Assembly: GCA_026874595.1 (NCBI GenBank)
Contig: CM049306.1
Coordinates: forward strand, 85,028,142-85,092,141
Reading direction: 5' to 3'
From: Sipunculus nudus
Taxonomy: Eukaryota; Annelida; Sipuncula; Golfingiida; Sipunculidae
Length of the DNA stretch: 64,000 nt
Both the position numbers and the translations under genes were made by a program. Below are positions 1-64,000 of this stretch, in pieces; the stretch's first letter is position 1, and every line of letters starts with the position of its first letter. The notes beneath the pieces are model-generated. The model was not told where the DNA came from. It did not search any database and saw only the letters and a list, made by a program, of their open reading frames with translations.

Positions 1-760
1 ATACAGTCAGTATCATGTGTTATATGGTTCACCTCCATGTAGATACACAGTCAGTATCATGTGTTATATGGATCACCTCCATGTCGATACACAGTCAGTA
101 TCATGTGTAATATGGATCACCTCCAAGCAGATACACAGTAATATGGATCACTTCCTTGTAGATACACAGTCAATATCATGTGTAATATGGATCACATCCA
201 TGCCAATACACAGTCAATTCCATGTGTAATATGGATCACCTACATGTAGATAAACAGTCAGTATCATGTTTATATGGATCACCTCAAAGCAGATAACAGT
301 CAAAATCATGACTCCCTGATCACCTCCAAGCAGATAACAGTCAGTATCATGTTTACTATGGATCACCTCCATGTAGATACACATTCATATCATGTGTAAT
401 ATGGATCACCTCAACGCCAATACACAGTCCATATCATATGTAATATGGATCACTTCCTTGCTGATAAACAGTAAATATCATGTGGAATATGGATCACCTC
501 CATATAGATAGTCATACACAATAAAATATCATGTGTAATATGGATCACCTCCACGCCAATACATAGTCAGTATCATGTGTAATATGGATCACCTTCATGT
601 AGATACACAGTCAGTATCCTGTGTTAAATGTATCACCTCCATGTGGATACACAGTCAATATCATGTTTAATATTGATCAACTCCAAGCAGATACACAGTA
701 TATATCATGTTTAACATGGATCATGTCCATGCTGATACACAATCAAGATCATTTGTAATA
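1..760. repeat. 44-bp minisatellite, about 17 units, truncated by the window start
   Basis: A direct tandem array whose unit reads roughly ATACACAGTCAGTATCATGT followed by a GTAATATGGATCACCTCCA core. The core recurs near 24, 69, 113, 144, 188, 230, 276, 318, 358, 402, 445, 490, 539, 583, 628, 671 and 716. Most steps are about 44 bp; one (113 to 144) is 31 bp, an internal deletion. Units are diverged and the whole period repeats, so this is not a CRISPR array. The short open frame at 17-229 only reflects the periodicity. The array starts before the window. Confidence 0.93.
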
Positions 761-832
761 AGGAGTTGGTGCAGAGGGGTAGATATTCAACTACGCTCCC
801 TAGGCAGTGGAAATCTTTCACATCTTAAGAAG

Positions 833-1260
833 CTACAGATTTTTGCGCTGCCTGCTTTGACCGTTTATGATGCATTTAAACACCAGGTGGTGGTGATGGG
901 CCTGTCTGCTGGAAAAACTGATGATGTGATGAGCAGCCAACCAAATGCAAGTCAACAAATACGCGACAGGCATCAGGTTCCGCCCAGAAACCACGTGTGG
1001 GGCAATTCTCCCTGAGCCTGTGGCCTGTTCAAATGGTCGCCGGGGCGATAAGCTGTCACTCAAAATGACATGAACAACATAAGCTCCGTGTATTCCTCGC
1101 TTGGCTGGTAAACCGTGTTGTCTGCAGCACAGGGTCTCATCTGAATGGACCAAAATACAGTGCTCCCCTCTGGTGTAGAGATTCAGGATACAAGTTCATA
1201 ACAAACAGCACTTATGATATAGGTAGTTGGCCTATGGGTTAAGCGCTGTTTAAAGAGCGT
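833..1260 (-). repeat. Dispersed repeat E, copy 1 (inverted relative to copy 2)
   Basis: On the minus strand this stretch aligns along its length with 36,405-37,080 on the plus strand. Shared blocks include the outer end with AGCGCTTAA...TAAGTGCTG, the block around CCAGAGGGGAGCACTGTATT, the CATCGCCCCGG block and the block around CATAAACGGTCAAAGC. Copy 1 lacks about 240 bp present in copy 2 between the ACGTGGTTT and GATGCCTG blocks. The outer end forms an imperfect hairpin (CAGCGCTTA facing TAAGTGCTG). Class unknown; it could be a non-autonomous DNA element. Both copies carry short open frames in the shared part, but these give no recognisable protein. Confidence 0.8.
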
Positions 1261-2568
1261 AATATTCAAAAAATTGTGTACTATATGGGACAACCTCTAA
1301 GTGTGGATATACAAACCTTAATTAGTGAAGTAATTGGTCTCATTAAAATTTTCATATATACAACTGAGTCTCAGCAGTCACAGTTACTGTGTTAATGTTC
1401 TTACTCCCAGTAAAGGTTGCTTATTACAGAACATATTTTATTACTTCTACAAAGGGAAAAATAGGAGTTTAACAATTTAAAGCAAACAGGCCTGTCTAAT
1501 CTTAAATATTTTACTGCAGTATCAGTTTGAGCCTTATCAGATGTAGATCAGGTATAACATTTTTCTAGATCTAGTACATGAGGGGTCAATATTATTGAGC
1601 ACATATAACCTGCTGCTACTAATAACCTCACATGTATCACTCTGATGCCTTTAACAATTGTGTACAAAATGTGTCAGTGACCTGTGACATCATTAACAGA
1701 AGGGACAGAATGAAAGTCATTCTAGTTAAATGCCACACCTAATGGACCACTTGTTATGACAGTTTAAGTGCTGCTGCTCCATCTCTAGCTGGATTGCTCA
1801 AGTTACAGCACTGATATAAACATAGAATACATACAGTATTACTGGTATATATCACAGGTTCATACGGCACACCTGTAGAACTTCTGGTCTGCTGAACAAT
1901 CATATACTCACACTTCTCCATTGTGGTTTGGGAAGCAGTATAATTTAAAACCACACCATGCTTACCAGAAAAAGTTACTTTGTTTCATGATTTAGAGTTT
2001 CATTTTTAAACTGCAGAAATTGGGCTCTATATTTTGTTTCCTTCTTCAAAAAGAGTGTGTTGAGTCTTTAATTTTGTGATTTTCACATTGGGTCAGACAA
2101 GCAGAAAAAATTAACATTTTCTTAATACTCTAGATCTGTAGGGAAAGTTTAAGTCTTTTATATCAATTGATTTTCCAGTTAGCTCTCTGAATGTTTGAGA
2201 ATCCGATAAATAAATATTGTATTGTAATGATTTCAGAGTTGATTAAAGTTTATAGTGTATAATTATATAATTAAAATAAAAGTTTATAATGAGTTATTAT
2301 TGTGAAATAATTATCATTATTGAAAGTAGATCATATTCTTACAAAAGATCATATGATTTTAACTTCTGAAAAATGAGAACCCATGAGGTCTGTGAAATAA
2401 AAAAAATTGTGATAAATTAAAAAAAAAAAGACAAAGTCATGTTGACCAGTATTTCATAATGAAAATTTAAAATTTCATGGATCCAACATTTTATCTTCTC
2501 ATGCAGTTGGACTGATGATAGATGGTCACTAGTGTCTATCTGTTTATATACCAGGTGGAGGAATTTTT
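1261..2568. other. Non-coding AT-rich stretch
   Basis: No gene, RNA or clear repeat is seen. It holds poly-A and AT-rich tracts (for example near 2,400-2,430) and short chance open frames on the minus strand. Confidence 0.6.
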
Positions 2569-2948
2569 GTCCCCCGCTTCCGCGGAACGGGGGACATTGA
2601 TTTGGGTTTGTCTGTCTGTCTCTCCCCACATCCGTCAGCTTTTCATTTCTGTGCAATAGCTTTCCTAAATATTATCCAATTTCATTAAAATTTGGGTCAC
2701 TGATTGCTCTCATGCATACCTTGGTTGGGATTTGTTTTGGAAAGTCTGTCTGAAAATGTATTACCACCAGCTCTAAAACAAAAAAAGAAGTTTCCCTTAT
2801 GTTCCCAATTCACAAGCAAATTATGACATGTGGAGACATCTTCAGGGGACAATGTAAACTAAACACAGGCACTATGACATGTGGAGACATCTTCAGGGGA
2901 AAATAAAAACTAAAACATATTGACAAGGCAGAGGCGGAAGCGGGGGAC
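2569..2948 (+). mobile_element. Small hairpin-ended element F (about 380 bp, non-autonomous)
   Basis: The 5' end is a near-perfect hairpin at 2,569-2,595: stem GTCCCCCG against CGGGGGAC, with TTCCGCGGAA, itself a palindrome, in the loop. The 3' end at 2,934-2,948 reads GCGGAAGCGGGGGAC, an exact 15-bp inverted match to the start GTCCCCCGCTTCCGC. A GTCTGTCTGTCTC run lies just inside the 5' hairpin. About 2,821-2,920 is a 50-bp tandem duplication around ATGACATGTGGAGACATCTT. No coding capacity and no clear target duplication. The layout (5' hairpin, GTCY run, 3' inverted half-hairpin) matches families A, B and C here and suggests a Helentron-associated element; that assignment is inference. Confidence 0.78.
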
Positions 2949-5900
2949 ATATGTTCCACAAAATTTGCATGTTTCTACAAATTATGGACCTTTAGGCAAG
3001 GGAAAGTTTTTGATGTGACCTTGATTGGATTGAACCATTGAGATAAATGTGTGCTGCATGCTGTCACATTTGTTTGTTTACTCAGTTTTATTTAGACATA
3101 TTCATTCTATAAAAAAAACCACATGATTCATGTTGTTTAGATCTAATTAATTTTTAGGTGTAGTACATTTAGCTTTTTGATTTTGGCACAGGCCACTATC
3201 TAGTCTTAGGAATGATTTTAATGTGAGTGGTTCTCATTGTTAATCACATTATGTGCTGAAATTTTATAGGGACATTAATATGAATGTAACTGAAAGATTC
3301 ATCAGCATTATGTGGGATAAGCATGGTTAGTTACTCCCATGATGGACAAGCTGAATCACAAAGTGTAAAGGATTCCCTGGAAAATTCCATCACAAGTGCA
3401 CACAAAAAAATTGGATTAATTGATCGAGTTATGCTAATTGCAAAGATTAAAAAAGTAAGGTGAGCAACAGTGATAAATAAAAAGAAATATAAAATTGAGT
3501 TAGGCTGGGTGAAAGATAGATAAAAATATGGAGAGCAAAAATAATAGGTAAAAGGTCAAGCAATTTGTGTTATATATTAAAGGCCATGAGAAACCTGTCA
3601 TGACTAATTAATTTCATTTGCTATTAAAACCTCAAAATTTTCAAGTAGGGATGATTTTGTTATGACAGACTTATTTTTTTTTATAAACACATGTTAATAT
3701 TATAAAATTTGATATAAAGGCACTTCATTGCTAAATAGGAATATTGTGATTCTTAACATGTTCATTTGGTTGTAAAGACCTGAGCTCAGATGATAAATAT
3801 GATTAAAACCTGATTGATTGTATATTCCTTTGACAGTGTTATTTTGGCCAGCATTTACTTAGCAGAGTATACATGAACTGGACAAACAGCAATCACTTGC
3901 ACAATATTAGGTAACTCAAAGTCTATTGTTGTAAAGTGCTGACTGAAATAACTTGAGCATTACTTAAATAGGCAGATGACAAGGAAGAACTGGAGATAAA
4001 AATAGCCGCAAGCTGCCCTGGATCCCCACAGCACAACCTGGAACTGAAACTGGGATAATTTATTCTACCTCGTAATTGATTTAGAAAGGACAGATGTTGA
4101 CACTGCCTTGTGGTCAGTATGGACAGGTGCAGATGAACAGCTTGTTGACCAAACAGCTAACAGAACCTTGTTTCATTTAACTCTCAGAAACAAAATAACT
4201 TAACATCACTGAATTAAAGATGAGTAACAAATTAGCTGAACTGATCCCCAAGCTAGGCCTCGTCAGGCGAGCATCCACTGTCACAGCGCTGTCCAGCCAC
4301 TTGACAGTCCCTGGAGGGCTGTCCTCTGAAATGAGTCCCAAGATCCCAGCAGCACTGCCATGAGACATTGTTTGCTCAAGATACCTCGTTTTCACACCCG
4401 TCTTTTTTATTCCTATTCTCATTCATCTTAAAAGATCATGTAGATACCATATTAAACAATGGTGCATCACCAGGAAAGATGGCAAGCATTGTGAAGGGTA
4501 TTCAGTGAGAAAATACTTGTGTCAAGTATTGTACAATAAAAGCAGGATCCAAACTACCTCATTAATCATCATATTTTGTTTATACATTACTCTTAATCTT
4601 CACAAGCTGTGATGCTCAGCTCAATATATGTTTCAGTTTCCGCAGAGAACAGATCACTATTTAGATCATCATTATAAGCTCAGCTGACTAAATTCTGCTG
4701 AGCTGTAGCCATCACCTAAGCTTCTAACTCTTATTCCTGCAGAGCTGGAGTGATATTCCTGTATATTGTCAGACAAAAAGAAACTGGTGCATATCTAGTA
4801 TTTTACTGTTACAGGTATGAATTTTAAATTTGGTTTTTGAGATCTTGGTCTAGCTAGATAATCTTTAATTAAAAATACCAAAAATTTGATAAATGTAAAG
4901 TTTTTTTGCAAGCTGCATGCCATAGTATTACTCTTAAAACCAAATATAGTATGGCATATTCCCTATAACTGTCATGAATCCTGTTGTGAAAGTTGCTGAT
5001 ATATGCCTCTTGTGCCTGGATATATGGAAGATTAGATTTCTGAGCAATTATCATATGGATTGTATTGATATTGGTGTGCCAGTATTTTATATAGCTTAAC
5101 AAGGTTTATCTGTTCCTATGTCCTTTAGGCCTTGGCCTTTTAAGCCTATATTTAATGTGCTTGTCAGATATTTTTGTTGTGACTGGGATCATGCACCTTT
5201 CTGCTAGTGCTCTAAAATTATTTATTACCAAGAAATAATGTATAGGTATGCCCTAATGGTTCTTGAATTTTTTTCAATCTATGTTTCTATCACTCTTGTG
5301 AATATGTGATCTTCTATTTTAACTTAAAAAATAAGTTTCACAAAATTATCAGTGATAATTACTTTTATACATTAATATGGTAAATTGGGTCATAGTCATT
5401 TATGTATTTATAGGTCAAAACTCATTGCTCAGACAGGTACTCAAGCCAAGAATCAAACCAGTTTTTTGGACACGTGTGCCTTAGTATCGATTAGTTTATC
5501 TTTCACATTAATTATTTTGAACTAAAGAAACAGTTTAGATTCATCCCATATATGACAGATTATAATGTAGTTTGGCTAAACTTTTTAAATATTGATAGAT
5601 TATGTAACAAAACATGCATGACAGGTGTACATTTTGTTCCACAGGCCTTAGAAAGAACATGCCTAAAGATAATTTGTAAATTAATAAGCACCACATATGT
5701 TACCACATATGCTGTATTTTCCCATATGAGTTATAAAACTGCAAAACATTTTTTGACTGACGCCACTGAGGCCAATTTGTTTAATATTTTACAAGAATAA
5801 TTCCCTGAATAAATCCTATTAAAATCGTCTTTTATGGTTTCAAAGAATGAATTTTTTGCTGAATTATAAAGATTGAATTGCGTCATTTTACCATATATGT

Positions 5901-6229
5901 TAGCTGTGTGAAGCAGAAACATCTAGCCTGGCACCAGTTTATCAGCATCTGTTACATCATGCCTCTAGACATTTAGATTTCAGGTTATCTATGGTTAATA
6001 TTGACAAGAATGTTTTATAAAAGCTTTTAAAAAATGTAGATTTATGATTTTAGATATTCCTCATGCCAAGCAATGTTTACAATCACAGGTATACAGCTGT
6101 TGGTATATAAAGACAGCTGTACATGGATTATAAATAAATGGTATCCATACTCAACTTAATTCAAGATTTTGCCATCAGTGAGATGTATCTGTTTTATAAT
6201 TTTGCGTTCAGTATGCATCTGTAGTAATT
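2949..6229. other. Non-coding AT-rich stretch
   Basis: No exon, RNA gene or recognised transposon was seen. Open frames here are all under about 85 codons and look like nothing known. It could be intron or intergenic DNA. Confidence 0.6.
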
Positions 6230-7018
6230 TTTAGCAAACCTGTGAGCTAATGCAGTGGTGTGGCGGCTTCCGTAGTCCGTTGTCTGTACGTTAACCCATA
6301 CTATCTCAAAAACGACTGGAGCTAGCATCATGAAGTTTAATGCAAAAAATTAGCCATCCGAAAAACTTTGCATTTTAATAGATTTTATAGAGAAAAAGCT
6401 AAAAAACCCTTAAAAATCTTCTCCTCTGAACGGTCAAGCCAAATTGTTCAATATTTCACAGAAGTAATCTTTTATACCATCTCTGTCAAGTTTGTTCGAA
6501 TGGTTCAAGTTTGGTGAATTTAGGCTGAGTTACAGGAAGTTGAACTTAGTCATCTGTCCAAAAAAGCATACTAAAATGACAATCTCAGTAACGGCTGGAG
6601 CTATCTTCACCAAATTTTATGCCAATGTTGGTCACATGAGTCATATATGAAATACAGGTATTGGTGGCGCCACCTGCATTGGCCTTTTTTGTACAGGGGT
6701 CATTTGTCATCTGTACGTTAACCCATAATTTCTCAGGAATAGCAGGAGCTACCATCCCCAGATTTTATGCAATAATCTGTCACATATCAAATGTTGTGGG
6801 AATCAGCTTATTTTTTGCTATCTGCATTTACTTAGATTTTATGGGGAAAAAGCTGAAAAACTTTAAAAGTCTTCTTATTGTAAACGGTCCAGCAAAATTG
6901 GTCAATTGACCCGTTTTTATGGGCAAACACCTCATAATCTTAGCCTCTTTCAGCTTAAAATGTTTATGATGAAACTGTCAAGTTGAATCATTCAGTTTTT
7001 CAAAAGAATTATCCTAGG

Positions 7019-7143
7019 ACATGGTTCTTTCAATCATATCAGAATAGATTGAGTTTGTTGATTTTTTGTTGAGTCGTGATAAACATGGTTCTTTCAATCA
7101 TATCAGAATAGATTGAGTTTGTTGATTTTTGGTTGAGTCGTGA
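7019..7143 (+). repeat. Near-perfect 64-bp tandem duplication inside B copy 1
   Basis: The segment ACATGGTTCTTTCAATCATA and the following 40 or so bases occur at 7,019-7,079 and again at 7,083-7,143 with essentially one difference in the T run. The other B copies have it once, so the duplication is recent and private to this copy. Confidence 0.9.
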
Positions 7144-7319
7144 AAAGCTTAAGTTGGTCTTATAGCCATTAGTATTATTTCACACTGAGGACTGCAATAG
7201 TGTTCCTCTACAAAATTATTGTTTCAATTATAACTTCTGTAACATTGCACAAAAATTATTCTTAGGTGGCATTTTTAGCTCAGCTGACTATAAGTCATCT
7301 GAGCTATAGTCGTGGTCCA

Positions 7320-7386
7320 TTGTCCGTCGTCCGTCCGTCTGTCCGTCCGTCCGTCCGTCCGTCCGTCCGTCCGTCCGTCCGTCCGT
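7320..7386 (+). repeat. (GTCC)n microsatellite of element A1
   Basis: About fifteen GTCC repeats with one GTCT variant directly follow the 5' hairpin. The same block sits at the same place in A2 (about 15,930-15,970) and A3 (about 18,040-18,092) with different lengths. GTCY-type microsatellites near the 5' end are described for Helentron-associated elements (mini-me/INE-1-type and bivalve pearl-type repeats). Confidence 0.95.
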
Positions 7387-9503
7387 AGATGTGGCACGTT
7401 TTGAAACCGTAAGACTTAGGAATCCAAAATTTGGCATAATGTTAGCTGTCCCCAAGATCTCCTACCAAGCCGAAAACTGGGTCTTTGAGACTTTGTTCCT
7501 TTGAGAAATTAAGGAAAAACCTCAATTTTTTATTAAAAACCCATTTTCACACTTTAGGGCTGCCTAATAACAAAACCACTCATCTGTTTTTCCTCATATT
7601 AACCATAAATATTCCTCTATATAGTTCCTATGTACATGCCTGAAATTATGTCTGTAATATATAATTTAAGAAAGTTATGGGCCAGAACATAATGCATTTT
7701 GTAAAAAATCAGGAAAGATATTTGATTACTTAACACAAAACTTGTTAAAGCTATGGACTTTTTTTCAAGTAATATAACTTCAATTAATCAAAATTAAATT
7801 GTATACCCAAAATTAGATCAAAATCTTTTAAATTTTTTAAAATATTAGCAAAAACAAAAAATTGGTACCTTAAATTTTGCCTAACTTTGACCATGGCACG
7901 TTTTTTTCCTGTAAGTACTGTGGATTTAATTTTCTCAGCATGTTTTTGTTAGCATTTTGTCTGTTAACACCAAAAATTTGAAACCAGTTGATCAAAAACT
8001 GTAGATTTTATTCAAGTGTTCAAGCACCATGTAACATATTGTTTACATCAGGCTAGTGTTATGCAGTTTGCAAGTGCTCAGCTCCCCAGCTTAAGCTCTC
8101 AGTTCCTAAAATTTGGCATACAATTAGATGTCTCTAAAATTCCCTACCATGCCAAGAATTTGGTCACTAGGACTTAATACCTTTGAGATATTAATGAAAA
8201 ACTTCATTTTTCAATTAAAAACCCGTTATTACACTTCAATACTGCCTAATATCAAAACCACTGATCTGACTTTAATCATATATAATATACATGTTTTTCA
8301 ATACATTCTCTGTGCACATGCCAGAAATGATGTCAGTATTGCGTAATTGTTTTTAGTTATGGGCCCAAACATAATGCACTTTGTAAAAAATCAAGAAATA
8401 TATTTACTCCCTTAACAAGGGGCTTGCTGAAGCTAGAGATTTTTTGTCAGGGATGTAAGATTATTTAATCAAGATTCAATTGAATACCCAAAATTAGTTC
8501 TGAATTTTTAAAATTTTATAAGTTATTAGTATAAATATAAAATTAGTACCTTAAATTTTGCCCAACTTTGACCATTTCACTTTTGTTTCATGTGAGCTCT
8601 GTTTATATAATTTTCATATCATGCACACATATGGATTTCAGCTTTTTAGTTTAGAAAGCTGAAAGAAATTGGCCAAAAATTGTAGCTTTTATTAATGTTT
8701 TTATGAGACCATGTCAGACCTTGGCTCTTTCCAGCCACTCTTGAGTCACCTGTATGTTGACCTTGTTGAACTTTCAGCAAATTATGCACGCTTGAGGCGA
8801 GGCAGATACCGAGGCAGCTTATGGCCAGCCACAGTTGATCCAGGTGTCCAACCCAACTCATCAAGTAGTTTTAACCAACAACATAACAATAAATTAATCA
8901 ATTTTTATTGGTTTTTAATAACAAATTAAAGAAAAATAGAAAAGGAATTTGTTAGTTTATATTAATAGGGAAATAACTTGCAGTTACTGATGATATTAGA
9001 ATCTTGTATTGATGGATAGAATGTCACATATTCCAAATAACACCATGCAGTCACCTATGGCATTTTTCAGTTCAATTTTAATAATAAAAAAGTAATTCAT
9101 ATTATTCATTACTAATCATTAGGGATCATATGAAGGAAATTAATGATAGACAAAGATGCAGTTGATAATATTAATCTAGATTCCTACTGTGTCTAGTGTG
9201 TACATTGATGTGAAATTAGTCCAAAATAAATATATCACATTTATTTTTTTTTTAATATAAATAAAAGCCATAAAACCAGGTACTTGTGATCATTATTTAA
9301 ATGTGTGAATTTTGTACATTCTGGATTCTCAACACCATTGTTTGGTGAAAACTGAATAAATACCAGACATGGTGGGAATACTTTGCAATTGTATTTAAAT
9401 ACGAATATGAATATGTACTCCATTATAAAATTTCTTGCATAAAGAATGGGAATTCAGGAAAAAATGAAAGTATATGAATACCAGTGCAAATACTTTCCAA
9501 ATG

Positions 9504-9527
9504 TATTCATGAATGCATTCATGAATA
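9504..9527. repeat. 24-bp perfect palindrome
   Basis: The core ATTCATGAATGCATTCATGA, extended to TATTC...GAATA, equals its own reverse complement over 24 bp. It lies in an AT-rich part of A1 where related motifs such as GAATATGAATATG occur just upstream (about 9,400-9,420). Confidence 0.9.
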
Positions 9528-11098
9528 TATTCTTAAATATTATTTTAATAATCATTTCAGTTATATTTAATTTTAAAAATCATACGATTCTCTTATTATT
9601 TTTAATAAAAAATTATATCTGGGACAATATTTGTAATTTTTTTAATAAATAGTTAAACTCTTATATTATATGTTCTGCTTATAAGTTATATGGCCAAGTC
9701 AAAATCTGTGTGACAATAGTACTCCATTTGTTAATAAAATAAATGAAATCAATTCTCTTCTCTGTCTCCAAAGGTACTATCAAAATCATACATAAGCTTT
9801 ACAACAACAACTCATAATACAGCTTATACTTATTACCACACAAAACCAGCATGTGCCTCATTTCTAAATCATATTTTTTTATCATATATAACAGCTGAGC
9901 GCCGTGACCCATAGGTCCCTTGTTTCAAGTTTACTTGAATGATTTTTGGCAGAATTATTGGACCTTTAACAATGAAAGAACTGCATCTTTTATTATTCTA
10001 GATATTTTGATAAAAAGTTTATGAATATGTCAGCTTGAAAAAAAAGCATTTTAGCCAAAGTCTTTCAGTATGTGTAAACAGATTTACCTACAGGCCAAGA
10101 TTGTGTCTGTATCTTTAAATAGGTTGAGAAACTGCCAACTGTTTCAGATTTGGCAACAGATCATGAGTTCATTCAGTGCAGCCAGATATAGGTCAAGAGT
10201 TCAATCAGTGCTGCCAATCACAAGGCATGTGATGCCCTCATGGGTGACATGTGAACACCTCATGGGGACCATGTGTTCACCTCATGGGTGTCCTGCCCCT
10301 CAGGGCTGCATGTGGAGCCAATCTGTGAGCTTATTCAATGGTGTGGCTACTATTTCAGATTTGGCAACAGGCCAAAGGTCAGTCTGGATCTATTTATAGC
10401 TTTGGCAGACTACCCACTGCATCAGATTTGGCACCAAAGTTCAGCCTGGATCTCTTTATAGCTTTGGCAGATTGCCAACTGTGTCAGATTATGCAACAGG
10501 TCAAGAGTTCACTCAGTGCAGCCAGGTACAGGTCAAAAGTTCACTCAGTCTAGCCAGGTGCAGGTCATGAGTTCACTCAGTGCAGTACCCTGAGCTAGCA
10601 AATTTGTCACAGTTCACTTGGGGCAACTGCCTTTCTCACCTAAGCCTGGTCAGCCCCATGCATCAGACTCCAGGTAAGTTTGATGTATTGGCCTGATATT
10701 TTGACCTGTCTATGTGTCTTTGATGGCTTTCTCTTTCACAAGACAGGTGTTGCCACCTACAGAGACTTTTGCACAGTGTATGTGCCTGCTTATTTCTATA
10801 GAGGGTTTGATATATCAGTCTGAAATTGGGCATATGTATAATCTCTGATAGCTTCGTTGAATACAAGACTGGTGGTGCCAGCTACAATCATTTTTGTGTT
10901 GTGTGCACCCATGCCATAATTTCAGCAGTGATACATGAGAAGTAATGGTCCAGCATTGAAGCATTATACCTGGTGTATTTCCCAATGCACAGGTTTCCAT
11001 TAGGCCTGTAGGCCTTGTTAATTTATTGTTCATTTTATGGCATTTAGTGATGAATCTACTTAATTAACCAGATATATTTATTAATTAAGAAACTTAAG

Positions 11099-13998
11099 CC
11101 TTTCCTTGAACCCATGCTATCTTAAAAACCGTAGGAGCTAGCAGCTCCAAATTTTATGGAAGAATCAAGTTTTTTTGCAAATGTTAGTCATATGACTCAT
11201 ATTTAAAATTGAGGTTAATGTGGTGCCATCAAACCATTATGGGCAAAAAACTCATAATATTAGCCTCTATCGGCCACTCCACTGAAAATGTTTTATGATG
11301 AAATGATCAACAGAATTGTTTTCTTCTTTGCAAAGGTTATGCTACTGTAGGGGTCTCTCATTTGTATAAGAATAGATCTGGTTCATTGATTTTTTTAGTC
11401 ATAGAAAGATGCAGTTGATCTGAAGTGGCCAATTAAGCCTGTATCAGACTGAGGGGAAGCATTAGTCTTTTCTGCAAAACTCTTGTTTCAAATTCTGTAT
11501 CATAGTCAAGAATGACTTTTAGGTGGTTTTGTTCAAGTTTACTTAAATGATTTTTTGCTGAACTATTGGACCTTTGTCTAGTAGATTTATTGCATTAACA
11601 GACTGTAGGTATATAAGATAAGCAGAGCTGTATGGGCAACATAAATAATTGGTGTCCATATCCAAATTATGTGTAAGATAAATCCATGAATAAAATATAT
11701 CTGTATTCTGATTTCGCTTTCAATAGGCATTTGTTTTTGTATCCGCCAAAGTTTTGCGGATACTATGTTTTTGACCGGGTTCCACCGCCGCCTTTGCCAC
11801 CTCCGCCGTATTCGTTTCCGGAGAACTCCCCTGAGACTACTGGACTGATTTTTCCGAAACTTACACCAATTATCAGGTCACATGTGAACTGGTGCCTAAC
11901 CAATTGGCGTTGACCTCTGACCTTTCCTCTCTGCACAGCATCCATTTGTGCGTCTGTTTCCACACATAAACCCACATATCTTGGGAACCATTTGACCAAT
12001 CAGGAAAAAAATTTTTTACAAATGTTATAGCCCTTGAATAGCTTTATAACATACACAAAAAATGGTGGGACCTCCTGCAACCATGCTTGCACAGTGTACA
12101 TCTGTTCGTCTGCCTTGGGTTAAAATGACTCATATCTCTGCAGAGGTTTGACTAATTCACCTGAAATTTGGCATGCTTCTACGGCCTGGATAGCTTTCTT
12201 GATCTTATGACAAGTGGTGCCACCTACATTCATGTTCATGCTGCAGACATCCATGCTTATATCTTCGGACTGGTTTGACATATGTTCCTGAAAATTAGCT
12301 TGTGTATAGATCTCACATAGCTCTTTATCATACGCAAAACTGGTGGCACCACCACCTGCAACCATTTTTGCACAGCATCCGTCTTTTTGTCTGCTGTGGG
12401 ATAAAATCACTCATATCTCGGCAGTGGTTTGACATATCTGCCTAAAATTTTGCAGGTTTATTTATCCTGGACAGCTTTCTTGATTTTATGACAGGTTTCA
12501 CCACCTGCATTCTAGTTTACGCTGAAGACATCCAAGCTTATATCTCAGGAACCCTTTGACTGATTGGGCCAAACTTTTGCATGTGTATAGATCTCACATA
12601 GCTCTTTATCATAAGCAAAACTGGTGGCGCCACCTGCAACCATTTTTGCACAGTGTCTATCTGTTTGTCTGCCATGGGCTAAAATCACTTGTATCTCAGT
12701 AGTGTCTGCCTAAAATTTTGCATGTTTATACATCTTGGACAGCTTTCTCGATTTTTTTTTGGCAGGTGGCGCCACCTACATTTATGTTAACACTACAGAC
12801 ATTCAGGACTGATTGGACATATCCCCGTGAAATTATGCTTGTTTATAGATCTCACATAGCTCTTAATTATACACAAAATTGGTGGCACCACCTGCAACCA
12901 TTTTTGCACAAGTCCTGTTTGTTTGCTGTGGGATAAAATACTCATATAAATGTAGTGGTTTGGCTTATCTGCCTAAAATTTTGCATATGTATACAACTTG
13001 GACAGCTTTCTGGATTTTGTGGTAGGTGGGCAACCTACATACACATTTCGGCTGCAGACATCCATGCTAATATGCAACACACCTCACTCTATTTCCCCTT
13101 GCTACTCAATCCATTCCCCCCTCACCCGTTCCACTCTGATTTTGGCGGATACACAAGTTGCTTGTTGACTACCCATGTTCTAGTTATCCTAAACATTTTA
13201 ATAAAAAAGTTCTTATGAATATGTCAGCGAAAAAAAGCTATGTAGCCAAAGTCTTTCAGTTTGTGTAAAATGATATGCCAACAGGCTAAGGTCATGTCTG
13301 TGTCAATAAATAGCATGGCAGACTGCCAACTATTTCAGATTAGGCAACAGGTCAAGAGTTCAGTCAGTAAAGCCAAATGCAGGTCAAGAGTTCACTTAGT
13401 GCAGTAGCTGCAGCTGGCAATTCGTTTGGTTCACTCAGGTCAACTGCCTTACTCGGCTGAGCTTGGTCAGACCAGTGCACTTGGCTCGAGAGAAGTTTCA
13501 CTTAACTGCCTGATATTTTGGCATGTACATGCATCTTTGATGGCTTTCTCATAGACAAGGCTGATGGCACCACCTACAATGATTTTTTCACAGTGTATGC
13601 TCCAGCTTAATTTCCAAAAGTGATTTAACATATCAGCCTGAAACTATGGATGTTCTTACATCTCAGATAGTTTTGTTGTGTACAAGATTGTTGCACCACC
13701 TACAATTGCTTTGGGTTTCATGCATCTGTGCACATAACCCTAGAGTGTTTGAAGTATCTGCATGAAAATTTGCGTGTCCATATATCTTTGATGGCCTACA
13801 ATCATTGGTGTTGTGAACATCCATGCCTTTATTTCAGGAGTGACGTTTGGTGCTTTCATTCGGGATCAAAATATTTAGTACTTGCATTGTACATATACAT
13901 GTCACAAATGTACTTGAAAAGTAATGGTCCAGCATGTAAGCATTATACCTGATGTATATCCCATTGCACAAGTTCCCATTAGGCCTGTAGGCCTTGTT
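11099..13998 (+). mobile_element. Dispersed repeat family B, copy 4, interrupted by element C
   Basis: Begins with a 5'-truncated B sequence (CCATGCTATCTTAAAAACCG, GGAGCTAGCAGC) and ends with ATTAGGCCTGTAGGCCTTGT. It follows B copy 1 after about 80 bp. Element C (11,738-13,153) interrupts it between CAATAGGCATTTGTT and the B segment ATCCTAAACATTTT, which are adjacent in the uninterrupted copy at 43.07 kb. Non-coding. Confidence 0.8.
11738..13153 (+). mobile_element. Element C: hairpin-ended repeat with four tandem units of about 275 bp
   Basis: The 5' end holds hairpin GTATCCGC...GCGGATAC (11,739-11,763); the 3' end TTTGGCGGATACA (13,141-13,153) is the inverted match of TGTATCCGCCAAA. The interior is a tandem array: motifs such as ACTCATATCTC.GCAG recur near 12,128, 12,409, 12,686 and 12,940, each followed by AAATTTTGCATGT..ATA and a GGTGGCGCCACCTGCAACCA-like block. 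The palindrome GGTGGCGCCACC is exact at 12,623-12,634 and 12,775-12,786. The proline-rich open frame at 11,686-11,913 is simple sequence, not a gene. Inserted in B copy 4. Confidence 0.8.
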
Positions 13999-15220
13999 TT
14001 GTAATAGAAAATCTATATATTTCCCATATTTTAAATGGCCTTGCTGAATACAAAATAACTGGTGATTAATTTGTCATCAGTTGCTTTCAGTCATTCAAGC
14101 CATTATATAAGTATTAAAGCTTTAGTTTTGAAACCAGAAATAGATGACAATAAAGGAGGTATAGTGTTCTATAGTTAAACCAGAAAAACGTCATTTGAAC
14201 TTTTTAGTTAAATTAATGGATCTACTCTGTCATCATTTACTGTTTTGTTAAAGTCTTGACGAACATGAAGAACACAAAAACAGCTCTTTTATAAAAAATC
14301 TGATTAAAAATGGAGAGATCTCGTCAGTAACCTTTGTCTTGTATTTTGTGACATAAATTATCGATCAGCTGTTCACTTTCTTCTTCCCATTGTTTGGAAG
14401 GGAAAATGAAAGATGCAAGAAACCTTGTAAATAGATGGAGAAACAGGCCACCATCTGCACGGAGACAATATGCCAGTAACACTGAAACTGAGCAGATTTT
14501 CTGTAGCTAAAGATGAGCCAGAAAAAAAGAAGACGCCAATCACTTTGTGGCGGGACCGGATTTCTCTGATGCCTAAATGTCTGGTCCCAGCTGGAGGAGG
14601 AATATACTTGTTTCCCGAACCAGGGACTAAAAAGGTCTTCTGGAGCTCTATAATTGATTGGCTGGCATTCGCCTGCCCTCAAGACATGTGACACAGTTCC
14701 AGGTTGGCTTTACATCTGTAGCATGTAAATATTTATAGATATTACCCCAAACAAGTATACCCTGATTACTAAAAAAGAACACCTCCAGCCGCCGGTTTAT
14801 TTTAGCACCACACCTCTCAGTGACATCCTGCCTTTGGATTCGCCAGAATCCCCAACCAAACATTTCTCGCTTTGATTTTTTCCCTGCCACAACTTACAAT
14901 GTGATACCATCAGTAAAGTCAATAATAGAAATTGAACTTAGTTAATAGAATAACCCCAAGCATGTTATACCCTCCAGCAGGTGATTCAAGCCCCACTGTT
15001 CAGAACAACATACCATTCAGTGTTACCTATAGGACTTGGCTTGCTACTCTCACATTCTTACACTGTACATAGATCTTGTAACATAATGTTGACTGTGTAT
15101 GCTATCAAAACTGGTAGCTTACTAGCAGTCCTATCTAGGATGCAAAGTTTGATATTTGTGCCCACATTCAGTGTCTGTATCTGATTCTGTATTCACTTAT
15201 TCACTAAGATTTTGTGTATA
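13999..15220. other. Non-coding stretch with unrecognised short open frames
   Basis: About 14,365-14,890 is less AT-rich and open on both strands (73 codons plus, 109 and 80 codons minus). No domain, signal peptide or splice-site pattern is convincing. It could be a diverged repeat or an exon relic; I cannot tell. Confidence 0.45.
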
Positions 15221-17035
15221 AAGGCCTTGAAGGCCTTTTGCCTTTTTAGTTAACCTGTGAGCTTATGCCATGATGCAGCGCCTTCCGTCCACCATCATCC
15301 TTAAGTTGACAATGCTATCTTATTAACTGTCAGAGCTAGCATTTATTGAAGAATCAGTCACATGTCAAACTCTATTTGACTGAGCTTATTTTTTGGCTAT
15401 CTGCATTGACATAGATCATTTTATAAGGAAAAAGCTGAAAACCCTTAAAAATCTTCTTCTCCAAATCATCCAGCCAAATTGTTTCAATATTTCACAGAAA
15501 TAGTCCCAGAAACAATCTCTCTCAAGTTTGTTTGAATGGTTGTAGTTCGGTGATTTTTGGATGAGTTATGGGAAATCGAACTTAGTCATTTGGCCAAGAA
15601 AATTACTAACATAACAATCTCAAAAAACGACAGGAGATATCATCACCAAATTTTGTGCAAATGTTGGTCACATGACTCTTCTTTGAAGTTTAGGTTTTTG
15701 TGATGTCATCTACATTGACCTATGTTTAACAGGCAAAAACCTCATAATTTTAGCCCATTTAGCTTCTGTTTTAGAAATGTTTCATGATGAAACTGTCAAG
15801 CTGAATGGTATAATTTTTCACAAGAATTATTCCAGGGTAGGGTTCTCTCAAATTTATAAGAATAGATCATTTTTATTGATTTTTAGCTCAGCTGACTATA
15901 AGTCATCTGAGCTATAGTCGTGGTCCATTGTCCGTCGTCCGTCCGTCTGTCCGTCCGTCCGTCCGTCCGTAGATGTGGCACGTTTTGAAACCGTAAGACC
16001 TAGGAATCCAAAATTCGGCATAGTGTTAGATGTCCCCAAGATCTCCTACCAAGCCGAAAACTGGGTCTTTGCGACTTTGTTCCTTTGAGAAATTAAGGAA
16101 AAACCTCAATTTTTTATTAAAAACCTATTTTCACACTTCAGGGCTGCCTAATATCAAAACCACTTATCTGTTTTTCCTCATATTTACCATAAATATTCCT
16201 CTATATAGTTCCTATGTACATGCTTGAAATTATGTCTGTATTATATAATTTAAGAAAGTTATGGGCCAGAACAATGCATTTTGTAAAGCAAACTGTATTA
16301 TAATTAGGCAGCAGGTCAAGAGTTCAATCAGTGCAACCAGGTATAGGCCAAGAGTTCACTCAAGAGTGCAGTAGCTGCACCTGCAAATGAGTACTTGTTC
16401 ACTTTGGCGCAACTGCCTTCCTCATTTTAAGTTTGGTCATCAGAGTGCACCTTACTGAGAAGTTTAATGTATCAACCTGAAATTTTGGCCTGCCCATGCA
16501 TTTTGATGGCTTTCTCCTAAACAAGAATGGTAACACCACCTACAGTGATTTTTGCACAGTGTATGTCCCTGCTTATTTCTCAGAAGGGAATTGATATATC
16601 AGCCTAAAATTGTGGATTTCCATAAATCTCAAATAATTTTGTTGTATACAAGACTTTGGGTGACACCTAATATTGTTTTTAGGTTTCATGCATCTGTACA
16701 CATAGCTCATGAGTGGTTTGAAATATCTGCCTGAAATTTTGCATGTTCATACATCTTCGAGAGTTTCTCATACACAGGACTGGTGGTATCACCTACAATC
16801 ATTGTTTTTTCTAAACATGTCAGTTTTTTCAGGAGTGATGTTTGTGTAATTGGTGCTTGTACTCGGGTACAAAATATTTAGTACTTGCACTGTAGTTTGT
16901 ACATGTACATGTCACACGTGTACTTGAAAAGTAATCAAGTACTTTTCAAATAATGGTCAAGCTTGTTATTTGTGAAAGCATTATACCTGATGTATATCCC
17001 ATTGCACAGGTTCGCATTAGGCCTGTAGGCCTTGT
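15221..17035 (+). mobile_element. Dispersed repeat family B, copy 2, with the intact 5' terminus
   Basis: This copy shows the full 5' end: AAGGCCTTGAAGGCCTTTTG, a short palindromic hairpin, followed by TTAACCTGTGAGCTTATGCC and a GCCTTCCGTCCACCATCATC run. The 3' end GCATTAGGCCTGTAGGCCTT repeats the hairpin inverted. A truncated A element (15,895-16,287) sits inside. Body motifs (CAAATGTTGGTCACATGACT, CAGGTCAAGAGTTCA, GGTGCCACC-like units) align with the other B copies. Non-coding; the 60-codon frame at 16,552 is a shadow. Confidence 0.82.
15895..16287 (+). mobile_element. Family A element, copy A2, 3'-truncated, inside B copy 2
   Basis: Starts with hairpin AGCTCAG...CTGAGCT preceded by TTTT, then a short (GTCC)n block and the A body. 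It is nearly identical to A3 over the first 390 bp and stops at CATTTTGTAAA, where B sequence (GGCAGCAGGTCAAGAGTTCA) resumes. The 65-codon open frame at 16,030-16,227 is shared with the other A copies. The missing 3' end points to deletion or abortive insertion. Confidence 0.8.
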
Positions 17036-17877
17036 CTTTAGGCTTTGGGGTTATGGCATTTCATTAAAAAAAAAGACAAATACTCTTGTAGAAAATTATA
17101 TCTTTTAGCTGACACTTTCATGGATGTTTCAACAAAAAATAATATGTTATAAGCTTTAAGTCATTATCAGTTGACTGACCTTACACCTCAATTAAAATGA
17201 TTACTTAGTCTCATGTACTGTTAATTTTGACCCTAAACTTCACTTCAGTATTTCCATCAGAATGGTTAACATTGACCCAAGTCATGGGCTCCCATGTTTA
17301 TGGAAAACCATTTAAATTTCATTAAAAAAAATTAAGCTTACATCAGTGAAATTATTATCATCAGGCTTTGTGATCTCTGTATGTCTCTTGACCGTTTAAT
17401 ATAGTTTCATTGTTGACATAAGAAGAAAGATGGTCGCATAATTAAAGCATAGATCAGTTTTACGTAAGAGAAATTTAATAACAGTATAGAAGAGCTCTTA
17501 TGAATGAAACGATGTGTGACACTTTATAAATTTACACCAGTTGTTCCCCAAACTAAGCATCTCCAAGGAATAAAATTATTTTAACCCTCTTTTACCTGAA
17601 ATAGAATACATGCTTCAATAGGGTTTATGTAGAGACTCATTTTCATTACACAGGATTCAGCTAAAAGACAGGGAAGAAATTATTCTTTTCGGGTCAGAGA
17701 AAAGTCAGTTAATTTTATTAAAAGCTGAGGAATCCTTTCCCTATTAGGGAATGTCATGGAAAAGATAACTATGGTAATTGTAGCTTATTGACAAGGATTG
17801 GCATTCCTAACTTTAAAGAATCAGCATTTCAGTCCATCTGTATTCTATATTAACTGTCCTTTCACTTCAGCTACTGG
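17036..17877. other. Non-coding AT-rich stretch
   Basis: Nothing recognised between the end of B copy 2 and the hAT-like element. Confidence 0.6.
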
Positions 17878-17885
17878 TTGTATAC
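17878..17885. repeat. Left target-site duplication of the hAT-like element
   Basis: TTGTATAC directly precedes terminus TAGTGGTGGG and recurs exactly at 33,636-33,643 after CCCACCACTA. Eight base pairs is the length typical of hAT transposons. Confidence 0.82.
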
Positions 17886-18150
17886 TAGTGGTGGGCCAAT
17901 CATCAAGTTTTATCGAAAGTCAGTCGGTTTGCTGCCACTTTCAAGCGCTCGATTACCAATGGCAACTATCGATTACATCATAATATGATTGTTAGCTCAG
18001 CTGACTATAAGTCATCTGAGCTATAGTCGTGGTCCATTGTCCGTCGTCCGTCCGTCTGTCCGTCCGTCCGTCCGTCCGTCCGTCCGTCCGTAGATGTGGC
18101 ACGTTTTGAAACCGTAAGACCTAGGAATCCAAAATTCAGCATAATGTTAG

Positions 18151-18354
18151 ATGTCCCCAAGATCTCCTACCAAGCCGAAAACTGGGTCTCTGCGACTTCG
18201 TTCCTTTGAGAAATTAAGGAAAAACCTCAATTTTTTATTAAAATCCTATTTTCACACTTCAGGACTGCCTAATATCAAAACCACTCATCTGTTTTTCCTC
18301 ATATTTACCATAAATATTCTTCTATATAGTTCCTATGTACATGCCAGAAATTAA
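18151..18354 (+). other. 67-codon open frame shared by A copies, probably not coding
   Basis: A frame beginning MSPRSPTKPKTGSLRL is open here, at 16,030-16,227 and at 40,499-40,702, with a diverged version at 8,128-8,346. The copies descend from one repeat, so sharing alone does not prove translation. No domain is recognisable; the product would be basic at the N-terminus and hydrophobic towards the C-terminus. Confidence 0.4.
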
Positions 18355-19055
18355 GTCTGTTAGGTATAAATTCTTTAAGTTATGGGCCCAAACATAATGG
18401 ACTTTGTAAAAAATCAGGAAAAATATTTACTCACTTAACATGAAAAATTTTGAAACTAGAGTCTGTTTTCCCAAGTATATAACTATGTTTAATTAAGATT
18501 CAATTGTTTACCCAAAATTAGATCTGAATTTTGTAAATTTTTTAAGTAATTAGCATAAAAATAAAATCAGGACCTTAAATTTTGCCCAACTTTGACCATG
18601 GCACGTTTTTTTCCTGTAAGCACCATTGATTTAATTTTCACAGCATGTGAACATAAATATTTAATTAGTTTAAATCTGATATTTGGAAGTAAAAGCTTGA
18701 AAATTAAGCTAGTTATTGATTTTTTTCTTGAGGCTCTATTGTAGTCATTTGCTTTGTTTACAGATTACAGATGCAGGGTCCCACTCCAGATCACTGGAAG
18801 TCAGCTATACCAGAGTTTCTGATTTGTTACAGTCACTGGGGGAGATCCCCTGCTGTGACAGGTGTACAGTTATTCTCATATCACCACCCCAATGACCCCC
18901 CCCCCCCCCTGCAAACACAACCCACCAAGTGTTATGCAGTATTGTTATTGTTTTCACTGTATCTCCTTAATTGTAATGCTGCTTCCACTCTGATATGCAA
19001 AAACTTTCCTTGAAAAAGTAATTCAAGGTGTAATCCAGAAGATGCAATGTTGTGT

Positions 19056-19070
19056 AATGTAGCATTTTTA
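19056..19070 (+). repeat. Left target-site duplication of the LINE
   Basis: AATGTAGCATTTTTA at the left edge is repeated at the right edge (TGTAGCATTTTTA at 31,981-31,993, the initial AA merging with poly-A). The uninterrupted copy A4 has it once, at about 41,392-41,406. Length 13-15 bp, typical of target-primed reverse transcription. Confidence 0.9.
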
Positions 19071-22000
19071 TATATATTACCGGTACCTAGAGACTAATTG
19101 AATAAGGTACACAAGATAACAGATAATTAACACTAAAATGAGAGGTAATGTGGATACGTTTTATACACTTGGCAATACAAAGATTCATTAATGAGTTTTT
19201 AACAACAGAATTTGATTTTCATTGTAACTTATGTAAATACATATTTAAAGATTGAAGGTTAAAAGCCGACTTGCTAGACAGAGTTGAAGGCATTCTAGTG
19301 AGAAATCAAAATTAATTTTTTAAAGGTTATACTTGCAATCATAATTATCAGAGATCTTAAGTCTGTTCCACTACAAATTGAGACAGTAATAATATGTTAC
19401 TTATGTCATTGTTTGATATATAGACCTGGAATTTGCATAGATTTCTGTATATTTTTAATATTGTTGAATATATATGTAGATACCAGTAGTCTGCATATTG
19501 TAGTAATTCAAATAATTAATAACCACAAATCCTTATGGACAGTGAATGTAATTTTTAAACATAAAAAATGTATATATACTGCATAAGGTTACTATCTTTT
19601 TCTCTGCTTATTTCACTGCACTAAATGGTATTTTACAGATATTATATAAAAAAGGGCTCACAATTACCATATGTATTCACTTATGTTCATATCATATAAT
19701 ACCATTGGTAGAATGCTTGGCAAAACTTTCCAGTACAACTCTGGATATACTTCAAATTGGTGGTTTTAAACCTTTCTTTAGAAGAACAAGAGTATGGTAA
19801 TTTTTATCCAGTACAAAGAAGGTACCTGTGTAATGTTTGTTCTTTTTGCCACATCATACAAAGGGATTTACATAATACATTTATAAATAGTAATCATATT
19901 TAAGCCACTTGCTCTGGCATTCAGTTTAGAGGGCCAATCAGAATTGTTACAGAATCAATTAATATATATCAGCAACATTTTCCAGTCTCTGTTTACCTGA
20001 AGAAATATGAAATTAAGAATAGCATCTGGATCTTACTCTTTTCCTAATTTTACATCAAAACGGTTATAGAAACTGTCAATGAAGATGCTGGTAAACTTTT
20101 TTTATTTAAAGTAGGTAAACATACTAATTATGTAAGAACAGCTTAATTTTTGCTGAGCCAAATTTTATTAATAGAGAGATAGATACATGTATCCAATCCC
20201 TAAGAATTGAAAAGTATTTTTCCTCATGGAGATGATTGTGCTATATATACATTTATGCTAATTTTGAGATAAATCTGAGATGGATTTAAATGGATTTTTT
20301 TACAAATGAATTTAGATACACAACCATCTTTGGTATCAAGTAAGGGATATTGAATTTGTATGCCTTTTTTATGCATGGTATGTTAAAATTATTGTTAATA
20401 TTAGATGAGACAATATAATATCAGATGATATGTTAAAATTAGATGAGAATGCTTAGCTTCTCTTTCAATAATTTCCACGATTATACTATATAATATTGTA
20501 TTAGAGATTCTGGTCAACCTTGAACCTTTATGTATGTACGTATATATATGTTTAAATATTGCGTATATAGTTTTATGTATCCCAGTTATATACTATAGTG
20601 CATTACAGTTAAAATTATAATTCATAGCTCAATTTACACTCAACTTTACAAAATACCCCCCCCCCCCCCAAAAAAAAAAAATTAGAAATAATATTTAATA
20701 AATTGATAACCTGTATCAATACCATAATGATATACCATATTACAAATCTACAACTTGTGATTCAGCTTAGTGCACTGTAGTGGAACAACATATCAGAATT
20801 ATTAATATATGTATTTTAGTCTAAGCTTTACGATAAGATTACTATTCAGGATAAGGAGTTACAGTTTCAACAGGTTGAGACAATTTATCTAAGACTAAGC
20901 TTTTTTTTCTTTTTTTTTATTATTTCTGGAGATAAGTCTCATGCTGTAAGTTACAATACAAACATGATAATTATGGAATATTATTATTCGTACTGGGCAA
21001 ATGATGCAAACATTTTATAAAAGCACCTAAAAAGAGTGTAAACATAAATATTTACTTATAAATTACTTTATATACACCCATAGTGTACCCATAGTCAGTT
21101 CTACTGTTAATTTTAGTGTTACAGTGAAAATTTTATAGGGATCTGACAGATCTTTACAAAAATCATCATATCTTTTTACCAACAGTTTTTCTTGCCTAGG
21201 TATGATTGTGGGTGTAGTAAACTGATTCCTAGTGGGGTTGGAGGACACCAAGCTACTTTGTGAGGCCATCATTATAACTAAATCGGAACGTGAAAAAATT
21301 TAATGAAAATCCATGCACATAATGAAAGCAGAAGTCATTAGACTTCGGTGGCACTGAGATGCCTCACCAAATATCTGATTGATTTTCATGCAAGTTATAA
21401 ACGTTAACCAATATAGTTTCTGAATAAAATTCTCAGAATGTTTGTATATTTAATTAGGTCAGAGGAAACTAGGCTACTTCTAGGGCCTGTTTATCTTGTA
21501 ATATCACAGTAATAATTTACTTGATTTGATAGAACTTCACAAATTCCATAACCTTTCACCAACAGATTATCATGCCCAAGTCAACTATTGGCAAAAAATA
21601 TATACACAATTAATGAGGCCAGAGGTGTAATTGCAATAAATTATCTGGAATACTGTAGACCTTAGTGAAACTCAACTCTAATTGAACCAATATAACACCT
21701 TCCCTTAAATCCATGTTCATTTAATGAGGTCAGAGGTCAACAGAATTTGATGGCACCATGATGATGCCAAAATATGGTAGATTTATTCTATTTAACTCAT
21801 AAATATGTATTAATACAAATTTCACTTGATCTAAAGTCTCAACAAAATGCATGTACCGATATATTAATTAGGTTAGAGGTCACAAGACACGACATATTAT
21901 GCATCTTAATAGGACTGCTGCATAGATTAGGTTTGTTCATATAATCTGCCATATAGGATAGAATATATTTTTTTATAACTTAAAATTTTGTTAGATTACC

Positions 22001-22306
22001 TTGTTTACTGTAGAAAGTAAGTTTTTTTTTAACTACTATACACATAATAAAGAGCTCCGCTGATAAGTAGTCAGCATTTGATAGGTATTCTTTCTGTTGC
22101 AAGATGCATCAGAACTTACTACACATCATAACTTGGAAGCATGTTATCGCGTCACATATCTGTTATCTAAGTGACTTAGTAACTTTTGTTATTTACTGTA
22201 TGTTTGTCATAGCTATTATATGTAATGTGGGTACATTAATGACCAAAATTGCATTAATATATATCTTTAAATCTTTTGTCAAAAAAATAATTAACATAGT
22301 ACATAT
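19071..22306 (+). other. LINE 5' region, no ORF1 seen
   Basis: About 3.2 kb of AT-rich sequence between the left target duplication and the ORF2 start. No frame over about 75 codons and no coiled-coil, RRM or zinc-knuckle ORF1-like product. It holds poly-C/poly-A at about 20,656-20,682 and a set of DR1-like motifs near the 3' side. It may be a long 5' UTR, a decayed ORF1, or contain a further unrecognised insertion. Confidence 0.6.
21456..21882 (+). promoter_or_regulatory. Four spaced TTAATKAGGTCAGAGG motifs (DR1-like) upstream of LINE ORF2
   Basis: The motif occurs at 21,456-21,468 (AGGTCAGAGGAAA), 21,616-21,628 (AGGCCAGAGGTGT), 21,727-21,739 (AGGTCAGAGGTCA, a perfect direct repeat of AGGTCA with one spacer base) and 21,870-21,882 (AGGTTAGAGGTCA). 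Each is preceded by TTAATT or TTAATG. DR1 is the known binding arrangement for HNF4/RXR-type nuclear receptors. Whether these drive the LINE is inference; they may simply be diverged 5' UTR monomers. Confidence 0.45.
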
Positions 22307-23242
22307 ATGTCTAATACTTGTCAGATAGTATCATTGAATGCCAGAGGACTGGCCAGTTATTCTAAAAGAAGAGAAGTTTTTCATTGGTTAAACAAGAAAG
22401 AATGTCATATTATATTTTTACAAGAGACTCATAGTACTTCAAAATGTGAAAATAAATGGAAATCAGAATGGGGACATCAAATATATTTTAGCCATGGCAC
22501 TAACCAAGCAAGAGGGGTATGTACATTAATTAAAAACAAAACTGCCTTAGAGATAAAAGCTGTAAGAGGGGATAATCATGGGAGATATTTAATTATTAAT
22601 ACAATAATAGGTCAACATGAGATCTCCTTTGTTAACATATATGCACCAAATAAGGATGAACCCTGCTTCTTTGAGGAACTTATTAATGTTATCAGCACCA
22701 ATTGTACAGGCAGCTTAATAATAGGTGGAGATTTTAATTTAACTCTTAATCCAAACTTAGATAAAAAGGGCGGGCATTCTAAAAGTCACATGAAATCTAG
22801 ACAAGTGATAAGCCATTGGATAGAATTAGAACAGTTATCTGATATCTGGAGATTACAACATCCCAATCATTTAGAATATACATGGCATAGATATCTTCCT
22901 AAACCAGTATTTTGCAGACTTGACTTCTTTCTAATTAGTGATAGCCTAATAAGTTGTATAAACCAATCTGATATTGAAGCTGGGTATAAAAGTGACCACT
23001 CTTTGATTAAAATAAATATGGCAATAACAGAACATAAGAATGGACCAGGTTTCTGGAAATTGAATTGTTCATTATTAAAGGATCAAAGTTATATCTCCAA
23101 AATAAAAGAGTGTATAAAAGACACTATTAACAATAATAAAGGAACAAATCCATCATTAATGTGGGATACTTTAAAATGTCAGATAAGAGGAGAAACAATA
23201 GCATACGCAGCCTACAAGAAAAAAGTACAAACACAACAGATT
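22307..23242 (+). CDS. LINE ORF2, N-terminal endonuclease part (broken gene, piece 1)
   Basis: Encodes about 312 residues before the TTAA insertion. This is the apurinic-like endonuclease that nicks target DNA to prime LINE reverse transcription. Signature residues are all visible: N11 in SLNARGL, E40 in LQETH, Y112 in IYAPN, D142 and N144 in GGDFN, D206 in CRLDFF, and D230-H231 in KSDHSLI. The start at 22,307 (MSNTCQIVSLNARGL) puts the first motif at the usual distance from the N-terminus. The native frame is left at 23,243, after the codons for TQQI; the physical frame runs on to a stop at 23,323 within transposon sequence. The following linker and reverse transcriptase resume in phase at 28,821. 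Family resemblance is to L1/Tx1 ORF2; the exact clade is not determined. Confidence 0.92.
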
Positions 23243-23244
23243 AA
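23241..23244. repeat. Left TTAA target duplication
   Basis: TTAA directly before CCCTTTACTG; the matching TTAA is at 28,817-28,820. Keeping one TTAA leaves the ORF2 frame continuous. Confidence 0.85.
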
Positions 23245-23460
23245 CCCTTTACTGTTCAGATTAGCCTGTGGATTGTCACACTCCTACTGTTCAGATTTAT
23301 TTTGCATTTTTTCCACATTTTGACATGAATCTATATAAGAGACATTTACTCAGTAACCGTTAAAGGTATCTTTGTGAAATTTTCAGCTTTTACTGTCAGG
23401 TATATGTCCTTCATGTTATTTTATTTATTTTCTACATACCTGGTTTGATATGTATGTAAC

Positions 23461-24890
23461 TAAGGTATATACAGGTAAAAACAGGTAAATCTGTACTACC
23501 TGTATTTCCACTCACTGGTATATCACCAAAATGACCCCTTTCATCCTGTTCAGGTAACCCATGAACCATTTGATAAAAAAAGGGAAATGTAAGGATTTTT
23601 TTTTCACTCTAAGGTAATTATATATTAAAGGTAAGAAAAAGGTAAATGATTTGGTTTAACACTGGAAAGGGAACCACCGACGAACCAGAATGTGCTAGTA
23701 AAATTGGATTTTTCTGTGGGAATCATATATTTTTCACCTGAAAAGCTTGCTGACCAAAAGAGCACATTCTATGACTATTGACATATAACACATATGTTTA
23801 CCTGTACAGGTAAGTAAAGGTAAATTATTTTTTTTTCTGAATATGTACGCAAACACCTTGTTCATCAATATAGTTACTATAAATTAATACCTTCTCTATT
23901 TATGGACTGTATAATTCATTTTGATATAAGAACAGGTGCTTTTAATACAGTAATTAAGTTACCTATGTGAATAGTACCTTTGTTCTTCAACTGATCTAAT
24001 TACCTGTGGCAGTGACAAAATCATGCTGAAAAGTGGCTGAGAAGAATATGGATAAACAAGTGTCAACTGTGTAAAACCATTATATTTTGATTTTTCAGAC
24101 ATGTAAAACATAAATTGATAATTTTGGTTACGGTTACACATAAAAAACATACTCACCTGTACAGGTGAGTTCAGGTAAATACAGGTAAATTATTTTTTTA
24201 ATGAAGTATATATTTTATACATGTAATAAGGGAGAAAAAAAACATACAACTTAATTTTGAGTGCCATGTGTAAAATTTATGAATTATAGGTACTAACTGC
24301 ACTATTTATTGGGTTACCTGAAATGATACCTTTGATCTTAAACAGATTTAATTACCTTTGTAAGTACAGAATATAAAGACAACTTTTTATTTTAAAAGTG
24401 GAGAGGAAATTTTTGAAGGAGTTAAAACAATATGCAGAAACTATCTTTTAATTAACTGCACAGCCACGAGACTTGTGGATTTCAATTTTGCCAATTTCTA
24501 CCTGTAAAAGTTTACTCACCTGCACAGGTAAGATCAGGTAAATAAAGGTAAATTCTCATTTTTTTAATTTAAATTATATATTATACTTGTTATAAGGGAC
24601 ATTGCAATAAAAACTATTTACTTTTGTCCAATGTGCAAAATATATAATTTATGGGTGTGAAATGCACTAATTATCTGGTTACCTGTAATATACCTTTTTA
24701 TGTCAAATTAATATATTTTTACATGTGCAGGCAAAAACAAATCGCCGACTGATTTTAAAATAAAATCTGGAAAAATGTGTCTACCCTGTTTGTTAACATT
24801 TCATGCAATAATAAAATTGCTGTTTAGTTGGTCTGTCGCGTTTAACTGCACTTGTAAAAATCCAGGTGCGACAGGTAAACAGGTGTGCAC
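23461..24890 (+). repeat. Array of CAGGTA-rich units with a period of about 340-365 bp
   Basis: Units are anchored by blocks like CTGTACAGGTAAGTAAAGGT at about 23,801, 24,158 and 24,523, with weaker ones near 23,470 and 24,862. Between anchors the units share ATATATTATAC...GTAATAAGGGA, a block with TGTGCAAAATATATAATTTATG, and GGTTACCTG..ATGATACCTTT. ACAGGTAAA and its complement TACCTGT recur many times. It lies subterminally in the TTAA element. Confidence 0.75.
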
Positions 24891-25366
24891 TTGGTTCGAT
24901 CAACGATTAGCCTAAATAAACGTTGATATATCCAAATCTTTCCCATTCGAAACAGTGCGAATGTACTAAAATTTGAAATAAAAAATCAAAACAAATATGT
25001 CTTGCACTTGTGAAAACTCTTATTTTCTTAATTGAGGGTGTCCATGCAATTTCTTTTGAAGTAACCGCCCCTCCGCGGCTGACGGTGATTGAGCGATAAT
25101 GAGTGAATTTAGCAATATGTAGCACACAAGGTACATTAACGAGGCGGTTTTGCAGACTTTAGTCACAGAATTATCCTATCTAGTCAATATAACGAAAAAA
25201 TAAAAATAAATAAAACATTTACTGGACAATTAAGATGCAAGACGACACGTCTGTTTGGGTTTTTTTCCTGAACGGTCCAATTTTACCGCGTCATCCCTCA
25301 GCCAGCGGTGACGCACTGACGCTGCAAACTTTTCTCACCCAATCGTATCTACTTTTACATCAGCAA

Positions 25367-25454
25367 GGTTCACGTGACTGGGTCTGGCGTGTTTATTTTG
25401 TAAAGTCTTTTAAATGGACATGGTTCACGTGACTGAGTCTGGCGTGTTTATTAT
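25367..25454 (+). repeat. Two 33-bp direct repeats with CACGTGAC
   Basis: GGTTCACGTGACTG.GTCTGG followed by CGTGTTTATT occurs at about 25,367 and 25,422 (55-bp period) with one mismatch. Each contains the E-box CACGTG. Further CACGTG sites in the element are at 27,723, 27,729, 28,290 and 28,548. Confidence 0.8.
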
Positions 25455-28400
25455 AAGAAGCATCATGAGATGCTGTGCCGACTGGCGGTCTGATTATTCT
25501 TTTTTTTTTGTGGGGGTGGTTGGGGGGGGGGGGGTGGGGGAGTTACCTGGAAACATCCTCTCACGTCATGCAATATGTATGCATTAGAATCGATTATTTC
25601 CCGCAGGGATCAGAAACAATGAAAACACTGGTAGTACTAGTGGAACAATAATTTATTAAATATATATAATAAATAGGCCTATGCACATTAATGTAAACAA
25701 ATCGTTATTAACAAGAATATAAAATAACGGAAAATCAATATTTTTTATTGTTGAAAAGGTGTTTTTAAAATGTGCTATTGGGGATAATGCACATAATACC
25801 AAAGTTTATAAACGTGAGAAAACGATACTAAACTGTGAAGTAACACCAAAGAAACATGTTTTCACAGTACATTTTAATGTATGTTAAGTTATTCAAATAT
25901 ATAGGCCTACGTAAGTCCAACAATGCTTATCAAAATCATGCCTAGTTACTATGATTTCATAGCAGTACATTCTGGTATCTTAGAGGAAAATTGCACGTAG
26001 GCTTACATATCTTCATGCACTTACTTATCCAGGTCTTCAATTTGCACTTTATTTCAGTGACATTTAAATGAAGCATAATTACGTCATATGAAATTAATAT
26101 AAAATGGAAATATAATATATAATTACATTTATTTAATTCAACTTCACTTGAAGAAAAGTAGGAAATTTATTTTATAATTTTGAGATGCACAATTCCTTGG
26201 TTAACTAGATGTATACACGAGACCTAACTTCAAATCATATAGCTAATCTGGTAACCTCCGTATGCAACTTTGTACATTTAGGCCCTCATATAGTCAGAAA
26301 TCATGCACTGCTGATAAAACTTCAGCTTTAGCAGGAAAGCATGCGGTCTCCCCAGGCTGCAAGGTGCATGGTGATTTCACGGAGAGGCAGAGTTCCAGTT
26401 AATTATAAAACAATATGCAGCAACAATTCAATAATTCTTAAGAAGCACCTGGAATGTTCCAAAAACTTCTAATAAGTTATGATCTCTTGGGTGTTTGTTT
26501 ATTTATTTATTTTGTATTCACCAGTCCCGTCAGCTGTAGAGACGCGGACCATGACCTACACCTGGCAATTATACATGTCGTTCGGTTCCCGAACATTGTA
26601 AATGATGTCATTATCCTTTGATGATTAATGTAATTGATGCCAATTTAAATTAGTAATTTTCACTCCGAATCCCCGTCTGGTTGGCCACATGTTGTGTGCT
26701 GTCTTTCCGCTAAAATCTTCTGTGTGATAGGAAAATTTCCTTGTGCTAATAAAACTGTCAATCAAACGTGAAAATGACAAGGTCGGTGGGTAAAAATAGA
26801 AGCCGACACCCTGTGGTATTTTAGGTCTTCGAAAGGGGCAAGTTTGAGACAAAGCCATCAAACATTTTGCAATATAAATATATTTGTATACCTGCGTCTT
26901 TTAAATCTTATTTTACAGCAATGGAAAGGTACAATTAGATTTCAGTCTAATTTGTCCACCTGCATGATTTCTCGATCGTCATTTTGAATACACCATGCGC
27001 ATGCATATCGAAAGTCCGCATCTTTGGTCTTAATATTTTACTTTCACTGTGTCACCGTCACTATATATATACGCTATAGCTTCTAATTTAAGATTGGCGA
27101 ATGCATTTTATTCATTTTCTTGCATGTATCATGACTGAGACTGACTCCGCCGTATGACTTTAAAGGATTATCATGACCACGACACATTTTCCATATTTAA
27201 TCCCTGGGCCATGCATGCAAGCGTTGACTGGGTTTTGAGAGCGATATCAATATAAAGCGGCGTTTATACCGGGTGCACGTACGGTATATGCGATGTATAT
27301 GCAGTCTGCGGTATACGTTATGTATTTTTTATGAATTTAGGCGGCGAATGAACCCGATTTGAGAAACTTTCATGGATGAAATATAAAAAGGAGTTATAAG
27401 TTCTGGTATTAGTGATCAGATTTTATGTTTAAAAGGTACAAACATTTATAACGCAGTACTATTCCTTACAACAATGAATAGCCTGTTATAGGCAAACGTA
27501 TTACAAAAAAAAAATAATTTACTTCAATTCATATAATAATAGGTTATATTTTTAAAATTTAGTTTGCTATGTGCCATATATATTTAAAGATGTTTTGCAG
27601 CTCCGCCCAAAATCTGTTTCACTGGCAGTGACAACTACTGGTGCTTTTATCAATCACTAATGAAAATTATAATACGCACATAGGCCTATATATACACACA
27701 CACACACACACAAAAGCGCGCACACGTGCACGTGCACATGTAGCCTATACATATAAAGGAAGTACTACACATATAAAAATTTGTAAAATCTGTTCAGTAT
27801 GTGTTAAAACCGTATTAATACATATTTGTTCAAGCGTATAAGTCACTTACTGTCTTGTTTTACATATTCAAGGATCTGGGTGTATAGGCGTACAGTTCCA
27901 CGTACGTCGTAAAATAATTACTTCAATATTTCATGGAGTATAAAGTTATCTTTATATTTTACACTGGAAAATTAACTATATCTCTATAATATCTGGCTGT
28001 TTCTAATTTAAGACGGTATTAATTTTATTTTCAATCCAAAAAGCCTCTTAGAATGATTGACAGTTCTTGTGCCCGATTACGATTGTACATAAAATGTTTG
28101 GCACAGAAATGATCACTAGTAAACAATCAGACATCACATATATATACGACATGATATATGACAGTATCTTCGATTTTTAGTTAAGAAAATATGTTAATAT
28201 TTAAAATAAATACTCATTTTATTATATGATATCGGTTAAAAATGGTTTTCCAGTGCCAGTACATGACACAGTAAGGAGGTCACGCAGATCACGTGCGTGG
28301 TGTCTTGTCAGACGCGTCAGTCAGTCGGACGGCGATCATTGGTCACAAGTTAAACCAATAAAAAAGGGGATAATATATGATCTTGGAAATGTTTAACGGA

Positions 28401-28737
28401 AGTTAAATCTGTAAACACACTGCACTTGATTTTGTCACCAGGATTGATTGCCAACATTTGGTAATTTACCGATTCCTGATGAATTTAGCGTAGGAGTCTG
28501 ATTTTACTCTCGCAGCCGACATGTTACCAGGGCCCACGTAACAAGGCCACGTGAGTGAAAGTCAATCATTTTTATATTTTTCCAACAAGTCTGCGTTCGC
28601 GCCAGTTTGGATCTTGGTCACATGTTAGAACAACACTTGACGTTTTTCTCTTTCATTTAAGTACAAATATGATGGATGACAATAGACATTTCACCCCCAA
28701 AACTTGCCCCAATTACGGGTATGTAAAATGGGCTTTA

Positions 28738-28798
28738 GCGCGCCCGGGCGGGCGCCTTTGAACTACAGGCCCGTGACAAACGCGCGCCCTGGCGGGCG
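28738..28798 (+). repeat. Pair of GC-rich subterminal direct repeats
   Basis: GCGCGCCCGGGCGGGCG (28,738-28,754) and GCGCGCCCTGGCGGGCG (28,782-28,798) are 16/17 identical, 44 bp apart, just inside the right end of the TTAA element. They stand out in AT-rich surroundings. Subterminal repeats of this kind often bind the transposase; that role is inference. Confidence 0.8.
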
Positions 28799-28820
28799 TT
28801 ATTGGAGTTTAAAGCCTTAA

Positions 28821-29419
28821 ACATTCAGAAAGGTTAATTCATCAACTACAGACTATATATAACACAACAGGTGATACTAAAGATAAAGAAAATTGGGAAG
28901 TAGCAGTTAATAACCATAAAGAGTTTGTTGAAGAGAAAACAAGAGGAGCAATTATAAGATGTAGAACCACATGGTATACAGAGGGGGACAAACCGACTAA
29001 ATATTTTCTTAACTTAGAAAAAAGAAATTTTAATCGAAAATCGATAATAAAACTCAAAGATAAACAAGGTAGAATAATAATAGAACCCAAAGAGATATTA
29101 AATGAGGAACTACAATTTTATACAAATTTATATACAGCACAAGCCAAGTCTGATAATGTTAATAGGGATTTCTTTTTACTAGAAAATAATAAAATGCTCA
29201 ATGAAGAGGAAAGGACTTTGTGTGAAGAAGAATTTAAAATTGAAGAATTTAAAAACACTATTGATTCAATGGCCCTTAATAAGACTCCAGGCCCAGATGG
29301 GTTCCCAGTAGAATTTTATAAAACATTTTGGTCTGATTTAAAAGAATATTTTATAAATGCTATAAGTAACTCATATAATAAAGGCTGCCTTCCACTCACT
29401 ATGCGTCAAGGGATAATGT
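28821..29419 (+). pseudogene. LINE ORF2, linker and start of reverse transcriptase (piece 2)
   Basis: The frame left at 23,242 continues here without a stop from 28,822 until the frameshift, about 200 codons. It includes the conserved pre-RT segment TEGDKPTKYFLNLEKRN (L1-type ORF2 proteins have a similar motif) and the RT-0 block NKTPGPDGFPVEFYK near 29,280. The first in-frame ATG after the insertion is at 29,194, but this is an internal codon and not a real start. The frame ends at a stop at 29,428-29,430 because of a two-base loss at 29,419-29,422 within a TC run. Function as for the whole ORF2: reverse transcription at the nicked target. Confidence 0.88.
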
Positions 29420-31651
29420 CTCATTCCTAAGAGAGGCAAGGACCAACTTCTTTTGAAAAACTGGCGCCCCCTTTCTCTTCTTAATACCGATTATAAAATA
29501 TTAGCAAAAACTTTAGCCAATAAACTTAAAATAGTCTTACCTTCAATAATACATTCAGATCAAACTGGTTTCATGAAAAATCGATATATCGGAGAAAATA
29601 TAATAACAATTATAAGCATTATCTCTCATTTAAAAAATAAAAAGATAGGAGGTTACCTGTTATCAGTTGATTTTGAAAAAGCATTTGATCAGTTAGAATG
29701 GCCTTATATTCAAGATGTTCTTCAAGCATTTAATTTTGGACCAATCCTTCGAAATTGGATTAAGATATTATATCATAATATTTTTAGCTGTGTTCTGAAC
29801 AGAGGATGGGCCACTGATTTCTTCTCAGTAACAAGAGGTGTTAGACAGGGATGTCCCCTATCACCATACTTATTCATATTGGCAGCAGAAATACTAGCAA
29901 ATGAAATAAGGAATAACTGTAAAATAAAAGGAGTAATAGTTGATCAGAAGGAACACAAAATTATTCAGTATGCAGATGACACTGTTTTAACTCTTACAGG
30001 AGGACCAATGTCAATCAAAGAAGTCTTGAATGTATTTAAAAGGTTTCAACAAATATCAGGTCTTAAAGTTAACTTAGAAAAAACAACAATAATGCCGATA
30101 ACAAACTATTTTTATAATCAGGCACAATTGAAAGACTTAGGTCTGTGTTGGTGTACTAATCCAGTTAAAATTTTAGGAATCTCAATTCATCCGGAATGGA
30201 AAAAAATGATAGAAACTAACTATAAAGAAATCCTTAGTAAAATTAAAACTATTATAAATATCTGGAGACACAGAATTATGTCCTTGTCTGGAAGGATAAC
30301 CATTGTGAAAACATGTATTATTTCACAACTCATATATTTATTCCTTGTACTTCCTAAGCCATCACAAGCTTATATTAAAGAAGTGGAAAGATTAATATTT
30401 AAATTTATATGGAATAACCAACCAGATAAGGTTAAGAGAAACACTTTAATAGCACCGAGAGATAAAGGAGGGTTAAATATGATTAATCTCCAAGCTAAGT
30501 TACAATCCTTAAAAATCTCATGGGTTAAACGTTTTCTTATTGGCTCTACTGAAAATGGTTGGAGACAGATTATTAATGTACAATTAAAAAATCTAGGTAC
30601 ATATATATTTAAATGTAACTTAAGAGTGAACGACTTAAAAGATTTGAATGTCTCTTGTGATCCATTCTGGAAAGAAGTACTCCAATCCTGGTGCAATTAC
30701 AATTACACTAAGACGGTTTCTATAAATGAAATTCAGTCACAAACTTTGTGGTTTAACTCTCACATAAAAATAAATAACACAGTAATATTTTATAATAAAT
30801 TATATAAGGCAGGGGTCAAAACAGTTTCAGACATTACTAAAAATGTGGGAAACAATGTAACATTTCTGAGCTTTGAAGAATTAATAAGCAGATACAAAGT
30901 TACTATTAACTTTATGCACTACACAGGATTGCTGCATGCAATCCCAGGAACTTGGAAAAAAGATATAAAGAATAACTCAAAGGTCCAACTGCAAGAATAT
31001 GGGGTTGAAAAAATTTTAAGAATGAAAAATACTTCACGTTTCATCTACAGTGATTTAATAAATAACCTCTATATTTTGCCAGTCAAATCAATGGAAAAGT
31101 GGACCAGAGAGTTAGAATTACAAAACAATGAAATCATACTTAAAGCCTTCAAAAATATAACTAGTATTACCATTTCTGAGAAGCTAAGAACCTTTCAGTT
31201 TAAACTATTACATAGGATTCTACCTTTGAATCCCTTCCTCTATAAATTGAAAAAAAGTGACACAGAATTGTGCACATTTTGCAATAAAGATAGAGAGACA
31301 TATTCTCATATATTTTATCACTGTGAAATAACATACAGCTTAATATCTGATTTAAAAAAATGGTTGAGAAACATAGGCTTAGATATACACATGAGCAATT
31401 TCAGAAAAACCTTTATAATTATGAACACTACCAACGACACCCTTCTAGATATTTTAATACTACTCTTTAAACATTTCGTATACACATGTAAGTGTAAAGA
31501 AAAAATTCCTACGTTCTGTATATATACAAACTACGTATTACAGATCTATAAAATAGAAGAAAATATAGCTAGAGCAAAAGGTAAAATAGTAATACATGAC
31601 CAGAAATGGAAACAACTTAAAAATAAATATTTTAAAGAAAACCATTGCTGA
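29420..31651 (+). CDS. LINE ORF2, reverse transcriptase core and C-terminal CCHC (piece 3)
   Basis: Continues ORF2 in the shifted frame; the first ATG is at 29,453, giving 732 residues. Counting from that ATG, motif A is SVDFEKAFD (71-79, D73), motif B RGVRQGCPLSPYLF (128-141), motif C QYADDTVL (catalytic D175-D176), motif D GLKVNLEKT, and the next block VKILGISIHPEW. Near residues 606-623 is a cysteine-histidine knuckle C-x2-C-x8-H-x4-C (CTFCNK...HIFYHC), usual near the C-terminus of L1/Tx1-type ORF2. No stop interrupts it. With pieces 1 and 2 and the two lost bases, ORF2 would be about 1,256 codons, close to L1-type length. There is no RNase H domain. Antisense frames here are shadows. Confidence 0.93.
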   Translation, partial: LIPKRGKDQLLLKNWRPLSLLNTDYKILAKTLANKLKIVLPSIIHSDQTGFMKNRYIGENIITIISIISHLKNKKIGGYLLSVDFEKAFDQLEWPYIQDVLQAFNFGPILRNWIKILYHNIFSCVLNRGWATDFFSVTRGVRQGCPLSPYLFILAAEILANEIRNNCKIKGVIVDQKEHKIIQYADDTVLTLTGGPMSIKEVLNVFKRFQQISGLKVNLEKTTIMPITNYFYNQAQLKDLGLCWCTNPVKILGISIHPEWKKMIETNYKEILSKIKTIINIWRHRIMSLSGRITIVKTCIISQLIYLFLVLPKPSQAYIKEVERLIFKFIWNNQPDKVKRNTLIAPRDKGGLNMINLQAKLQSLKISWVKRFLIGSTENGWRQIINVQLKNLGTYIFKCNLRVNDLKDLNVSCDPFWKEVLQSWCNYNYTKTVSINEIQSQTLWFNSHIKINNTVIFYNKLYKAGVKTVSDITKNVGNNVTFLSFEELISRYKVTINFMHYTGLLHAIPGTWKKDIKNNSKVQLQEYGVEKILRMKNTSRFIYSDLINNLYILPVKSMEKWTRELELQNNEIILKAFKNITSITISEKLRTFQFKLLHRILPLNPFLYKLKKSDTELCTFCNKDRETYSHIFYHCEITYSLISDLKKWLRNIGLDIHMSNFRKTFIIMNTTNDTLLDILILLFKHFVYTCKCKEKIPTFCIYTNYVLQIYKIEENIARAKGKIVIHDQKWKQLKNKYFKENHC

Positions 31652-31881
31652 AATAATACCTATCTTAAAGCAAAAACAAAAAATATTTACCATGATTATT
31701 TCAATATGTTTATAATGTACCCTGTCTGTATTTGTTGTTTATGTACATCCGGTTAGTGTGTATCAACCTTAGTGTGAATGTATACATGTATGCATGTTTT
31801 TGTTTTATGTAAATTGTATGATGATGTAAAATCATGTGTACTGTCTGTTACTGTATCTGTATTTTATGTTCAATTAATAAA
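31652..31881 (+). other. LINE 3' UTR with AATAAA signal
   Basis: About 225 bp rich in GT and T (GTATACATGTATGCATG, TGTTTTTGTTTTATG) after the ORF2 stop, ending at AATAAA (31,876-31,881) that runs directly into poly-A. Confidence 0.75.
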
Positions 31882-31980
31882 AAAAAAAAAAAAAAAAAAA
31901 AGAGAAATCAGGCCGAGTCCATCTCGAGTCCAGTTTGAAAAGAAAAACCACATTCTAAAAAAAAAAAAAAAAAAAAAAAA
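31879..31980 (+). other. Double poly-A tail with a 55-bp intervening segment (candidate 3' transduction)
   Basis: Poly-A of 23 at 31,879-31,901, then 55 bp of mixed sequence (GAGAAATCAGGCCGAGTCCA onward, to CACATTCT), then poly-A of 24 at 31,957-31,980, immediately followed by the target duplication. This order is what results when transcription reads past the LINE signal into flanking DNA of the source locus and the product is inserted. Confidence 0.65.
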
Positions 31981-31993
31981 TGTAGCATTTTTA
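31981..31993 (+). repeat. Right target-site duplication of the LINE
   Basis: TGTAGCATTTTTA follows the second poly-A directly and continues into A-element sequence as in the uninterrupted copy A4. Confidence 0.9.
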
Positions 31994-32532
31994 AAGAAAT
32001 CATTTTTCTTTTAAATGATTTTACCAATCATAATGGAACCCATCAGTATGCTTAAATTATGATAAAATATGAAGCACATTATGGATAAATAAAGACACAA
32101 TTAAAAATTGTGAAATCTAAATTCAAGTATTTTTTTTAGATATTTATTGTTTTGCAGATTTAAAAGATATATTTTTGTGGTAAAAAATAAATAAACATTT
32201 TATATGCATGATGTGGTGTTATCTGACAAGATTGAGATTTATGATGATGCAATTGAGAATTATGAATCAACTTTTATATTCAGATATATATGTTATATTG
32301 AAAATGTATAGAAATATAAACTTAAATTAAAAAAAAAATTGATGTGATAAAAAAATGAGGATTTATTACAAACATTTGTTCATTATTTTCCTGCATCAGC
32401 AGAATTTGAGATCAGGCTTTGTTTGCCATGTTTTATGTTGTTAATTAGTTATATTTCAACTGTATACATTTCATAAAAAAAACATATATTTAATAATATA
32501 TATTATACAAAAAAAAAGATTCGATTGAACAA

Positions 32533-32778
32533 ATGTGTAAACTACTGAAATGTCAACAGTTAATTGAAAAGCCAACTAATGGTCATGGTAACTGTACAGA
32601 TCATTTGTTCACAAACTGCTCACATGCTTCAGTTTCAACATTAGGAAACACATGGTCAGGTCACAAAATATTATTTGCAACAATTTCTTGCTCATCAATA
32701 CAAACCAATCATATAAACCAACCATGGCCTTTATTACCTCTTCCTCTTACACTTTATCTCCATTTGATATTATTTTAG
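32533..32778 (+). pseudogene. Endonuclease-like C-terminal fragment in A3 (Helentron relic)
   Basis: An 81-codon frame resembling the last part of an EEP-family (exonuclease-endonuclease-phosphatase) domain: QQLIEKPTN, then DHLFTNC, then GNTWSGHKILFATIS. EEP endonucleases typically have a D.I.TN block followed by SDH; here the aspartate of SDH is glycine, so it should be inactive. Copy A4 (41,947-42,192) has the same frame with 7 differences in 81 residues and the same glycine. The stop is only 58 bp from the element 3' terminus, as expected because Helentron proteins carry such a domain at their C-terminus. It could alternatively come from a non-LTR endonuclease. No Rep or helicase remains. 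Confidence 0.55.
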
Positions 32779-33635
32779 ATTTTTACCTTCAAGGTTAACT
32801 TCAGCTGAGCACAGTGACCCATAGGTCCCTTGTTTTCTTTCCAAAATGCCTTTTAGTTGTAGGCAAAAATGATTCTTCCATTTTTTACCACATTCCGGGC
32901 TTCGTATAATGAGTCCTTGTTCCCAAATAACTTCCATATGTAACCGAGTATGACACAGTAGATGCGAGAATGTAGGACTTATTAAACTTATTATCTGTGA
33001 ACTCGCAGGGAGCTGCAGAATTGGCGAAGAGTTTTCTAACGAGATGTACATTGTACAAATATGGGCGGGAAGGCGTTAAATACTCCATAAATTCTCCAGG
33101 TCTATGCCAATTTTAATAGATTCTCTTAGAAATAATCTATTCAACCGATGCCAGGCATCGCCGGTTAGGCAGTCCTTCAAAAAATTCTTTGTTGGGGCTT
33201 ACACGGCCGGTCGAGTATTTGGATTTCAGCTGGAATTTTTTTCGGACAAGTCTGCAATTGTTTTTTGTGGTATGATCTGCCCCAGTCACACCTGGGCCTG
33301 TAAATTTGCCTTCATGTGCTAGAAAAACAACCCCTTCTATAGGCCTAACATTCTTAGATGCTCTTAATTTCCATAATGAAAGATATTACCCGATGTTGCC
33401 GATCGTTTAATGTGATCCTTAAAATTAGTCTGATTGTGTCTATATACGTGGAAGATCATTACACTCGTGCGCGAGAGGGGAATACCTGCCGGGGAAACGC
33501 AGGTACTGTTTCACAGATAATTGCATAATTCTTTGATAATTGCCTATATTTGTCTGAACCGATTAATAATCGATCATCAGTCGGTTTGCTCAAACCGATT
33601 ATCGATTATGAAAAAGGAACCGACTCCCACCACTA

Positions 33636-33643
33636 TTGTATAC
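33636..33643. repeat. Right target-site duplication of the hAT-like element
   Basis: TTGTATAC after CCCACCACTA, identical to 17,878-17,885. Confidence 0.82.
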
Positions 33644-36404
33644 ATATTTAATTCTTGATTGTTTTCTATCATATTTATATTTCTAGTGGATTCAGGTCTG
33701 TTATGAATGAGATTATGGAGGCCAGATTCAGTTTGATATATTTATTTACCATATTTATTTAAAGATTTGCAAATAAAATTTTATTAACCAGCCAAAAGTC
33801 CATGAAAAGTCAGTTGAAAGCCTGGGAATTTTTGTTTACTGCTGGCAGTCCTGGTTGCAGAATAATGATTGTTCATATTTGACTACACTCCAAAGTAACC
33901 TAGTATTTTCATTCTCTTACAGTTTAAGGCACAAGTGTAATGAAATTTATGCATTACGTTTCACATGAACCAAAATAATTAATTTAAATGATGCATGTTT
34001 CACAGGGTCCTTCTGAATTTGCATCAGATGTCCTTGATTACTAAGCCAATCTTAGATGAAGGTCATGTTTTAAACATTACAGACTTAGTATAACATGGGA
34101 ATCAGGGTATTCCAGCTGGGAGATCTTTTTCCACAGTTTGGGGTTTTGCAGTTACCATTCAGTTATTGCATCCTGACTTCCACGCTAAGTTCAGTAACAG
34201 TGTTATTTGATTAAATCAACATGTCTTTCAGGCTGTCCGATTTCACAAATCCTCTGCTGCATAAATCATATCCAGCAATCTGTTAATAGTACAATGGACT
34301 GGGTAATCACATTAGCAATGACAAATGAGAGAAACCTGTAGGAGACTTGAGGGGTAATTATGGAAAATGCTACATTTTTGATTGCAGCATGTACTGATCC
34401 AGATCACCCTTTGTGTGAACTATCACAATATTTTGTTCCACCAGCCTGTGTCTCCAAGTTCTTAGAGAAATTTTCCTCAAAGTTTTATATTTTTCAGTAA
34501 TTTCCTAGAAAGCTGCATATGGAAGTGACAGCCTAATGTGGCAATGAAGAATTTTACAATAAATCTCTAGTTTATGATGCCCAACTTTTTGGAACTTTTA
34601 CAGTGATCCAACAGATAAGATGTGTGCCAGCATGAAAGCCATATTTGTTTTAGCTAGAGTGTCTACATGACATCATCCAATCAGCAGCTCTCAGCTAAGA
34701 ATGTTTTTGCATGTGACTGATGACCTTGACTGCCACAAGGGGGCTGATATGTTGTAAAATGTAAACTGATTTCCCATATTTTAAAATAATTCTTTTTCTT
34801 AAATAATGTGCAAGGTAGGTTTTTATTTGCCTGGTTGGAATTAGGCCTTTTAATCATCTATCCTACATTACCATTTTCTCTCTTGAAATGTAACTAATAA
34901 AAATTTTCATTGCAAGAGGGGATACAAGGGGATGGAATAGACTGTAGTAGCTCCATACACACTGTCTGAGGAAGCTTGGATTTTCCTGACCAATAGACTG
35001 AAAAACAATTGTTTCTCAGGGACAGCTTTTAAGTACAAGAATCATTTCTTAATTACAATATATATTCATATTTACAGGAAAGCATGTTAATTGCAAAATC
35101 ATATACACTTTGTTTATGTTTGAGAGCTGGCTTAAAAGTCTGTCAGATAAAATGACTGTGCACCAGAATAGTATGCTGTAAATCAGTGATAAGAAAATCA
35201 AGGGACATGATAAGTTAAAATCCAGACATAAGAAAGTTTAAAAAGATTAAGAAGTAGCAGTTTAGGCAGTATTAAAAAGTATTGGGAATTTACCAAAGTT
35301 ATTACCCACTATATATAAGGTATATTATACAAATCACCCAATTGACAGGTTTAGTTATATGGGATCAGATTGTTAAAGGTTCAGTTTGATCAAGAAGACA
35401 AAGATCAATAGGTCGGATGGTAAGGTAAACTTTAGGGATAAAGAACATTTAGGACAGTATATCATAAAGATTTAGAGCAGAAAAAATGTAGGAAGTCATA
35501 TACTTTTGTGGTTGGTAATGAAACGTGAAGGTACAGGTTTTAATTATCTGGTGTCAGCAGTGGGATTAGCGGGGACCTGTTTTGCTCATAAACTGTTCTC
35601 TAGATAAATCAGGATGCATTCTTCTGCAGTTTATAACAACAGTAGAGTAACAGTATCAATCGAGGATTTTGCACACTGTTGCTATGTATATGAAATTTAT
35701 GGTGTGAGAAATAATTGCTGGTGTTATTTGGTACCCCAGTTAACTTGAACAAGGTCATGCACAAATGCAACAATAAATGCACCAAGTTCATGAGAATGTT
35801 TCATCTGTGTGCTTGCCTTGTCCACAAACAGTACACTTAAACCCATTTGGAGTCAATTGTTCTGTAATATTTGGCTGAGCTAAGCAATAGAATTTTTCAG
35901 TAAGTATCTGTACAACATTAATTATAGGCCAACATTACAAAGGTGTACACACACACATGTATGTGTGTGTGTGTGTATATACATATAAACCTTGTAAATA
36001 AGTAGTTCAGATTACATGAAATGTTTAGTCTGATATTCATATTTCATTCAATACCAATAACTGAAAACAGACCAAGGCACTGTTTGTCAGGCAGGAATTT
36101 GAGTCCTCCCCTTTATTTGATATGTGCATAATTTATTTGTCTGTTAATTCATTCATTCAGGAACATTAAACATACACAGCAGTTCATAAAGCTTACTTGT
36201 TCCGGGACTAAGGATAGAGCACAAGTTGTATGAACATTAGTCGAACCTCAGCAAAAAAGTCATGAGAATTTTCATGATCGTCGGGAATTGAAGATGAGTG
36301 CTCTTTAGGCTAAATTCGAAGGCTCACAAATCACTCACAAATGAGTTGTAATTTCGGGAGCTCCTAGGTTTGATCACACATCAGCAGGAATATTAATATA
36401 CCCC
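33644..36404. other. Non-coding stretch with a CA/TG microsatellite
   Basis: No gene seen. A short (CA)n facing (TG)n around ACATGTATGT lies at about 35,945-35,978 and can fold as a hairpin. Otherwise ordinary AT-rich sequence. Confidence 0.6.
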
Positions 36405-37080
36405 GGACCTACGCTCTTTACACAGCACTTAAACTATAGGTCTACTTCCTATATGGTAAGCGCTGTTTGTTATGACCTCGTATCCTGAATTGCTACACCA
36501 GAGGGGAGCACTGTATTTTTGTCCAATCAGATGAGACCTTGTGCTGGAAGACACGGGCAAGCGAAGAATACACAGAGCCAATCATGTTCATTTTGTTTTG
36601 AGTGACATCTCATCGCCCCGGTAACCGTATGGACAGGCCACAGGCTCAGAGAGAATTGCCGCAGACGTGGTTTACTTAGGGCCTTGGGCACATAGGATGC
36701 CCGGTCGGTGAGCTGTAATTCAAACGAAACGTAACAACAAAGGCTGTGTGCACACCTCGCTGGCTGGTTTCAGTTCTGCAGACACCAGACACATGGCTAC
36801 GCTAACAAAGTCTTACTGTCAGGATCAAATTGGTCGATGATGCGAGAATGCAGAGGGAGCAATTAAAATTCGAACGTAAACTTGTCTTCAAACGGCGCTT
36901 GAAGCACAGCTATAGGTGGAGCCAGGATGCCTGTTGCGTGTTTGTATATTGGCATCTGGTTGGCTGCTTGTCACATCATACGCACGTTTTGTTCAGCGGA
37001 CAACGAACCGCCATCTGGTGTCTAAATTTATCATAAACGGTCAAAGCTGGCAGCGTGAAAATCAGTTGCTCCTTTAGAAG
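36405..37080 (+). repeat. Dispersed repeat E, copy 2 (longer copy)
   Basis: Plus-strand copy of the repeat found inverted at 833-1,260. It has the outer AAGCGCTG hairpin end, the CCAGAGGGGAGCACTGTATT block, the CATCGCCCCGG block, and the block ending in TCATAAACGGTCAAAGC. It includes about 240 bp (36,665-36,905) missing from copy 1, probably deleted there. GC content is higher than the flanks. The 68-codon frame at 36,830 is not recognised. Confidence 0.8.
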
Positions 37081-39970
37081 CGTAAGATTTCGGCTGCCTC
37101 GGGAGTGTACCCAGGACCCAAAGATGCAGTAGTTTTTGGTGACACCTGGGTATAAATGAAAGGATGGGTGTACAGCATCCTTTCACATAGTCTCAAACCA
37201 AATTGGAATTATGCAGATGTTCACAGATTTATCCAGATGTTCATTAAAGATGGAGGTGTTTTTACCTCCTCAAAGAAGTGAAAAAAATATTATATTTACA
37301 TAGTATCTATTACACTACAGGGCTTTTATAATTTAGGTCATTCCCCTCAAAGAGTGTCTACTATATAAGTTTGTATGGTTTTTGAGAAGCAGCAATTCAT
37401 CCCCTGGTCCCTTTCCAGCCTATTATAACCATTGCAAAGAACAATCCTGCTCTTGGTACTCTTGGAGAAAGATTGCAAAGCTATCGGATCTCACTGATGA
37501 TAATTACAGGTACAATCCCAGGAAGGGGCACAAAGCCACAATATTCATTATTACCAGAATGGTAGAATTTCATGTCTTAATGATAGCCATGACTTCTTGA
37601 TTATCAGACTCCTATAAAAGCTCTAGTTCATGAAAATTAATTTCAGCATACACCATGCAATATTCCCCAACCACTGGGTATTGTCTGTAGAGCCATGCTG
37701 TCAGTCTTTAAAAATCTGGTCACATGATTCGTAAACTGAGGTATTTATCCAGAATATAAATAAAAAAGAGAATAGGTCTCCTGGCTGATTGTATGTGATC
37801 ACAATATATTCAGAATGTATGGTCTCAAGTAAAATGTCAAGGGATGTTCTGATTAGAGCTGGTTATTGTTAGATCAGGCCATGCAGTGTATTGACATGCT
37901 GGTCTTTAATGAACTTCCCCCATTTTAATTAATTGGCTACAGACATTGAAGCACCAGGGCAGTTTATCCTCCCCACAATCTGTTACATCCCTTTCAGTAA
38001 TTTATTGTCATGAATCTGATGGGAATTATCAAGTCACTGAATGTTTTGTCCCCATCTTGTGACTTGAATACAGAAAACCAGATAAGAGAAGAAATCTGTG
38101 TTAGGCTAAAGGGATCAATAGCAAAAACTAACATTTTTAAACATTCTGTAATATATAATGTTTTCTTGAATGACAAGTATGCCTACTGACTGTTGTGGTA
38201 TCAAATTTACATTAAATGTATAACATTAAAATTAAACCTTAAACATGAGTGAAATATTCAGCTCATCTGCAGTACAATTACCATTTTTTCTACAACTGTG
38301 AATACAATGAAAAAATGGTCTGCTGAATGTTCCCTTGACCCCTCCCATATACTTGTCTTACTTTGCTCTTGTCAGATCTTAAATAAATCCATTTTCTGTG
38401 TACAAGCACTATTGCCATAGTTATATCACCATTCTTCCTTGCTTATATTTCCTACTCTCTTTTCTTTATCTTTATAATATCCATGATAGATAGCTACAAA
38501 GTCCTCTTTCTTGAACTTTTCAATAAACAACTTCTATAAATGGTTTCCAGTAGCAGTATTGTACACATCTGTTTCAGTTTTCTTTTGTGGATTCTTTATA
38601 AATGTCAACTCCTTGCAGTGTTGTTAAAACTTATTTAGAAATTGCAGGTTCTCTCTGATGGGTCAAGTTATTTTAGCTGAGATTTATCCAGGTGAACACC
38701 AACCAAGGAGTTTTCTGCTGCTCATGATGATATACCTGTTCATTCACTGAATCACTGACAGCCCAGTTTGACTCCCTATATTTTCATGCCCAGGTCAGGA
38801 ACAGGATTTTCAAGCAGGAATATTGTACAATTGTTTGTGATAGTGCAGGTGATTAAGTCTTTTAGTCAAAATTTGCCTTGGAGTCATACTTCTTTCAGTG
38901 ATTTTCGGTTCCCAGCTAACCTAGAAATCAGAAGAAAAAAAAACCAGAAAAATGAGTTTTCCCATATGCCTGACTGGATGTGATTTAGTGAAAAATGCCT
39001 GGAAAGAGTAAGGGAATTTTATTGGTCCAAAAGAGAATGTGGCAAGTCTGTTATATTTGTACAGGAAACATCCATTATATGAATGGCTAAGATGGCATTT
39101 AAATGGTGAAATTCCTGATATAGGTCAAAATAATTATTTTTGAATTTTGAAAATTCAGCATGGAAATATCATAGGAAAAATCAGGAATAATGTTTTGCTG
39201 TGAACCCTGGTTATCCCAGTGTCTGTTTTATTCCAGTATATAATTGAGAAAATGTGGTAGCTTTAATTTCTATGTTGATATATAATGGACACATATATAA
39301 TTGTTATTTTCCTCCTACTGTGCCACTGCAATTCATTGCACCCTGTAATAGACAATGGTTGTGGTCCTTAGGCAGAATTAATAAAGAACATGGTGACTTT
39401 CTGAATTCATGAGATAACATATCACATATTTGCTGTTTTGTTATCAAATATGACATGAAAAGTTGGAAAAGGCTTATTTCAAGCATATGGAAATCAGGAA
39501 ACACTGGAGATAGCATTCTTTGTATCTAAGTGGGCAAGGAACTTAACACGATTCCATGTCATGTTGCAGGTGATAAATAACTTTGTTCATATAACTGATG
39601 TCACCTAGGTCAGTGAGTGATCTCTTTCATCCATTATGCGTGTGACCTTTTTACCTTTCATATTCTTGATGGCTTTGTCCTATCTGCACCTGGAGAGTCA
39701 TTGTCACCTTAGTGGTAATGTTAGATGGGAGGTACGTTTATTTTTAACCAAAGCTGTGATGGATCTGAAATGAGTTGGCTGGTGTTAATCAGGACCTGGT
39801 ATTTACAGAGTGAATTCCTAATTTGACTCCAGACAACGATTTCCTTTGTAGCCTGAACCCTTGCAGAATCAGCTGCCTGAGTCTGTACTGTGAATGAAGA
39901 GCAGTGGTCACAGACTGCCTCCTGGCTACTGAACTTTCATTCTCACCCTTTCTTTAATGAACAAGCTGGT
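37081..39970. other. Non-coding stretch
   Basis: No gene, RNA or transposon recognised. Short frames under about 75 codons only. Confidence 0.6.
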
Positions 39971-40150
39971 CAAGTCAGAGGTCACTGACTGAGCCAGAGA
40001 AATGCTTTTTGAGCCACAAATAAACTGTTTTAGCTGGAAGTATACTGGCTAAACCTGAATCACTTTGGTTGAGCTAGAGTAATACTGGTAGAGCCAGAGG
40101 TGTCCTTATTAAACTGTTGTCATGCTAATTGATCCAGTAATCCTACTATA
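39971..40150 (+). repeat. Diverged 20-bp tandem repeat, nine units without indels
   Basis: Units start every 20 bases from 39,971. The better ones read GAGCCAGAGAAATGCTTTTT, GAGCTAGAGTAATACTGGTA and GAGCCAGAGGTGTCCTTATT; consensus about GAGCCAGAGTAATACTGGTT. Phase is kept over all nine units although several are strongly diverged. Twenty bases is not a codon multiple, so it is not a coding repeat. Confidence 0.7.
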
Positions 40151-40474
40151 ATTTGAGAATTTGGACATGGTCAGAAAAAGCATTATTCCACTTTAAACTT
40201 TGCTGGTACACATCCCCTTGTTACCAAACTCTTTCTGCAGACAGGTTCTCCCCTTGACACTGTCCTTGGAGTACTTGTGTGTTGCATCCCCTCACCCTTT
40301 TCAAACCCTGACAGGTTTATTTCTCCCAGTTTCTGAAACCATATATGGGGGCTGCCATTTTGCATACACATTAAAACCCGGATACTACAGGACAAAATGT
40401 GGAAATGATTGGTGAACCACTACTATGTTGAGTTAAATTTTCACCATTTTCAGAACAGTTAAAAGAGAACTTGA

Positions 40475-42249
40475 GTCCAAAATTCAGCATAATGTTAGAT
40501 GTCCCCAAGATCTCCTACCAAGGCGAAAACTGGGTCTTTGCGACTTCGTTCCTTTGAGAAATTAAGGAAAAACCTCAATTTTTTATTAAAATCCTATTTT
40601 CACACTTCAGGACTGCCTATTATCAAAACCACTCATCTGTTTTTCCTCATATTTACCATAAATTATCCTCTATATAGTTCCTATGTACATGCCAGAAATT
40701 AAGTCTGTAAAGTATAAATTCTTTAAGTTATGGGCCCAAACATAATGGATTTTGTAAAAAATCAGGAAAAATAATAACTCACTTAACATGAAAAATTTTG
40801 AAACAAGAGTCTATTTTCTCAAGTATATAACTATTTTTAATTAAGATTCAATTGTTTTCCCAAAATTAGATCTGAATTTTGTAAATTTTTTAAGTTATTA
40901 GCATAAAAAAAAAATCAGTACCTTAAATTTTGCCCAACTTTGACCATGGCACGTTTTTTTCCTGTAAGCACCATTGAGTTAATTTTCACAGCATGTAAAC
41001 ATAAATATTTAGTTTGTCTTAATCTGAAATTTGAAAATAAAAGCTTGAAAATTAAGCTAGTATATTTTAATTTTTTCTGTAGTCACTTGCAATGATTACA
41101 GATGCAGGGTCCCACTCCAGGTCACTGGAAGTCAGCTATGCCAGGGTTTCTGATTTGTTACAGTCACTGGGGGAGATCCCCTGCTGTGACAGGTGTACAG
41201 TTATTCTCATATCACCACCTCAATAATCCCCCCCCCCCCCCCCCCCGCGAACCCAACCCACCAAGTGTTATGGAGTAATTGTTATTGTTTTCACTGATCT
41301 CCTTAATTGTAATGCTGTTTCCACTCCAATATGCAAAAACTTTCCTTGAAAAAATAATTCAAGGTGTAATCCAGAAGATGCAATGTTGTGTAATGTAGCA
41401 TTTTTAAAGAAATCAATTTTCTTTTAAATGATTTTAACAAATATAATTGAACCCATCAGTATGCTTAAATTATTATAAAACATGAAGCACATTATGGATA
41501 AATAAAGACACAATTAAAAATTATGAAATCTAAATCAAGTATTATTTTTAGATATTTATTGTTATGCAGATTAAAAAAAATATATTTTTGTGGTAAAAAA
41601 TAAATAAACATTTGTATGCATGATGTGGTGTTATCTGACAAGATTGAGATTTATGATGATGCAATTGAGAATTATGAATCAACTTTTATATTCAGATATA
41701 TATGTTAAATTGGAAATGTATAGAAATATAAACTTAAATTAGAAAATAATTGATGTGATAAAAAATGAGGATTTAATACAAACATTTGTTCATTATTTTC
41801 CTGCCTCAGCAGAATTTGAGATCAGGCTTTGTTTGCCCTGTTTCATGTTGTTAATTAGCTATATTTCAACTGTATACATTTCATTAAAAAAATACATATA
41901 TATTTAATAATATATATTATACAAAAAAATAGATTCAATTGAACAAATGTGTAAACTACTGAAATGTCAACAGTTAATCGAAAAACCAACTAATGATCAT
42001 GGAAATAGTACAGATCATTTGTTCACAAACTGCTCACATGCTTTAGTTTCAACATTAGGAAACACATGGTCAGGTCACAAAATATTTTTTGCAACAATTT
42101 CTTGCTCATCAATGCAAACCAATCTTATAAACCAACCATGGCCTTTATTACCTCTTCCTCTTACACTTTATCTCCGTTTGATATTATTTTAGATTTTTAC
42201 CTTCAAGGTTAACGTCAGCTGAGCACAGTGACCCATAGGTCCCTTGTTT
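40475..42249 (+). mobile_element. Family A (Helentron-like) element, copy A4, 5'-truncated
   Basis: Begins inside the A body at GTCCAAAATTCAGCATAATG, lacking the hairpin and (GTCC)n, and ends CAGCTGAGCACAGTGACCC, GGTCCCTTGTTT. It matches A3 nearly base for base, including the poly-C tract (41,228-41,246 versus 18,898-18,909), and serves as the uninterrupted reference for the LINE insertion site (about 41,392-41,409). It contains the endonuclease-like fragment at 41,947-42,192. A truncated B element follows directly. Confidence 0.82.
41947..42192 (+). pseudogene. Endonuclease-like C-terminal fragment in A4
   Basis: The same 81-codon frame as at 32,533 (QQLIEKPTN, DHLFTNC, GNTWSGHKIFFATIS), with 7 replacements and the same SDH-to-SGH change. 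The shared change shows both copies descend from an already defective ancestor. The stop lies 57 bp before the element end. Confidence 0.55.
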
Positions 42250-43969
42250 TGCTATATGCATTGACTTAGATTTTATAGTGGAAAAAGCAAAAAAATCTTC
42301 TCATAAACTGTCCAGCCAAATTGTTCAGTGTTGCACAGACATAATCTCATAATTTCTCAAGTTTGTTTGAATAGTTCCAGTTCAGTGATTTTTGCCCAAG
42401 TTACAGGAAGCTGAACTTAATCATTTGGCCAATTGAGCATACTTAATTACAATCTGGGAAAGGACAGGAACTATCATCACAAAGGTTATGCAAATGTTGG
42501 TCACGTGAGTCATATTTGAAATTGAAGTTTTTGTGGCGCCACCTTCATTTTTTTAAGGACAAAAAGCTTGTCATTTATCCTCCGCCAGCCACTGTATTAG
42601 AATTTTTTTATGATGAAACTTTCAACGGTATGGTTAAATTCTTGGCAAAAGTTATCCTACTGTAGGGGTCTCCCATATTATAAGAATAGATCTGGTTCAT
42701 TGATTTTTTGAGTCATAGAGAGCTGAAGTTGGTCTTGTAGCCAAGAAAGCCTGTATCTGACTGAGGGGATGCAATAGTCTTCCTACAAAACTGTTGTTTC
42801 AAATTCTGTATCATTGCACAAAAATTACTTTTTGGTGATCTTGTTCAAGTTTACTTAAATGATTTTTGGCTGAATTATTGGAACTTCAACAATGAAAGGC
42901 CTGTGAGATATTTTGGTAAATGAAGCTAGTAGATTTAATGTAATAAAACTGAGCCTTATGGAGATATAAGCATATATACAGACAGCATAATTATTGGTGT
43001 CAATATCCAACTTATTTGTAAGATAAATCCATTAATAAAATATATCTGTATTCTGATTTAGCTTTCAATAGGCATCTGTTATTATCCTAAACATTTTGAT
43101 AAAAAAAAATTCTTTTAAGTATGGCAGCATGAAAAAAATAAACATTGTAGCTAAAGTCTTTCAGTATGTATAAACAGATTTGGCAACAGGTAAAGATTTT
43201 GCATCTATAAATAACTTGGCTGACTGCCATCTATTTCAGTTTTGGCAACAGGTCAAAAGTTTAGTCACTGCAGCCAGGAACAGGTCAAGTGTTCATTTAG
43301 TGCAGTGGCTGCACTTCAAGACTTGGCAATTAGCTTCGCTTGACTTGTTTGACACTACCGCTCTCAGCTGAGCTTGGTCAGCCCAGTGCACCTGACTCAT
43401 AAGAATTTTGATGTATCTGCCTGAAATTTTGGCCTGTCCATCCATCTTTGATGGCTTTCTCATACACAAGACTGATGTCGCAACCTACTATGATTTTTTT
43501 AACAGTGTATGTACCTCTGTATTTTTCAGGAGGGATATGATATATAAGCCTAAAATTTGCCATATTTGTACATCTCAAAAAGCTTTATTGTATAAAAGAC
43601 TTATATTTAATGTGGCATCACCCACAATTGTTTTTGGTTTCATGCATCTGTGCACATCACTTGAGATTGGTTTTAAGGATCTGCCTGAAATTTTGCATCT
43701 CCATACACCCTCATTAGCTTTCTCATACACAAGACTTGTAGCGCCACCTACAGTCATTTTTGTGATGTATATACATCCATGCCAGGATTTCAGGAGTGAT
43801 GTTTGTGTAATTGGCGCTTTTACTCAGGTTCAAATGTTTAGTACTTGCATCGTACATATACATGTCACACATGTTCTTGAAAAGAAATGGTCAAGCATAT
43901 TATCATGAAAGCATTATCATGATGTATATCCCATTGCACAGGTTTGCATGAGGCCTGTAGGCCTTGTTT
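42250..43969 (+). mobile_element. Dispersed repeat family B, copy 3, 5'-truncated
   Basis: Starts abruptly at GCTATATGCATTGACTTAGA, which corresponds to the interior of copy 1 at about 6,817, and ends GAGGCCTGTAGGCCTTGTTT. It is uninterrupted, so it shows the empty sites for A1 (near 42,835) and element C (near 43,080). The 166-codon frame at 43,408-43,908 runs along three internal units of about 100 bp and is not a recognisable protein. Confidence 0.8.
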
Positions 43970-45797
43970 ATATTTTTCTCCAGGATTGGCTGGTCTTGAT
44001 GAGACACAAGGATAATAGGTATACTCACTGTAAACTATCCCTGTAGTCAATTTGATATTATATCCATATGTTTGCTCCCCAAAAAGATATAAAAAAATGT
44101 AGTTAAAGATTGTTATAGGGGCCTATTCCAGTATCTGATGTCTGTTTTCTAGAGATAATCCCTTGAATATTTTATAAAAATAGGCTTAAAAATGTCAATC
44201 CCAACACACATGCTTTTCGGTTATTTTTATATCCATTTTTTTTTACATATGGGTGTACGCAACAAAATAATCCAAACATATTCAACATCTGGTGGCAAGT
44301 CAGTTGAACCAGAGTATTGCAAATGACCTTTCAACTTCCATATATATGCAACCAACCACCTTAGGTTACATGGTGTTTCCATCTGTAACCATGGATGTGT
44401 TTACCCACAGCTTGTAGATAAACAAACTCAAACATCCATCGCAGAAGCATCATTAGAACCTTTCTGTACAGGAATTATCTAGAGTTTATGAAACTGTAGG
44501 CAGAGTAAGCTGGATATTACATAAATTCTATATAAGGCCAAAAAAAAAAAGGTTGGGTTCACAGCCCCTTTTTTTCAGAAATCAGTGAGGGCGGGCAATA
44601 TTTTATTTTTTACCTTTTTTGTATGTTTTGATAAAAATGTCAAATGATCAGGGGAAAACATGAAAATAACAGAATATTTTTACTGAAAAGGTAAAAGCAC
44701 TACTAAACAAAGGAAATCTTATCAAAATTGTATTTTATTATCTATTTGAAAGATGAAAATCAAAATCAAAATTTACACTTTTAGTTAAAAGGATGGCAAA
44801 TTGAGTTCGATGTCAGTTTGGTAAAATTAAGAATTATTGAAAATGAAGAAGGCATGCAGGTTCAGGCACAGACGCATTATTTAGCCTTGCACGGGTTCAC
44901 CTCGCACAAAGACACTGTCATAGCTGCTCTGGACAATTGACAGTCAAACTGCTGAGAAACTGTTATAGTGCAAACAAATTTTGGTTGTTTGTGAGGAAAA
45001 ACAAGAGCCTTGTGTAATTACTGCAGTATGTATTGTCAGAGGTCTGGCAGAAGCGTGATGCGATCATGATCTAATGTGATCCCCCTACAGACAGAGGTGT
45101 GCTGCTTGACTTTTTGTCAGTATCATTAATTCTTTGATGGGACCATTTGAGGTCGCAGATAAAAGGACCACGTCACATCCAAATACTAAATCTTGTATTT
45201 TTAGCTCAGCTGACTCTTGGCCTATAGAGCTATACTGATCGAATGCAGACCCGGGACCTGGTGTTCCCATGAGATACATCGCACTCAGGAATTTCCAGGA
45301 ATTTCTAGGATTCCTGCTGCCCCAGAAACACTTTGCCATGGAGTCAGCTGGCCTCTGCTGAATGTTCTGTTTCACTGTCATCAGCAGGAGACACTTCCAA
45401 AGGCCTGGACATGTGCTTTAAATTTATACACTGAATTACCTGCTATTTTCATAAATATATGCAGACATTCTAACTCAGAAGCAATTTATAATTAATAAAT
45501 ATTATTGTAAAACTAACAATTAAAAGGCCACTAGTTGCAAAACGCTCTTTTCAACACACTGGTGCGTCTGTTATGTCTCCAGATGTCCTTGTTGAATGTG
45601 TTTGGATTATTTTGGTCTGCCACCCACATGTTATAAACATGTTAATAAAAAAAAATAAACAGCCTGGTGTGTGATGGGATGGGGTTTTCTAGCCTATTGT
45701 TAAAGGTTCCAGGGGTTATCTTTAGTCAGATATGGGAATAGGCCACTTTAAATGTGAAATATCCATGAAGGGTCAAATGGAAGCTGAGTAGCAAGCT
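43970..45797. other. Non-coding stretch with a possible A-type 5' end
   Basis: No gene seen. At 45,203-45,240 AGCTCAGCTGACTCTTGGCC and the following ATAGAGCT resemble the start hairpin of family A, but no (GTCC)n or A body follows. The 98- and 92-codon frames at 45,085-45,495 overlap on opposite strands and are unrecognised. Confidence 0.5.
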
Positions 45798-45801
45798 TTA
45801 A

Positions 45802-46070
45802 CCCTTTACTGATCACCGGTCAACTTAAGTGCACTCAAAAGTGACACCTTAAACTCCCACATAAGGCTAGGTTCTCAGAGGTCAAATATATTGCATATTT
45901 ACTTTCTGTTCTGAAGATTTCAGGATTTTAACCTAAAGCAGAATTTCTCTGTAGAAACATTTGAAAATTTGGTAAAGATACAACTAAAGCTGAGCTAGAT
46001 ATTGACTGTAATGTCATATGTTAAGAATGTCAGGAATCAGAAATCCTAAATACCGGTATACAGGAAAGGG
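45802..46070. mobile_element. 269-bp TTAA-flanked MITE (piggyBac-like)
   Basis: TTAA at 45,798-45,801 and 46,071-46,074. Terminal inverted repeats CCCTTTACTGATCACCGGT and ACCGGTATACAGGAAAGGG match at 15 of 19 positions. No coding capacity. The first ten bases equal those of the 5.6-kb element inside the LINE, so the same or a related transposase probably moved both. Confidence 0.82.
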
Positions 46071-46074
46071 TTAA

Positions 46075-49000
46075 TCAGTATACAAAAATGCACTAAGGGC
46101 AGCTTCCTTGTACATTCTCACAATTCAGAAAAGGCTATTTATGGCCATCAGAAAGAATTATTATAAGCCAGCTTTAAGAAAAAAACCAAGAAGTTATTAT
46201 TAAAAAATGTTGTTGTATTTGCTCGGTAGGAGTTGTTTTCCTGTAGTGTTTTATTGCTCTTATTTATTAAGAAAATATAGGGGCGAGGGGTTTGAACAGC
46301 TCCAAATAATTTAAAAGTTTGTTTTTAAATTACCAGGCAAATAATTTAAGGATGAACATTTCATGGATTTTACAGCATTGTTTACGTCCAGGGGTTATAA
46401 CATTAGTCATGAATACATGACTCAGTAGTCATTTATATTGAACTTGAGGCCCACTGGAGTGGTGGTATAAGTCATATGGGGAACTCCAGTGCAAGGGCCA
46501 TCCATCCTTTTGCATTACTATGGTTGTAAACATTTGGTTATGTTAACATTTGGCAAAAGCTAATGAATTAACACAAGAGAATACATGTGAACTCACTAAC
46601 TGAAGTGTAAATCCAATTGCTACAGAAACCAATCATTTCCTGTGTCACACACAATGAAGCCATCTCACAGTAACCCATGCAAGATATGCTGATACAAATG
46701 CAGTCAGGAAGTTCATGGGATTAATACAAGGATGTTTACCAATATTCTGTGTTATAAAAATTTCTCTCGCACATAGTAGGTGTTGTTAGAAATTACACAA
46801 ATATATCTGACCATTTTCAGGTTAAATTGACAGCATACCTGAAGGCCTTTAGGTGTCAAATATGCTGAAAATATTTGTAGCCTCATCAAATGTTACAATG
46901 TGATTCTTGACATTACAAAGCACACCACTCTGACGGGATGGTGTAGACTCTTATTTTAGAGTTAAAATGCTGCTATTATATCATGTGATTAGACAACTGT
47001 CTATGAAGCATGATTTGTGATGTCTCTGAGTATAATTACATCAGTCCCTTGCCATGTTGTGACATCACAGGGCAGGTGCCACGGAAAGAAATGTAAATTT
47101 GCAGATCAGGATACTGTATTATGATGCTTGTTGATTTCTTTGTGTTCATATAGTCCAAAAGTAAAAGTGCACAGTGTTTATTTCGCAAGACATATTTTCA
47201 TATATGTTAATACTTATTTCTCACTTCAGGACCTAGAGACGATGTCACAAGAGTTGGTACGTGTGACAAAGGGGACAGACAACCAGCACTGAGGCAAGAG
47301 TGCTGACAGCAAGATTGGAGTGTATGAATTAAGGAATTCAGCAATAACAGCGCTCTGTCAGTCACCTGGCCCAGGCCATGATCCTCGTACAATCACACTG
47401 GACCTCGAGGGACCATTGTACAATTACTCATTAGTAGCAGCAACATGTGAGCATCACATGTCCATTGTTGTGCGGCTCCATGCCATCTTGTACATCAGAT
47501 TTGAAGTCGGAATCTCAGAATAATCCGATTATAATTGTGTGTTCTGTATGTATATTCTAGTCATTCTATGTGATCATTAGTCAGTGGCTGTGTCTTAGAA
47601 CAGTAAGGTACAGACAGGCTTACATCATTAGAGAAAAAAATTCATCTAATTCACATAGTACCAATATTGTATGTATATAGCTGTAATTTTATACATATGT
47701 GGTTTTGTAGTATTTTAAGGTGTAAAAATACACTGATATTGTGTTTTCTTTACACAGAATATCATAGTATCAGAGATGAATGTTCACTCAGTGTTCTAGG
47801 TCATAGAAATATAAAATGTTGGTTACTGTGATGGCGTTAATAGAAATCATACTGCAGTCATGAGAATGTACTAGGCCAGCATTTTGTAATTTATATAGAT
47901 TTAAGGTAAGTCTGGAGTGAACATACAAGACCTGGCATATCTTAAGATCATGAGAATATCCCATCTGTGTCTGTGGAAAATGCATAATTAAGTAAACCAG
48001 GGCAAGGCATAATATGGTGTTTCCTGTTCCTGCCAAACATGATCCCAAACTTCAGGGATTTGAAGGATATGGTGATCAGCCATGATCTGGACTGTTAATC
48101 AAATAAAATGACATTGACTGGAGGTAGTTCCCTACATATTCAGGTGTCCAGCTTGGAGAGGTGTTCATAGTGGCAAGTTCCATTGTATAATCCTAACATA
48201 ATAAGATATGCCAAACCAAGCCAAAATATATCTCAAAATGGAAGGGAGTGAATTTGCTTCCAGATTAGAAATCTAATGTATGTGAGATGTCATTGGAATG
48301 GGTACCATGTACTTTAATTCTGTGCATATCAAGGAAAAGAGTTGTAAGGCTTGGTCCATAGTTGACATTTAACACAGACATACCAGTATGCTAGAAATTT
48401 TGTAACCACTGATGCTGAGAAGACACTGCTGATTCAGAGAGAAATAACACAGCAGTAACACTGGTGTACTTTGTTGTCATTAAAGGACATTGATCGTTGA
48501 ATTTTATTTGTAACTAGACTTCTTGTAACTGTCATATGACAGTAGCAGATGGCATAGAAATGTTCAGAATGATATTTGATGGCATTTTTATGCATTTGCT
48601 ACCTGGTGGAGATATTTGATAAAAAGAAAATTGACATTGAAAATCTTAAATAAAATCCCTTTTTGAGTCCTATGACCTTGGAAAATAGGTCAAGGTCACT
48701 GAAACTGAGTGAGAGTAAGTATTGTATTGTAGTAAGGTACATCTTGAGTAAGCATCAATGAAATTGTATAGGAAAATTGGGAGAATAATGATAATAATAA
48801 TAAGAAGAATGCCACAAACAAATATCTCAGCCCATGGATAGTTATTGATAGGTGGAGATCCAGAGTAACTCCTATTCAGTAAATCATGGTTGTGAACCAC
48901 CTACCATATGTATACACTTGACAGTAATAAGTGTGCATGCTTTTATTACTGATTTGTTCCACCAGGAGGTGTGATTTTTACCTTTCTTTTATGTCATAAG

Positions 49001-52000
49001 TACAAAAAATGGTTTCATTGAAGTGTGGAGATTTTGTTATTTTTGTTACCACCAGCTTCAGTGTAGCATTGTTAATGTTTTTTTGCACTCTCCCTTTTGC
49101 TGCAAGTAAGAATTGGTTTTTACCCTGAGAGACTGAAATGAGTGCATTTTTAATATGACCAGAAGCTATCCCTCTATCATTAGCCTGTTTAACTTTCAGT
49201 TTGCTAAGGCTGTGATAGGACCGTTTGTCCTTTACTGGCTTTAGTTGTGTCAGTTTATTTGTAAGATTTCAAAGATACACTTGACATCTTCTCATAAGAT
49301 GTTATCTGAGAAATATGACCCACTGGTCATTGTATATTACTACATATGTTAATGTAAGCTTAAGAATAACTGCAGATTCTATACCTCAAAAAAAATCTGG
49401 CTTTGATCAAATTTTTAGTAATTGAATGATGATAGTCACATTTATCAATGGCACATCCATATAACCACTTCATTCATGATGGCATAATGATAACCACCTG
49501 ATAACTGATGACACCAAATATACACATGTGACTACTCAGATGTGATCGATAGGGGGTTCTGTATGTAAGATACTTGATAACTAAGATGCTAGATATATAA
49601 GATGCTTGATATTGCCAGTGTATTCTCTTTTATGATTTAGTAATGCATGCTGAATAATGTACTTCAGAACTACAGATACATCCCAGTTCCAGGGTCCTGT
49701 TGCAACAACATTTACTGGACTAAGGGCCAGCAGCTGGTCTAAATACCATTGTTACAGGTGTGATGTCATAATGGTCACCATAGTAGCACACAGGTGGTCC
49801 TGGGCTTAAGTCACATGCATGACTGACGTCACCTTATTTAACACACCCCAGGGTCAATAAGCCTTCATATAAATCATTTGTATTTTGTTTAACTATCAAA
49901 GCTATCTGTTATCAGTGACTAATAATGGTTTCTTAATCCCACGGCTTAATTCAAAACACCAGATGTTATTATTGTGATGTCTCTCTGAATGAGAATCTTG
50001 TCACAAGTTAAAGATGCATGAATTACATGGAAATGATGAAAGGATTGATAGAAACACTGTATGGAGAGTCACTTTATAATTTTCATGTAATATTAATTAA
50101 CATTTACTTTTTTTTAATAATAAACTAAATACTGAATTAGATAATCAGTTATTTATTTACACTGCTTTAATCACTGGTCAGTAGGCCTTTTAAATGATGC
50201 TAATATTAACATTTATAATTGATTTTATATTGCTAATTATCCTTTGTATAATGCATTTAAGCACATAAATCAGTTTTGTTAAGAATGATATTTTAACAGT
50301 CATGGTCCACATGGCACACAGGTGGTCATGTGTCCTGGAAAAGATGTGTCCTGCAAATTAGGGAGAAATATTTGAAATAATATTTCCCTAACAGATTTCC
50401 CTCTGCAGCTTTTGGACAAGTACTTCTGGCTTCATATTTGAAAGATAATTACACTTTTAGTGATAATGCCAGATTAATACAGCATGTGTCCAGAAATATA
50501 ATAAAATTAGTTTGGCAAAAAGTAAACTTTTAATAAACACTATATCCGCCTAGAAATGGTTGGTCAATATTTAAATATGCAGTAGTCATATTTGCATGTT
50601 TTGTCCCTTTACGGCCAAGATAAATTTCAGACAGATTTTGACACTGTTTATATTAATATTACTGGTATTATTTTGCAGGTTATCATTCATCTTTACCAAG
50701 TTTCCAGAGTAACGGAGATGGTTTGCTTTGGGTTAAAGGAATTCTTTAGAACTGAAAAAAATAAATACGCATGATGTCGAACAAAATCTTCCCAAATTGT
50801 GCCCTTTTCGGTTTCAATCGTTAGTGGTCCTCTGAGCAGGGAAGGGTTAGGAGACTGTTTATATTGTTTTATACCTCGAAACTGCTCCATTTTGGATTGA
50901 TAGACTAGACTATAATGTATATGGTCAACGTATTCTAAATCTATGATGTAACCAAATCCATGGATCACAAGCCATGCTTTACACTTATTGACGAAAGTTT
51001 GATTTTGTGGTGCCGCTGGTCACCGAGAGCTAAAAATGACCAAATAAAACCCCATAAGATTGCATATTTCCTTAAGTTGGTGGTTATTTTCACGTATTTC
51101 AGCATGCCCTTTTTGCTCATTCTTCATTTTTCTTTCATTTATTCCATTGTCAGCCGATGATTGATACGTGTTAAAGCCTATTTGCAGTATTTTTACTTGT
51201 TTCATTGATATAAATTACAACAAGTATTACTATGTGTTATTTTAATATTTTAGGCAGGTGACTGTTCACCATGTAATTGTTTCAATGTTGATATATTATA
51301 TAAACTATAGACCATTATTCAGTTTATCTTTGATTCCTATATTCATCCATGTTATTTCATGAGAAACTATATAGCGTGTTCCGTATAGACAACTAGCGTC
51401 TGTCCTTGCCAGGAGTCGAGGAAACTGGGTTACTGAGATGGACTTTACAACTGCTTCTCTCATTTGCATTGCAAGTGTGTGTAAGTCATGATATCAATTT
51501 GACAATCTTGAGAAATGACTGTAGGACTCTGAAGTACTTTACCTTATTTGACCAGTCCAGTCTGAGGCAACATACCTGCCGTGGTTTTGTGCATTTAACT
51601 TTGTCTGAAGTTTCCACTTTTTTTTGTTTTTATATTATTGTTTTCATTATAAATTAATTAATTCTGTGAGTTAAGACTAAAGCCCCTCCTTATAGGCACT
51701 ATTAGTCCATGTGCAGATTCATGTATATTTCCTCTTCCATATAAGGAAAGTATATTTATACCGGGCAAAAGGAAGCACTAACGTCATCCTGTAGAAGCCA
51801 TCGCCCAAATTTGATTCCATTGTTTATTAAGTGGATGTCTCATATTCTTATCTTAATCCGCATCAGAAAATCAGATGATAGTGGTTAGATATGGGACTGC
51901 CAGGCCAAGTGTAATCTTACATTGGAAATCGGAAGAAAATTTAATCATGGAATATTTATTGATCTAACCAACTAAAAAATGATTTATTCGGTAGATTATA

Positions 52001-53968
52001 TGCTTCTGTTGCAAGTTGGCAGATTACTTCAGTGGCGTTTCTGAAGTTCGTCTGTTACTTGTAAATAGTACTATACTTTGTTCCACAGTTAGTTTTACTA
52101 AGACAAATGGCTGCTGCGGGTGTTAATATTATGTTCCTGTGTATTTTACCTAAATTTTACTTTTAAATCTAAATTAGCAGGTGAAATCTGCGGTGTATAT
52201 TCATGTGATTTTCGTATTTGCTCTTTTCTTTGTTCAGGTGATCGGTGATGTATGGTCTTGTTTATATATCAGACATTTACAGCAGATATCGTATGTGTGA
52301 AAATTAAAATGAAAAAAAAAAACCGCCCGGTAATTGATAAGAAAACGGTTTGTTTCCGTGGTGATTTCTCTTTGAAACATCATTTTAACATTAAGCCATT
52401 GAAATTACATTATAAATCCACTGCCTGGGTATACTCAATATCTTTGATAATTATGGAAACAGAAACAAGTGCGTTAAACCACGGGGGTGTGTCTGATCAG
52501 TCTAGCCTCTTGTCAGCCATTATGGTTTGTCCTTTGACTGACTTCTGTCTTCTGTGACGCAAGACGTTTAATGACCATCCGCTGGTTGTTAATACATCGA
52601 CGACCTTCATCAAAAACTGGTGACCATGTAAACTTCAAATTATTGCATCGTTCCGCCTCAGGCCATTTGGTGCTTAGGGTCAATGTTAAGATATATATAG
52701 TCACCTTACATAGATCTTTATTGTATATTTACTGGCTACAAAGAATCTCTGGTTTGCACGGAAGATCTTGGTACATGTACTCGATCGACCGCTCTAGGAC
52801 GCCAGTCATCCATAAGCCCATGGTCTGCGTCATTCTGTGGTTTAAATTGAATGATTTTCTGTGGTGCGGCAGTTTTGGTAATTGCCAAATAATTCAGCAG
52901 CATATGTTTTACATGTGTTTAAATGTATTTTGCGGGTATCTGTTCAGGGTTCATGGTAAAAAAAACTACCAAAATATTGATATCATTGTGCAAAAGATAA
53001 CAAACGTATTATACAACAACAATATCCATGAGGTGTGGCCAGGTCCAGTGTCATAAAGGTCAACTGGCTGTCAGTCAAACATGACAGAATTTAATAGATT
53101 TAATCTTCTTTGGCGGATCCAGAAAATGAACAATCTTGTCAGTTTGGCATTTAAGGAAGCCTTCCCTCGGAAGACTTAAATCTTGAATCTAATTTCTCCA
53201 ATGGCTTAAATAGATGGATGATTTCGGGCATTATTTCACAGTATCTTCGGCCATTATTATTAGTTTCTATTCACAATATTCAAATGTCAATTTCTTGTAT
53301 TTTAATGTCCCCCACCAGCTGCGAGGCTGAATACGTTCATGCCAGAATTGGGGAGGGGAAAAGGGCAGGAAACTTCTTCCATTCCCGAGCCAGTTCCCGC
53401 GTTTTTTTAATGAATTCTAGTCGCGAGAACTGCCAGTTGTTCAGAAAAAAAATATTTCAGTAAATCGCTGTTGGTCTATATATGACAAAGATTTCAGATG
53501 TTTTGAAGAACTTCCAGTTATATAGATAATACTGCTGAATACAAGGTATGAAATTGAATTTATTTTAATTACAGCCAATTTGCCAAGTCATGTGTAAAGT
53601 TGCTTTTATTAAATAACAGATGAATCGGGAAAGCAGAGGGAGCAAAATTCGACATATTATTTAATAAGAGTAGTGTTAAGCCGAATTGGTGGTGCAGACC
53701 GAATGATATTTCAACATATTCACTTGTATAATTTTGATATGTCAATTTTCAAAGGCATCTTGGTAGAAATGACATAATTATTACCACTGCCATTAGCCAA
53801 GTGTTATATGTATGTTGGCACATTGTTGAAACAAATAAAGTAACATTCCCGTGTATGGTTGCGTGTCGTTGTTTTGTAGGACAGCAGATATTTGCGAATA
53901 AATCAAGGGCCATACAAAGTAAACTCGGTATACCGTTTGCTATATTTAAAGTACACGTGCAGTATATA
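46075..53968. other. Long non-coding stretch, no recognised gene
   Basis: Nearly 8 kb without a recognised exon, RNA or transposon. It holds a short (AAT)n near 48,788-48,802. Two longer open frames exist near its end, at 52,252-52,557 and 52,571-53,056 (plus, 161 codons), neither with a recognisable domain. The region may be intronic or intergenic. Confidence 0.55.
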
Positions 53969-55625
53969 ACAAGTGACCCATGGGTCATGACGCTCAGCTG
54001 ACTAGGAAGAGATTCACAAAAGAAATTTTATCATCTGAATGGTAGTATATACCCACTCAACTGAAGCATCAAACATTAACCAACAGGCCAAGATTGTGTC
54101 TGTATTTATATATCTCAAAAATAGAGAAAAAATGCGTAAAAGTTTTTTATAAAAAATACAGGTGGCTCCACCAGTTTGCAGAAACTAATAAAAAACACTT
54201 AATGGTCAATATCCATGCAAAGAATCATGGTGATCTCTGCATTAGTTGTTCAGATACTTCAGCTTTTTTGTCCATTATTCTGAGGGATACTTCGGAGTCC
54301 TATAGCTTGAAGGATATGGGAAACAGAGACCTAATTTTAGGTTTCCACAGACACTTTTCATGGGCCTCCTTGCATGACAAATATGAAGATTCTAGGTCCA
54401 GTTGTTACGATTTGTACCCTGTTGACAGATAACCACATCTTTAAAGGTCTCAAAAATAGAGAAAAAATTCGTAAAAATTTGAAAAAATACAGGTGGCGCA
54501 CCCAGTCTGCAGAACCTGATGGAACACCTCATGATGAATATGTATGCCAAAAATCATGACCATCAGTGTTGTAGTTATTGAGATACTTCAGTTTTCGTAT
54601 CAAATTTTTCATTATTCTGGGGGGGGGGATGTTGGAGCTATACAGCTTAAAGGATATGGGTAACAGAGACCTAATTTCAGGTTTCCATGGAGACTTTTCA
54701 TTGATCTACCTGTGTGTCAAGAATAAAAATTCTAGGTCCAGCTGTTATGATTTGTGCCCTGTTAACAGATAATCATATCTTTAAAGGTCTCAAAAATAGA
54801 GAAAAAAAAATTAGTAAAATAAAACCGAACAAATACAGGTGGTGCCAACAGTCTGCAGAAAATGTTGAAACACTCCATGATCAATCTCCATGCAAACAAT
54901 TATGGTGATCTCTGCATTAGTTGTTCAGATACTTCAGCTTTTGTATCAAATTTTCCATTATTCTGAGCTGTACTTTGGAGTGCCATAGCTCAAAGGATAT
55001 GGGTAACAGAGACCTTATTTCAGGTTTCCATGGAGACTTTTCATAGGTCTCTCACTGTGTCAAGAATGAAGATTCTAGGTCCAGTCTTTACGATTTGTAC
55101 CCTGTTGACAGATAACTACATCCTTAAAGGTTAAAAATAGAGAAAACAATTCGTAAAAAAATCGAAAAATACAGGTGGCGCCACCAGTCTGCAGAAACTG
55201 ATAGAACACCTCTTGATCAATATGTATGCCAAAAATCATGACCATCAGTGATGTAGTTAATGAGATATTAGAGTTTTTGTAAAAATACAGGTGGCGCCAC
55301 CAGTCTGCAGAAACTGATAGAACACCTCTTGATCAATATGTATGCCAAAATCATGACCATCAGTGATGTAGTTAATGAGATGTTAGAGTTTTTGTATGAA
55401 ATTTTTTACTATTCTAGGGGGTACTTTGGGGCCCATTAGCTCGAAGGATATGGGTAACTGAGACCTAATTTCTGGTTTCCAAGGAGATTTTTCATGGACC
55501 TCTCAGAATGTCAAGTTACCAGATTCTAGGTCCAGCGGTTACGATTTGTGCCTGGTTAACGGACAGGCGGACGACGGACAAAGAGTGATTACTATAGCTC
55601 ATATGACTTAAGTGAGCTGAGCTAA
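53969..55625 (-). mobile_element. A-related (Helentron-like) element D with four 340-bp internal units
   Basis: Read on the minus strand it starts with hairpin AGCTCAGCTCACTTAA...ATGAGCT (55,597-55,625) and a GTCCGTCGTCCGCCTGTCC run, and ends CAGCTGAGCGTCATGACCC, GGGTCACTTGT (53,969-53,999). Family A copies have the same terminal plan. The interior is a tandem array: CTCAAAAATAGAGAAAA recurs at about 54,111, 54,449, 54,789 and 55,128, each followed by an ACAGGTGGCGCCACCAGTCT-like block and TAGGTTTCCA.GGAGACTTTT. About 117 bp is duplicated again (55,164-55,281 and 55,281-55,399). Frames at 54,094, 54,374, 54,578 and 54,714 are shadows of the array. A poly-G run lies at 54,619-54,628. Confidence 0.78.
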
Positions 55626-57517
55626 AAACTACTGGTCGGCAGTCGTTTCCTTTACTGACCTTGTGGCCGGGCAGATTTTTATTCTTGCTCCTGATCAGAT
55701 TTTCCTTAAAAATTCCATCGATATAGTCCCAGGCAGGATTGAGAATCACTTGGGGGGGGGGGGGGGGGAGTAGACCTTTTGCAGGATAAATGAGGGTTGT
55801 GTTGTGCAATGTCTTGGGAGGATTGCTTGTGCTGCGCATTCAAATCAATAGTATACCTGTGCAGGTTCGGTTGAATTAACTGTTAAATTTAAACTGAAAT
55901 GTGTCCATAAATGCATGCATCGGTTTCGATGTAATCGCTGACCCTTTTTTAGGTTTGTTGTTATAATAGAGATTCAGTATATTTTTATATACATGTTACT
56001 TTGACCATGCCAAGATATACGGAGCCCGTGATCTTTGATGTGCGCCCGGCTGCACAAGTGGGCCAGTATAACTGTATAGTTCCATAAATAATTAATCTGC
56101 CTATCAAACGCGGAAGTAAAAGGGTATTTTTTCTTGTATGCATATTTCACGCAGAGTTGTGTTGCTAAGACCTCAAAAAGCAGTGAAATTTATTTCTAGA
56201 AACCCACCAACACCGGGAAGCTGCAGCTAGCGTGTTCACGGTAATCAACAATAAATGCATTCCCCACACTCGCCTTTTGATTTCCCACAGACGTTACTCC
56301 TCTCATCAGCTCCAGATGGCGCTTTTCAAGTATAACGGTTATGTGCTTGGCTGTAAGTGAAATACAGGCGTCCCATGACAGTTTTTCATATGCGTTCCAC
56401 CCATACAAAAAAAGAATGCATATTTGCAAGTGCATAATGATACCCTTCTATTATGAGAAAGTACATTAGACCAGCTGCAGTCATTCTTCAAATACATCGG
56501 ACACTAGCAAATAGAAACAGAAGAAAGTAGTTCCTGGACTTATTTTATTTACACTTGCTGCTCAGGGGCAGGTAAGGGATTTTATAATTGGGGGGGGGGG
56601 GGGTGCCATACACTGAGGTCGAGGTTTGGTTCAGGGTATAGAGGATAGCCCTATCCATGGTTTAGAAACATTCTGAAGGTGTAGGCTATACTGGTGCAAC
56701 CTTTGGGGGTAGTTTCGATGCTCCTTTAATTTTGGTATTAATCATGTTTACTGTTTGATTTTCCAAGTTTTAAATTAGAAAAAAACTAAATACGCCCCTG
56801 ACTCGTGGACGACCTCGGGAGAGCTATATAATCTGGTACGTTCATTATAAACATTACTTTAATCTGGAGTACTTGCTTCAACATTGTTAAGTTATATATG
56901 GCTGTTGCATGCTTGCCCATGCAGAAGATGCATGCATATACATTTGATTATGGCACAATATTTTTTGTAAGGAAATATATAGTTATAGTAAAGTGTAGGC
57001 AACTCTTTAAAGGGACATAATCATGAACAATATTATGCCTATTCTTTCACACTATCAGTTCAGTTTTGCTCTGTACCTCTTATACGGCTGTTTGATACCT
57101 TGTTATGGGTCCGCGTGTTGGTAAACACAGTCCACATGTGTCTGTTTACCATTACAAGGCCGCGTGATCAGAGGGTTGATTGTTAGCCTTAACAGGCGGT
57201 GTTTCAACAAGCGGGAACATGTATTACATTTTTTGGGTTAAGTCAGTTAGGGTATCTCCTGATTGGCGTGTTGTGGCCGGGCGATGCACGCGCTGTATTT
57301 ATGTTGACATCTTTGTTCGCGCCCGGTCCACTGTTTTAAGACTCGTTTACAGGAGTAGGCAAACGGTTTTGGGCAATATTTTGGCAGGTAAAAATTTATC
57401 TTAAAGGGAAGAATCTATTTTTCATGTTAATTCAACATGCTTTGTAGGTGATTGGGCCCCTTTAATAAACTAACCAGAACAAAGTCAGCAGAGTCGTAAA
57501 GTCTTGCAACAATATAC
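55626..57517. other. Non-coding stretch with poly-G tracts and a candidate regulatory inverted repeat
   Basis: No gene recognised. Poly-G runs lie at about 55,752-55,769 and 56,590-56,602. At about 57,119-57,152 TGGTAAACAC faces GTGTCTGTTTACCA around ACATGTG, two convergent forkhead-like sites. GC content rises at 57,050-57,370. Confidence 0.5.
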
Positions 57518-57745
57518 TGGACAGTCGATGGGTAAAACGCTCGGCACTCTCCGCTGGCTACTCAAGTTCAATACCCGGCGTGGCTGTGAGAGTGGGTTGT
57601 AGTTGCCCCTCCAAGGCCGCTGGTTTTCTCCCGTTTCCTACAGCCCCTACAGACAGCTGAACGCCACCATCTGGGCAATAGAGAGTACTGGGATTAGTTA
57701 TAATACCTATTTGTAAAATTCATGTAAAAATAAATGAGTGTATAT
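57518..57745 (+). mobile_element. tRNA-derived SINE
   Basis: The head resembles a degenerate tRNA gene: an A-box-like GATGGGTAAAACGCTCGG (57,527-57,544) and, about 38 bp downstream, a B-box-like GTTCAATACCCG (57,566-57,577). Behind it is a non-tRNA body (GGCTGTGAGAGTGGGTTGTA, GGCCGCTGGTTTTCTCCCGT, CTACAGACAGCTGAACGCCA) and an AT-rich tail ending near AAAATAAATGAG. The arms do not fold as a functional tRNA. The layout is that of tRNA-headed SINEs common in molluscs; the family is not determined. Confidence 0.6.
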
Positions 57746-59791
57746 AAATTGTTACGGAACCTAATATAAACAGATCACGTATGCGTGATGAACACAAATT
57801 CTGCAACGGAGATAAAAAAAATCAGATTCTGTAACACTAGAAAGCGTGAAATGTCTAGGGGAATGAATAAAGAAGTCAGTGTTTTTTTGTTAACAAATAA
57901 CCACAATTTATTCTTAAAACAACCCTAACAATACAATACACTAAATCAATATAATTATACAGTAAAACAGCGGTATAGCAACAAGTCAATACAATCACAC
58001 AGAAAATAATGTGCACAGTACCTGGATACCAACACTGTCACCACGATAAGTTCTTTTATTGTATACTCTCGGGGAATGACAGTCAAGTGTAAAGTTCTTG
58101 TAACAATCCGGAAAATAAACTGAAGTCCAAATGCACAAAATCTAGGAGAAAGTCTTAGAGAGTTCAACCAGCACGGATTAAACATAGAATGTAACAAACG
58201 GCCCGGCGAGGGTGTCACAACACGAGTTACGCCCGCGTCACACAATAAAAAGAGCACCTGTAACAAAATACAGACTGCCAATAAGAACATTGCATGCATT
58301 ATTATGCTTGTAAATGTTTACACGTATATTTCCGATTCAAGTCCTCGAGTTCCAATATCTAGTGCTTATCGAAATTTCGCCAGAGAAACTTTTTGCAAAA
58401 ATTCGTTTCCGTATGAATGACATTTTCCGAAGAAATCAATAAAAATCATGCGTCAGGAATTAACTTTTAACTGTCCGACAGAAGATAGTCCGCTGCCTTT
58501 GAGGTGGGCGGCAGAAAACATGCTCTTAAAATAGGGGGATTATGCCAAATAGTTATTATGGGCAAGGCCTGCCACCTACATATTTCTTACATTGTTCCTT
58601 CATAATACATTTATTGCGTCGATTTTCAATACAGTTGTAAGAATTTGAACAAAATATATCAGAGCTAGGGAATTGGCAAAAGTTGAGAATCTTGTTTTCG
58701 TGAAGCTGATTAAAAGTATATACCTACAATATGTCGAGATTTATCGTACAGATTCAACACACACACACACATATATATGATGCTTTATTAATATACTTTA
58801 TGTTTAAACCTTTATAATTTAAATGTTTTAGTATAAGTAAAGCCTCGATTAAGCATTCTTGCTTAGATATATGTTCCACCTTATAAATGTATGTAAATAT
58901 TATATTAATAATATATACTAAAATAATTGGCGGAGGCTTGGTTAAGGCTCACGAAACATCTCTTGGTAAAAAACGTGTACTAAGTACAACGTATAAAGAA
59001 AACTGACGTCACCGATCTTACATAACAGCATAAGAGCTCATAGTTAATTGCATCGGTGTTCTTCCTCTGTACCCACGTTATCCCTCCGCGGGAGAGGTCG
59101 ACCTCGCGTCCTCTGTCCACCGCACACTCCGCCGTGACAGGAGCTGTGTCCTCACCGTGTCCTCAGCCCAGGTCAATTGGCCCCTAATAGATTTAATTAG
59201 GGAGTCGGCAGTTTGTTCCAGGGCTACCAGGGAAGTCGACTCTTGCTTCTAATTGACCAATAACGTGATCTGGCGATCGGACAATCAACTCACGTATATC
59301 ATTAACAAATTATATTTCAGGCTTCCATTCCACCGCTTTTTAGTGTAAAATCCCAATTAAGACCAAGCGATTTTCCATTTCAATGAATGTTTCTCGTCTC
59401 TTCGCATCTGTGAACCGAAACTTGACTAGGCAGATTCAAAAGTGCACAGCTATATTCTAGTTCATTATATTTTAACACATTTAAAGTCTGTGCCATATAT
59501 GCTCTTTGCTACTGTTCTGGACATAGAGAATGCAATTTATCTGGCTAAGATTCCTTTTCATCAAAATATTTTCGATATAGGTATTCCCTCAACGTCTACA
59601 TTTTAATATTTACCACTGTATTGAAACTTATTCTACACTGCCACTGTTGGCCCAGTTTTATGTTCAAATGTAAAGATAAATCCATATTGTCTATATTTTG
59701 TCCCGTCCCCGAAAACATACACGTGTACTTTTGACTGTTTCTCAGCCTGGGCCATTCTTATTTCTTATTTCTTATTTCTTATTTCATGGTT

Positions 59792-60214
59792 TCAGACACT
59801 GGAGTTAACACTCCTGTGTCTTTTCTGATTGTGGTTCGTCTGCCGATGCAGTAGACCGGTTCCTTCTCCCTCAAGGCTGTTCGCTCCCAACAGAGAGAAA
59901 GAAGAATAAAACCCGAAGCAGATGATCCGGCTTACCTGCGTGCAGGGCCCAGATAAGAGCTGGGAGCCAATCAACCACTGACTGTCCTGACACAATGCAT
60001 ATGTGGCCTTCAAGGACCCTGAAAGGATTTGCTCCATGAGGCAGTGCCAATGAATAGAGAAATCTGATGCAAACAACAGTCCCCTTGCCTGTTTAGAAAT
60101 TATTTTTGTCCCTTCGACGGCACCGTTTTTATTCGAAGAAATAATAGGGTGTCTACCATGCATTATTGAGACAAATGTGAAACTGGCGGACATCATGCCA
60201 TGGATCCACCCCAT
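59792..60214 (-). other. Unrecognised 140-codon open frame
   Basis: The longest frame outside repeats in this half of the window. The predicted product begins MGWIHGMMSASFTFVSIMHG and has a hydrophobic patch near residue 100 (ICFGFYSSFSLLG). No family resemblance, conserved motif or clear splice context. A chance open frame in a GC-richer patch is the simplest reading; a terminal exon cannot be excluded. Confidence 0.2.
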
Positions 60215-60604
60215 GAATAATTTGGATTATGCCATCTACCAATCAAGGAATAGACCTGAACGATTAATTAAATTACCCAAAGTGAGTTTATATATAATTC
60301 ACTTGCAGATCTGAATAAAAGGATTTAATATCAGTTTAAATAACATTATTTTGACAGCAGAAAACACAAGACTTCATGCTGAGGGCTGATTATCGATGGA
60401 AATGTTTCATGCAAAGTACTATTGAAATTTGCAATTATGTAAATCCCAGATATGTGTACAAGGGAAGCATTTTATATAACAAATGTCTAAATACAAGTAA
60501 ATCACCATGCAACATAGAAGGCAGTGGCGTCAATTTATCTTCAAGGGTGGAGGATGACTCGGAGTGGGAGGTAATTAAAGTTGGGACAACTTATATATAA
60601 ATAA

Positions 60605-60652
<48 letters not shown>

Positions 60653-60672
60653 TTATATATATATATATATAT
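60605..60672. repeat. (AT)n microsatellite
   Basis: An almost pure AT dinucleotide run, interrupted by ATACATATAATT in the middle. Confidence 0.95.
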
Positions 60673-62563
60673 ACTTTTATTGTCTGTGTTGCACATTTCA
60701 AATATATTTCTAATACTATTAAGTATAATTAAAGTTTTAGAAAATAAAGTATTATATTTCTCGTATAGTTTATACTTCTAAACAAGGTTTAGATATATAA
60801 CTCAGAAAGGAAACCAAAGTCTATAACCCACATTATTTATATATTTCATTCCAATATATAAATATTATTCTCTGAATTGTGTTGGGGGAATATATCTGAT
60901 CCCCCTCGATTAACACCGGTGACAGAAAGTATGCAAAGTCCTCTCCTATAGACCATCAGACTGTCTGGTTATTTGTAGGGCCGGCCACATGCTATCATCT
61001 TATTTACTGTGGCTATTTACGCAGAGTTTCCTTTTCTGAGGGTCGTTCCTGAAGGCCTGTGGGCTGGCTCTCAAATTACTTCTCAGGACGTTTGACCACG
61101 TCCTTAGGCGAACGACCTTGACAAGGCTTGCCTTGAGCAAACAAAGACCTCGATATTCCAAGTATATAGGGGCATTGCCGTAAGTCACAACGAGTAATTA
61201 ACGGACAACTTTATTTTCAATTGCTCTTCTAAAACGTAATTGCCTGTCGCACACACCAATCAAGCTTGAAAAGTTTACCAGGAATATCATTTATGAAAAC
61301 GTATGTACATGTCTGTGGTAGAAGCAATCTTGGTGTATATACACGTACATACGGAAAATCAAACGAGCTTACAACTGTTGCCTTTAACCGTTCGTAAATT
61401 TTGTAATTTGGTGGGTTTCACTTTATTCACTTGTTGTCAGTCCAAACAAAAAAAAATACTGCCTGATTCAAATCTGCTTGAGGTACAACTTTAGTTAAAG
61501 ATTTCACTACGAGTCATACCAAATATGAAAACAACATTGCATAAATATACGATCTCATGTAAAATTATAGTTTGTAGTTTTTCATTTGGATCAGGCTAAA
61601 AGAAAAAGAAAAAAAAAATAGCACTACCTAAATCAGATCTCAGAAAGAAAGGATATATATATTAGGGAACTTGTATTAGATGCTGATTTCTTGGGAATCA
61701 GACGTTCCATCCTTTCTGCCACATGAAATTGACCCTATAAATCTATACATATTATAACTGACGGCGATGCTTCTTAATCGTTGTCACGTAGCTTCTCTGT
61801 GGTCACACCTTGCTAATGTCCAGGATGATGCCAAGTGTGTCCTAAGGGGCTCATCTTCCATATTGCCTCATATGTCCTGATAAATTTGACATTATTTCGC
61901 AGAAGGGCTATCACTGCAGCGACATATATTAGTCACAATATCCCAGTGTATCAGGCCCGGTGCATTTGTAACAAGGTCAGGTTTGAAGTCGGTCTATAAA
62001 TGTGGGAAACCCCTTCCAGGACTAAGCCGCATGCAGGGACCTATGCCAAAGCAAGTATGGGTAACTTAGTGTATGATGTATTATTCATATACTTCAATAT
62101 CTTATATTTAGGACTAATCCTTTTCCATACTGCGCACAGTAAGAGTTTATGACATAAAGGCATGCAATACCACTACTTCTGCATTACCTGCATTTGGTCA
62201 TCCAAGGTCACTCGTCCCGCGTCAGTAATTAACTTTTAACTGCCGTTCATTCATGTGTGCATGGTGTCCTTGACATTGCACAGCCAGTTTTACACAATGG
62301 TACATCTGCTGGTTTCTATACACTTTGCATTGAAAGCCAAAAGAACGGGGCACAATTTTAATCATGCCGGACACGTTTTCAGGATCTTGGTTCCATACCA
62401 TGCATATATATATATATAGTATATACAGTGAACACCAGCTGACAGCTGTACAGGCATAAATACTGCGGCTCTAAAAAAATAGCACAATATTTTTCTCATC
62501 ATATATATATGAACACGTCACTTACAATGCTAAAGATTTATTACATAACATATATATATATAT

Positions 62564-62713
62564 ATGGTATGGCCGTGTTAGTCTGCATGTAGTTGAAGCG
62601 AAAGTAAAGATAAACAGTGACGCCTTTATAGACAATGATAGACAATGTTGCGCGTTAATAAACTAGTTAGTCTAACTAGTTAGTCTATTATCTAAAAGGC
62701 GTCACTGTTTATC

Positions 62714-62758
<45 letters not shown>
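62564..62758 (+). repeat. Inverted-repeat unit adjoining a (TCTA)n microsatellite
   Basis: AGATAAACAGTGACGCCTTT (62,608-62,627) and its exact complement AAAGGCGTCACTGTTTATCT (62,695-62,714) form 20-bp perfect arms around a 67-bp loop. The loop contains a 13-bp tandem pair (AACTAGTTAGTCT twice). Upstream lies GGTATGGCCGTGTTAGTCTG next to an (AT)n run; downstream a (TCTA)n run (about 62,711-62,758) starts directly at the right arm. It looks like a small mobile element that seeds a microsatellite at its edge. Class unknown. Confidence 0.7.

Positions 62759-62798
<40 letters not shown>
62756..62798. repeat. (AT)n microsatellite following (TCTA)n
   Basis: An uninterrupted AT run continuing from the TCTA array. 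Confidence 0.95.
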
Positions 62799-62800
<2 letters not shown>

Positions 62801-62971
62801 TTTCAAATGCAGGATCATCAGGTATATATAAGTAGGGTATATATAGATATACAGATATTAATTATATATATAATTATATATATATATATGTATATAGTGT
62901 CTTGTAAAATATTTTCAAAACACGAAAGATAACAAATCATATGGTACCCAACCCTCAGCGGGGTTTTTAGG

Positions 62972-62996
62972 ACATATATATATATATAATATATAT

Positions 62997-63047
<51 letters not shown>
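62972..63047. repeat. (AT)n microsatellite
   Basis: A long AT run with two AATAT interruptions, followed by GTTTGTGTGTGC. Confidence 0.95.
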
Positions 63048-63050
<3 letters not shown>

Positions 63051-64000
63051 TGTGTGTGCTCTATATATAAACTATATAAAACGGATTTCATGTTATCATA
63101 ACTTGGGAAGCAGGTTTCTATAATTTATGCTTCATAAAAACGTTAACGAACTCCTAATTTTCTATCAATTCAAATTTACCTGAAAAATAAACCCGCAAAC
63201 ATCGGATTCTAATGTTAGATAATTAAAAATACATTTACTATCTATACATGTAAAATGAACAACATTGAGGAAGTCATTGTTAATTAAAAATAAATTAACA
63301 AATGAATTTACAAATGTCGTTGTCATTAATAGTATAACGTTGAGATATATTTTCGTCAAAATATCTCACAGTTAAATGGTTTAGTAAATACTTTCTTTTC
63401 AGTTTATTTACCTTAAATCTTGTTAGAATGCTTTTTTGTAGTTTGTTTTTAAGTACATTATTATTGTCGCAAATTAATAGATATCAATTATCTATAAGGC
63501 ATATACATACTTGGTTGTTAATCCTGTTTAATTCTGTGAATTAGTCCAGTTGATATAATTATATAATCCAATAAACGATCGACAAACCAATTAAAAGGAA
63601 TGTCAGTTACATTTTAGTATTTTGATTGTCCTTCTAGATTCACCTTTTTATGAAAAATAATATTCCTAAACTAATTGACACGGAACGCAAGCACTTCTGA
63701 GGGTAATTAAAATTGGGACAAATTTAAAAATCAATTCTTACATAATTAACCAGGGAATTGAGCACAGCTGCATTCTTAGCACCAATATTTGTTTTATACC
63801 AACGCAGATGAATAAACAACCATGTTAACCCAATGCGCATCCTTTGATTATATAATAGCGCCTGTTATATAGTTCCTTACAAGAGACAATATTGGTATAT
63901 TATGAAATATAGGGGCGTATTGCAACATGCAGGGGGCAATTTGCACGCTGCGAACCTCGAGCAACCACGTGCGCGCGCAAAAAAAAACAGCATTATTATA
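63048..64000. other. Non-coding AT-rich stretch to the window end
   Basis: Nothing recognised. Short minus frame at 63,165-63,359 only; a (CG)n-like ACGTGCGCGCGC precedes a poly-A near 63,970. Confidence 0.6.

Follow-up and report, generated by a model that had tools for sequence, protein, structure and literature searches.

A nest of four mobile elements, one within another, spans positions 17878-33643 (15.8 kb) of the window, the 64-kb stretch of DNA that was analysed as a whole. Its existence, and the possibility of ordering its layers, are confirmed by boundary tests of each layer, in which both the coordinates and the four-layer topology proposed in a first-pass annotation proved correct (table 1). 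The scanned stretches of the nest yielded no transposase, Rep/helicase or ORF1, the two weak matches below the cut-off being to unrelated families, namely a plant domain in the innermost insert (E 0.36) and a domain of unknown function in the right arm of element A3 (E 0.029; 14.7 bits versus a cut-off of 25). Rfam and tRNA scans of the 64-kb window gave nothing useful.

Table 1. Features of the nest and of the reference copy A4, ordered by position in the window.
Feature	Coordinates	Strand	Remark
Target site duplication TTGTATAC of the hAT-like element, left copy, 8 bp	17878-17885	+	identical to right copy
hAT-like left arm, 107 bp, begins TAGTGGTGGG; subterminal TCAGTCGGTTTGCT at 17920	17886-17992	+	
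Putative HINE A3, left arm: 5′ subTIR, complementary IR, (GTCC)n at 18039-18091; ends in the LINE duplication	17993-19070	+	
LINE target site duplication TGTAGCATTTTTA, left copy, 13 bp (15 bp counting the preceding AA)	19058-19070	+	
3.2 kb between left LINE duplication and ORF2	19071-22312	+	no Pfam match in any of six frames; longest stop-to-stop frame 94 aa
LINE ORF2, part 1: endonuclease of L1 type, aligned with residues 9-312 of human L1 ORF2; ends TTAA	22313-23244	+	
Insert of 5,576 bp, a single TTAA on each side (23241-23244, 28817-28820), probable non-autonomous piggyBac-type	23245-28820	.	no coding match
LINE ORF2, part 2: reverse transcriptase, zf-RVT; frameshifted once, at about 29417-29430	28821-31651	+	
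LINE tail: poly(A) 31879-31901, 55-bp segment 31902-31956, poly(A) 31957-31980	31879-31980	+	
LINE target site duplication TGTAGCATTTTTA, right copy	31981-31993	+	
Putative HINE A3, right arm: 3′ subTIR TCAGCTGAGC, palindrome GACCCATAGGTC, end CCTTGTTT (± a base or two)	31994-32835	+	
hAT-like right arm, ~800 bp, ends CCCACCACTA; TCAGTCGGTTTGCT again at 33577	32836-33635	+	
Target site duplication TTGTATAC of the hAT-like element, right copy	33636-33643	+	
Putative HINE copy A4, first ~130 bp missing; uninterrupted LINE target at 41394-41406	40473-42249	+	

The outermost layer has inverted ends matching at 10/10 positions and a target duplication matching at 8/8. The window contains just two occurrences of the terminal sequence TAGTGGTGGG, one at 17886-17895 on the plus strand and one at 33626-33635 on the minus strand, where 0.10 occurrences would be expected. 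The duplicated octamer TTGTATAC, which fits the hAT target pattern (nTnnnnAn), is not rare by itself (nine matches in the window versus 3.97 expected), so that duplication and inverted ends were tested in combination. Among 39,382 pairs of identical 8-mers lying 300-25,000 bp apart, with the left inner end passing a complexity filter, the hAT-like pair is the sole case with 10/10 inverted ends, 9/10 being reached in two pairs; the filter was introduced after an unfiltered run, in which 864/63,925 pairs scored at least 9/10, those printed being mostly AT microsatellite. The arms are further tied together by TCAGTCGGTTTGCT, a 14-bp subterminal repeat found close to both ends in the same orientation. 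Six-frame scanning of the right arm returned no Pfam match, hAT transposase included, and the element is therefore called hAT-like from its ends and duplication only; a BED-finger remnant suspected there by eye received no support from the same scan. The 8-bp duplication, the short inverted ends and the subterminal repeats are those of non-autonomous hAT elements, the difference being that no transposase remnant was found in the right arm.

The second layer, A3 (about 17993-32835), is one of several copies of an element, A, and has both of its ends present, each matched in other A copies. The 5′ ends of these copies, at 7276, 15884 and 17993, read TAGC and are preceded by a T; the 3′ ends, at 9925, 32835 and 42249, read CCTTGTTT, the end at 9925 presumably belonging, by its position, to the copy that starts at 7276. 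When the outer arms and A were used in BLAST searches, the hAT-like arms were found within the window around A3 only. Alignments with A1 and A2 begin at the A boundary, and alignments with 9892-9925 and A4 end there, outer-arm sequence being absent beside 2/2 of the other A 5′ ends and 2/2 of the other A 3′ ends in the window. The constant occurrence of hAT-like and A sequences together as one element, which the first-pass annotation had named as a refutation of its own reading, is contradicted within the window by these A ends without outer arms.

By the plan of the oyster HINEs, A would be a HINE, i.e. a non-autonomous Helentron. At its 5′ end the subTIR and the complementary IR (TAGCTCAGCTGACT / AGTCATCTGAGCTA) are complementary at 13/14 positions, with a predicted hairpin of −17.5 kcal/mol. 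The 3′ subTIR TCAGCTGAGC, with 10 bp complementary to the 5′ end, is present in A3 and A4, the third 3′ end (9892-9925) retaining 9/10, and the palindrome GACCCATAGGTC lies 8 nt from the end in 3/3 of the 3′ ends. A (GTCC)n microsatellite is found in the left module of A1, A2 and A3, this being the part missing from A4. A T precedes 3/3 of the 5′ ends and follows 2/3 of the 3′ ends, with a C after the third; no target duplication was seen by eye, and six-frame scans of A1 (7271-9930) and of the two A3 arms gave no Pfam match above the cut-off. The Crassostrea gigas element Cg_HINE (PMC7492417) and the Drosophila element DINE-1 (PMC4067079) share with A the 5′ subTIR with its complementary IR, the 3′ subTIR with its palindrome, T-rich sites, the lack of a target duplication and the lack of detected coding capacity, and Cg_HINE also the GTCC-type microsatellite. 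The subTIR match is 10 bp in A versus 11-12 bp, often with one mismatch, in oyster HINEs, and the distance from subTIR to 3′ end is about 25 nt versus about 38-60 bp in mite HINEs; apart from the microsatellite, A3 showed no tandem array.

The boundaries of the third layer, a LINE, are given by TGTAGCATTTTTA, which is found without mismatch at 19058, 31981 and 41394, a fourth match, with one mismatch, lying at 49062. The copy at 41394 is the uninterrupted site in A4: alignment of A3 with A4 confirms that A4 is continuous across TGTAGCATTTTTA, as the first-pass annotation had read it. Although truncated, A4 is a valid reference for this site, the missing part being the first ~130 bp of A. Identity between A3 and A4 is 94.1% to the left of the site and 95.5% to the right (K2P 0.062 and 0.046), which is what a single A copy cut into two pieces should show. 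The pieces of ORF2 contain 0 stops in 1249 codons, and the APE-type endonuclease and the reverse transcriptase are, among solved structures, closest to L1; the LINE is placed in the L1 superfamily. It resembles L1/Tx1 elements in its L1-type endonuclease, reverse transcriptase, C-terminal zf-RVT, poly(A) and 13-bp duplication, and differs from them in having no recognizable ORF1, a non-assigned 5′ region of 3.2 kb and a double poly(A) tail. Searches of the virus and prokaryote collections viral_contigs and genome_contigs, which are uninformative on animals, led nowhere for the HINE 5′-end pattern and gave, for LINE relatives, 2 and 38 pattern matches, respectively, none of them confirmed; the equally uninformative search for LINE DNA in phages also led nowhere.

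The innermost insert interrupts ORF2 between two TTAA tetranucleotides. TTAA is dense here (654 in 64 kb), with four in the left junction zone (23120-23323) and three in the right one (28760-28900), and 4 of the 12 possible pairs are in frame, all of them stop-free, so that TTAA and frame alone are weak evidence. The join at 23241/28817 keeps the frame, reading ...QQIKHSERL..., whereas the three alternative in-frame pairs would cost 87-114 nt of ORF2, partly aligned to human L1. In alignments with human L1 ORF2 (chain 8sxt_A), the left part ends at residue 312 (query residue 308) and the right part begins at residue 347 (query residue 33); by gap-free extension from both sides the human numbering passes from 314 to 315 across the join, a spacing that, being extrapolated through a variable linker, supports the join rather than proving it. 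The absence of ORF2 loss and the unbroken numbering make 23241/28817 the favoured pair. A second TTAA, at 28834, was considered as the right end together with 23241 and rejected, the frame being broken and the inverted ends weaker.

Comparison of the insert ends gave 5/7, 5/10, 8/14, 9/20 and 12/30 inverted matches, values equalled by 2.5%, 13%, 2.4%, 8.7% and 11.6%, respectively, of 42,865 TTAA pairs, which indicates that there is no clear inverted repeat. PiggyBac terminal inverted repeats begin with CCY. The left end of the insert reads CCCTTTA and the right end, read inward, GGCTTTA (5/7), and six-frame scans of 23243-28200 and 28150-28834 matched no transposase. With weak inverted ends and no transposase found, the assignment to a non-autonomous piggyBac-type element is regarded as only probable; the single TTAA per side and the left end are like those of such elements, the right end, the weak inverted ends and the length of 5.6 kb without a detected transposase being the differences. 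The density of TTAA, the number of stop-free in-frame pairs, the weak inverted ends and the lack of a transposase in the six-frame scans would suit an insertion of another kind, with ends falling by chance at or near TTAA. However, the alternative joins remove ORF2 sequence, the favoured join fits the L1 spacing by extrapolation, and the junction zones 23215-23325 and 28740-28860 share no direct repeat of 7-10 bp (there are three of 6 bp), which rules out a longer target duplication of that size; an insertion other than of piggyBac type is, on balance, thought rather unlikely. Two local features of the insert may be recorded: at 23463-24581 there are a few degenerate units spaced by about 350-363 bp with CACCTGTACAGGTAAG-like motifs, and at 28720-28810, just inside the right end, a GC-rich palindromic stretch unlike the rest of the insert.

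Ordinary nested transposition accounts for the nest, no new process being required. Direct observation covers the limits of the first three layers, the unoccupied LINE target in A4 and the frame-preserving TTAA join, and a history in four steps can be proposed. A non-autonomous hAT-like element of ~0.9 kb would have inserted by cut-and-paste, generating the TTGTATAC duplication. A HINE of ~1.9 kb would then have entered it beside a T, without target duplication, mobilized by Helentron rolling-circle proteins that were presumably supplied in trans from elsewhere. The L1-superfamily LINE would have followed, entering the HINE by target-primed reverse transcription with formation of the 13-bp duplication, and finally the 5.6-kb non-autonomous TTAA-target element, probably piggyBac-type, would have entered the LINE ORF2. 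Taken as a whole, this layered sequence of insertions is considered highly likely. Of the broader statements in the first-pass annotation, that of independent boundary evidence for every layer is well founded for layers 1-3, for which the evidence is strong, and has to be lowered to moderate for layer 4, owing to the abundance of TTAA and of in-frame pairs. HAT and piggyBac elements both move by cut and paste, so that the four different mobilization mechanisms it listed become four families with three chemistries.

The same annotation regarded the order of insertion as fixed, which is correct as to which element entered which; nesting orders the entry of one element into another and gives no proof that each entry took place here, and an already loaded outer unit could have moved to this locus. 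The HINE might, for instance, have been inside the hAT-like element when the latter arrived and made TTGTATAC, or the LINE might have been copied with the TTAA insert aboard. Nesting reveals the order of joining and not the place, and a single locus cannot separate these histories. However, the hAT unit with its present cargo measures 15.75 kb, and a LINE with a split ORF2 would need to be copied in trans. L1-type elements are poor at copying others in this way. Transfer of a prebuilt part of the nest is therefore judged improbable, and we infer that every insertion occurred at this very locus. An assembly artefact is barely credible: assemblies do fail at repeats, and the evidence consists of assembled sequence alone, but misjoining would not be expected to yield two perfect target duplications and a reading frame that can be resumed beyond an insert.

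An independent clock agrees with the nesting in making the LINE younger than the HINE, if A3 and A4 derive from one source. With a transition weight of 2 and assuming neutrality after insertion, 5.2% of ORF2 substitutions create a stop, and the lack of stops in the codons of the two pieces then limits change since insertion to 1.55% or less (95%). Half of the A3-A4 distance is 2.3-3.1%, at which the probability of 0 stops would be 0.0115-0.0024, hence the younger age of the LINE. The clock rests on one copy pair, A3-A4, with divergence of the source included, and leans towards youth because the ORF2 pieces were picked as open frames.

The missing ORF1 and the double tail of the LINE are the only parts of the nest that a specialist might wish to follow. 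In the region between the left duplication and ORF2, Pfam gave no match of any kind in six frames and no ORF1 is recognizable, the largest stop-to-stop frame being of 94 aa. ORF1 may be either absent from this LINE copy or too diverged; decay alone explains its absence poorly, given an ORF2 without stops in 1249 codons and with one frameshift. A long 5′ UTR, a missing ORF1, a 5′ transduction or a further insertion are the candidate identities of this region. AT skew across it is near zero, although ORF2 is nearly intact, and degenerate repeats around TTAATNAGGTCAGAGG occur within it at 21436-21886. At the other end, the 55-bp segment enclosed by two poly(A) tracts suggests a candidate 3′ transduction, against which counts the absence, by eye, of a standard poly(A) signal in the segment; no second copy of it is present within the window. 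That the LINE moves without an ORF1 of its own, carrying foreign DNA at both ends (a 5′ transduction of up to 3.2 kb and the 55-bp 3′ transduction), is regarded as very unlikely.

Nested insertions are common enough for relative dating: in the TinT approach (PMC3014933), element-in-element insertions, of which thousands are reported in present-day genomes, are used to order the activity of retroposons. TinT counts many nests, whereas the present case is a single locus holding four families. With its exact duplications and a copy of the empty site in the same window, the nest is a clean reference point for putting the transposon families of the lineage in order; a single nest by itself dates nothing, and it would serve as one row in a genome-wide tabulation of insertions of element into element. 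Among comparable families, hAT and PiggyBac elements are reported in molluscs, and Tx1 LINEs in bivalves (PMC10294476).

Other repeats of the window were noted in passing. At 54105-55628, tandem repeats of about 340 bp adjoin a minus-strand match to the HINE 5′ end (80% over 71 bp, 55559-55628), and the whole looks like a HINE with a satellite-like array. Repeated blocks about 70-80% alike are found at 6379-17038 and 42244-43969, the latter with no Pfam match in six frames; HINE copies A1 and A2 sit between blocks that adjoin each other at 42244-43969. The window starts with a 44-bp tandem array (3-764); next to this array, two stretches contained in 792-1261 recur in inverted orientation inside 36410-37109 (78-82% alike).
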